From: Gammaproteobacteria bacterium
Lineage (GTDB): Bacteria > Pseudomonadota > Gammaproteobacteria > JAJPIJ01
Assembly (NCBI GenBank): GCA_022072255.1
Contig: JAJVHZ010000043.1
Span: forward strand, 1-45,797
Length of the DNA: 45,797 bases
Direction: 5' to 3'
Part shown: positions 1 to 45,797 of the stretch, in pieces
Position numbering within the stretch: the stretch's first letter is position 1
How the letters are laid out: each line of letters opens with the position of its first letter
The notes under the pieces: generated by a model
The model's input: the letters and a program-made list of their open reading frames with translations, nothing else
Databases searched by the model: none
What the model was told of the DNA's origin: nothing
Translations under genes and position numbers: made by a program

Positions 1-500
1 GCGATGGCGGTCAGTATTCCCCGCATGATGGCCAGCGGCGAGGGCGGGCAGCCGGGGACCGCCACGTCGACGGGTATGACGTTGGAGACCCGCCCGCAAC
101 TGGCGTAGCTTTCGCCGAAGACCCCGCCGGTGCAGCCGCAGTCGCCCAGTGCGACCACGAGCTTCGGGTCGGGCGTCGCCTCGTAGGTTCGCCGCAGCGC
201 CACCTCCATGTGGCGCGAAACCGGGCCGGTGACGAGCAGCATGTCGGCATGACGGGGACTGGCGACGAATCGTATCCCCAGTCCTTCGAGGTTGTAGTAC
301 GGGTTGTTGACGGCGTGGATCTCCAGTTCGCAGCCGTTGCAGGAGCCCGCGTCGACGTGTCGTATGGTCAATGCGCCCCTGAAGCGGCGGCGCACCTCCT
401 CCGCGAGCTGCCGAGCGGTTGCCAGCAGCGCGGGATCGGGCTCCGGCGCGGGCTCCGTCCGGATGCCCTTTGCGATTATCTGCCGCAGTATGTCCTGCAT
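1..500 (-). CDS. hyfI: Hydrogenase-4-like small FeS subunit (NuoB/HyfI family), 3' end cut by window edge
   Basis: NuoB/HyfI-type subunit that holds one [4Fe-4S] cluster (N2-like) next to the large subunit of complex-I-like enzymes. I translated from the ATG at 500 (166 codons, then the window ends). The cluster motifs are all present: GSCNGCELEI (C54, C57), GDCGCTGG (C121) and VPGCPPSP (C151). It lies 12 bases after the hyfG-like stop, on the same strand, as last visible gene of the operon. Because the adjacent large subunit has lost its NiFe ligands, this cluster may pass electrons to a quinone or an unknown site; that is inference. The family call is firm; the exact C-terminus is not visible. 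Confidence 0.9.
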   Translation of the reverse strand, partial: MQDILRQIIAKGIRTEPAPEPDPALLATARQLAEEVRRRFRGALTIRHVDAGSCNGCELEIHAVNNPYYNLEGLGIRFVASPRHADMLLVTGPVSRHMEVALRRTYEATPDPKLVVALGDCGCTGGVFGESYASCGRVSNVIPVDVAVPGCPPSPLAIMRGILTAI

Positions 501-512
501 CGTGCGCCGTGC

Positions 513-2057
513 TCAGAGATCGTGACCGCTGTAGGCCAGGTTGAAGGACTTGTTGATCAGCGGGAAGTCCGGAACGATGTTGCCGATGACCGCGTGTTCC
601 AGGACCGGCCAGTTCTGCCACGAGGGATCGTGCGGATGCAGGCGGTGGATGCGGTTCGCCGCGCCGGTGTGCAGCGCGATGAAGATCGGGCCGCGCCAGC
701 CCTCGACCATGCCGACACCGAAGGCGTGGTCCGGCGCCTGCCCTGGTGGCGTGCAAGTCTCCGTGCCAGGCAATCCGTCCAGCAGCAGGCGGGTGATGCG
801 CAACGACTCGCTCACCTCGTCGAAGCGGACATTGACCCGCGCCGCGACGTCGCCGTTGTGCCGCACGGCGGCGCGCACGGACAGCTCGTCATAGGGACGG
901 CACGGGAGGTCCACGCGCGCATCCCAGGCCATGCCGCTCGCGCGCCCGGCCAGACCGCACAACCCCAGCTTCAGCGCGAGTTCCGGCGTGACGATCCCCG
1001 CCTTGATGAAGCGATCCTGCAGGCCCGCGTGCTCATCGTAGATCGCGCGCAGGGCGGCAATGGCGCGCTCGAGCGTGTCCGCCTCCCGGCGCAGGCGGTC
1101 GATGTCGCCGGCGCGCAGATCGCAGCGAACACCACCGGGGATCACCACGTCCATCAGATAGCGGTGCCCGAACAACGATTCGTTCACCCGCAGCATGTCC
1201 TCCTTGAGCAGCGAGAACTGCGTGAGTCCGAAGGCGAACCCGGCGTCGTTGCCGAGCGCGCCGAGATCGCCGAGGTGGTTCGCGATGCGTTCCCGCTCGA
1301 GCAGCAATGCCCGCAGGCAGACGGCCCGCGCGGGCGGTTCGATCCGTGCGACCCCTTCCACCGCCATCGAGTAGGCCCACGCGTACGCCACAGTGGAATC
1401 TCCGCTGATGCGCGCGGCCAGGCGGGCGCCGGAGTCCAGCGTGCATGTCTCGAAGAGTTTCTCGATCCCCTTGTGCGTATACCCCAGCCGCTCCTCCAGG
1501 CGCAGGATCCGCTCGCCGACGACGTGAAACCGGAAGTGGCCGGGCTCGATGGTGCCGGCATGGACGGGGCCGACCGGTATCTCGTGCACGCCGTCACCGG
1601 AGACCGGAACGAAGGCATAGGGTTCCGATCGCGGCGTGCCCGCGCCGCCGATCGCGAAGGCCTTGCGCAGCGGCGCCTCGCCCGCTGCCCATGCGCCGTG
1701 CCGCAGCCAGGGCCGCGTGTCGAGGCTGCCACCCGCCTGCAACCCGAGCAGATCCTTCACCGCGCGCTGCATGCGTGCCGCGGCGGGATGCACCGGGCTC
1801 AGGTCGGGGTAGGTCCGGTGCGGCCCGAGCGGCAGCGACAGGCAGGCCATGACGCCGGAGGCGGCATAGGCGACGTGCATCGTGCAGCCCTGCCCGCGAT
1901 CGCTGTCGTCGCTGCCCCAGAGGCTGACGAGAAAGCCGCCATGATCGCGCACCCGCTGCGCGGTCTGATCCCATTTCAGCGCGTAGGTCTCCCCGTGCCA
2001 GGCGCGTATCGCGCCGGGCAGCGCAGTCAGGCCGATGGTCAGCTTCTCGGGATCCAT
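513..2057 (-). CDS. hyfG: NuoC-NuoD fused large subunit, HyfG/HycE-like but lacking NiFe cysteines (Ehr-type)
   Basis: 514-residue protein: an N-terminal NuoC-like part (about 1-110) followed by a NuoD/hydrogenase large-subunit part. Conserved landmarks include GYTHKGIEK (193-200), LLLERERIANHLGDLGAL and the extreme C-terminus. In real group 4 hydrogenases the L1 motif is RxCGxC and the L2 motif CxxC. Here L1 reads RISGDS (S218 and S221 in the cysteine positions) and the L2 segment reads NLAYSGHDL (A508 and G511). No CxxC occurs anywhere in the protein, so it cannot bind NiFe in the normal way. This matches the energy-converting hydrogenase related (Ehr) complexes known from the literature. 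It follows hyfF with a 9-base gap. The actual substrate is unknown. Confidence 0.9.
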   Translation of the reverse strand: MDPEKLTIGLTALPGAIRAWHGETYALKWDQTAQRVRDHGGFLVSLWGSDDSDRGQGCTMHVAYAASGVMACLSLPLGPHRTYPDLSPVHPAAARMQRAVKDLLGLQAGGSLDTRPWLRHGAWAAGEAPLRKAFAIGGAGTPRSEPYAFVPVSGDGVHEIPVGPVHAGTIEPGHFRFHVVGERILRLEERLGYTHKGIEKLFETCTLDSGARLAARISGDSTVAYAWAYSMAVEGVARIEPPARAVCLRALLLERERIANHLGDLGALGNDAGFAFGLTQFSLLKEDMLRVNESLFGHRYLMDVVIPGGVRCDLRAGDIDRLRREADTLERAIAALRAIYDEHAGLQDRFIKAGIVTPELALKLGLCGLAGRASGMAWDARVDLPCRPYDELSVRAAVRHNGDVAARVNVRFDEVSESLRITRLLLDGLPGTETCTPPGQAPDHAFGVGMVEGWRGPIFIALHTGAANRIHRLHPHDPSWQNWPVLEHAVIGNIVPDFPLINKSFNLAYSGHDL

Positions 2058-2066
2058 GGGCGTGTT

Positions 2067-3515
2067 TCAGCCGATGAGCGCCGCCGCCTGGCGATACCAC
2101 TGCGCGAGGTACGGGGGGATGTAGACGCCGAGCACGAGGACCAGCGCGAGATGCGCGAATACCGGGAGGATGGCCGGTGGATGCGGCAGGCGCCTGCCGG
2201 TGGTCTCGCCGAACACCATGGGCTGCACCTTGCCGAACACGGCGGCGAAGGCCACGCCGAGTGCCGCCAACAGGAAAGGCGTGGCCCACGGGTGTTCGCG
2301 CATGGCGGTGGTGATGATCAGGAATTCGCTCGCGAACACGCCGAACGGCGGCATGCCCAGGATGGCCAGGCTGCCGAGCATCAGGCCCCAGCCTATGGTC
2401 GGGTTGGTGTCGACGAGACCGCGGATGGAGTCCATCATCTGCGTGCCGGCCTTCTGGCTGGCGTGGCCGACGACAAAGAAGATCGCCGACTTGGTCAGCG
2501 AGTGCACGGTCATGTGCAACAGCGCAGCGAAGGTCGCCACCGGTCCGCCCATGCCGAAGGCGAAGGTGATGAGGCCCATGTGCTCGACCGATGAATAGGC
2601 GAACAGGCGCTTGGCGTCCTGCTGTCGCGAGAGAGAGAACGCGGCGATGACCACGCTCAGCAGGCCGAAACCCATCATGAGGTTACCGGTGAGATCGCTG
2701 CCGAGCGCCCCGTCGGCGAGCACCTTGTTGCGCACGAGCGCGTAGAGCGCGACGTTCAGCAGCAGGCCGGAGAGCACCGCGGAGACCGGCGTGGGTCCCT
2801 CGGCATGCGCGTCCGGCAGCCAGCTGTGCAGCGGCACCAGGCCGACCTTGGTGCCGTAGCCGACCAGCAGGAACACGAACGCCAGGGTCAGCACGCTCGG
2901 CTCGAGCTGCGACTTCACCGCGTCCAGATGCGTCCACAGCAGCGCCGTGCCGCCCGCGCCCAGCACCTGCTCCGAGGCGAAGTACATGAGCACGGTCCCG
3001 AACAGCGCCTGGGCGATGCCCACGCCGCACAGGATGAAGTATTTCCATGCCGCCTCGAGGCTGGCCGGCGTGCGGTACAGACTCACGAGCAGCACCGTCG
3101 CGAGCGTCGCCGCCTCCATGGCCACCCACATGATGCCCAGGTTGTTGGTGAGCAGGGCCAGCAGCATCGTGAACATGAACAACTGATAACTGGCGTGGTA
3201 GAGGCGGAGCCTGCGGGCGTTGATGCGGCCGTGGTGCATCTCGATGAGCATGTACGGCCGGCTGAAGAGCGCGGTCGTGAAACCCACGAGGGCGGTCAGC
3301 GCGACCAGGAACACGTTGAACGAATCCACGAAGAAGAGCTCGTCGAAGGCGAGCATCGGTCCGTACTCGACCACCTGCGCGGTGAGCAGCGCCGCGGCGA
3401 TCAGGGTCAGCAGGCTGATCGCGGCATTCACTCCGCCGGCGGACGCGCGGTGCCCCCAAAGCCCGAGGATCACGGCGCCGGCGATCGGAGTCAGCAGCAC
3501 GAGCAGCGGATACAT
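2067..3515 (-). CDS. hyfF: HyfF-like proton-pumping antiporter-type membrane subunit
   Basis: 482-residue polytopic membrane protein of the Mrp/NuoL-M-N antiporter family. It carries the family's signature stretch KVGLVPLHSWLPDAHAEGPTPVSAVLSGLLL near residues 225-255 and RLFAYSSVEHMGLI near 305-318, which include the conserved lysine, histidine and glutamate type residues of the proton channel. In Hyf/Ehr complexes this is one of two or three ion-translocating subunits in the membrane arm. It starts at an ATG 3 bases after the hyfE stop and precedes the large subunit. HyfF is the best match because of gene order (E then F then G); HyfD could not be found as a separate gene. Confidence 0.9.
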   Translation of the reverse strand: MYPLLVLLTPIAGAVILGLWGHRASAGGVNAAISLLTLIAAALLTAQVVEYGPMLAFDELFFVDSFNVFLVALTALVGFTTALFSRPYMLIEMHHGRINARRLRLYHASYQLFMFTMLLALLTNNLGIMWVAMEAATLATVLLVSLYRTPASLEAAWKYFILCGVGIAQALFGTVLMYFASEQVLGAGGTALLWTHLDAVKSQLEPSVLTLAFVFLLVGYGTKVGLVPLHSWLPDAHAEGPTPVSAVLSGLLLNVALYALVRNKVLADGALGSDLTGNLMMGFGLLSVVIAAFSLSRQQDAKRLFAYSSVEHMGLITFAFGMGGPVATFAALLHMTVHSLTKSAIFFVVGHASQKAGTQMMDSIRGLVDTNPTIGWGLMLGSLAILGMPPFGVFASEFLIITTAMREHPWATPFLLAALGVAFAAVFGKVQPMVFGETTGRRLPHPPAILPVFAHLALVLVLGVYIPPYLAQWYRQAAALIG

Positions 3516-3518
3516 GCC

Positions 3519-4181
3519 TCAGCGTTCCTTCAGCTTCTCGATGTGTTCGATGTCGAGGCTGTCGAAGGCCTCGCGCAGGTGGAACGTGAAGATGCCGAAG
3601 ATGAACGTGCCCACCAGCACGTCCAGCGCCACCCCGAGCTCCACGACCAGCGGCATGCCGTAGGTGGCGCTGGTGGCCGCGAAGAACAGACCGTTCTCCA
3701 TCGCCAGGAAACCGATCACCTGCGGCACCGCCTTGCGGCGGGTGATCATCATCATGAAGGAGAGCAGCACGCTGGCCAGCGCGATACCGAGCGTTCCCCG
3801 GGTGACGGTCGCCGAGAGGTGCGAGATCGGCATCGCGACATTGAAGCCGATGATGACCAGCACCACTCCGATCAGCATGGTCGTGGGGATGTTGACCAGC
3901 GTCTCCACGTCCCAGCGCACGTTCAGCTTGTCGATGAGACGGTGCAGGATCCAGGGCAGCAGGATTACCTTCAGGACGAGCGTGAGCAGCGCGGAGTAGT
4001 ACAGGTGATGCTGGTCGGTGACGAACGCGACCAGCGTGGTGTTCAGCGCCAGCACCGCGCCCTGCCATGCGAAGAGGTGGATGAGCGAGAGGACCCGCCT
4101 CTGGGCGAGCATCGCGAAGGCGATGAGCAGCAGCAGCGAGGCGAACAGGTTGATGAGCTGGGTGGACATGGAAGCGCTCAT
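3519..4181 (-). CDS. hyfE: HyfE-like small membrane subunit
   Basis: 220-residue hydrophobic protein with about six or seven membrane spans, related to NuoK and HyfE. The start was placed at the ATG at 4181 because it overlaps the TGA stop of the hyfC-like gene by 4 bases (ATGA); a second ATG at 4169 is possible. Readable segments include AMLAQRRVLSLIHLFAWQGA near the N-terminus and RRKAVPQVIGFLAMENGLFF near the middle, the latter typical of HyfE (the glutamate in MENG is the NuoK-like conserved acid). The tail is soluble and charged (HIEKLKER). Its place between hyfC and hyfF agrees with the usual order. Confidence 0.88.
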   Translation of the reverse strand: MSASMSTQLINLFASLLLLIAFAMLAQRRVLSLIHLFAWQGAVLALNTTLVAFVTDQHHLYYSALLTLVLKVILLPWILHRLIDKLNVRWDVETLVNIPTTMLIGVVLVIIGFNVAMPISHLSATVTRGTLGIALASVLLSFMMMITRRKAVPQVIGFLAMENGLFFAATSATYGMPLVVELGVALDVLVGTFIFGIFTFHLREAFDSLDIEHIEKLKER

Positions 4182-5128
4182 GCCGCGCCCTCCAGCAGCA
4201 CGTGCGTGAGCAGGCCGAGTACGGCCAGCAGGAACGCCATGGCGAGAAACTCCGGGGCGCGGAAGATCCGCAGCTTGGCCGAGAGCGTCTCGAGCAGGGC
4301 CAATGCGGCGCCCGCGGCCGCGAGCTTCGCGAGCAGGCAGAGGAGCGCGACCCAGATGGCCGACCCGTCCACGGCCCTGGCGATGCCCCAGGGGACGAAC
4401 AGCGCCACGCCGATGGTGGTATACGCCAGCAGCTTCAGATTCGAGGCCCAGTCCATGAGCGCCAGGTGACGCGCCGAGTACTCGAGCATCAGCGCCTCGT
4501 GGATCATCGTCAGCTCCAGATGGGTCGCGGGGTTGTCGATGGGTATGCGCGCATTCTCCGCCAGCAGCACCATGAGAAAGGCGAGCGCCGCGAAGGCGAG
4601 CCCGGGATGGATGACGAAGGGCTGGTAGGCGAGCGTGTGCACGATCGTCGACAGCGAGGTGGACTGGCTGATGAGCGCCGGGGTGAAGAACACCATCAGC
4701 AGCGCCGGTTCGGCGAGGAAGGCGATGAGCATCTCGCGCCGTGCGCCCATGGTGCCGAAGGCGGTGCCGATATCCATGGCGGCAAGCGCCATGAATACGC
4801 GGCCCAGCGCGAAGATGCCGACCAGCGCGATGACATCGGCCGCCGGCGCGATCGGCAAACCGGTGACCAGGGTCGGGATGATGGACGCGGCCAGCACCAT
4901 GGATCCGAAGCGGATGTAGGGCGTGGCGCGGAACAGAAACGACGCCCGGTGCGCCACGATGGCGTCCTTGTGAAACAGCTTCCTCAGGGCGCGGTACGGC
5001 TGCAGCAGGCCGGGGCCGCGGCGATTCTGCAGCCACGCCCGGCACTGGTTGACCCAGCCGGTGAACAGCGGGGCGAGCAGCACCACCAGGATGGTCTTGG
5101 CGACCTGTATCGCGATCGCCTCGTTCAT
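4178..5128 (-). CDS. hyfC: HyfC-like (NuoH family) membrane subunit
   Basis: 316-residue NuoH/HyfC-type protein that links the hydrophilic arm to the membrane arm in complex-I-like enzymes. About eight membrane spans can be read. Family marks are the early loop QNRRGPGLLQPYRALRKL (about 35-51), MGARREMLIAFLAEPALL (about 127-144) and ENARIPIDNPATHLELTMIHE (about 191-211), with the acidic residues that face the quinone-like cavity. It begins with an ATG that overlaps the hyfB stop by 4 bases and ends overlapping the hyfE start by 4 bases, so B, C and E are coupled in translation. Confidence 0.92.
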   Translation of the reverse strand: MNEAIAIQVAKTILVVLLAPLFTGWVNQCRAWLQNRRGPGLLQPYRALRKLFHKDAIVAHRASFLFRATPYIRFGSMVLAASIIPTLVTGLPIAPAADVIALVGIFALGRVFMALAAMDIGTAFGTMGARREMLIAFLAEPALLMVFFTPALISQSTSLSTIVHTLAYQPFVIHPGLAFAALAFLMVLLAENARIPIDNPATHLELTMIHEALMLEYSARHLALMDWASNLKLLAYTTIGVALFVPWGIARAVDGSAIWVALLCLLAKLAAAGAALALLETLSAKLRIFRAPEFLAMAFLLAVLGLLTHVLLEGAA

Positions 5129-7140
5129 GTCACCACCAGCAGCAACAGCACCAGCGTGATCAGGCTGTAGAGCAGGTACAGCGAGATCCGCCCGTGCTGC
5201 AGGACGCCGATAGAGCGCGAGACCCGCTCGGTCAGCCGGGCAACGGGAAGATAGGCCCAGAACCAGAAATGATCGCCGGCGGTCGCGCGGTAGGCGGGCC
5301 GCTCGTCGAACGGCGTGGGCAGCTGCCGTTCAATACGGAACATGGGCTCGAAGATCTGCTTGATGGGCTGGCCGAAACCCTCCGCCGTATCCTGCATGCG
5401 CGCTGTGAGGCCCGGATGGCCGCAGTCCCACGGCTCGCCGCGGCGCAGGCGGCAGTTGTAGCGGAAACGCACGACGAGGAAGGTGGCCGCGACGACCGAC
5501 AGCATGCCGCAGAACACGATCAGCGGACTGTAGCTTGCACGTTCGGGGGCAAGCCCGGTGATGAACAGCCAGCCCGAGCGCCCCGCGGTTTCGCTCAACG
5601 TCCGCGCGAGCAGCAGGCTGTTCACCGGGTCGAGGATCGCCACGGTCCTCAGCGGCAGCAATCCGAGCGCCACGCAGCCCGCCGCCAGCCAGGCCATGCC
5701 CAGGCGTTCCAGCCAGCCCGCGTCGTGGGCATGGGCGAGCGCCGGTTCGCGCGGCTGGCCGAGGAATATGACGCCGTAGAACTTCACCATCACGTATCCG
5801 GCCAGCCCCGCGGCGAGCGTCAGCGCGGCCGCACCCAGCGGTATGAGCATGTTGAGGTAGGAGTTCGGCAGGCTGGGCGTGGCCAGGAAGGCCTGCAGCA
5901 GCAGCCACTCGGAAACGAAACCGTTCAGCGGCGGGATGCCCGCGATCGCCAGCGCGCCGATCAGCGCGAAGAAGGCCACGCTCGGCATCGAGTGTATGAG
6001 TCCGCCGAGCTTGCCGAGATTCCGCTCCCTGGTTGAATGCAGGACCGACCCGGTCGCCAGGAACAGCAGGCTTTTGAACAGGGCGTGGTTGATGCAGTGA
6101 TAGAGCGCGGCCGTGAGCGCCAGTGCCGCGAGCAGCGGCATGGCGTACGCCCGGAAGGTGATGGCGAGCCCGACGGCGATCAGCACGACACCGATGTTCT
6201 CGATCGAGGAGTATGCCAGCAGCCGCTTCATATCGGTCTGCACGGCGGCGAACAGCACCCCGAAGACCGCCGTCAGCAGGCCGAGCGCAAGCGTGAGCAC
6301 GCCCCACCACCATTGCGGCGCGTCGAGCAGGTCGAAGGTGACGCGCAGAATCCCGTAGATGGCGGTCTTCAGCATGACTCCACTCATCAGCGCCGAAACC
6401 GGCGACGGCGCGGCCGGATGCGCCTCCGGCAGCCACACGTGCAGTGGCAGCAGTCCCGCCTTGGCGCCGAACCCGAAAAGCGCCAGGACGAAGGCCATCG
6501 ACGCCCACCACCCCTGCGGCGGGTGCGCGCGCATGCTGCTGAACACATAGTCGCCCTGCCCGGCCTGCAGGACGCCGTAGGAGAGCAGGATGGCGACCGC
6601 GCCGACGTGGGCGATGAGCAGATAGAGGAAACCGGCACGCCTGATCTCCGGTATGTGATGATTGCTGGTCACCAGGAAGTACGAGGACAGCGCCATCGTC
6701 TCCCATGCCACCATGAACAGGTAGGCGTCGTCGGCGATCAGCACCAGCGCCATGCTGGCGAGGAAGACGTGATACTGGATGCACAACAGTCCCGGCGCAG
6801 TGCCGTGACCGGCCCGGAAGTACCCGGCGGAAAAGATGGAGACGCCGACCGAGGCGATCCCGAGCAGGACCAGGAAGAAGGCCGAAAGCGCGTCGACACG
6901 AACGTGGAACGGGAGATCGGGAAGGCCCAGGGGCAGGATCACGGCAACCGGCCCGTGGGACAGCCCCGCCACCCCACCGGCGGCCACCGCGAGGCCGCCG
7001 AGGGCGCCGAGGGGGAACAGGATGCGCGCAATCCAGAGGAGGCCTTGAGGTCTTGCAAGACCGGCCAGCCCGGCAGCGAGCCAGTGCGCACTGCCGGCGA
7101 GCACCAGCACGGTCGCGAGGTGAGGACCCCCTAGCGCCAC
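5125..7140 (-). CDS. hyfB: HyfB-like (NuoL/M family) proton-pumping membrane subunit
   Basis: 671-residue antiporter-type subunit, first gene of the operon. Family marks: AYLFMVAWETMALSSYFLVT (about 142-161, conserved glutamate), FGAKAGLLPLHVWLPEAHPA (about 225-244, conserved lysine) and MKRLLAYSSIENIGVV (about 303-318). The C-terminus adds a soluble segment with CRLRRGEPWDCG, as HyfB/HycC proteins have. The GTG at 7140 was chosen because GGAGGG lies 5-6 bases upstream. Length is close to E. coli HyfB (about 670). No ferredoxin-like HyfA is present upstream; the next gene upstream is divergent. Confidence 0.9.
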   Translation of the reverse strand: MALGGPHLATVLVLAGSAHWLAAGLAGLARPQGLLWIARILFPLGALGGLAVAAGGVAGLSHGPVAVILPLGLPDLPFHVRVDALSAFFLVLLGIASVGVSIFSAGYFRAGHGTAPGLLCIQYHVFLASMALVLIADDAYLFMVAWETMALSSYFLVTSNHHIPEIRRAGFLYLLIAHVGAVAILLSYGVLQAGQGDYVFSSMRAHPPQGWWASMAFVLALFGFGAKAGLLPLHVWLPEAHPAAPSPVSALMSGVMLKTAIYGILRVTFDLLDAPQWWWGVLTLALGLLTAVFGVLFAAVQTDMKRLLAYSSIENIGVVLIAVGLAITFRAYAMPLLAALALTAALYHCINHALFKSLLFLATGSVLHSTRERNLGKLGGLIHSMPSVAFFALIGALAIAGIPPLNGFVSEWLLLQAFLATPSLPNSYLNMLIPLGAAALTLAAGLAGYVMVKFYGVIFLGQPREPALAHAHDAGWLERLGMAWLAAGCVALGLLPLRTVAILDPVNSLLLARTLSETAGRSGWLFITGLAPERASYSPLIVFCGMLSVVAATFLVVRFRYNCRLRRGEPWDCGHPGLTARMQDTAEGFGQPIKQIFEPMFRIERQLPTPFDERPAYRATAGDHFWFWAYLPVARLTERVSRSIGVLQHGRISLYLLYSLITLVLLLLVVT

Positions 7141-7436
7141 GCCACCCTCCGGGCGGATGCGGGCCGGACGCGGTTCGCCTCGCCACCCGCCGCCGCCGCG
7201 CGACCGCGTGACGGCGACCGGCGTTGCAGACCGATGCCGCAGACAGATCTCTTCACTTTGGCGCTCCGCAGTACATGGCTCTCCCGCATTCAGCCTCGCA
7301 GGTCTCCCACCCCCGGATAGGCCCCGGGACCCCGGAGCCAGGATACTGCACTTACATAATTACCATTGCGTGCTATCGTTCTTACGCATAGTGTAGTTTC
7401 GAGAACCCCAAAATGTGAAATCTGCTGCCGGAGGGG
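7141..7436. other. Divergent intergenic region between the hyf-like operon and the ParC-like gene
   Basis: 296 bases without a gene between two outward-facing genes, so promoters for both should lie here. The half nearest the plus-strand gene (about 7345-7400) is clearly poorer in GC than the surroundings and includes the candidate signal described separately. I found no convincing sigma-54 (-24/-12) element for the hyf-like operon and no clear -35/-10 pair facing it. Confidence 0.5.
7366..7394 (+). promoter_or_regulatory. Possible promoter/operator ahead of the ParC-like gene
   Basis: TTGCGT at 7366-7371 and TAGTGT at 7389-7394 are 17 bases apart, a weak sigma-70-like pair in an AT-richer patch about 45 bases before the next start codon. 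The same stretch holds a small inverted repeat, TGCGT (7367-7371) and ACGCA (7384-7388), which could be an operator. Both readings are inference from short motifs. Confidence 0.3.
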
Positions 7437-7685
7437 ATGATGCTTGAGCGGGAGTTGAGGCTGCTCGTCGAGGAGGAAGCGGTCAAGGAGGTGCTGGTGA
7501 CGCGGCGGCCGCAGGGCGGTTACCTCATACAGATCAATGGCAGAACCCTGAAGTCGGCGCGGCGCGAGGAGCGGCATTTCGCCCGCCTCGACACGGCGGC
7601 GGATCTGCTGAACCGTTTCGGCATTGCCCTGTTCACCGTCTCCACCGCGGCGCCGTCCGCGGGCGCGGCACCGTTGGCGGGGTAG
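7437..7685 (+). CDS. Small ParC-like (partition-associated type) protein of unknown function
   Basis: 82-residue soluble protein. The core reads VKEVLVTRRPQGGYLIQING, then LKSARREERHFARLDTAADL, ending in an Ala/Pro-rich tail. This beta-rich then helical pattern (a basic hydrophobic strand, 'ARREER-F-LDTAA-LL--GI') recalls small proteins annotated as ParC family partition-associated, found on plasmids and chromosomes; I recall the pattern but could not search. GGAGGGG sits just before the start; ATG occurs at 7437 and again at 7440. It is divergent from the hyf-like operon and 111 bases ahead of the hemerythrin gene. Confidence 0.65.
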   Translation: MMLERELRLLVEEEAVKEVLVTRRPQGGYLIQINGRTLKSARREERHFARLDTAADLLNRFGIALFTVSTAAPSAGAAPLAG

Positions 7686-7796
7686 TCCGCTGCCCCGCCG
7701 GTCGCGCCCTCCCGGCAACGGCCCGGTCTTATCCCACGTCAAGTCAATTCTCCGCGGCCGAAGACAGACTCGGCTGCGTCGATCAGTCACTCAAAG

Positions 7797-8237
7797 GTGA
7801 TGCGGATGGAGTGGAAGGAGGATTTCGAGCTCGGGCTCGCGCCGATGGACGGGACCCATCGGGAGTTCGTGGCCATGCTGAGCGAGCTGGAGTCCTGCCC
7901 GGACGGGGAGTTCGTCGGCCTGCTCGAGCGCCTCGCCGCCCACACCGTCGCGCACTTCGACCAGGAGAGCGCCTGGATGCACGCCAGCGGCTTCCCGCCG
8001 ATCCGGTGCCACATGGGCGAACACGAGCGCGTGCTGAAGGTCATCTCCGAGGTGCTCGCGCGGGTGCGTAGCGGCGACCTGGAACTCGGCCGCCGGCTGG
8101 TCGCGGAGCTGCCGCACTGGTTCGAGCATCACGCGGCGACCATGGACTGCGCACTGGCCGCTTACATCCGCAGCACCGGCTACCCCGCGCAGGCGGCGCC
8201 CGTCCCGCAGGGGCAGTCCGCCGCCGCCGCGCGCTGA
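7797..8237 (+). CDS. Bacteriohemerythrin (non-heme di-iron oxygen-binding protein)
   Basis: 146-residue hemerythrin-like protein that would bind O2 at a di-iron centre in the cytoplasm, for oxygen storage, delivery or sensing. The full ligand set is present: H21 (DGTHREF), H53 with E57 (HFDQE), H72 with H76 (HMGEH) and H112 with D117 (HHAATMD). The last 20 residues are an Ala/Gln-rich tail outside the domain. The start may be the ATG at 7797 or, with fewer residues, the one at 7806 (MRMEW begins at 7800). It stands alone, without a fused methyl-accepting or GGDEF domain. Confidence 0.93.
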   Translation: MMRMEWKEDFELGLAPMDGTHREFVAMLSELESCPDGEFVGLLERLAAHTVAHFDQESAWMHASGFPPIRCHMGEHERVLKVISEVLARVRSGDLELGRRLVAELPHWFEHHAATMDCALAAYIRSTGYPAQAAPVPQGQSAAAAR

Positions 8238-8338
8238 CGCCACAGACTCCGCTGCGCACGAGCATCCGGCCGTGCGCCGACGCGGCGCCCAGTCGGCCGT
8301 GGTAAGCTGCCTGCCGGGCAGAAACCTTTTTCACCCGC

Positions 8339-8524
8339 ATGTCCAACGTCATCCCGTTCCGCAGACCGAAGGCGAGCGAGAAGCATCGCGGCAGGACGCT
8401 GTGCCGCGAGGGCTTTCACAAGTGGGAGGTGAGCAAGGATCAGCAATTCGACGTCAGACGCGGACGCCTGATCACGCTCTACACCTGCTCGCGCTGCGGG
8501 GCGCGCAGGACAGAGGCGACTTGA
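8339..8524 (+). CDS. Small zinc-ribbon-like conserved hypothetical protein
   Basis: 61-residue protein starting SNVIPFRRPK. Possible metal ligands are C22, H27, C50 and C53 (CREGFH ... CSRCGA), which suggests a zinc ribbon. Similar short proteins beginning with xVIPFxRPK are common in Gammaproteobacteria and remain uncharacterised; that resemblance is from memory. It sits 37 bases before the next plus-strand gene. No function can be given. Confidence 0.75.
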   Translation: MSNVIPFRRPKASEKHRGRTLCREGFHKWEVSKDQQFDVRRGRLITLYTCSRCGARRTEAT

Positions 8525-8561
8525 ACGGCGGGGACGCCCACGCGAAAAAGGAAAAGCACAG

Positions 8562-8894
8562 ATGAACGATCTGATCGGGGTGCTGTGGATGATGATCGGT
8601 TACCTGCCCGCCATCGTCCTCTATCTCGCGGGTATCGCCATCGCCGTCTATCGCTGGCGGCTGCATCCGGAGGTCTCCGCGTTCGCCGCCATCGGATGCG
8701 CGCTGCATCTGGCCGGCACGCTGTTCTGGTCCGGATACATCGTCTTGCAGCGGCTCGATGCCGGGGCCGCGAATGCCATGACGGCCTCGATCGCGACCTA
8801 CTCCATGATCTCCCGCCTGCTGTCGCTCCTCGGAACCGGGCTCATACTCACGGCGGTGTTCGGCTGGCGCCACCGCGTCGAGCCGGGGAGGTAG
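8562..8894 (+). CDS. Small membrane protein of unknown function
   Basis: 110 residues with three predicted membrane spans: about 8-28, 39-61 and 82-101. The loop between spans one and two carries YRWRLHPE, and the C-terminus is basic (WRHRVEPGR), suggesting it faces the cytoplasm. An in-frame ATG follows AAAAAGGAAAAGCACAG, an acceptable ribosome site. I do not recognise the family. It converges with the caspase-like gene, with only 13 bases between the two stops. Confidence 0.7.
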   Translation: MNDLIGVLWMMIGYLPAIVLYLAGIAIAVYRWRLHPEVSAFAAIGCALHLAGTLFWSGYIVLQRLDAGAANAMTASIATYSMISRLLSLLGTGLILTAVFGWRHRVEPGR

Positions 8895-8907
8895 CGGCCC
8901 GAGGTCA

Positions 8908-10344
8908 TCAACCCTCCTCGCAGCCGACGAGCCGGCGGAGCTGCTCGCGTTCGCGTTCCCCGGCGTGGCGTTCGAACAGCGCCTCGAGGCGGGCAAGCTT
9001 CAGCATACGCTCGACCTTTTCGACCTGCGTCTTCAGGCGCGCCTGGTCCAGCTCGGCCGCCTCGGCCGCCGGCAGGGCACGCAACGCGTCCCGCAGCTGC
9101 GCGTATTCCGGGCTCGCCGCGAGATAGGCGTGGATCGCCGCCAGGACCGGGTCGCCTTCCTTCCACGTCAATTCATCCAGTGGTCGCTGCAGCTGCGGCC
9201 AGCGTTCGATCAGCTGCTTGCGCAGCAGCTTCTGCAGCGCCTCGATGTCGCCGGCGATCTGCTCCTTGCGCGCCTCGAGCGCCTGCTCCTGCCTCCTGAG
9301 TTCCTCGCGTCTGGCGGCCAGCTCGCCGGCCTTCAGGCTCCAGCCATGACGCGCGGCGACATCGGCGGCAATCTGCCAGTAGACCGACCGCGTATTGTCG
9401 GGAACCGGCGCGTCGCGCAACGCCCGCGGCTCCCAGTCCTCGAGAAAGACCTCGCTGGTGGAACGCGAAAGGTCGTAGCTGACAGCCGTGCGCAACGTGT
9501 ACCAGTGCGCCTCGCGCAGGCTGACCCTGCCGTCGTGATTCAGATCCGGGTCGCCGGCAAGCGGCCCGCCCTGGCGCGATCTGCCGGCAAGAGCGGCAAA
9601 GAAGTAGGTGGTGTAATCACGGTACTCGACGTTCTCGATGCCGAGCTGGCAGCCCTCGGCGCCGCGCTTCGCCTCCTGCGACATGAACCCGCAGCGATTC
9701 TGCGTGGACAATCTTCGATTGCCGGGCGGCTGGTACATGAGGCTCGCGAACCCGCCGGAGAAGCACTGCGGCAGCACGTACCGGATCGTTGTCTCATCGG
9801 GCGCCCTGTCCAGGATGCGGTCGAGTTCCTCGACGGTGATCGCGGAGGGCCCCCAGAGATCCAGCGTGTTTTCGGCGTATACGTTGTTGCCCTCGCCGCC
9901 ATGACCATTGAAGACGAGCAGCAGCTGCGAACCCGGCGCGAGGCCGGCAAGCGTCTGCTCCAGTGCCGGCGTCAGTTCTTCCTCGCGCGTGGAACCGAGC
10001 ACGTCCTTCACCGCATGGCGCTTGTAGCGGAGGTGGCTTGCGCCCGGTTCCCCGAAGACCTCGGAAAGCGCCGTCAGCGGCCCGTCCTCCGGAACATTCG
10101 GATCCAGGTAGACGACGTCGTCGCCGGGCTCGTTGCCGATACCGAAATACATGTCGACGTCGTAACCCAGCCGCGGCAACAGCCCCTGCAGCCACAGGAC
10201 GTTCTGCTCGATCTGGCCCTGCGATTCGCCCAGTCGCGGTCCGCCCCCGATCACGATCGCCTTGCCGCCGGCCGGCGCGTCGGTCGGAACCGCGCCGGCC
10301 AGCATCGTCACCGCGCAGATCATGATTCCACCGGGTAATCGCAT
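8908..10344 (-). CDS. Exported caspase-like cysteine protease with EF-hand and coiled coil
   Basis: 478-residue protein from the ATG at 10344, chosen because a signal peptide follows at once (MRLPGGIMICAVTMLAGAVP, cut near A24-G26) and GAGGAG lies 11 bases upstream; an open frame extends to 10494 but that extension is Arg-rich and unconvincing. Residues about 27-260 look like a caspase/C13-type fold: strand LLLVFNGHGGEGNN with H148, strand IRYVLPQCFSGGFASLMY with C194, the His-Cys dyad. A textbook EF-hand loop follows at 267-278 (D267, N269, D271, G272, S275, E278), then a charged coiled coil at about 341-382 and a helical tail. Calcium-activated periplasmic proteolysis is plausible but unproven. 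The MBL gene lies upstream on the same strand, 244 bases away. Confidence 0.8.
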   Translation of the reverse strand: MRLPGGIMICAVTMLAGAVPTDAPAGGKAIVIGGGPRLGESQGQIEQNVLWLQGLLPRLGYDVDMYFGIGNEPGDDVVYLDPNVPEDGPLTALSEVFGEPGASHLRYKRHAVKDVLGSTREEELTPALEQTLAGLAPGSQLLLVFNGHGGEGNNVYAENTLDLWGPSAITVEELDRILDRAPDETTIRYVLPQCFSGGFASLMYQPPGNRRLSTQNRCGFMSQEAKRGAEGCQLGIENVEYRDYTTYFFAALAGRSRQGGPLAGDPDLNHDGRVSLREAHWYTLRTAVSYDLSRSTSEVFLEDWEPRALRDAPVPDNTRSVYWQIAADVAARHGWSLKAGELAARREELRRQEQALEARKEQIAGDIEALQKLLRKQLIERWPQLQRPLDELTWKEGDPVLAAIHAYLAASPEYAQLRDALRALPAAEAAELDQARLKTQVEKVERMLKLARLEALFERHAGEREREQLRRLVGCEEG

Positions 10345-10588
10345 CCGACGTGATACTCCTCGTCCCCGCCACCGCGCCTGAGCTCGCCCTGCCCGCGCCA
10401 GTTGCCGCTCCGCGGGACAGACCCTGGTAGAGGTTATCAGAACGCCGGCGCACCGGGCGGCTGGGCGCGGGAGGAAAGTTGCGTCACGGTGCACGTCTTC
10501 GCGCGAATGCGGGCGCGGGGCGCCAGGCGGGAGTCGGAACGCGCATGCCTGCCGACGCTCACGATCCCGCGCGGCAACGCCGGCCGCT

Positions 10589-11647
10589 CTACAGATCGAG
10601 CGCGATGCCCTGCTCGCCCGCCGCCGGGTAACGCGCCGTGAAATCGAACCGGCGCGCCAGCAGGCGCGCCTTCCACATCTCGTTGAAGCGGGTCAGGTAG
10701 TTGAAGTGGATGGTCTTGCCCCGGCTGCCGTACTTCGCCACCCGCGCGATGCACTCCCGATCCGGGTGCTGGAACAGTTTGCCGTTGGTGGAGACGATCC
10801 AGTGCGGGCAGACGACGGCACGCACCAGCTCGATGTTGGTGTTGTTGCGGCTGCCATGATGCGGAAGCTTGAAGGCATCCACGCGGAGCGGGTCCCGACC
10901 CGCGAGCCGTTGCAGCGATGTCAGCAGCACCGGCGCGAGCGCGTCGGCCGCCAGGACCACGCGCCTGCCGCGATACTCGGCCAGCAGCGCAATGCTGCTG
11001 CCGTTCGGCCGAGCGGAATCGGAGACGAACCGGCGATCGGCCAGCGCGTCGATCGACTCCATCGCGCGTGACAGGAGGGCACGTACACGGTGTCGCAGCC
11101 TGCGCCGGCCGGCGCCGGGCACCAGGCCCGCCGCCCTGCAGGCCTTCTCCCACTCGGGCAGCAGGCGAGCGAGCTGCGCCGGCGTCGGCGACAGCACGGT
11201 CAGACGCATGCCGCCGGCGAGCTCGACGCCGGGCAGCGCACCCTGATCCGGCACCACCACGGCGGCCCCCGCGAAGCTCGCGTTCCACGGCAGCGCCATG
11301 CCCTCTATGTGCGCCGTGAGATCCTCGCCCTGCAGCGCGCCGCGCCGGCCCGCGGCCAGATGGCGATAGCCGTTGAACCAGATGTCGCCGAAGGTCACGC
11401 CAAGCTGCCGCGACTCGGCCAGCAGATCGACCGCGCCGCCGATGTGATCGACATCCACGTGCGTGACGACGAACAGCTCGAAATGACGATCCCGCGGCGC
11501 GAGGGCCTCGATACGGCCGCGCAACGCATCGCGATAGACGGCCTGCGTCCCGCAGTCGACGAGGATGCGCCGCGGTCGGCGCGCGGCTCCGTACTCGATC
11601 CAGAGCGAATCGCCGAATTCCGCCGGGAGAACCTCGATGCGCAGCAC
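10589..11647 (-). CDS. Metallo-beta-lactamase-fold hydrolase (ComEC/Rec2-related type)
   Basis: 352-residue soluble MBL-fold protein from the GTG at 11647, favoured because AAGGAAGG precedes it and the first strand (VLRIEVLPAEFGDSLWI) begins there, as in this subfamily; an upstream open frame reaches 11773. The zinc motif HxDxDH is THVDVDHIGG (H63, D65, D67, H68), and the later ligand motif is LPHHGSRNN about residue 260. The 'GDSLWIEYG ... ILVDCG' opening is typical of ComEC C-terminal-like MBL proteins that stand alone and often sit in conflict or stress loci. Substrate unknown; nuclease or phosphodiesterase are the usual guesses for this fold. Confidence 0.85.
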   Translation of the reverse strand: MLRIEVLPAEFGDSLWIEYGAARRPRRILVDCGTQAVYRDALRGRIEALAPRDRHFELFVVTHVDVDHIGGAVDLLAESRQLGVTFGDIWFNGYRHLAAGRRGALQGEDLTAHIEGMALPWNASFAGAAVVVPDQGALPGVELAGGMRLTVLSPTPAQLARLLPEWEKACRAAGLVPGAGRRRLRHRVRALLSRAMESIDALADRRFVSDSARPNGSSIALLAEYRGRRVVLAADALAPVLLTSLQRLAGRDPLRVDAFKLPHHGSRNNTNIELVRAVVCPHWIVSTNGKLFQHPDRECIARVAKYGSRGKTIHFNYLTRFNEMWKARLLARRFDFTARYPAAGEQGIALDL

Positions 11648-12173
11648 GATCGCAATCCTTCCTTCGCTGTGCCTCTCCCGCAGAGCATAGTTCATCGGGA
11701 CCCGGCCGGCATGCGCGCCCGACGGCGATGCAGACGGCATGGCGCAGAACCTCCGGAATCGCCGTCTGATCACGCGTCACCGCGGTGGCCGGTGCGTGAG
11801 CGGTGTGGCGGCGCGACCACGCCCCGCCGGAACGGGCACTCCGGGAGGCGATTTGCAACCTGCGATGATCGTCAGCACGGCAGCGGCGCAGTGAGGATGC
11901 GGCGGAATGCCGCACGAGCACGCCGCCGAATCCAATCCCGGCCAGGATGATGAATGGACCTGAGGAGGCGCCGCGCCGGCATCCTGCCGGCCCGGCGCCT
12001 TGGACAACCGTCCTTGTTCCGAAACCTGTGTCCGTACCGACTAGTTAGCGGTCGGCAGGATCGGCTCCTTTATAGGGCGTTGCCCGATTATTCTCTCGGA
12101 CAAACGCCTAGCCACCTGGCCGGTACCGGGGTCCGACGAGACAACCGGGAGGGTAATCCGAGGGAGGCGCCGC
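11648..12173. other. 526-base intergenic region with a strong hairpin
   Basis: No convincing gene. Short open frames here have neither good start sites nor recognisable protein character. The stretch holds the hairpin at 11966-12000 listed separately, a smaller one, GGGC-AAC-GCCC (on the minus strand, about 12078-12088), and an AT-richer patch around 12060-12105 with TATAAA on the minus strand. A small RNA or a transcript end for the response regulator is possible. Confidence 0.45.
11966..12000. terminator. Perfect long hairpin, possible terminator downstream of the two-component genes
   Basis: AGGCGCCG (11966-11973) pairs with CGGCGCCT (11993-12000); inside, GCCGGCA (11975-11981) pairs with TGCCGGC (11985-11991). 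That makes 15 base pairs with one C-C mismatch and a TCC loop. It lies about 170 bases after the response regulator stop. There is no T-run on either side, so intrinsic termination is uncertain; it could protect a 3' end or be a protein site. Confidence 0.45.
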
Positions 12174-12836
12174 TCAGGTGAGATCGTGGTCCAGGCAGTA
12201 CCGCATGATCTCCGCGTTGTTCGCCAGACCGAGCTTTTTCAGCAGATTCGTGCGGTGGGTGCTCACCGTCTTGACACTGAGGTGCAGCATCTCGGCGATC
12301 TCGCCCACCGTCCTGCCGGCGCCGATGAGGCACATCACCCTGTATTCCTGCGGCGAGAGCCGGTCATGCGGCTGCTGCGTGCCGTCGCCGATGACGTTCA
12401 TGGCCAGACGCCTGGCCAGCGCGGGGCTGACGTAGTCGTCGCCGTTCAGGATCGTGCGCACGGCGGTCAGCAGGTCCTCCGGCGCCTTCTTCTTGGTGAG
12501 AAAGCCGTCGGCGCCCGCCTTCAGCGCGCGCAGCGCGAAGTGCTCCTCCGGATGCATGCTGAGCACCAGTATCGGGACCTCCGGGCACTGCCGTCGCAGC
12601 GAAGTAAGGCCGCCCATACCCTCGTTTCCCGGCATGGTCAGGTCCATGATGACGGCGTCGTAATGCTGCTGGCGCGTGGCGTTGAGCAGCATGTCGGTGT
12701 CCTCCACCTCGTCGATGGTCGCGCCGGGGTAGGCGTCGAGCAGGAGTTGCTTGACCCCGCGGCTGACGATGGGGTGGTCATCGGCGATGATCAATTTCAG
12801 ATCCTGCACGGCCCTAGGTTGCTGCTGAGTCTGCAT
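12174..12836 (-). CDS. NarL/FixJ-type response regulator
   Basis: 220-residue two-component regulator. Receiver domain about 12-130: acidic pocket D19-D20, phospho-acceptor D65 (VIMDLTMPG) and the conserved lysine near 119-121 (TKKKAPEDL). A LuxR-type helix-turn-helix follows at about 155-215 (RLSPQEYRVMCLIGAG, then VGEIAEMLHLSVKTVSTHRT). Its start lies inside the end of the kinase gene (23-base overlap), so the two form an operon and a cognate pair. Targets are unknown; the divergent VWA gene is one candidate by position. Confidence 0.93.
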   Translation of the reverse strand: MQTQQQPRAVQDLKLIIADDHPIVSRGVKQLLLDAYPGATIDEVEDTDMLLNATRQQHYDAVIMDLTMPGNEGMGGLTSLRRQCPEVPILVLSMHPEEHFALRALKAGADGFLTKKKAPEDLLTAVRTILNGDDYVSPALARRLAMNVIGDGTQQPHDRLSPQEYRVMCLIGAGRTVGEIAEMLHLSVKTVSTHRTNLLKKLGLANNAEIMRYCLDHDLT

Positions 12837-15240
12837 CGCAAGGTACCTCCACGCTCACGACTGTGCCACGACCGGGGATGCCTGTCACCGTCAGCCGGCC
12901 GGCGAGCAGCCGCGCCCGTTCGCGCATACCGAGCATGCCCAGCGCGCTCGCCGCGTACTGCGCGTCCTCGGCGACGCCCCGGCCGTCGTCCCGGATCTCC
13001 ACGTGCAGCATCCCGTCGACCTCGACCAGGGATACGTCGACACGCTCCGCGCCGGCATGGCGGGCGACGTTGGTCATTGCCTCCTGCACGATGCGGAACA
13101 CGTGCGTCGCCTCCGGGCCCGGCAGGGTCGCGATCTCGCCGGCATGCACGCGGCTGCGGATGCCGGTGCGTTCGGCGAACTGCTCGGCGTATACCTCCAG
13201 GGCGGGCACCAGCCCCATGTCCTCCAGCATCTGCGGGCGCAGTTGCGCGCTGATGCGCTGCACGCTGTCCACGGTCATGTCGATGAGTGCGGTCATGCCC
13301 TTGAGCTTGTCGACCACGGCGGCACGGACGGCCTCGTCCGCGCCGGCAAGACGCTGCGCCGCCCAGCTCGCATCGAGCTTCAGGGCCGTGAGGGCCTGGC
13401 CGAGCTGATCGTGGACCTCCCGCGCGAGGTGGCGGCGCTCCGCCTCGACCGCCTCGTCCAGCCGCCCGAGCAGGGTTCGCAGCTGCTCGCGCGAACGGCG
13501 CAACTCCATCTCCACGTCCTTGTTGCCCGAGATGTCGGTGACGGTGCCCATGAAACCTGCAAGGTAGCCGTCGGGATCGTGTTGCGGGATCCCGTTGCAC
13601 AGCGCCCAGCGCACGACTCCGTCCTGGCGCTGGTAACGGTATTCGGCCTGGAACGGCGTACGCCCGGCGACCGCCCGGTACCACTGTGCGCTGACGCGCT
13701 CGCGGTCCTCGGAATACAGCGCGTTCGTCCAGCCCTTGCCCTGTGCCTGCTCCGGAGACATCCCGGCGATGTCGCACCAGCGCTGATTGACATACAGGCA
13801 GTCGCCGCTGGCGTCGGTTTCGAACACTCCCACCGGCGCGATCTGCACGAGCTCGTGGAAGCGCCGTTCGCTCAGCGCCAGCTGTTCCATCGCCCGGCGC
13901 AGCGCGGTGATGTCGCGGTTGGCCTCCAGCATCAGGGTGCGGCCGCCAATCGTCACCTTCTGCACGCGGCTGGAGACGATGACCTGCCGGCCGCTGCGCG
14001 TGTACTGGCGCAATTCGCCGGACCATTTGCCGTTACGATCGAGTTCGGCCTCGAACTGTTCGTGCGAATCGGGAAAGACGGTCTTCAGCAGCGTGGATGT
14101 CGTCCGCCCCACCGCCTCTTCCTTGGTGAATCCGTAGAGGCGCTCGGAACCCTGGTTCCAGAACACGATGCCGCTGGTCTCGTCCCACACGAAGATCGGG
14201 TCGTGGGCGAGGTGGATGAGCATCGCCTGCTGGCGCAATCCCTCCTCGACCGTCAATCGCTGCGTGAGATCGCGCGCGAGGAGGAGAAAACATCGCTGGC
14301 CGCGCAGGCGGCAGCAACTCCGCTGCAGGTCGAGCGACACGGTCGTGCCGTTCCTGCGGCGATAACGCGCGCGGCCGGTCATCCCCTGGCCGGGCTGCAG
14401 GTCCATCCAATCTGCACGGTCGTCCTCGGCCGACGCCTCGCCCGCGTTCAGATCCTGCACCGACATCGCGAGCAGCTCACCGCGTGTATAGCCGAGGCAG
14501 TCGCAGGCCGCCCGGTTCACATCCGTGAGCCGGCCGGCCTCGTCGTGAACCAGGAACGCGTCGGTGGCGCACTCGGCCAGCGCCCGCAACATGTTCTCCG
14601 TCTCGCCGGCCCCGGTGATCCCTCCCTCGAGGACCGCCATCGTCTCCGCGAGCTCTGCGGCCGTCCTGGAGGGCATTGCCCCGGGCTCGCCGCCGTCGGG
14701 ATGCCGATCGACCCCAGCGATGGCGAGCGCCGCCAGGTCCTGCAGCAACCCGACGCCGCGCGCGGGCCAGCGGCGCGGCCGGTCGTCGACGACGCAGATC
14801 ATCCCGTGCAAACGACCGTCAGCGGACGCAAGCGGCACGGCCAGGCAGGAGCGGAAGCCGCAATCGAGCAGCGCCGCGGATTCCTTTGCCGTCGGTTGCT
14901 GGCGCGTGTCCTCGGCAACGAACGACTGTCCGCCGGCCACGAGCCAAGCGTGCAGGGCCTCGGTCAGCCGGGTGGCGAGCGTGCGGGAGGACTCACCGGA
15001 CAGTCCGAATGCGCCGATCGTCAGTTGGCTGCCGGGATGGACGATGCGGACCAGTGCGACAGGGGCTTCCAGGGCACGGGCGACGGCCCGCGCCAGGAGA
15101 TCGGGCATCGAGGCCACCTGCACACCGGGGAAAACGGCTTCACCCACCTGCTGCGGCTGCGGGGAATGCTGCAGCGACGATCTTGACGGTTGATCCACGG
15201 ATACCGCTTCCGCCCGATACACGGAAGGCCGCCCTCTCAT
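12814..15240 (-). CDS. GAF / triple-PAS sensor histidine kinase (NarX-like HisKA_3 class)
   Basis: 808-residue soluble hybrid-free sensor kinase. GAF domain about 41-180 (SFVAEDTRQQP, CLAVPLAS); PAS 1 about 212-328, PAS 2 about 335-448 and PAS 3 about 455-575 (with PAC-like ends such as LLARDLTQ and GFMGTVTDISG). Dimerisation/phospho-acceptor HisKA_3 at about 600-670 with H610 in HLAREVHDQLGQ, then HATPase_c with VFRIVQEAMTNVARHAGA and EIRDDGRG. No membrane span is seen, so it senses a cytoplasmic signal. The ATG at 15240 is used; a GTG 12 codons later with GGAAGCGG before it is also possible. It is coupled to the downstream response regulator. Confidence 0.93.
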   Translation of the reverse strand: MRGRPSVYRAEAVSVDQPSRSSLQHSPQPQQVGEAVFPGVQVASMPDLLARAVARALEAPVALVRIVHPGSQLTIGAFGLSGESSRTLATRLTEALHAWLVAGGQSFVAEDTRQQPTAKESAALLDCGFRSCLAVPLASADGRLHGMICVVDDRPRRWPARGVGLLQDLAALAIAGVDRHPDGGEPGAMPSRTAAELAETMAVLEGGITGAGETENMLRALAECATDAFLVHDEAGRLTDVNRAACDCLGYTRGELLAMSVQDLNAGEASAEDDRADWMDLQPGQGMTGRARYRRRNGTTVSLDLQRSCCRLRGQRCFLLLARDLTQRLTVEEGLRQQAMLIHLAHDPIFVWDETSGIVFWNQGSERLYGFTKEEAVGRTTSTLLKTVFPDSHEQFEAELDRNGKWSGELRQYTRSGRQVIVSSRVQKVTIGGRTLMLEANRDITALRRAMEQLALSERRFHELVQIAPVGVFETDASGDCLYVNQRWCDIAGMSPEQAQGKGWTNALYSEDRERVSAQWYRAVAGRTPFQAEYRYQRQDGVVRWALCNGIPQHDPDGYLAGFMGTVTDISGNKDVEMELRRSREQLRTLLGRLDEAVEAERRHLAREVHDQLGQALTALKLDASWAAQRLAGADEAVRAAVVDKLKGMTALIDMTVDSVQRISAQLRPQMLEDMGLVPALEVYAEQFAERTGIRSRVHAGEIATLPGPEATHVFRIVQEAMTNVARHAGAERVDVSLVEVDGMLHVEIRDDGRGVAEDAQYAASALGMLGMRERARLLAGRLTVTGIPGRGTVVSVEVPCDADSAAT

Positions 15241-15403
15241 TATCCCTGCGGGACTGGCAAGACGATACTACGAGCCGTCCCCCTTTGCATCAGTCCAGCG
15301 CGACGGGACCGCGCGGCCTTGGCCCGCAAGACCGTCTCCATCAAGGAAAAATTCCGCCCGCCGATAGTGGCTTACCAAGACCTCGCCCGGACGGTCCGAG
15401 CCC

Positions 15404-17098
15404 ATGCCCAAGCTTGCCTATTATGCATTGCGTACTTTCGCCATTGCGGCGCTGCTGGCACTGGCCACGCCGATGGCGGCGGCTGACGCCGGCGCCGAAG
15501 CGGCACTGGACGTGCGCGTGCTGATCGACGTATCGGGCAGCATGAGGCGCAACGATAATGCGAACCTGCGCGTTCCGGCATTGCGCCTGCTCACCGGGCT
15601 GCTGCCGGCCGGCGCGCGCGCCGGGGTCTGGATCTTCGGAGACCGGGCCGTGGAGTTGCTCCCGTCTGCGCGCGTCGATTCGGCCTGGAGGCGGGCCGCG
15701 AATGCCGCCGCGGCGAAGGTGCACTCGCGCGACATGCACACGGACATCGAGGGGGCACTGCTGACGGCAACGGCCGATTGGACGCGCAAGAACCCTGCGG
15801 TTCGACGCGAGCTGATCGTGCTGACCGATGGCATCGTCGATGTCGCTGAGGGCGGTGGGGAAAGCGAGGCTTCCCGCACCCGCCTGCTCGAGGTTCGGCT
15901 CGCGCGTCTGCGGCAGCTGAACGTGCGGGTCCATACGCTGGCGCTCTCGCCCGAGGCCGATGCCGGGCTCATGGAGACGCTGTCCGCCGCCAGCGGCGGA
16001 TACCACGAGGCGGTGGCACATGCCGGCGGCATCGAGCGCGCTTTTCTGCGCATCTTCGAGGCCAGCGCAACACCCGACAGCGTGCCCATCGTCGAGAACC
16101 GCTTCGAGGTCGATGTCAGTGTCAGCGAACTTACGCTCGTGGTGTTTCGCGCCGCGGATTCATCGCCCACCCGCATTTACGAACCCGGCGGCCAGCCACT
16201 GGCTTGGGAACGTCTCTCCGAGGACGTGCGCTGGGATCATGAGCGCGGATTCGACCTCATCACCATTACGAGGCCGGCTGCCGGCACGTGGAGGATCGAC
16301 GCCAAACCAGACCCCGCCAACCGCGCGTTGATCATCACCGACCTGCAGCTGAAGGTCGGGAAGATGCCGACGGTGATGCCCACGGGCAGACCGGCGGCGG
16401 TAAGCCTGGAGCTGACCGACGGCGGCAGACTCATCGACAGCCCCGCCATACTGGGCAAGACCACCTTTGGCGCGGGTCTCAGCGGAAGGCCCGGCCCCAG
16501 CGTGAACTTCAAAGTCGAGGCGACGGACGTCCCTGGGCGTTTCGTTGCCTCGATCCCGGCGTTGGCCGAGGCAGGGACCTACGAGCTGCGGGTCACCGCG
16601 AACGCACCGACTTTCGCGCGCGAGTTCCGGCGTGTGTTGACGGTCGGAGCGATTGCGTCGGACGGTGCGGACGGCTCCGACGTGGCAGGCGCGGACGGGC
16701 GCGATCCCGTCGACCAGGCGCGATCCGGGGAGACGACCAGCGGCAAAGCGAATCTCGCCGCGGGCGCGTCCCGCGGTGTCCCTTCCGCGGAGCACGCTGA
16801 CGAGGTCCAGCCCACGAAGGGAGATCGTCGCACGACAACCACCGCTCCCGCGGCGCCGGCCACGACCGCTGCCCTGGCAACGGACGAGGGAACGCTGGTC
16901 GATAAGACCGATCGCGTCACGGAGGACGCGCGCGACGCTTCCACGGCGGGTTCCGCGGATACTCTCGCGGGTCTCGGAGGATTGAAGGACATTTCCATCG
17001 TGGTCGGGTTCAATCTGCTCCTTGCCGGTATCGGCTTTGGCGTCCATCGTCGCTGGCGCGACCGCCCTGGCGTTGCCCCTGCCCTGGAGGCACTGTGA
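15404..17098 (+). CDS. Secreted, membrane-anchored von Willebrand factor A protein
   Basis: 564 residues. An N-terminal signal peptide (about 1-27, ATPMAAADA) leads to a VWA domain at about 35-235 with a complete MIDAS start (DVSGS, D42, S44, S46) and the later VLTDGIVD aspartate. The middle (about 250-415) is beta-rich and Ig-like, followed by a long Ala/Thr/Asp-rich linker (about 420-530) and a C-terminal membrane span (about 535-555) with a basic end (HRRWRDR). It is thus an inner-membrane protein with a periplasmic metal-dependent binding head. It is divergent from the kinase gene and its stop overlaps the next start (GTGA). Partner unknown. Confidence 0.85.
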   Translation: MPKLAYYALRTFAIAALLALATPMAAADAGAEAALDVRVLIDVSGSMRRNDNANLRVPALRLLTGLLPAGARAGVWIFGDRAVELLPSARVDSAWRRAANAAAAKVHSRDMHTDIEGALLTATADWTRKNPAVRRELIVLTDGIVDVAEGGGESEASRTRLLEVRLARLRQLNVRVHTLALSPEADAGLMETLSAASGGYHEAVAHAGGIERAFLRIFEASATPDSVPIVENRFEVDVSVSELTLVVFRAADSSPTRIYEPGGQPLAWERLSEDVRWDHERGFDLITITRPAAGTWRIDAKPDPANRALIITDLQLKVGKMPTVMPTGRPAAVSLELTDGGRLIDSPAILGKTTFGAGLSGRPGPSVNFKVEATDVPGRFVASIPALAEAGTYELRVTANAPTFAREFRRVLTVGAIASDGADGSDVAGADGRDPVDQARSGETTSGKANLAAGASRGVPSAEHADEVQPTKGDRRTTTTAPAAPATTAALATDEGTLVDKTDRVTEDARDASTAGSADTLAGLGGLKDISIVVGFNLLLAGIGFGVHRRWRDRPGVAPALEAL

Positions 17099-17670
17099 AT
17101 GCTCTGATCAACGAGCCGTCATGGATAATCATCGTCATGGAGACGACGTGCGTCCTGCTGCTGGCGTGCACCGGCCTGGTCTTCCTCATGCTGCGTCAGA
17201 ACCGACGCGACAAGGAGAACGTGCACAGCTTCATCGCCGCGGTCCACAACGATCTGAAATCGCGGGAGAGGTCGCTGCTCGAGGTCTGCGATCAGCGGTT
17301 CCGGATGACCACGGAGCAGATCGGCAGTTCGGCCGAAGAGCTCGTCGGCATGGAGCGCGACATCTACAAGATGCTGGTGGTGGCCTACCACGACCGCGAC
17401 GGCGTCTCCATGCTGAAGGTCCACAGCAACGTCAAGCGGCTGCTGTGGGCGTGTCTGGACCTCGCGCCCGCACAAAACGAGTACGGCACGCCCGAGGGTA
17501 TCCAGAGATTCGAAGCCATGGTGCAGCAGCTCGCACAGTCCGAGGAGCACAACCGGCGATTGCACGAGCAGATCGCCCGCAACCAGGAAGAGATGTCGCA
17601 CCTGCTGGCCGAATACCAGCGCGTCTTCAAGAAGACCCAGGCGCAGGACGCGGAAGCGGCGACCGCCTGA
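17095..17670 (+). CDS. Membrane-anchored coiled-coil protein of unknown function
   Basis: 191 residues. One membrane span at about 11-33, then a cytoplasmic, mostly helical part: a charged helix at 35-70, a middle region with MERDIYKMLVVAYHDRDG, and a strong coiled coil at about 140-182 (QQLAQSEEHNRRLHEQIARN). The GTG start overlaps the VWA stop by 4 bases, so the two proteins are made together and probably act together across the inner membrane. No family was recognised. Confidence 0.75.
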   Translation: MNALINEPSWIIIVMETTCVLLLACTGLVFLMLRQNRRDKENVHSFIAAVHNDLKSRERSLLEVCDQRFRMTTEQIGSSAEELVGMERDIYKMLVVAYHDRDGVSMLKVHSNVKRLLWACLDLAPAQNEYGTPEGIQRFEAMVQQLAQSEEHNRRLHEQIARNQEEMSHLLAEYQRVFKKTQAQDAEAATA

Positions 17671-17706
17671 ACGCGGCTGCGCGGTGCATGCCTGCGCCCC
17701 GTCGTC

Positions 17707-17732
17707 GGGCCGCCGTAGTCGCCGCCCGGCCC
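17707..17732. terminator. GC-rich hairpin between convergent genes
   Basis: GGGCCG (17707-17712) and CGGCCC (17727-17732) are inverted copies with a 14-base loop, placed between the stops of the coiled-coil gene and the EamA transporter gene. There is no T-run, so a bidirectional terminator is only a suggestion. Confidence 0.3.
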
Positions 17733-17734
17733 TC

Positions 17735-18640
17735 TCAGGCGCGACGGGTCACCGCGTAGACCCCGCTGCAGACCAGCACGGCACCCGCCAGTTGCAGCGT
17801 CGATGTCGCCTCGCCCAGCACGATCTGCCCGAGCGCGATCGTGATGATCGGTCCTATCGAACTCACCACCGCGGCACGGCCGGCGCCCAGCCGGCGTATC
17901 CCGGCGGACACGAGAAACGCGGGCAGGACGGTGGAGATCAGCGCCATCGCAGCCGCCCAGCCGTACACCGGCGCCGGCAGCCGCAGATCCCCCGTCGCGT
18001 GAGTTACCGCGAATTGCACCATGACCGCGACGCAGGACACGGTCATCGCCGTTGCTGTGAACACGGCCGTGCCCAGCTTCCGGATCAGCGCCTCGCTGCC
18101 GGCCAGGTAGAAGGCGAAGCACACCGCGCTGGCGAATACCAGCGCGCTGCCGGTCAGGACCGCCGGCTGCTGCACCGAGATGTCCGCGTATACCGCCATC
18201 GCGATGCCGGCATAACTGAGCGCCGTGGCGAAGACCTCGCGAGAAGAGAGCCGCGCCCCGGCAAGGCGTGTGGACAGCAGCATCACGAACGTCGGATAGA
18301 GGAAGAGGATCAGCCGCTCGAGCCCGGCCGAGATGTACTGCAGGCCGAGGAAATCCAGGTAGCTCGCGAGGTAGTAGCCGAGCAGACCCATGATGAACAC
18401 GCCTGCCCAATCCCGCGCGGTGACGGCCGTCCGATCGCCGGTGCGCCATTTCACCGCGGCCACGGCGAGGAAGAACGGAAGGGCAAAGCTCATGCGCAGG
18501 GCGAGCAGCGTTGCGGCGTCGACCCCGTAACGGTAAGCAAGCTTGATGAAGATGGACTTGACCGAAAAACACGTCGCCCCCAGCAGCACCAGGATCACGC
18601 CCGATCCCAGCCACCGATCAGGAGACGGCGGCATGCGCAT
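17735..18640 (-). CDS. EamA/DMT-family transporter
   Basis: 301-residue inner-membrane protein with ten membrane spans arranged as two EamA repeats (about 12-140 and 155-295). The repeat endings are recognisable: AGARLSSREVFATALSYAGI in the first and IVLGEATSTLQLAGAVLVCSGV in the second, each with the conserved glutamate/serine region before the last helix. Such proteins export or import metabolites, often amino acids; the substrate cannot be told. It stands alone on the minus strand, convergent with the VWA pair. Confidence 0.88.
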   Translation of the reverse strand: MRMPPSPDRWLGSGVILVLLGATCFSVKSIFIKLAYRYGVDAATLLALRMSFALPFFLAVAAVKWRTGDRTAVTARDWAGVFIMGLLGYYLASYLDFLGLQYISAGLERLILFLYPTFVMLLSTRLAGARLSSREVFATALSYAGIAMAVYADISVQQPAVLTGSALVFASAVCFAFYLAGSEALIRKLGTAVFTATAMTVSCVAVMVQFAVTHATGDLRLPAPVYGWAAAMALISTVLPAFLVSAGIRRLGAGRAAVVSSIGPIITIALGQIVLGEATSTLQLAGAVLVCSGVYAVTRRA

Positions 18641-18793
18641 GCGACTCCGTCGCGCCTCGATGCAGGGGACCTGGAACGTGGTCAGCGGGTTTCAGGGGGA
18701 TGATGGACCCGCCCGTGGCCCGCGGCGCGGGCGGCCGCGGTGTTCGATTCGGGGATCCGGTGCCAGCCGGTCCCGACCGGTGGCCGTGAAGCA

Positions 18794-18827
18794 CACCGGC
18801 GGCTGCGCGTTGCGCGCTCCGCCGGTG
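18794..18827 (-). terminator. GC-rich hairpin downstream of the HU-like gene
   Basis: CACCGGCGG (18794-18802) pairs perfectly with CCGCCGGTG (18819-18827), and inside them GCGCG (18805-18809) pairs with CGCGC (18813-18817). It starts 57 bases after the HU-like stop. There is no T-run; a second small inverted repeat (CCGGT/ACCGG, about 18769-18782) lies further on. It could end transcription or stabilise the mRNA 3' end. The rest of 18641-18883 shows no gene. Confidence 0.4.
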
Positions 18828-18883
18828 GTGCAGGACGCTCGCTGAACCGCAGCCGCGATTCAGTTGCGGATCATGGGTACAGC

Positions 18884-19222
18884 CTAACGGCCAACGGCAT
18901 CCTTCAATGCCTTGAGGGCGCGGGCGCGCACATCGAGCCGTGCGGGCCTGGCCTTGATGGTGATCTCCTCTCCCGTGAACGGATTGCGACCCTTGCGGGC
19001 CTTTGTCGCCGGCTTCTGTATCGCCCGGACCTTTACGCCGAGTCCCGGAACTACGAACTCGCCGGCACCGCCCTTGATCAGATGGCGCCGCGCTACATCC
19101 GCGAGAGCATCGATTACGGCGCCGACGTCCTTCTTCGATACGCCGGTTGACCCGGAAATGGTGGTGTAGATCTGAGATTTTGTCTGTTTCGGCTTTATGG
19201 GTTTGTTGCTGGCCTTTGCCAT
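18884..19222 (-). CDS. HU-family DNA-binding protein with Lys-rich N-terminal extension
   Basis: 112 residues. The HU/IHF fold spans about 15-110, with the DNA-binding arm signature RKGRNPFTGEEITIKA (the family motif GxNPxTGE) at about 77-92. The first 15 residues (MAKASNKPIKPKQTK) form a basic extension not found in the 90-residue housekeeping HU. Close in character to HU-like proteins annotated in many proteobacteria next to csrA. A good ribosome site (AGGGGG, 6 bases) precedes the ATG. Binds DNA and bends it. Confidence 0.9.
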   Translation of the reverse strand: MAKASNKPIKPKQTKSQIYTTISGSTGVSKKDVGAVIDALADVARRHLIKGGAGEFVVPGLGVKVRAIQKPATKARKGRNPFTGEEITIKARPARLDVRARALKALKDAVGR

Positions 19223-19633
19223 CGATTCCCCCTTTTCTCAAGAATGAGTGTGAATTACTCAAGCGCGCCTATCCTAACAGAGAGTAGCGAATATGTAGAG
19301 TTTTCGCGAGAAAAACCGCCATTTCGACGAACGGCACGAGAGCGAGGAAGAATTCGCGCGGACGCGGGTGCGACGCAACTCGTCTTGCGGCCGCGCCACT
19401 CGATCTGCGATCCCATGGCAACGCGCCGCCGGCGGGGAATGCACTTCGTCGCAGCCACGCCTCGCCTCGACGAGGAAACCTGCGGGAATGCGACGTCGAC
19501 AAAGCACCGCAGGGCGCTGGCGGGTCGAGCACGATCGACGCGCGCGTGCGAGCGCCCTCCGGCAGCATGCCTCCTCGAGGCCCGGGCCGGCGGTGCTCGC
19601 GCGGGAATGAACGTCGGAATCAGGAAGAACAGA
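19223..19633. other. 411-base intergenic region between the HU-like gene and tRNA-Arg
   Basis: No convincing gene: open frames on either strand are Arg/Ala-rich shadows without ribosome sites. The part next to the HU-like gene is AT-richer and holds its candidate promoter. I saw no clear terminator for the tRNAs. Confidence 0.5.
19271..19299 (-). promoter_or_regulatory. Candidate promoter of the HU-like gene
   Basis: On the minus strand TCTACA (19294-19299) and TAGGAT (19271-19276) are 17 bases apart, each matching four of six sigma-70 consensus positions, and lie about 50 bases before the start codon in an AT-rich stretch. A direct repeat, CTTGAG, occurs twice between promoter and start (about 19237-19262). 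Confidence 0.4.
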
Positions 19634-19710
19634 TGGCGCGCCCGGAAGGATTCGAACCTCCGACCCCCTGGTTCGTAGCCAGGTACTCTATCCAACTGAG
19701 CTACGGGCGC
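19634..19710 (-). tRNA. tRNA-Arg (anticodon ACG)
   Basis: Read on the minus strand, 77 bases fold as a full cloverleaf: acceptor stem GCGCCCG / CGGGCGC, D-arm AGCTCAGTTGGATAGAGT, anticodon stem-loop around CTACGAA, T-arm GGAGGTTCGAATCCTTC and encoded 3' CCA. The anticodon ACG (wobble A becomes inosine) reads CGU, CGC and CGA. It follows tRNA-Ser by 33 bases, so both are probably one transcript, as in E. coli serV-argV. Confidence 0.98.
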
Positions 19711-19743
19711 GTTGGGTACTTCAAGATCGCCTGTCAAGGAAAC

Positions 19744-19836
19744 TGGCGGAGAGGGAGGGATTCGAACCCTCGATAGAGCTTTTGGCCCTATACTCCCTTA
19801 GCAGGGGAGTGCCTTCAGCCTCTCGGCCACCTCTCC
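19744..19836 (-). tRNA. tRNA-Ser (anticodon GCT)
   Basis: On the minus strand, 93 bases form a class II tRNA: acceptor GGAGAGG / CCTCTCC, anticodon loop CTGCTAA (GCU, reading AGC and AGU), a long variable arm (ATAGGGCCAAAAGCTCTAT) as expected for serine, T-loop GTTCGAATCC, and encoded CCA. It lies downstream of csrA, as in other Gammaproteobacteria. Confidence 0.98.
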
Positions 19837-19854
19837 AGTTATCGTGCGGGCGTA

Positions 19855-19883
19855 AGAATACCCGTCGGTCAACACAGCGTAAA
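19855..19883 (-). promoter_or_regulatory. Candidate promoter of the tRNA-Ser/tRNA-Arg unit
   Basis: On the minus strand TTTACG (19878-19883) and TATTCT (19855-19860) are 17 bases apart, each matching four of six consensus positions. A GC-rich discriminator (TACGCCCGC) follows, as is typical of stringently controlled stable-RNA promoters, and the mature tRNA begins 19 bases after the -10. Confidence 0.5.
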
Positions 19884-19922
19884 GCTTGGCGGGCTCGGGC
19901 GATGCACCCCTGCTTTCGACTG

Positions 19923-20150
19923 CTATTCCTCGCTCGTGTCGTCCTCCGGGCCGCCAGCCGTGACCGTAGGCGCGCGCCCCTCGGCCTTCTCCTGCTGGAT
20001 ACGCTGGTAAATCTCCTCGCGGTGCACGGCGACCGTCTTCGGCGCGTTCACGCCCAGACGGACCTGGTTTCCCTTCACGCCCAGCACGGTGACGCTGATC
20101 TCGTCGCCGATCATCAATGACTCTCCAACCCGTCTCGTCAAAATCAACAT
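19923..20150 (-). CDS. csrA: Carbon storage regulator CsrA/RsmA
   Basis: 75-residue RNA-binding global regulator; the dimer binds GGA motifs near ribosome sites to block or stabilise mRNAs. The core [16 protein letters not shown], then [15 protein letters not shown] and HREEIYQRI are the classic CsrA strands and helix, including the RNA-contacting residues L4, R6 and R44-type positions. The ATG at 20150 is used because GGAGG lies 5 bases upstream and CsrA proteins begin MLILTRR; four more in-frame codons precede it. The C-terminal tail (about 60-75) is longer and acidic ([10 protein letters not shown]). It sits between lysC and tRNA-Ser, a conserved arrangement. Confidence 0.98.
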
Positions 20151-20175
20151 GACAGCCTCCACATGAATTTCCGTG

Positions 20176-20202
20176 CGGTCCCATCCGCGGCGGTCGGGAC
20201 CG
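20176..20202 (-). promoter_or_regulatory. GGA-presenting hairpin in the csrA leader
   Basis: On the minus strand CGGTCCC and GGGACCG form a 7-bp stem with a 13-base loop that contains GCGGAT, a CsrA-type GGA site, 26 bases before the csrA start. The whole 90-base leader has six GGA triplets, the last overlapping the ribosome site. This layout fits the known negative autoregulation of csrA. Confidence 0.5.
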
Positions 20203-20245
20203 GGTCCGTTTCAGGCCAGACCCGCCCGCATCCGGCCTGCTTCTT

Positions 20246-20273
20246 TTTATCTATGACCATTAATTACCCGCAA
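20246..20273 (-). promoter_or_regulatory. Candidate csrA promoter
   Basis: On the minus strand TTGCGG (20268-20273) and GATAAA (20246-20251) are 16 bases apart, in the most AT-rich part of the lysC-csrA gap. Transcription from here would give a leader of about 90 bases carrying the GGA sites. Motif match only. Confidence 0.45.
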
Positions 20274-20289
20274 ATTCCATTCCCGGGTC

Positions 20290-21513
20290 TCAGGCTTCCG
20301 GCCTGTCGAGACCGAAGGCGGTGTGCAGCGTGCGCGCCCCCAACTCTATGTATTTCTCGTCCACGACCACGGAGATCTTGATTTCGGACGTGGAGATCAT
20401 GCGGATATTGATGTTCTCCGCCGCCAGCGCCTTGAACATCTTGCTGGCGATTCCGGCGTGCGATCGCATGCCGACGCCCACCACCGAGAGCTTGGCTATC
20501 TTGTTGTCGCCCTCGACGGCACGCGCATTCATCTCCCGGGCCACGGTCTTGAGGATTTCGAGCACCTGGTCGTAGTCGCCGCGAGAGACCGTGAAGGTGA
20601 AATCGGTGGTCTGGTCGGCGCCGACATTCTGGACGATCATGTCCACCTCGATGTTGGCATCGGCAACCGGGCCGAGTATCCGGCTGGCTATGCCGGGCTT
20701 GTCCGGCACGCCGAGCATCGTCAGCTTGGCCTCGTTCCTGTTGACCGTGACCCCTGAAATTAAAGGTTCCTCCATCGCCTCTTCCTCTGAAGTAATCAGC
20801 GTCCCCGGGCCTTCCTCGAATGAAGACAGCACCCGCAGACGAACATTGTACTTGCGCGCGAACTCCACTGACCTGATTTGCAGCACCTTGGCGCCCAGGC
20901 TTGCCATCTCCAGCATTTCCTCGAAGGTCACCGTGTCCAGCCGGTGCGCCGCGGGGACGATACGCGGGTCGGATGTGTAGACGCCGTCGACGTCGGTGTA
21001 GATCTGGCACTCGTCGGCCTTCAGCGCCGCGGCCAGCGCCACGGCCGTGGTGTCGGAGCCGCCGCGCCCCAGCGTCGTGATATTGCCGTGCTCGTCCACG
21101 CCCTGGAAGCCTGCCACCACCACCACGCGCCCGGCGTGCAGGTCGCGGCGCATCCGGGCATCGTCGATGTCGATAATGCGCGCCTTGTTGTGGGCGCTGT
21201 CGGTGAGGATGCGGACCTGCGGGCCGGTATAGGAGATGGCGGGACAGCCGCGCTTCTCCATTGCCATGCTGGCAAGCGCGATCGTGACCTGTTCTCCGGT
21301 GGCGAGCAGCACGTCGAGCTCGCGCGGCGCGGGCCTCTCGGCGACCTGCCGGGCGAGTCCAAGGAGACGATCGGTCTCGCCGCTCATCGCCGAGACCACG
21401 ACCACGACGTCGTGACCTTCCCGGCGCGCCCGTACCACTCGCTCCGCGACACTGGCAATCCGCTCCGGACTGCCGACGGAGGTGCCGCCGTATTTCTGAA
21501 CGATAAGACTCAT
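20290..21513 (-). CDS. lysC: Aspartate kinase (aspartokinase, single-function)
   Basis: 407-residue enzyme that phosphorylates L-aspartate, the first step towards lysine, threonine, methionine and diaminopimelate. Kinase domain about 1-250: VQKYGGTSVGSPERI (5-19), GRGGSDTTAVALAAAL (about 149-164) and YTDVDGVYTSDPRIVP (about 172-187). Two ACT domains follow (about 265-330 and 345-405) for feedback inhibition by lysine/threonine, as in the Pseudomonas type. There is no fused homoserine dehydrogenase. It is separated from alaS by 119 bases, whose minus-strand end carries a GATAAT that could be a -10. Confidence 0.97.
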   Translation of the reverse strand: MSLIVQKYGGTSVGSPERIASVAERVVRARREGHDVVVVVSAMSGETDRLLGLARQVAERPAPRELDVLLATGEQVTIALASMAMEKRGCPAISYTGPQVRILTDSAHNKARIIDIDDARMRRDLHAGRVVVVAGFQGVDEHGNITTLGRGGSDTTAVALAAALKADECQIYTDVDGVYTSDPRIVPAAHRLDTVTFEEMLEMASLGAKVLQIRSVEFARKYNVRLRVLSSFEEGPGTLITSEEEAMEEPLISGVTVNRNEAKLTMLGVPDKPGIASRILGPVADANIEVDMIVQNVGADQTTDFTFTVSRGDYDQVLEILKTVAREMNARAVEGDNKIAKLSVVGVGMRSHAGIASKMFKALAAENINIRMISTSEIKISVVVDEKYIELGARTLHTAFGLDRPEA

Positions 21514-21632
21514 ACCGTACCTGGCCAGTTATTATCGAGACGAAAGAACTACCAAAATCGGGCAAGTGATTGGGCGGTCATGATAAGTGTTTGTCCGAGC
21601 TTTCCCAAGTGGGATAGGCAAATTTCCCAATT

Positions 21633-24272
<2,640 letters not shown>

Positions 24273-24284
24273 CGTCTGCTGCGC

Positions 24285-24701
24285 TCATTCGCCGTCCGCA
24301 CCGCCAACCGCCGCGCGGATCGTCTCCGCCTGGAATCCGCGATACTCCAGAAATCGCATCTGCCGGGCGCGCTCCGCGGGCCCGGCAGGCACGGCGCGGC
24401 CGAACCGCTTGACCCGCGCTGCGCGCGCGAGCCGCAACCAGTCGGCCTCCTCCAGCCCGTCGATCGCCCTGCTGACTGCCTCTTTGGAGGTTCCCCTGTC
24501 GCGCAGTTCCCGCGCGATGCGCAGCGGTCCGTATCCCCTGTCCGCGCGCTGGCGCAGGTAGGATTCGGCGTGACGGTCGTCGCTCTGCAGACGCTCGCGC
24601 GCCAGCCCGTCCAGTGCCGCCTCGATGGCCGCCTCATCGTCGATCCGGCGCCGCAGCTTGTTCCGCAACTCCTCGCGCGTATGCTCGCGGCGCGCCAGCA
24701 A
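24285..24701 (-). CDS. recX: RecX, regulator of RecA
   Basis: At least 138 residues of RecX, which binds RecA filaments and limits recombinase activity. Three-helix repeats can be seen: LLARREHTREELRNKLRRR at the start, LQSDDRHAESYLRQRADRGYGPLRIARELRDRG in the middle and RQMRFLEYRGFQAETI at the end. No ATG or GTG is available: 24701 is a TTG, and the frame stays open without ATG/GTG up to the recA stop, with family-like residues (TEARRCALA) before it. The true start is therefore TTG or a rarer codon, with translation probably coupled to recA. Confidence 0.93.
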   Translation of the reverse strand: MLARREHTREELRNKLRRRIDDEAAIEAALDGLARERLQSDDRHAESYLRQRADRGYGPLRIARELRDRGTSKEAVSRAIDGLEEADWLRLARAARVKRFGRAVPAGPAERARQMRFLEYRGFQAETIRAAVGGADGE

Positions 24702-24745
24702 CGCCAGCGCGCATCTGCGGGCCTCGGTGACGGGGTCGAGGTCGC

Positions 24746-25780
24746 TCAGTCGGTGACTTCCTCGGCAACCTCGGTTTCGACAGCGCCGCCCTGGACGGCC
24801 GCCGCCTCGCGGATCCGGTTCTCGATCTCGCGGGCCTTCTCCGGGTTGTCCTTCAGGAACTGGCGGGCATTGTCCTTGCCCTGGCCGATGCGCTCCTTCT
24901 TGTAGCTGTACCAGGCTCCGGTCTTCTCGACGATCTCCATCTGCACGCCGAGGTCGACGATCTCGCCTTCGCGCGAGACGCCTTCCCCATAGAGAATGTC
25001 GAAGGTGGCGACGCGAAACGGCGGCGCAACCTTGTTCTTGACCACCTTCACCTTGGTCTCGCTGCCGATGACCTCTTCACCGCGCTTGATCGCGCCGACG
25101 CGCCGGATATCCAGGCGCACGGAGGCATAGAACTTCAGGGCGTTGCCACCGGTAGTGGTCTCCGGGTTGCCGAACATCACGCCGATCTTCATGCGGATCT
25201 GGTTGATGAAGATGACCAGCGTGTTGGAACGCTTGATGTTGCCGGTCAGCTTGCGCAGCGCCTGCGACATCAGCCGCGCGTGCAGGCCGACATGGCTGTC
25301 GCCCATTTCGCCCTCGATCTCGGCCTTTGGCGTCAGCGCGGCGACGGAATCCACGACGATGATGTCCACCGCGCCGGAGCGCACCAGCATGTCGGTGATC
25401 TCGAGCGCCTGTTCCCCGGTGTCGGGCTGCGACACCAGCAGATCGGCGACGTTCACGCCGAGCTTCTCGGCGTACTGCGGGTCGAGGGCGTGCTCGGCGT
25501 CGACGAAGGCGGCGGTGCCACCCGCCTTCTGCGCCTCGGCGATCGCCTGCAGGGCGATGGTGGTCTTGCCGGATGATTCCGGGCCGTAGATCTCGACGAC
25601 TCGTCCGCGCGGCAGGCCGCCGACACCGAGCGCGATGTCCAGCGACAGCGAGCCCGAGGAGATGACATCGAGGTTGCGCACGGCGCGGGCGTCGCCCATG
25701 CGCATGACCGAGCCGGTGCCGAACTGCTTTTCAATCTGTCCTAGCGCCGCGGCGAGCGCCTTCTTTCTGTTTTCTTCCAT
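24746..25780 (-). CDS. recA: Recombinase RecA
   Basis: 344-residue DNA strand-exchange ATPase and LexA co-protease. Walker A GPESSGKT at 66-73, catalytic E96-type glutamate in [12 protein letters not shown], Walker B region [11 protein letters not shown] (about 138-148), loop L2 region [25 protein letters not shown] with the family signature [11 protein letters not shown]. The acidic C-terminus ([11 protein letters not shown]) is normal. It starts at an ATG with a weak ribosome site and heads the recA-recX unit. Confidence 0.99.
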
Positions 25781-25827
25781 ATGCCAGTCTGTCCGTCCGA
25801 TGGTAGGTGGGTTTCAGGAGACGCGCG

Positions 25828-25856
25828 ATTATCGCACAGATGTAGACCCGATTTAA
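25828..25856 (-). promoter_or_regulatory. recA: Candidate recA promoter
   Basis: On the minus strand TTAAAT (25851-25856) and GATAAT (25828-25833) are 17 bases apart, about 48 bases before the recA start. ACAGAT ... ATCTGT forms an inverted repeat with a 14-base gap over the -35/spacer (about 25836-25861). The canonical gammaproteobacterial LexA site CTGT-N8-ACAG is not present. Confidence 0.45.
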
Positions 25857-25889
25857 TCTGTCCCCGCGAACCCATCGCGGCGCCCGGGA

Positions 25890-26417
25890 TCACTGCAATG
25901 GCCAGCTCCTGAGCGTCTCGTAGCGCGCGCCGCCGGCACTCGTACGGCTCGCGACGAGCGCAAAGTCGCGGACCTGCCAGGGGATCGCGACCGGTTCCGG
26001 CGCCGGGAGGTGACCGGGCGCATCTCGCAGCAGCGTGATGTGCGGCGAGTAGGCGCGTGTCTCGACCTCACAACCGCACGATCGCGCCGCGTTCCCCAGC
26101 GCCTCGTGCAACGCGGCAAGAGCCTCGGGCACCTCGGCCATGCCTGCCCAGAGCACTCTGGAGCGGGGGAAATATCCGATGCGCGTGAATTGCATGGTGA
26201 ACGGCTGGCAATGCAGGGTGTCCGCCGCGGACTCCACGCACCGGCGTGCCGCCGGGGTCATCCGCCCGAGGAAGAGCACGGTCAGGTGCAGCTTCTCCTC
26301 CGGCGTCGGCCGTCCGGTTCCGCGCGTTCGCCTCGGCATGCATGCCTGCAGCGCCGCACGCGTGGCGGCATCCGGCCACAGGGCGAAGAACAGCCGCTCG
26401 GTGAGGATCCTCTCCAT
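25890..26417 (-). CDS. thpR: RNA 2',3'-cyclic phosphodiesterase (2'-5' RNA ligase family)
   Basis: 175-residue 2H phosphoesterase. The two catalytic HxTx motifs are both present: HLTV (H44, T46) and HITL (H126, T128). The N-terminus ERLFFALWPDAATRAAL is typical of bacterial ThpR/LigT. It opens 2',3'-cyclic phosphate ends of RNA; its in-cell role is unclear in all bacteria. It follows pncC by 12 bases (gene order tadA-pncC-thpR), pointing to one transcript that runs towards recA. Confidence 0.94.
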   Translation of the reverse strand: MERILTERLFFALWPDAATRAALQACMPRRTRGTGRPTPEEKLHLTVLFLGRMTPAARRCVESAADTLHCQPFTMQFTRIGYFPRSRVLWAGMAEVPEALAALHEALGNAARSCGCEVETRAYSPHITLLRDAPGHLPAPEPVAIPWQVRDFALVASRTSAGGARYETLRSWPLQ

Positions 26418-26429
26418 GCCGCCCGCTGT

Positions 26430-27821
<1,392 letters not shown>

Positions 27822-28598
27822 ATGTCAGCGCGTCACTGCCGCAACGGTATCGCCGCGCTCGCGGCCAGCCTGGCCGTTGCCGACGCCGCCGCAGCGGCCG
27901 AGGACGAACCGGCGCGCGAACAACCAAAGATCCTGAATCAGGTCGATATCATCGGCGATCCGGGGGAATTTTGCGCGATCCCTGGCTCGGCACACTGTCC
28001 CGACGAGACGGTCGACACCGCCGCGGGACGCCTCGATTACCTGTTCGCGGGCTTCCCGCGCAGCACGGACGGGTTCAGGACCATCGACGCGGCGCCGGGC
28101 TGAAACGAAACCGACGAGACCGGATTCCACACCGTCGAGCCGATGGTGAGACTCGTGCCGGAGCCAACCACCGCAATCTTTCAGCGACTCGAGTTCAAGT
28201 ACGGTTTCTCCGACATGGAGGCGGACGAGACCTGTCCCGGCCCGAGCACCGGGGACTTCCGCCATGACCCTTCCCGGCGCTATTGCGTCGCGCGCCTCGG
28301 CAACATCGACACCGGGCAGCACCCGACCTGCCTGCGGCATTTCATCTCCCCGGCTGCGGATTTCGATCGGGTGGCGACGGCGTACTGCAACAGGTTCGCG
28401 CGCATCCGGTACAAGCTCGACGATATCCGCGCCGCGGCGCTTGCGGCCGCGCCACCGCCACGGCTTGACGGCGCGGAAGCTTGTTATCCACCATGTGATC
28501 CTTCCGCGTGCGCGGCAGCGTCGCCGCGCAGGTCCGCGCCCGTGCGCCTCACGGGAATCCAGACGGTGAGAACCGGACATGCCTATGGGACTGGATGA
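27822..28598 (+). pseudogene. Secreted Cys-containing protein interrupted by an in-frame TGA
   Basis: From the ATG at 27822 a signal peptide (RNGIAALAASLAVADAAAAA) leads into NQVDIIGDPGEFCAIPGSAHC. The frame stops at TGA 28101-28103 after 93 codons (…TIDAAPG-stop). The same frame then continues with clean coding character (NETDETGFHTVEPMVRLVPE … HDPSRRYCVARLGNID … CLRHFISPAADFDRVATAYC) to 28598, past the start of the glutaminase gene. Residue use, including several cysteines, is alike on both sides, so one TGG-to-TGA change may have split a protein of about 240-258 residues. A sequencing error or stop readthrough are alternatives. The family was not recognised; the last 50 residues look degenerate. 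Confidence 0.6.
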
Positions 28599-29502
28599 GG
28601 TTCTGCAGGAGATCGCCCAGGGGATACATCCGTATCTTGCAAAGGGGAAGGTGGCCTCCTACATACCGGCGTTGCGCCGCGTGCCGCTCACGAAATTCGG
28701 GATGGCCGTATGCATGGTCGATGGCGCCGAGTTCGCGGTCCGCGATGCCGCCGAGCCATTCTCGATCCAGAGCATCTCCAAGCTGTTCACGCTGATGCTG
28801 GCGATGAGCCGGATTGGCGATGAAGTCTGGCGACACGTCGGCAAGGAGCCCTCGGGTACGGCGTTCAATTCGCTCGTTCAACTCGAGTACGAGAAGGGCA
28901 TCCCGCGCAATCCCTTCATCAACGCCGGCGCGTTGACCGTGCTCGACTGCCTCATGGCGAACACCCGCGGACGCACCGCCGAGATCATCCGCGACTACGC
29001 GCGCGTGCTCTCCAGGAATTTCCAGATCGACTACGACGAGAAGGTCTACGCCTCGGAACTGAAGGCGGCTTACCGGAACCGATCGATTGCGAATCTGCTC
29101 CGCAGTCATGGACGGATCGGGCAGGAGCCCGAGCACCTGCTCGATACCTATTGCCGGCAGTGCTCCCTCGAGATGAGCTGCGTGGACCTGGCGCGGGCGT
29201 TCCTGCCGCTGGCCAGCGCCGGCCACTCGCCCCTGCTGCACGAAACGGTGCTGACCGAGCGGCAGGCGCGCCGCATAAACGCCATCATGATGACCAGCGG
29301 CGTGTACGACTCCGCGGGCAGTTTCGCCTTCCGTGTCGGATTGCCGGCGAAGAGCGGCGTCGGCGGCGGCATCGTCGCGGTCGTGCCGCGGCGATGCTGC
29401 ATCACCGTGTGGTCCCCCGGACTCGATCGCGCCGGCAATTCGCTGGCGGGGATCGCGGCGCTGGAGATGTTCGTGCGCGCGACGAAGATGTCCATACTCT
29501 GA
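28579..29502 (+). CDS. glsA: Glutaminase (serine-dependent, GlsA family)
   Basis: 307-residue enzyme converting glutamine to glutamate and ammonia; usual bacterial length. The beta-lactamase-like SxxK motif is S65-I-S-K68 in FSIQSISKLF. Other family marks: EPSGTAFNSLVQLEYEKGIPRNPFINAGAL (about 93-122), YDEKVYASELKAAYRNRSIA, and TSGVYDSAGSFAFRVGLPAKSGVGGGI (about 238-264). Two nearby ATGs (28579 and 28585) can serve as start. A GC-rich inverted repeat (GCCGGC/GCCGGC, about 29520-29538) follows the stop. Possible roles are nitrogen supply or acid resistance. Confidence 0.96.
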   Translation: MPMGLDEVLQEIAQGIHPYLAKGKVASYIPALRRVPLTKFGMAVCMVDGAEFAVRDAAEPFSIQSISKLFTLMLAMSRIGDEVWRHVGKEPSGTAFNSLVQLEYEKGIPRNPFINAGALTVLDCLMANTRGRTAEIIRDYARVLSRNFQIDYDEKVYASELKAAYRNRSIANLLRSHGRIGQEPEHLLDTYCRQCSLEMSCVDLARAFLPLASAGHSPLLHETVLTERQARRINAIMMTSGVYDSAGSFAFRVGLPAKSGVGGGIVAVVPRRCCITVWSPGLDRAGNSLAGIAALEMFVRATKMSIL

Positions 29503-29617
29503 CCCCGACTCCGCCTGCGCCGGCGCACGCCGCCGGCCGCACGGGCCGCGCTGCAAGTATGGCCGCGGATGGAGTACCCTACCCTGCCGTACGCAGACCT
29601 GAACCCGGAGTCCCACG

Positions 29618-30193
29618 ATGAGCGTCAAGGTGCTCTGCTTCGCCGGCGCCAATCGCGCCGCCTCCTACAACAGGCGGCTGGCGCGCGCCGCCCATGCGGC
29701 GGTCGTGGCGGCCGGCGCCGAGGCGACGCTGCTCGACCTGCGCGACTATCCTCTGCCGCTCTACGACGGCGACCTGGAGGTCGCCGAGGGCGTGCCGGAG
29801 AACGCGCTGCGCCTGAAGACCCTGTTCAAGGCGCACCAGGCGCTGCTGATCGCCGCTCCGGAATACAACAGCTCGATCACGCCGCTGCTGAAAAACACGC
29901 TCGACTGGATCTCGCGCGAGCACCAGGGCGAAAGCGGCCGCGTGCCGTATGCCGGCAAGGTGGCCGCGCTGGTGGCGGCATCGACCGGCACCCTCGGCGG
30001 CCTGCGCGGACTGTTCCACGTGCGCCAGATCCTCACCACCCTGGGCGTGCTGGTGCTGCCCGAACAGATGCCGCTCAGCAAGGCGCACGAGGCGTTCGAT
30101 GCGGACGGGCGATTGCAGGACGCACGCCAGCAGAGCACGCTCGAGAACATCGCGCAGAAGCTCGTCGGCGTCACCGCCAGGCTCGGCGCGTGA
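29618..30193 (+). CDS. NADPH-dependent FMN reductase family protein
   Basis: 191-residue flavodoxin-like protein. FMN-binding loop: CFAGANRAASYNRRLARAA (about 7-25). Second signature: LIAAPEYNSSITPLLKNTLDW (about 77-97), the classic APEYN motif, and the glycine-rich ASTGTLGGLRG (about 122-132). Such enzymes reduce FMN, quinones or azo/chromate compounds with NAD(P)H; the real substrate is unknown. It lies between glsA and a convergent LysR gene. Confidence 0.93.
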   Translation: MSVKVLCFAGANRAASYNRRLARAAHAAVVAAGAEATLLDLRDYPLPLYDGDLEVAEGVPENALRLKTLFKAHQALLIAAPEYNSSITPLLKNTLDWISREHQGESGRVPYAGKVAALVAASTGTLGGLRGLFHVRQILTTLGVLVLPEQMPLSKAHEAFDADGRLQDARQQSTLENIAQKLVGVTARLGA

Positions 30194-30231
30194 TCGCACC
30201 GGGCGCTCCCGCGCCGCGCGCTCCCCGGCAG

Positions 30232-31116
30232 TTATCGCTGTCGGCCCGAAGCCGATCGGCGGGTGGCGGGTGGCTGTGCCTCGGCGACGTGGCGCAGCCC
30301 CGCCAATGCCGGCATGAGTACCTTGGGATCCGCGCCCTCGGAGTACACGACGTAGGCCGGGTAGAGGAATTCGCGCGCACCGCGGACCAGTCGCAGACGG
30401 CCGGCGCGCAGGTGCGGCTGTACGGAGTGCAGGCGGAAATAGCCGGAGCCACCGACCTTGAGTATGTACTCCAGTCCGAGCGGCCCCAGCCCGACGAAGG
30501 TCCCGGGATTGGACAACTCCGGGAACGTGAGCTTGTGGTGAGCTGAGAACTCCGGCCCCCAGTCCACATAGACGTACTCGCTCGAGGGCAGCGGCTGCCT
30601 GCGACGCGCCGTCGTCACGAGCACGAGCTTCTCCTCCATCAGCAGCTCGATCCTCAGACCCGGCCGGTGTTGCGGCGCGTACATCACGGCGATGTCGAGG
30701 ATGCCCTCGGCGACCTGAATCATCAGATTCTCGGGCACGCCGACCTGCGTTCGAATCGCCAGGTGCGGCGCGGATTTCTTCATCCAGACCAGCCAGTCGA
30801 GCAGCAGCGGATTCCACAGGCTGAGCTCACCGCCCACCGCCACCATGGCCCGCAATCCCGGCGGCACCGCGACCTCGTGACGCGCCCGCTCCCACACCTG
30901 GACGAGCGTCGGCGCATAGCGCATGAACTGCTCCCCGGCCGTCGTGAGAGATGCGCCCGACTTGTTGCGCACGAACAGCTTCCTGCCGAGCAGTTCCTCC
31001 AGGGTGCGCACCCGCATGCTCACGGCCGTCTGCGTGACGTGCAGGCGTTCGGCCGCACGCGCGAAGTTGCCGGCGGCCACGATCTCCAGGAATGTACGGG
31101 CGAGATTGATGTCCAT
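30232..31116 (-). CDS. LysR-family transcriptional regulator
   Basis: 294 residues: winged helix-turn-helix at about 1-62 (LARTFLEIVAAGNFARAAERLHVTQTAVSMRVRTLEELLG), then a periplasmic-binding-protein-like effector domain (about 88-275; WNPLLLDWLVWMKKSAPHLAI, LDIAVMYAPQHRPGL). It is divergent from the superoxide dismutase gene with 183 bases between them, so it may control that group; effector unknown. The C-terminus is basic and probably disordered. Confidence 0.94.
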   Translation of the reverse strand: MDINLARTFLEIVAAGNFARAAERLHVTQTAVSMRVRTLEELLGRKLFVRNKSGASLTTAGEQFMRYAPTLVQVWERARHEVAVPPGLRAMVAVGGELSLWNPLLLDWLVWMKKSAPHLAIRTQVGVPENLMIQVAEGILDIAVMYAPQHRPGLRIELLMEEKLVLVTTARRRQPLPSSEYVYVDWGPEFSAHHKLTFPELSNPGTFVGLGPLGLEYILKVGGSGYFRLHSVQPHLRAGRLRLVRGAREFLYPAYVVYSEGADPKVLMPALAGLRHVAEAQPPATRRSASGRQR

Positions 31117-31299
31117 GCGATACGGGACGGTTTCGTAGGGATCTCCAGCCCGCTGCGGGGCGCGTGCCGGACCCGATGAGTCGGGTCGCGCCTAGTATCA
31201 ATTTTTCTACATCGATCGGTCAATTAAATTCGTTTTACTGATTGATGCGCCGGGGCGCAAGATGGACCAGCCTGAAATCGACCGAACGGAGGATCTGAG
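31117..31299. promoter_or_regulatory. AT-rich divergent control region between the LysR gene and SOD
   Basis: The stretch about 31190-31250 is far richer in A+T than the surroundings. ATCAAT (near 31198) and ATTGAT (near 31240) form a widely spaced inverted repeat around ATCGATCGGTCAATTAAAT. LysR sites usually hold T-N11-A inside such dyads, so this is the likely binding zone. GGAGG stands 9 bases before the SOD start. Confidence 0.45.
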
Positions 31300-31968
31300 A
31301 TGGCAATCGAACTCCCCAGTCTCCCCTATCCCTACGAAGCCCTGGAGCCGCTGGTGTCGGGCGCCACGCTGAAGACCCATCACGGCCGGCATCACCGCGC
31401 CTACGTGGACAACCTGAACTCGCTCGTGCGCGGGACCGATCTCGCCGACAAGCCGCTGGAGGACATCGTCAGGCAATCGGCGCGCCGCAAGACGACGGAG
31501 CCGGCGATGACCGCCGTATTCAACAATGCCGCGCAGGCGTGGAACCACGCCTTCTACTGGCGCTCGCTGGCGCCACCGAGCGAGCGCGCGCCGCAGGGGG
31601 CGCTCGCGCAGCGGCTCACCGCCGATTTCGGCAGCCACAACGAATTCGCGCAGGCCTTGACGACCGCGGCGACCAAGCATTTCGCCAGCGGCTGGGCCTG
31701 GCTGGTGGCCGATCGCGGCGCGCTGCGCATCCTCACGACCGCCAACGCCGACACTCCAATCCTGCAGGGGCTCGTTCCGCTGCTCGTCATAGACCTCTGG
31801 GAGCACGCCTACTACCTGGACTATCGGGCGGACCGCGCGCGGTATGTCGGCGGGGTCGTGGGTCACCTGCTGAACTGGTCGTTCGCGGAGGAGAACCTCC
31901 GCGGGGCCGGGGAGGAACTGCAACCTGGCGCCGCGCCGCCACGAACCGGCAGATTGGGAAGGGCGTAG
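31300..31968 (+). CDS. sodB: Superoxide dismutase, Fe type
   Basis: 222-residue cytoplasmic enzyme turning superoxide into O2 and H2O2. Metal ligands H27 (KTHHGRHH), H83 (WNHAFYW), D165 and H169 (DLWEHAYYLDY). Q79 in AAQAWNH, in the place of the Fe-type glutamine, and the overall likeness to E. coli SodB indicate iron as metal. The C-terminal 20 residues (EELQPGAAPPRTGRLGRA) extend beyond the normal end. First gene of a plus-strand group with DUF488, FAD oxidoreductase and AhpD-like genes. Confidence 0.97.
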   Translation: MAIELPSLPYPYEALEPLVSGATLKTHHGRHHRAYVDNLNSLVRGTDLADKPLEDIVRQSARRKTTEPAMTAVFNNAAQAWNHAFYWRSLAPPSERAPQGALAQRLTADFGSHNEFAQALTTAATKHFASGWAWLVADRGALRILTTANADTPILQGLVPLLVIDLWEHAYYLDYRADRARYVGGVVGHLLNWSFAEENLRGAGEELQPGAAPPRTGRLGRA

Positions 31969-31970
31969 CG

Positions 31971-32450
31971 ATGCGCGCCGGGCGATCCCGCCGCATGAGT
32001 CCGCCTGGTGCCCGCCGCCCGGTCCGGGTGAAGCGCGTCTATGAGCCGCCGGACCCGCGGGACGGAACGCGGGTCCTGGTCGACCGGCTCTGGCCGCGGG
32101 GCATCAGTTCGGACGAGGCCGCCGCCGATCTCTGGCTGAAGGACGCTGCGCCGAGCGACGCCCTGCGGCGCTGGTTCGGCCATGACCCGGTCCGCTGGAC
32201 GTCGTTCCGGAGGAAGTATCGCGCCGAGCTTGCCGGGCGCGCGGAAGTCCTGCGCCTGCTCGACGAGCTCCGCCGTCGCGGGCCGGTCACCCTGCTCTTC
32301 GGCGCGCGCGACACCGAGCGCAACAACGCCGTCGTGCTGAGCGAGGTCCTGAACGGGGATCCGCCCGGATCGGAGCTCGCGCCACCCGGCGGGCCACGCG
32401 CGAGGATACGCGGCAGCAAGCCCGCTCGTAGCGGTGGAGACCGGTCGTGA
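31971..32450 (+). CDS. DUF488 (YeaO-like) family protein
   Basis: 159 residues. The family core is complete: VRVKRVYEPPDPRDGTRVLV, DRLWPRGISSDEAAADLWLK, LRRWFGHDPVRWTSFRRKY and VTLLFGARDTERNNAVVL. Its biochemical role is unknown, although such genes often lie with oxidative or metal stress genes. The ATG at 31971 is 2 bases after the SOD stop with GAAGGG before it; an alternative ATG is at 31995, closer to the domain. The stop overlaps the next start by 4 bases. Confidence 0.88.
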   Translation: MRAGRSRRMSPPGARRPVRVKRVYEPPDPRDGTRVLVDRLWPRGISSDEAAADLWLKDAAPSDALRRWFGHDPVRWTSFRRKYRAELAGRAEVLRLLDELRRRGPVTLLFGARDTERNNAVVLSEVLNGDPPGSELAPPGGPRARIRGSKPARSGGDRS

Positions 32451-33652
32451 CGCAGGATCGCTACGACTACGTCATCGTCGGCGCCGGGCTCGCAGGCGCC
32501 TCTGCCGTCGAAGGCATCAGGCAGCACGACAAGCAGGGCTCGATCCTGCTGGCGGGCGCCGAGCCGCAACGGCCGTACAACCGCCCGCCGCTCTCGAAGC
32601 AGCTCTGGACCGGCAAGGAAACCCTCGAGAAGATATTCATCCATGGCGCGGAGTTCTACGAGCGTGAACGTGTCGATCTCGCGCTTGCCACGCAGATCGA
32701 CGCGGTGGACGCCGGTGCTCGCGAGATCCGCGACCGGCAGGGGCGCCGATACCGCTACGGGAAGCTGCTGCTGGCGACGGGAGGCAGCCCGCGCCGGCTG
32801 CCCATCCCGGGCGGCGGTCTCGATGGCCTCTCGTACTTCCGCACCTACGACGACTACGTGCAGCTGCGGCGCGCCGCAGCGTCGGCGAAGACGGCCGTCG
32901 TCATCGGCGGGGGCTTCATCGGTTCGGAGATCGCCGCCGCGCTCAACATGTCCGGTATCGAGGTCAGCATGGTCTTCCCCGGACCACACCTCGTCGACCG
33001 GGTGTTTCCGGAGCCGCTCGCCCGCGCACTACAGTCCGGTTTCGCCGAGCGCGGGGTTCAGGTTCTCGCCGGCGACCGGCCCGTGTCGATCACCCGCAGC
33101 GGCATGCACTTCATCGTCCGCACCGAAAAGGGTCGGCGGCTACGCGCTGATCTCGCCGTCGCCGGGATCGGGATCACGCCCAACCTCACGCTCGCGGCGC
33201 AGACCGGCCTGCAAACCGGCGACGGGATCGTCGTGAACGAGCTCTTGCAGACCTCCGATCCCGACATCTACGCCGCCGGCGACAATGCATTCTTCCCTTA
33301 CCGGTCGCTCGGCAAGGCCATGCGGATCGAGCACTGGGACCACGCCCTCAACCAGGGCCGCTGCGCCGGCCGGAACATGGCGGGCGCCGGCGAGACCTAC
33401 GACTACATGCCGTTCTTCTTCTCCGATCTCTTCGACTTCGGCTACGAAGCGGTCGGCAACGTCGACGCGTCGCTCGAGACCTGGGCGGACTGGCAGGAGG
33501 AGAACCGCACCGGAGTGATCTACTACCTTGTCGACGGCGTCGTGCAGGGTGTCATGCTCTGCAACGTGTGGGAAAAGGTGGATGCCGCACGCGAGCTGAT
33601 CCGCGCTCGCAAGAGGTGGACGCACGCGACGTTGCGCGGCATGATCCGGTGA
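32447..33652 (+). CDS. AIF-like FAD/NAD(P)H oxidoreductase (ferredoxin/rubredoxin reductase type)
   Basis: 401-residue flavoprotein. FAD-binding GxGxxG at 12-17 (GAGLAG), YNRPPLSKQLW (about 44-54), NAD-binding GGGFIG at 154-159, and the second FAD motif DIYAAGDNAFFPY (about 275-287). The C-terminal part with YMPFFFSDLFDFGYEAVG is the AIF-type dimerisation domain. It moves electrons between NAD(P)H and a small redox protein or quinone; the partner is not encoded next to it. GTG start with a 4-base overlap with the DUF488 gene. Confidence 0.92.
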   Translation: MTQDRYDYVIVGAGLAGASAVEGIRQHDKQGSILLAGAEPQRPYNRPPLSKQLWTGKETLEKIFIHGAEFYERERVDLALATQIDAVDAGAREIRDRQGRRYRYGKLLLATGGSPRRLPIPGGGLDGLSYFRTYDDYVQLRRAAASAKTAVVIGGGFIGSEIAAALNMSGIEVSMVFPGPHLVDRVFPEPLARALQSGFAERGVQVLAGDRPVSITRSGMHFIVRTEKGRRLRADLAVAGIGITPNLTLAAQTGLQTGDGIVVNELLQTSDPDIYAAGDNAFFPYRSLGKAMRIEHWDHALNQGRCAGRNMAGAGETYDYMPFFFSDLFDFGYEAVGNVDASLETWADWQEENRTGVIYYLVDGVVQGVMLCNVWEKVDAARELIRARKRWTHATLRGMIR

Positions 33653-33704
33653 GCGGCCTCCGCGAACGCAGCCACACACCACACCGATACTGGATCCAGA
33701 CAAC

Positions 33705-34055
33705 ATGACCGACAACCAGCTCTATCCCCCCGCGACCGGCGAGCTCGCGGCCAGGCGCACCCGGCTCGCCCCGGAGATCGACGCGGCGTTCAAGGCGTTC
33801 AGTGCCCGCGTGTTCGCCCCGGGCGCGCTGCCCGTGAAGGCGAAGCAGCTGATCGCCGTCGCGGTCGCCCACGTCACGCAGTGCCCGTACTGCATCCGCG
33901 GACACACCAAGGCCGCGCTGCGCGCGGGCGCGACGCGCGAGGAACTCATGGAGGCCATCTGGGTCGCCGCCGAGATGCGCGCCGGCGGTGCCTATGCGCA
34001 CTCCACGCTGGCGCTGAACGTGATGGAGGAGCACGGCGAGCCCCCGGGTGCATAG
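33705..34055 (+). CDS. AhpD-like / carboxymuconolactone decarboxylase-family protein
   Basis: 116-residue helical protein with the AhpD-type redox motif CPYCIRGHTKAAL (C60, C63, H67), which forms a disulfide and can reduce peroxide-handling partners. The rest (GATREELMEAIWVAAEMRAGGAYAHS) is the family's usual second half. Most likely an alkylhydroperoxidase or general thiol-redox protein rather than a true decarboxylase. It ends the SOD-led group, 136 bases before ccoN. Confidence 0.92.
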   Translation: MTDNQLYPPATGELAARRTRLAPEIDAAFKAFSARVFAPGALPVKAKQLIAVAVAHVTQCPYCIRGHTKAALRAGATREELMEAIWVAAEMRAGGAYAHSTLALNVMEEHGEPPGA

Positions 34056-34194
34056 GCAGGCTGCCGGGTGCGAGACTCCGGCTCCCACTCAATTACCGAC
34101 AGCTCACCACGGTGGCGTCAAAGCCGGAATGATCTCCGGCAAGGTGGCATTTCTGTCCGTTCATTTGGTTGTTTGAATCGCATCGGGGACCGTG

Positions 34195-35661
34195 ATGGCC
34201 AGCACCGAATACTACAACGACCGCGTCGTGCGTCTGTTCCTGCTGGCGGCGACGGTGTGGGGCATCGTAGGCATGCTCCTTGGCATGTACGCGGCCGCCG
34301 AACTCGCCTGGCCTGGCCTGAATCTCGGCATACCCTGGGTGACGTTCAGCCGGCTCCGGCCGGATCACACTTTCGGCGTCATTTTCGCATTCGGCGGATC
34401 GGCGCTGATGGGTACGTGCTACTACGTCGTGCAGCGCACCGGCCACTGCCGGCTCGCATGGGATCGGGTGGCCGAGTGCACGTTCTGGGGCTGGCAGCTG
34501 GTCTGCGTGCTGGCGATGGTGACGATGCCGCTCGGCATCACGCAGAGCAAGGAGTATGCCGAACCCGAGTGGTTCATCGACATCCTGACGGCGATCGTCT
34601 GGATCAGCTTCGGCGCGGTGTTCTTCGCGACCCTGGCGCGCCGGCGCATCCGCCACATCTACGTCGCCAACTGGTACTACGGCGCGTTCATCATCGCGGT
34701 CGGTCTGCTGCACGTCGTCAACAACCTCGCGCTGCCGGCATCGCTGACGAAGTCCTACCCGATCTACTCCGGTGTCGCCGACGCGATGGTGCAGTGGTGG
34801 TACGGCCACAACGCGGTGGCATTCTTCCTGACCGCCGGTTTCCTCGGGATGATGTACTACTTCGTGCCGCGCCAGGCCCAACAGCCGCTTTGGAGCTACC
34901 GCTTCTCGATCGTCAACTTCTGGGCCCTGATCTCGATCTACATGTGGGCCGGCTCGCACCACCTGATGTACACCGCGCTGCCGGACTGGGTGCAGTCGGT
35001 CGGCATGGCATTCTCGCTGGTCCTGCTGATGCCGAGCTGGGGCTCGGCCGCGAACGGCCTGCTGACCTTCAACGGCTCGTGGCACCGCCTGAGATCCGAT
35101 CCGGCGGCCAAGTTCATGGTGCTCGCGCTGGTGTTCTACGCCGCGTCGACGTCCGAAGGCTCGATGATGGCGATCAAGACCGTCAACTCGCTGTCGCACT
35201 ACACGGACTGGACGATCGCGCACGTGCACTCGGGTTCGCTCGGCTGGGTCGCAATGATCACGATCGGCTCGCTGTACGCGATGGCGCCGCGCGCGCTCGG
35301 CCGCCCCGAGATGCACTCGCGAAAGGCGATCGAACTGCATTTCTGGATGCACACGGCGGGCACGCTGCTGTACGTCGCCGCGATGTGGATCGCCGGAGTG
35401 ACCGAGGGCATGATGTGGCGCGCCACGCAGCCGGACGGCTCGCTGACGCACGCGTTCATCGACAGCCTGCTCGCGATCAAGCCGCTGTACGTACTGCGCT
35501 GGTCCGGTGGCGTGCTGATCTGGCTCGGCATGTGGGTGATGGCGTGGAACCTCTGGTACACGGCCGCCGACGCCCGCAGGAAGGTCATCCTGCCAGTGCC
35601 GGTACCGATCCCGGAGCCGGTATCGCCGCAGACCCCGGCGCCGCTTCCGGTTGCCGGTTGA
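34195..35661 (+). CDS. ccoN: Cytochrome cbb3 oxidase subunit I
   Basis: 488-residue heme-copper oxidase catalytic subunit with 12 or more membrane spans. Low-spin heme ligand H58 (RPDHTFGVIFAFGGSA), CuB histidine with the nearby crosslinked tyrosine zone (WWYGHNAVAFFLTAGFLGMMYYFVPR), the SHHLMYTALP pair, and the high/low-spin heme ligands HVHSGSLGW. A GTG three bases upstream (34192) could also start it. It reduces O2 to water with high affinity and pumps protons. The 3' end (Pro-rich VPVPIPEPVSPQTPAPLP) is a short disordered tail. ccoO follows after 9 bases. Confidence 0.97.
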   Translation: MASTEYYNDRVVRLFLLAATVWGIVGMLLGMYAAAELAWPGLNLGIPWVTFSRLRPDHTFGVIFAFGGSALMGTCYYVVQRTGHCRLAWDRVAECTFWGWQLVCVLAMVTMPLGITQSKEYAEPEWFIDILTAIVWISFGAVFFATLARRRIRHIYVANWYYGAFIIAVGLLHVVNNLALPASLTKSYPIYSGVADAMVQWWYGHNAVAFFLTAGFLGMMYYFVPRQAQQPLWSYRFSIVNFWALISIYMWAGSHHLMYTALPDWVQSVGMAFSLVLLMPSWGSAANGLLTFNGSWHRLRSDPAAKFMVLALVFYAASTSEGSMMAIKTVNSLSHYTDWTIAHVHSGSLGWVAMITIGSLYAMAPRALGRPEMHSRKAIELHFWMHTAGTLLYVAAMWIAGVTEGMMWRATQPDGSLTHAFIDSLLAIKPLYVLRWSGGVLIWLGMWVMAWNLWYTAADARRKVILPVPVPIPEPVSPQTPAPLPVAG

Positions 35662-35670
35662 GGAACGCCC

Positions 35671-36336
35671 ATGGCCTATCGCCACTTCGAATTCATCGAG
35701 AAACACGCGTGGATGCTCGGCATCCTGACCGCGTCCATGGTGTCGCTGGGCGGCCTCGCCGAGATCTTGCCGACGTTCGTCGAGGCGAACCGCGTCAAGC
35801 TGGAGGCAGGCGGCAAGCCCTACGAACCGCTGCGGCTGGCCGGCCGCGACATCTACGTACGCGAAGGCTGCTATCTCTGCCACTCGCAGATGATCCGCGC
35901 GCTGCGCTTCGAAACACAGCGTTACGGCCGCTTCTCCACCGCCGAGGAATCGGTTTACGACCGGCCGTTCCAGTGGGGCTCCAAACGCACCGGCCCGGAT
36001 CTGGCGCGCGTGGGCGGAAAGTATTCCGACGACTGGCAGCGCGTGCACCTGACGGAGCCGCGCGCCGTCGTGCCGCAATCGAACATGCCCGCCTATCCGT
36101 GGCTCGCGACGGCCGAGATCGACGCGGCCGAAATCGCGGCACGGATGCGTACACTGCGCAAGCTCGGCGACCCTTACACCGATGCCGACATCGCCGCCGC
36201 CGCCAAGGCGCTCGACGGCAGGACGGAACTCGATGCGCTGGTCGCCTACCTGCAGGGCCTCGGCGTCGCCAACGAGCCGCGGCCGGCGGAGGCAAACGCC
36301 GCTGCCACCGCGCCGGTCGCGAGGACTTCACCGTGA
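35671..36336 (+). CDS. ccoO: Cytochrome cbb3 oxidase subunit II (mono-heme cytochrome c)
   Basis: 221-residue membrane-anchored cytochrome c. One N-terminal span (about 12-34) followed by a periplasmic domain with CYLCH (C67, C70, H71) binding one heme; the conserved GCYLCHSQMIRALRFETQRYG stretch and NMPAYPWL, with the likely methionine ligand, are in place. It passes electrons to subunit I. The C-terminal 20 residues are Ala-rich. The stop overlaps the ccoQ start by 4 bases (GTGA). Confidence 0.97.
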   Translation: MAYRHFEFIEKHAWMLGILTASMVSLGGLAEILPTFVEANRVKLEAGGKPYEPLRLAGRDIYVREGCYLCHSQMIRALRFETQRYGRFSTAEESVYDRPFQWGSKRTGPDLARVGGKYSDDWQRVHLTEPRAVVPQSNMPAYPWLATAEIDAAEIAARMRTLRKLGDPYTDADIAAAAKALDGRTELDALVAYLQGLGVANEPRPAEANAAATAPVARTSP

Positions 36337-36527
36337 CTCCGGTCTGGGGTCATCTCGCCGGGGTCTTCATCGTGCTGATGATGGCGACGTTCATCGGCAT
36401 CTGGGTCTGGGCCTGGCTGCCCCGTCACAAGCACACGTTCGGCTGGCTGGCGCGGTTGCCGATGGAAGACAGCACCGAACGGGCGGACGATTCGATTCCG
36501 CCCACCGACGAGGAGGAGCGCCTGTGA
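36333..36527 (+). CDS. ccoQ: Cytochrome cbb3 oxidase subunit CcoQ
   Basis: 64-residue protein starting at a GTG. One membrane span at about 9-29 (GVFIVLMMATFIGIWVWAWL), then a short basic turn (RHKHTF) and an acidic tail (EDSTERADDSIPPTDEEERL), the normal CcoQ layout. CcoQ stabilises the oxidase. Four-base overlaps on both sides place it between ccoO and ccoP. The frame is easily missed because a long spurious frame runs in from upstream. Confidence 0.9.
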   Translation: MTPVWGHLAGVFIVLMMATFIGIWVWAWLPRHKHTFGWLARLPMEDSTERADDSIPPTDEEERL

Positions 36528-37435
36528 GCAGCGGCTGGTCCTGGTGGGTCATCGGCCTCATCGTCTTCAACCTCGGGGTGACGTTCCTCCTGTTCCTGTG
36601 GGCGCCGCGCGCCAAGGTGCCGGTACTGCCCGACGGCACCACCGGTCACGTCTGGGCCCACGGCGTCCTGCGCGAGGGCATGCACCGGCTGCCGGGCTGG
36701 TGGATCGTGGCGTCGTTCGCGATGTATTTCATCGCGTTCGGGTACCTTGTGCTGTATCCGGGCTTCGGCAACCACGAGGGCGCGCTCGGCTGGACCTCAG
36801 GACGGGAGCTCGCCGCCGCAACGGCGGCCAACTCCGCGAAGCTCGATCCGGTACTGCAGCGGCTTGCCGCGATGAGCGTCGAGGCGGTGGCCGGCGACGC
36901 CCAGGCGCAGCGGCTCGGCGCGCGCCTGTTCGTCGACAACTGCGCGGCCTGCCACGGCAGGGACGGCCTGGGCAACACGCGGCTCGGCGCGCCGAACCTG
37001 ACCGACGCCGACTGGCTTTATGGCGGCACGGGACAGGACATCACCACCTCGATCCGCGGCGGGCGAACGGGCGTGATGCCACCGTGGAGCACGCTCGGCG
37101 AGGCGACGGTGAAGAGCCTCGCCCAGTACGTGCTGAGCCTGTCCGGGCAGCCGCACGACGCGGCGGGCGCGGTGTCCGGCGAACCAACCTTCAAGACAAA
37201 CTGCGTCGCCTGTCACGGGCCGCAGGGCAAGGGCAACCCGCTGCTTGGCGCGCCGAACCTCACCGACGATATCTGGCTGTATGGCGGCACGCTGGCGGCG
37301 ATGGAAACGACGATTCGCGACGGCCGCCAGGGCCACATGCCCGCGTGGAGTCCGCGCCTGTCCGACGACGACATCCACGTCCTGGCTGGCTACGTCTATC
37401 ATCTTGCGCACGGTGCAGATGCAGCCGCGCGGTGA
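36524..37435 (+). CDS. ccoP: Cytochrome cbb3 oxidase subunit III (di-heme cytochrome c)
   Basis: 303 residues from the GTG at 36524. Two membrane spans (about 7-27 and 60-79) and a periplasmic part with two heme motifs: CAACH (C140, C143, H144) and CVACH (C227, C230, H231). The repeated LGAPNLTD-WLYGG pattern (about 154-168 and 240-254) and the later methionines are typical of CcoP. It accepts electrons from soluble cytochrome c. It is coupled to ccoQ by 4 bases. Confidence 0.96.
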   Translation: MSSGWSWWVIGLIVFNLGVTFLLFLWAPRAKVPVLPDGTTGHVWAHGVLREGMHRLPGWWIVASFAMYFIAFGYLVLYPGFGNHEGALGWTSGRELAAATAANSAKLDPVLQRLAAMSVEAVAGDAQAQRLGARLFVDNCAACHGRDGLGNTRLGAPNLTDADWLYGGTGQDITTSIRGGRTGVMPPWSTLGEATVKSLAQYVLSLSGQPHDAAGAVSGEPTFKTNCVACHGPQGKGNPLLGAPNLTDDIWLYGGTLAAMETTIRDGRQGHMPAWSPRLSDDDIHVLAGYVYHLAHGADAAAR

Positions 37436-37625
37436 TCCGCCGCGCCGCGGATCGTGGTATTCCCAAGCGGTCGTCTGGCTGGGCATCGCCGTGTTCGCGG
37501 CCTCGCTCGCCGGCAGCGTCTGGCTGATCGTCCTGGGCGCGCGCTACGACGACGCCCGCATTCCCACCGGTCACCAGGTCTTCGGCGTGCCGGCGCAGCA
37601 AGCGACGCGCCCGCCAGGTCCATGA
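37419..37625 (+). CDS. Small one-span membrane protein downstream of ccoP
   Basis: 68 residues with one membrane span at about 17-39 (SQAVVWLGIAVFAASLAGSVW). Its start lies inside the end of ccoP (17-base overlap; GTG at 37413 is the other option), so it is translated with the oxidase. The position and shape recall the small oxidase-linked proteins or a shortened CcoH/FixH, but the large periplasmic CcoH domain is absent. I do not recognise the family. Confidence 0.6.
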   Translation: MQPRGDPPRRGSWYSQAVVWLGIAVFAASLAGSVWLIVLGARYDDARIPTGHQVFGVPAQQATRPPGP

Positions 37626-37847
37626 AGCGCCCGCACGCCTGTCCGGCGTAAGCTGCCACCCCCGAGGGTCAGGCCTGGCACCCGGCGCGCGGGTTGACCG
37701 TTCCGTGTCGTCGTGCCCTATCGGGCGAAGGGGGCGAGGACTATGCCGGCACACAGGCGCATCCCTCGCCTTACGAGCGTGGAGACAGGCGCTGGTGAAC
37801 CGTCGCTGCGACATGTGCGATATGGCTCTGTCGACACTCCCTCCGGT

Positions 37848-38540
37848 TCATCTGGTCCGCCTGACCCGCACGATCTGGTAGGCCCGGCCAAGATAACCGA
37901 ATGGCGCACTCCAGATGTGCACGAGGCGGGTGAACGGGAAGAACAGGAATACCGACATGCCGAGGAACATGTGGAATCTGTAGACCGGGCTGACGTCGAG
38001 CACCAGGCTCGGGTCGGGATGCAGGTAGAGGATGCTCTGCACCCATTCCGCGAGCCGGATCATCGTTGAGGCATCGCCGCTGCTGGCATGATGGATCGAT
38101 GTGGGGATGGTGATCAGCCCGGCGGCGGCGGTCAGGGCCAGCCAGCCGAGGATGTTGATGTCCATCCAGCGCGAGGCGGCGCGCACGCGCGGGTTCGTGA
38201 GACGCCGCAGCCACAGCACGATGGCGCCCAGCAGGCAGGCGCCGCCGAACAGCGTGCCGGCGGAGATGGCCAACCACTGGTGCGTCATGTCCGACACGCC
38301 CAGGGCGAGAAACACCGCGTGGGGCGTCAGCAGGCCGATCACATGCCCGAGGAACAGGCCCAGAATGCCGTAGTGGAAGAAATTGCTGGCGAAGCGCATG
38401 CCGCGCCTGGACAGCAACTGGCTCGAGTCGCTCTTCCAGGTGTATTGCTCGTGATCGAAGCGGATCCAGCTGCCGAGCAGAAACACGGTGGTGGCGATAT
38501 AGGGGTAAACCCCGAATATGAAGTTGTGCAGGAATTCCAT
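37848..38540 (-). CDS. narI: Nitrate reductase gamma subunit (cytochrome b)
   Basis: 230-residue di-heme b membrane subunit that oxidises quinol and passes electrons to NarH. Five membrane spans; heme histidines in FFHYGILGLFLGHVIGLL (about 55-72) and YRFHMFLGMSVFLFFPFTRLVHIW (about 185-208). Start taken at the ATG at 38540, where the typical MEFLHNFIFGVYPY begins, with GGAG 7 bases upstream; the open frame extends further. The gene is last of the nar operon and converges with the cbb3 operon. About 220 bases between the two ends hold only short inverted repeats. Confidence 0.96.
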   Translation of the reverse strand: MEFLHNFIFGVYPYIATTVFLLGSWIRFDHEQYTWKSDSSQLLSRRGMRFASNFFHYGILGLFLGHVIGLLTPHAVFLALGVSDMTHQWLAISAGTLFGGACLLGAIVLWLRRLTNPRVRAASRWMDINILGWLALTAAAGLITIPTSIHHASSGDASTMIRLAEWVQSILYLHPDPSLVLDVSPVYRFHMFLGMSVFLFFPFTRLVHIWSAPFGYLGRAYQIVRVRRTR

Positions 38541-38584
38541 GGTCATCTCCGATGCGAATGGCTCTGTGGCAATCATCCGCCACG

Positions 38585-39310
38585 TCAGCGGCGGGCCAGA
38601 ACGTCGTTCCCCTGCGTCGATGGGGCATGGCCTTCGACGAAGGCCGTCGCGCGCCCATGCAGGCGTACCGGCACGACTCCCGGCGCGCGCGGGGCGCCGC
38701 AGGCACTTGGCGCCGACCAGCTCACCGGCGGATCGAAATCGCCGTCGGCCAGGCAGGGATCGGTCCGTTGCGCAGGACGCGGCGCCGACATGTCGCCGCC
38801 GGCCCCGAGCCCGCCGCCGCGCGCCTCGATCAGCCCGACCAGATCGGCGTAGAGACTGCCCGCCTCGGCCAGGTTGGCGCGTAGCTGGCGCAGCACCTTG
38901 CGCCAGCGCGAGAGAAACGACCGGCCCGCCTCTTCCTCCAGCAGCGACACGAATTCGAGCAGCAGGGGCAGATAGTCGGGCAGTTCCTTGTCGATGATCT
39001 CCAAGCCGTGTTCCCTGAAATGCTCGGTCAGGTCGATGAGCGCCGGACCGCGATTCTTGTCCTCGCCGATCAGGTGGTGCGTCAGGTGCAGGCTGTGCTC
39101 GGGGACCATGTCGAAGGTGCGCACGTAATCCTCCTCGGCCGACAGGGAATCGGCGGCGGACAGCCGTTCCACGAAGCGGGCGAGCACCTCGCGCTCTCCG
39201 GCCGCGAGACCTTCCTCGCGCTCGATGGCGCCGGCAATCGCGGGCAGGGCCGCGCGCAGCGCGGCGTCAGGGTAGCCCAGCAGGGCGGAGGCAATGCGAT
39301 GGAAGCTCAT
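38585..39310 (-). CDS. narJ: Nitrate reductase assembly chaperone
   Basis: 241-residue cytoplasmic chaperone that inserts the Mo cofactor into NarG and helps membrane attachment. Helical TorD-like core about 1-165: SLSAEEDYVRTFDMVPEHSLHL, HHLIGEDKNRGPALIDL and ELPDYLPLLLEFVSLL are typical of NarJ. The C-terminal 70 residues (from about 172) are Gly/Pro-rich and not conserved-looking. It lies 10 bases from narH in the usual G-H-J-I order. Confidence 0.95.
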   Translation of the reverse strand: MSFHRIASALLGYPDAALRAALPAIAGAIEREEGLAAGEREVLARFVERLSAADSLSAEEDYVRTFDMVPEHSLHLTHHLIGEDKNRGPALIDLTEHFREHGLEIIDKELPDYLPLLLEFVSLLEEEAGRSFLSRWRKVLRQLRANLAEAGSLYADLVGLIEARGGGLGAGGDMSAPRPAQRTDPCLADGDFDPPVSWSAPSACGAPRAPGVVPVRLHGRATAFVEGHAPSTQGNDVLARR

Positions 39311-39320
39311 GGCGCGCCCC

Positions 39321-40868
39321 TCATCGCTCGTCGGCCGACGGCGCCGACTCCAGCGACTCGATGGTTTCCTTGCGCCGTTCCGGGAAGAGCGAATTGGCGC
39401 TGATGCCGGGCGAGGAATCGTTGCCGAAACTGAAGCCGCTCTGGCCCTGGAAGCCGTGGAAATCCTCCAGGCTCATCTCGGCATGGCCGGTCGGGATGAC
39501 GAAGCGGTCCTCGTAGTTGGCGATGGCGAGCAGCTGGTACATGTCCGTCGCCTGCTGCTCGGAAAGCCCCACGCGCTCGAGCGCGCGCAGATCGGCCGTG
39601 CCGTCGACATGGAGCGAGCGCTGGTAGGAACGCATCGCCATCAGCTTGTTGAGTGCCGCAAGGATCGGTTCCTCCTTGCCGGCGGTGAGCAGGCTGGCGA
39701 GATACCTGAGCGGCAGGCGCATGGCGCCGGCCTGCGGCAGGGTGCCGTCCGGCTCGGTGGGCAGCTTGCCCTGGTCGATGGCCGATTGCACCGGTGACAG
39801 CGGCGGCACGTACCAGACCATGGGCAGGGTGCGAAACTCCGGGTGCATGGGGAAGGCGATCTGCCAATCCATCGCCATTTTCCAGATCGGCGAGCGGCGG
39901 GCCGCCTCGATCCAGGATTCGGGCACGCCGTCGCGCAGCGCCGCCTCGATCACCTCCGGATCGTTCGGGTCGAGGAAGATGCTGCGATGAGCGTCGTAGA
40001 TGTCCTGCTCGTCCCGGGTCGAGGCCAGTTGCCCGATCCTGTCGGCGTCATAGAGCATGATGCCGTTGTAGCGGATGCGGCCGACGCAGGACTCCGAGCA
40101 CACCGTCGGCATGCCGGATTCCACGCGCGGATAGCAGCCGATGCACTTCTCGGCCTTGCCCGATTCCCAGTTGTAGAACACCTTCTTGTAAGGACAGGCG
40201 GAGATGCATTGACGCCAGCCCCGACACCTGTCCTGATCGACCAGCACGATACCGTCCTCTTCGCGTTTGTAGAGCGAGCCGGAGGGGCAGGCGGCGACGC
40301 ACGCCGGGTTGAGGCAGTGGTTGCAGATGCGCGGCAGGTACATGTGGAAGGTGTTCTCGAACTGGGCGTAGATCCGCCGTTCCAGCCCCTTCATGTTCAC
40401 GTCCCTGGCGCGCTTGTCGTATTCGCCGGCCAGGTCGTCCTCCCAGTTGGGGCCCCAGCGCACCTTGTCCATTTTCTCGCCGGTGATCTGCGAGATGGGG
40501 CGCGCCGTCGGCGCAGCCTCCGACAACGGCGCATTCTGCAGGCGCGCGTAGTCGAAGGTGAACGGCTCGTAGTAGTCGTCGATCTCCGGCATGTCCGGAT
40601 TGGCAAAGATGTTGAGCAGGCGCGAGACCTTGCTGCCGGACTTCAGTTGCAGCCTGCCGTCGGCCAGTTCCCAGCCGCCGCGCCAGACCTCCTGGTTTTC
40701 CCACTGCCTGGGATAGCCGATACCGGGCTTGGACTCGACGTTGTTGAACCAGGCGTACTCGACACCCTTGCGGTTGGTCCATACGTTCTTGCAGGTCACC
40801 GAGCAGGTGTGGCAGCCGATGCACTTGTCGAGATTGAAGATCAGGGCGAATTGGGCACGAACTTTCAT
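39321..40868 (-). CDS. narH: Nitrate reductase beta subunit (four FeS clusters)
   Basis: 515-residue electron-transfer subunit. FeS cysteine groups: CIGCHTCSVTC (near 16-26), CNHCLNPACVAACP, CRGWRQCISACP and CIGCYPRVESGMPTVC ... C. In the third group a tryptophan replaces one cysteine (CRGW), which gives the [3Fe-4S] cluster, as in E. coli NarH. The C-terminal region (VWYVPPLSPVQ; LFPERRKETIESLE) is complete. ATG start with GGAG 10 bases upstream; 22 bases separate it from narG. Confidence 0.98.
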   Translation of the reverse strand: MKVRAQFALIFNLDKCIGCHTCSVTCKNVWTNRKGVEYAWFNNVESKPGIGYPRQWENQEVWRGGWELADGRLQLKSGSKVSRLLNIFANPDMPEIDDYYEPFTFDYARLQNAPLSEAAPTARPISQITGEKMDKVRWGPNWEDDLAGEYDKRARDVNMKGLERRIYAQFENTFHMYLPRICNHCLNPACVAACPSGSLYKREEDGIVLVDQDRCRGWRQCISACPYKKVFYNWESGKAEKCIGCYPRVESGMPTVCSESCVGRIRYNGIMLYDADRIGQLASTRDEQDIYDAHRSIFLDPNDPEVIEAALRDGVPESWIEAARRSPIWKMAMDWQIAFPMHPEFRTLPMVWYVPPLSPVQSAIDQGKLPTEPDGTLPQAGAMRLPLRYLASLLTAGKEEPILAALNKLMAMRSYQRSLHVDGTADLRALERVGLSEQQATDMYQLLAIANYEDRFVIPTGHAEMSLEDFHGFQGQSGFSFGNDSSPGISANSLFPERRKETIESLESAPSADER

Positions 40869-40890
40869 GTGAATCTCCTCCGTATTCCGT

Positions 40891-43800
40891 TCAGCGCGGA
40901 CCGATGCCGGCCGGATTGCGCTGCGCTTCGCGCTGCGGCGTCAGCGGCCTCTCCAGCCAGTCGACGTCCTTGTCCTCGATCTTGTGGAGAACGACGAACT
41001 CGTCGCGCTGTGTGCCGACCGTGCCGTAGTAGTTGAAGCCGTAGGCGAGCTGGGCATAGCCGCCGACCATGTTGGTCGGCTTGACGACGACGCGCGTCAC
41101 CGAGTTGAGGATGCCGCCGCGCTTGCCGGTGGAAGGCGAGCCGGGCACGTTCACCGTCTTCTCCTGGGCGTGGTACATCAACGCCATGCCGCGCGGCACG
41201 CGCTGCGAGACGACGACGCGGGCGACCGTGGCGCCATTGCCGTTCACCGCCTCGACCCAGTCGTTGTCCTCCAGGCCGATCGACTTCGCCTCGTCCTCCG
41301 ACACCCAGATGTAGGGGCCGCCACGGAACAGGTTGAGCATGCGCAGGTTGTCCTGGTAGGTCGAGTGTATGCCCCACTTCGAATGCGGCGTGATCCAGTT
41401 CAGCACCAGGTGCGGCTTGGCCCGGACATAGGCCGGGACGGTTTCGTGCGACCTCATCTGGAGCCCCGGACGGTAGGCGCAGAAACCCTCGCCGAAATCC
41501 AGCATCCATTCGTGGTCCTGGTAGAACTGCGCGCGACCGGTCAGGGTGCGGAACGGGATGTGTTCGTGGATATTGGTGTAGCCGGCGTTGTAGGAGACCT
41601 TCTCCGACTCTATGCCCGACCAGGTCGGCGCGGTGATGATCTTGCGCGGCTGCGCGACGATGTCGCGGAAGGTGATCTTGTCCTCGTGGCGGCCGGCATA
41701 GAGGTGATGGTGGTCGATCCCCGTCTTCTTCGACAGTGCGCTCCAGGACTTGTGCGCCACCTCGCCGTTGGTCTCGGGCGCCATGCGCAGGACGGCCTCG
41801 CAGGCGGCGATGTCCTCGACCAGGCTCGGCATGCCCTGGGTGATGCCGTCCTCGAGGATGACGCCATTGACCTTCTTCAGCTCCTCGTATTCGTGCGCGG
41901 TGCTCCAGTCGATGCCCTTGATGTTGTTGCCGAGCCTGGCCATCAGCGGGCCGAGGGCACAGAATTTCCTGTGCGTGTTGGCGTAATCGCGCGTCACGAC
42001 CTTGAGCAGCGGCAAGGTCTTGCCCGGCACCGGTTCGCATTCGCCCCGCTTCCAGTCCTTCACACCGAAAGGCTGGGCCAGTTCGAACGGGGAGTCGTGC
42101 TGCATCGGCAGGGCGACGACATCCTTCTTCGTGCCCAGGTGCCTTTCGGCGAGAACCGAGAAGCTCCTGGCGATGGACTGGAAGATCTGCCAGTCGGATC
42201 TCGATTCCCACCCCGGGCTGACCGCCTCGGACAGCGGGTGGATGAAGGGATGCATGTCCGTGGTGTTGAGGTCGTTCTTCTCGTACCAGGTGGCGGTCGG
42301 CAGAATGATGTCGGAATAGGCGCCGGTGGAATTCAGGCGGAAGTTGATATCCACCATCAGGTCGAGCTTGGCGGTCGGCCCGTTCGCATGCCACTTGATC
42401 TCCTTGGCAGGATCGGCGACGGCCTCCTGCAGCACGCCGTTCTGGGCGCCGATCAGGTGTTTCAGGAAGTACTCGTGACCCTTGGCCGAGCAGCCGAGCA
42501 GGTTGGAGCGCCAGACAAAGAGGTTGCGCACGTGGTTTTCCGGTGCGTCGATGTCCTCGCAGGCGAAGGCGAGCCTGCCGGATTTCAACTGCTCCACCAT
42601 GTATCTGGCCACCCCGGCCTCGTCGGCGGCGCCGGCCTGCTCGGCCTCCGAAACGACCTCGAGCGGATTCCTGTTGAAGTGCGGCGCGGAGGGCAGCCAG
42701 CCCAGGCGTTGCGAAACGACGTTGTAGTCGGCCAGGGTATGGCCCCTGTACCGGGCCTTGGCCGTCGGCGCCAGCAGGCTGTCGGCGCTCACCGTCTCGT
42801 ACCGCCATTGGTCGGTGTGGAAATACCAGAAGGTCGTGGAGTTCATGTGGCGCGGCGGCCGGTGCCAGTCCAGGGCGAAGGCTACCGGCGCCCAGCCCGC
42901 CTGCGGGCGCAGCTTCTCCTGGCCGACATAGTGCGCCCAGCCGCCGCCGCTCTGGCCGACGCAGCCGCACAGGTGCAGCAGATTCATGATGCTGCGATAG
43001 CTCATGTCGTTGTGATACCAGTGGTTGATCGCCGCGCCCATGATGACCATCGACTTGCCCCTGGTCCGGGAGGCGTTGTCGGCGAACTCGCGGCCGGTGC
43101 GGATCAGGTCGGCACGCTTGACGCCCGTGACCTTCTCGGCCCAGGCCGGCGTGTAGGCGACGCCGGCGTCTTCGTACGAGGCCGCGACATTGGCGCCGCC
43201 CAGTCCCCGGTCGATGCCGTACTGCGCGATCTGAAGGTCGAACACGCTGGCCACCAGCGCCGTGTCGCCCGTAGCCAGCGTCACCCGGCGCGCCGGGACG
43301 TTGCGGTAGAGCAGGTCCGGCTCGTCCTGGTTGAAATGCGGGAATCCGACCGAAACGACGGCATCCCGACTGTCGATGCAACTGAGCTCGGCGCGGATCT
43401 CGGCCTGATCGAGGGCGTTCCGCGGCAGGGTGTTCCACCTGCCCTCCTCGCCCCAGCGGAAGCCGATGCTGCCGTTGGGCACCACGAACGCCCCGGATTT
43501 CTCGTCATAGACGACGGTCTTCCATTCCGGGTTGTTGTCCTGGCCGAGCGCGCCATCGAAGTCGGACGCGCGCAAGGTCCGATCGGGCGCATAGCCCTCG
43601 CCGTGCGGGCGCAGCATCACCTGCATCGGCAGGTCGGTGTAGGTGCGGGCATATTCGGAGAAGTACGGGTCCTGGCGCTCGATGTAGAACTCTTTCAGGG
43701 CGACGTGGCCCATGGCGAGAAAGGCCGCCGCATCGGTGCCCTGCCTGACCGGCATCCAGAGGTCCGCGAACTTCACGTACTCGGCATAGTCGGGCGCCAT

Positions 43801-44640
43801 CGAGACGATCTTGGCGCCCTTGTAACGCACCTCGGTGGCGAAATGGGCGTCGGGCGTGCGCGTCATCGGCAGGTTGGCGCCGGTGATGATCAGGTAGGTC
43901 GAGTTGTACCAGTCGGCGGCCTCGGGCACGTCGGTCTGTTCGCCCCAGGTCTGCGGGCTGGCTGCCGGCAGGTCGCAGTACCAGTCGTAGAAGGAGCCGC
44001 AGGCGCCGCCGATGAGCGACAGGTAGCGGGACCCCGCGGCATAGGACAGCATCGACATCGCCGGGATCGGCGAGAAGCCGTAGATGCGGTCCGGGCCCCA
44101 TTTCCCGATGGTGTAGACGTTGGCTGCCGCGGCGATCTCGGTGACTTCCTCCCAGGTGGTGCGCACGAAGCCGCCCAGGCCGCGCACGGCCGTGTATTGC
44201 AGGCGCTTGGCCGGATCGGACTGGATCGCCGCCCAGGCCTCGACCGGATCCTTGCCTGATTTGCGTTCCTCGCGATAGAGCTTGAGCAGTCGGCCGCGGA
44301 TCAGCGGGTGCTTGATCCGATGCGGGCTGTAGAGGTACCAGGAGAACGAGGCACCGCGCTGGCAGCCGCGCGGCTCGTGGTCGGGCAGATCCTCGCGCGT
44401 GCGCGGGTAGTCGGTCTGCTGCATCTCGAAGGAGACCAGACCGTTCTTGACGAAGATCTTCCAGGAACAGCCGCCGGTGCAGTTCACGCCATGGGTGGAA
44501 CGAACCACCTTGTCGTGGCGCCAGCGGTTGCGGTAGGCGTCCTCCCATTGGCGATCCTCGTTGGTGACGATGCCGTGACCGTCCGAAAAGGTGTCCTTGA
44601 CGCGGTCGAAGAACTTCAGTCTGTCGAGGAAATGACTCAC
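40891..44640 (-). CDS. narG: Respiratory nitrate reductase alpha subunit (Mo-bisMGD, FS0)
   Basis: 1249-residue catalytic subunit that reduces nitrate to nitrite on the cytoplasmic side. The FS0 ligands H50, C54, C58 and C93 (HGVNCTGGC; RGCQRG) and the Mo ligand D223 (FYDWYCDLP) fall at the same places as in E. coli NarG, once its Met is counted. TWGEQTDVPEAADWYNS and NMTRTPDAHF-like TRTPDAHFATEVRYKGAK are further family marks. There is no twin-arginine signal, as expected for a cytoplasmic NarG. GTG start overlapping the upstream gene's stop by 4 bases. Confidence 0.98.
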   Translation of the reverse strand: MSHFLDRLKFFDRVKDTFSDGHGIVTNEDRQWEDAYRNRWRHDKVVRSTHGVNCTGGCSWKIFVKNGLVSFEMQQTDYPRTREDLPDHEPRGCQRGASFSWYLYSPHRIKHPLIRGRLLKLYREERKSGKDPVEAWAAIQSDPAKRLQYTAVRGLGGFVRTTWEEVTEIAAAANVYTIGKWGPDRIYGFSPIPAMSMLSYAAGSRYLSLIGGACGSFYDWYCDLPAASPQTWGEQTDVPEAADWYNSTYLIITGANLPMTRTPDAHFATEVRYKGAKIVSMAPDYAEYVKFADLWMPVRQGTDAAAFLAMGHVALKEFYIERQDPYFSEYARTYTDLPMQVMLRPHGEGYAPDRTLRASDFDGALGQDNNPEWKTVVYDEKSGAFVVPNGSIGFRWGEEGRWNTLPRNALDQAEIRAELSCIDSRDAVVSVGFPHFNQDEPDLLYRNVPARRVTLATGDTALVASVFDLQIAQYGIDRGLGGANVAASYEDAGVAYTPAWAEKVTGVKRADLIRTGREFADNASRTRGKSMVIMGAAINHWYHNDMSYRSIMNLLHLCGCVGQSGGGWAHYVGQEKLRPQAGWAPVAFALDWHRPPRHMNSTTFWYFHTDQWRYETVSADSLLAPTAKARYRGHTLADYNVVSQRLGWLPSAPHFNRNPLEVVSEAEQAGAADEAGVARYMVEQLKSGRLAFACEDIDAPENHVRNLFVWRSNLLGCSAKGHEYFLKHLIGAQNGVLQEAVADPAKEIKWHANGPTAKLDLMVDINFRLNSTGAYSDIILPTATWYEKNDLNTTDMHPFIHPLSEAVSPGWESRSDWQIFQSIARSFSVLAERHLGTKKDVVALPMQHDSPFELAQPFGVKDWKRGECEPVPGKTLPLLKVVTRDYANTHRKFCALGPLMARLGNNIKGIDWSTAHEYEELKKVNGVILEDGITQGMPSLVEDIAACEAVLRMAPETNGEVAHKSWSALSKKTGIDHHHLYAGRHEDKITFRDIVAQPRKIITAPTWSGIESEKVSYNAGYTNIHEHIPFRTLTGRAQFYQDHEWMLDFGEGFCAYRPGLQMRSHETVPAYVRAKPHLVLNWITPHSKWGIHSTYQDNLRMLNLFRGGPYIWVSEDEAKSIGLEDNDWVEAVNGNGATVARVVVSQRVPRGMALMYHAQEKTVNVPGSPSTGKRGGILNSVTRVVVKPTNMVGGYAQLAYGFNYYGTVGTQRDEFVVLHKIEDKDVDWLERPLTPQREAQRNPAGIGPR

Positions 44641-45782
44641 GGTTGTTGCTCCTTTGCAAACTCATTGACGATGAGGCTTCGCGGTGAGGCGGTATTCTTC
44701 GTCTCGTACCTGGCGTTGGCGACGACCCACAGGCCCAGCTCGAGCAGAAGGAAGAAGAGCACGATGTACGGACCGCGGGCGAGCAGCCAGTCCACGAAGG
44801 GCATGAGGGGGGACAGCGCCGGGTACGACGCGTAAGCCGGCGCCAGCGCAAGGGTGAGGGCGTAGAACATGCCGAAGGTGAAGTTCCTCGACCATTGCGA
44901 GACGTGGTAGGTGAGGATCCCCTGGTGCAGGCCGCGCTGCCTGACGCGCTGGGACATGCGCGCGACTTCGATGGCTTCCACGGCCAGCAGGACGAGCAGT
45001 GCATACAGCCAGGTGGCGACGCCGAGGAACTCCGGCAGCACGCCGGTGGATGCGACGGCAAGCCCGCTGATCGACATCGCGCCATGCACGATGCAGTTGG
45101 TGTTGTCCCAGTCTTCCGACAGGCTCCAGCGCGGCTCTCTCAGGTAGCGCTGGATGACGAGCACGAGGCCGGCGGCGTAGAACAGGTAGCCCAGCACGAT
45201 CAGGCCCGCCACCGGCGCGCGCAGGAATGCGGCGTCGGGCCAGAGATGCCACGCCAGCAGCGCCAGCGACTGCGTGCTCACCGTCGACAGCAGGATGCGC
45301 CCCGTCACGCGCAGGCGCCCGGGGCTGGCCATCACCGCCCGGAACGCCCGCAGTACGAGGGCGAGATACCACAGCCACAGCAGGAGCGCGGCGATGGCCA
45401 GGGCGATTGCCGCTGCACGCCAGGCAGGCACGCCATGGAGGATCACGCGTGCGGCGACCGCGGTACCCGCCACCCAGGTGCCCACCGCAAGGCCGTCCAT
45501 CGGCGCGGCCGTATGCGAGGCCATGCGGCCCTGCAGCCAGCAGGCGGCATAGGAGGCTGCAATGAAGCTCCAGACCACCAGCAGGCCGATCGCGAACGGT
45601 TGCATTGCCGACGCCGGCAGCGCCGGGATTCTCTGAAACGCCGCCAGCCCGAATATTCCCGCGGCCATGACGATCGCCCCCGCCGCGGTCGGCGAGGGCG
45701 TCACCGGCAGCAGCGCGCGGCGCGCCATCCAGGCGGCGACCGCAACTATCGCCAGTTGAACCAGGGGGAGGCTTGCGCTCAC
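44637..45782 (-). CDS. Polytopic membrane protein coupled to narG, function unknown
   Basis: 381 residues with about ten membrane spans; mostly Leu/Ala-rich helices, a charged loop LREPRWSLSEDWDNTNCIVHGAMS (about 213-236) and a basic loop MSQRVRQRGLHQGILTYHVSQ (about 278-298). Its stop (TGA) lies inside the narG start (GTGA), so it belongs to the nar operon. It is not NarK, which would be larger and show the MFS nitrate signature. The GTG at 45782 is the first start seen, but the frame stays open to the window edge, so the true start may lie outside. Some resemblance to voltage-gated anion channel or quinol-linked proteins cannot be tested here. Confidence 0.75.
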   Translation of the reverse strand: MSASLPLVQLAIVAVAAWMARRALLPVTPSPTAAGAIVMAAGIFGLAAFQRIPALPASAMQPFAIGLLVVWSFIAASYAACWLQGRMASHTAAPMDGLAVGTWVAGTAVAARVILHGVPAWRAAAIALAIAALLLWLWYLALVLRAFRAVMASPGRLRVTGRILLSTVSTQSLALLAWHLWPDAAFLRAPVAGLIVLGYLFYAAGLVLVIQRYLREPRWSLSEDWDNTNCIVHGAMSISGLAVASTGVLPEFLGVATWLYALLVLLAVEAIEVARMSQRVRQRGLHQGILTYHVSQWSRNFTFGMFYALTLALAPAYASYPALSPLMPFVDWLLARGPYIVLFFLLLELGLWVVANARYETKNTASPRSLIVNEFAKEQQP

Positions 45783-45797
45783 GGACGGCAGCCGGAC

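Follow-up and report, generated by a model that had tools for sequence, protein, structure and literature searches.

The window (the whole 45,797-nucleotide stretch of DNA analysed) carries near its left end an operon on the minus strand in the order hyfB-C-E-F-G-I (Table 1). The window opens at base 1 of a 66,614-base contig, which truncates hyfI. The sister genome has the full-length gene (170 aa) as the last of the operon, followed by a gene for a cNMP-binding/rhodanese protein.

Table 1. Positions of the operon, of key large-subunit residues and of other features within the window
Feature	Positions	Strand	Basis or remark
hyfB, antiporter-like proton-pump subunit, 671 aa	5125..7140	-	NCBIfam NF005086 (hydrogenase 4 subunit B), 890 bits, above cut-off
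hyfC, NuoH-like membrane anchor, 316 aa	4178..5128	-	PF00146
hyfE, membrane subunit, 220 aa	3519..4181	-	NF008556 (hydrogenase 4 membrane subunit), E 3.9e-25, below curated cut-off
hyfF, antiporter-like proton-pump subunit, 482 aa	2067..3515	-	NF005045 (hydrogenase 4 subunit F), 852 bits, above cut-off
hyfG/ehrL, NuoCD-like large subunit without NiFe ligands	513..2057	-	514 aa, ATG to stop
Glu171, aligned with MbhL Glu21	1545..1547	-	Invariant column; HycE/MbhL alignment; role of E21 from the excerpt of PMC7684303
L1 site R216-I-S-G-D-S221, replacing RxCGxC	1395..1412	-	Asp220 invariant in the clade
Arg455, the Arg of 'EAPRG' in HycE/MbhL	693..695	-	Alignment and invariant column
C-terminal site A508-Y-S-G511, replacing CxxC	525..536	-	Three residues, then stop; no cleavable extension
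hyfI/ehrS, NuoB-like small subunit, one [4Fe-4S]	3..500	-	PF01058; 3' end cut at contig edge
Region of the metallo-beta-lactamase-fold gene	8908-11773	-
Metallo-beta-lactamase-fold protein	10589-11773	-	PADLOC: LmuA (E 1.6e-65), Avs1a, RT-associated MBL
Region of the oxidase and nitrate reductase genes	34192-45797
COX1-type oxidase subunit	34192-35661	+
Respiratory nitrate reductase, beta	39321-40868	-	Pfam
Respiratory nitrate reductase, alpha	40891-44640	-	Pfam

Operon content, membrane arm and small subunit

An earlier note, made from the sequence alone, gave this gene order correctly but listed only hyfA and hyfD as missing. Relative to E. coli hyf, hyfA, hyfD, hyfH and hyfJ are absent, and hyfH, the two-cluster ferredoxin subunit, is the loss that matters most for mechanism. 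The note had also pointed to the DNA left of the window as a place for a HyfA-like ferredoxin or hyp genes. The sister genome has no HyfA, hyp or dehydrogenase genes at that place after hyfI.

The membrane arm and the four FeS cysteines of the small subunit, described in the note as intact, are invariant or nearly so across relatives. In HyfB, E147, K227, K305, K356 and E411 are invariant (77-79 sequences), as are E134, K223, K302, K342 and E397 in HyfF (91-93 sequences) and K71 and E181 in HyfE. HyfC has invariant E140, E191, E205, E211 and E216 (82 sequences), with E132 in 80 of the 82. The HyfI cysteines C54, C57, C121 and C151 are invariant in 96-97 sequences and show hydrogenase-like CxxC spacing. 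No ferredoxin domain is present in the small subunits of the clade described below; outgroup small subunits (L070, L053 and L054) have one at the N-terminus, as does the deepest, long-branched member (a second copy in L033). The complex therefore appears to be a derived one with a single cluster and no built-in wire.

Two further regions of the window were recorded. The metallo-beta-lactamase-fold protein has strong defence-system matches (Table 1) and adjoins an ORF of 528 aa that matches nothing in Pfam and has a weak caspase-like NCBIfam match; by sequence, the two may possibly form an uncharacterised defence pair. Toward the right end, further nar genes likely surround those for the nitrate reductase alpha and beta subunits.

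The large subunit and the former NiFe site

The earlier note had read RISGDS in place of RxCGxC and AYSG in place of the C-terminal CxxC, with no other CxxC in HyfG. This is borne out by the ORF translation, by the sister genome and by alignment to E. coli HycE (PDB 7z0s, 206 bits), in which the CGIC and CYSC ligands fall on S218/S221 and A508/G511. The NuoD-type 2fug_4 was also aligned. The chain ends ...NKSFNLAYSGHDL*, that is, the motif NLAYSG followed by HDL and a stop (...GHDL); A508 and G511 stand where the ligands would be. None of the eight HyfG cysteines (58, 72, 205, 247, 312, 367, 386 and 435) forms a CxxC. The HyfG of the sister species, 92% identical, has the same residues at all ligand sites, which excludes sequencing error as the cause; more than 100 relatives also lack the ligands. 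The AF2 model of HyfG (pLDDT 91.2, pTM 0.93, from a 61-sequence alignment) superposes on HycE (7z0s_E) with Z 47.3 and an rmsd of 2.0 Å over 512 residues (Foldseek TM 0.93). As modelled, the hydrogenase fold is retained along the whole chain.

Polar residues are conserved around the former metal site: Glu171, Arg455, Asp220, Asn502, Lys503, Tyr509 and Asp513. Together with S504, they are invariant in the 61 aligned HyfG rows. Some loci had been picked by a pattern including NKS or IEPGHFRF, and conservation of those stretches is biased in those loci; pattern-independent genome-wide matches show the same invariant residues, with rare variation at the last one. D220 lies between the two lost L1 ligand positions. 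Its equivalent is I in HycE and V in a four-cysteine cousin (L070), and thus the aspartate marks the ligandless clade. In a minority of relatives one of the two L1 cysteines survives (RxCGDS, SGDC), and in none do both. Judged from the alignments, second-sphere Glu171 and Arg455 were retained when the metal was lost.

Ligandless proteins end at the alignment end or at most one residue from it, and HycE and HyfG of E. coli run about 33 residues longer. This C-terminal extension is the part cut off by the maturation protease (HycI). The four-cysteine cousin likewise has none, so a missing extension is by itself weak evidence against a hydrogenase.

Maturation genes bear on the same question. HypD is absent from the window's genome (95.5% complete) and from the sister genome. 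The window's genome has no PF00374 match, and a second NiFe large subunit was thereby rejected; the sole other relative is an ordinary complex I NuoD/NuoB on another contig (C6). Among 95 relatives, 17 carry the large subunit and 10 of these 17 lack HypD (Fisher p = 1), as expected if Ehr and HypD are unrelated. Group-4 [NiFe]-hydrogenases have four cysteine ligands in two CxxC motifs and Hyp maturation proteins in the genome (HypD as marker), and those of the formate-hydrogenlyase type also have a cleavable C-terminal extension; we found none of these here. What the locus does have is the make-up of Ehr (Ech hydrogenase-related) complexes, a group-4-like operon encoding antiporter-like and NuoH-like proteins besides a large and a small subunit, the large one free of NiFe-binding CxxC motifs. 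Because the ligands, HypD and any NiFe large subunit are all lacking, H2 chemistry is implausible. The complex is almost certainly an Ehr and not a hydrogenase, as the earlier note had proposed. Published hyfBCEFGI/Ehr sets are likewise described as non-hydrogenase and of unknown function in the excerpts of PMC7735108, PMC12342949 and PMC10284858.

The comparison with E. coli hydrogenase-4 and formate hydrogenlyase (HyfG, HycE) runs in both directions. Shared are the large-subunit fold, the membrane arm, the small subunit, Glu171 and Arg455, whereas the window's complex has no NiFe cysteines, HyfA, HyfD, HyfH or C-terminal extension, and its genome no HypD.

A single ligandless clade

In a maximum-likelihood tree of 65 large subunits, all 47 SGDS-type proteins fall in one clade (support 100/98). 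HycE and E. coli HyfG lie outside it, and the clade adjoins HycE-type hydrogenases. The four-cysteine L070 protein is placed as its sister with weak SH-aLRT support (91/46), and the exact nearest hydrogenase is therefore unsure. Pairwise comparison with the sister species gives dN/dS of 0.10-0.19 for hyfI, hyfF, hyfG and hyfB. Since the ligandless proteins form one clade, their loss of ligands is old and selected rather than decay. The family name, the gene order and an older hydrogenase-4 annotation (excerpt of PMC5596200) would suit a cryptic or degenerate formate hydrogenlyase, but purifying selection and the old single clade speak against decay, the ligands, HypD, HyfA, HyfH and the C-terminal extension are all missing, and the ligands are missing from the sister genome and the >100 relatives as well; this reading is extremely improbable. 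Judging by sequence comparison, a six-subunit Ehr pump probably arose from a group-4 (formate-hydrogenlyase-type) hydrogenase by loss of the NiFe ligands and the ferredoxin subunits, a reading we favour somewhat over its alternatives.

The complex is carried by 62 of 349 sampled Pseudomonadota genomes, about one in six (70 matches minus 8 E. coli-type hydrogenases). The protein of Cupriavidus metallidurans CH34 (L032) and three Nitrospirae-labelled ones (L116, L119 and L122) share the window's clade (100/98). Ehr or hyfBCEFGI sets are on record from Geobacter sulfurreducens (GSU0739-0745), C. metallidurans (Rmet_4666-4671), Acidithiobacillus ferrooxidans (DN052_15040-15065), Nitrospirales and Methylacidiphilum. 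The window shares with them the six subunit types and a large subunit without NiFe ligands, for Geobacter by description only. The C. metallidurans set has the same gene order and a large subunit 57% identical to the window's, and we found no difference. Excerpts of the literature describe an incomplete hyf operon of the same six genes in C. metallidurans and C. eutrophus H16 (PMC2864759), non-hydrogenase catalytic sequences in the At. ferrooxidans set (PMC7735108), ehrABCDLS in Methylacidiphilum (PMC6688271) and an Ehr complex in Geobacter (PMC7894505). According to the excerpt of PMC12342949, roughly half of the Nitrospirales genomes have an Ehr, its function unknown, and N. moscoviensis shows no H2 response.

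The window thus holds a further member of an already described type. What we add is the single-clade loss, the invariant Asp220 with Glu171 and Arg455 kept, the disappearance of the ferredoxin module in parallel, and the neighbouring SulP and carbonic-anhydrase-like genes described below. We did not meet these points in the excerpts of the Ehr literature examined, the founding comparative work apart, and some may be known. Annotation still labels such complexes hydrogenase or formate hydrogenlyase. The clade shows how a hydrogenase can turn into another kind of pump: the active site changes and the membrane arm does not. Accounts of how complex I originated usually call on such a step.

Several relatives of the large subunit stood out in this sampling. 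L070 (1677-4425) encodes a hydrogenase-like large subunit with four cysteines (RICGVC...LCYSCTDR) and without the C-terminal extension. Its gene and one for a ferredoxin-HyfI fusion sit immediately upstream of a ligandless Ehr operon, and the MAG has no HypD match. The protein is possibly a living intermediate, or else a hydrogenase for which the assembly lacks the maturation genes. L053 and L054 (genome G043) encode ligandless large subunits of other kinds (SGVG/TIAGCDR and SGSS/SNAECDR) with ferredoxin-bearing small subunits; that genome also has the SGDS type and no HypD. L053 and L054 represent a second ligandless lineage. Another large-subunit family (L018, L019, L020 and L055), with RICVPDP and DACPPEVDR, groups with NuoD in the tree. 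An Ehr operon is kept in a 0.9-Mb genome rated 100% complete (L178, genome G272), which suggests that its function is kept under genome reduction.

Candidate reactions and neighbouring genes

Like complex I (NuoCD, NuoB, NuoH, NuoL/M), the Ehr complex has the 49-kDa fold, NuoH- and NuoM-like subunits, the pump residues and no NiFe ligands. It differs in having no NADH module and in HyfI, which shows the hydrogenase CxxC spacing rather than adjacent cysteines. In a gap-free stretch of the alignment to 2fug_4, H38 and Y87 of T. thermophilus Nqo4 correspond to I170 and G219. His38 and Tyr87 are the residues at the quinone headgroup in complex I, and their replacement weakens a quinone version of the reaction. 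Since other residues could hold a quinone, one bound in that way is our first candidate for the substrate, if on balance a doubtful one.

The MBS complex of Pyrococcus furiosus is, like Ehr, a hydrogenase-derived ion pump without NiFe, and it offers a precedent for reduction of a sulfane-sulfur substrate directly by the [4Fe-4S] cluster. As described in the excerpt of PMC7684303, MBS keeps two of the four ligand cysteines, has three clusters with the proximal one open, and has no Glu21 equivalent. That chemistry needs a shortened motif freeing one Fe, in a proximal cluster held by three cysteines, whereas HyfI has four invariant cysteines with hydrogenase spacing and would be expected to hold its cluster closed; the Glu21 equivalent lost in MBS is also kept here. 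The rhodanese-domain protein that follows the operon in the sister genome would fit sulfur chemistry, yet such a neighbour occurs in only 1 of 122 loci. An MBS-type reaction is accordingly very unlikely.

With the quinone residues of complex I absent and an open MBS cluster unlikely, a redox pump with its substrate near E171, R455 and D220 is most likely. We consider it reasonably probable, from the conserved residues, that the Ehr complex is a redox-coupled proton pump; a pump without electron traffic would also be compatible with the sequence. Given that there is no ferredoxin module and no built-in wire, we infer that a small soluble one-electron carrier (ferredoxin-like) would dock directly at HyfI. 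The single HyfI cluster would then pass electrons to a polar organic substrate in the pocket that once housed NiFe, or take them from it, and the pocket reaction would drive, or be driven by, proton translocation through HyfC, HyfE, HyfF and HyfB.

Across 122 loci, no dehydrogenase, ferredoxin or other redox-partner gene was seen to recur near the operon. This bears on reverse electron transport, in which the proton-motive force would push quinol electrons to ferredoxin via the one cluster. Some carriers need low-potential electrons, among them nitrogen-fixing genera (Azospirillum, Rhizobium and Paraburkholderia), iron oxidisers (Gallionella) and Nitrospira, a carrier according to the excerpt of PMC12342949, and a soluble ferredoxin could dock directly where the built-in ferredoxin subunits are missing. 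Against this, no ferredoxin gene recurs near the operon and in many carriers (Burkholderia, Cupriavidus) such a need is not obvious, and we judge reverse transport unlikely.

Formate or CO dehydrogenase neighbours were searched for by Pfam on a subset of loci, and none was recognised in the loci examined; the excerpt of PMC5596200 reports CODH as a neighbour in Nitrospira nitrosa. The hemerythrin gene that the earlier note mentioned as context is indeed nearby, but it is a genus-local feature (2 of 122 loci), and we rejected it as a functional partner.

Some other neighbours would fit a link to inorganic carbon. Of the 122 loci, 11 have a gene for a SulP anion transporter close to the operon. 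All 11 genes share the operon's strand, ten of them upstream of hyfB and one within the operon bounds, and they come in several gene orders and from two SulP subfamilies. In the nine genomes checked (1.9-4.9 Mb), SulP matches number 1-7 per genome, some of them fragmented. By our own estimate, in which related loci are non-independent, chance adjacency should account for well under one case. A hexapeptide gene lies directly before hyfB in L083 and L181, with best NCBIfam matches, below cut-offs, to CcmM and carbonic anhydrase; one such gene is 4.4 kb away in L077, and L181 also has a DASS anion transporter. The protein in L083 and L181 has a His pattern like that of gamma-carbonic anhydrase (Cam). 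RuBisCO-family matches occur in 37 of 62 carriers and 62 of 287 non-carriers (p = 1e-8, by a test that ignores kinship), and the excerpt of PMC6688271 proposes a pH role for Methylacidiphilum Ehr.

These observations would suit an inorganic-carbon or pH machine with anion (bicarbonate) transporters and carbonic anhydrase, in which the pump drives or follows CO2/HCO3- and proton balance. However, most loci have no such neighbour, the window's genome has no RuBisCO match and no SulP adjoining its operon, and the RuBisCO association is dominated by one family, with PF00016 also taking in RuBisCO-like proteins. Because the association ignores kinship and is without a counterpart in the window's genome, we keep the carbon reading as a rival, though a fairly unlikely one. 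A combined form is quite unlikely: a proton-pumping complex I relative with one isolated [4Fe-4S] and a non-quinone, non-hydrogen substrate, coupled in some lineages to bicarbonate transport and carbonic anhydrase, and so a redox- or pmf-coupled inorganic-carbon or pH device made from a hydrogenase. Testable handles on the reaction of the complex are offered by the invariant Asp220 and by the neighbouring SulP and carbonic-anhydrase-like genes.

A spermidine-synthase-like gene is another recurrent neighbour of the Ehr operon, present in 16 loci of Burkholderiales and Gallionella-type genomes and in most of them on the operon's strand (for example, L081 at 4048-4875 and L065 at 12068-12910).
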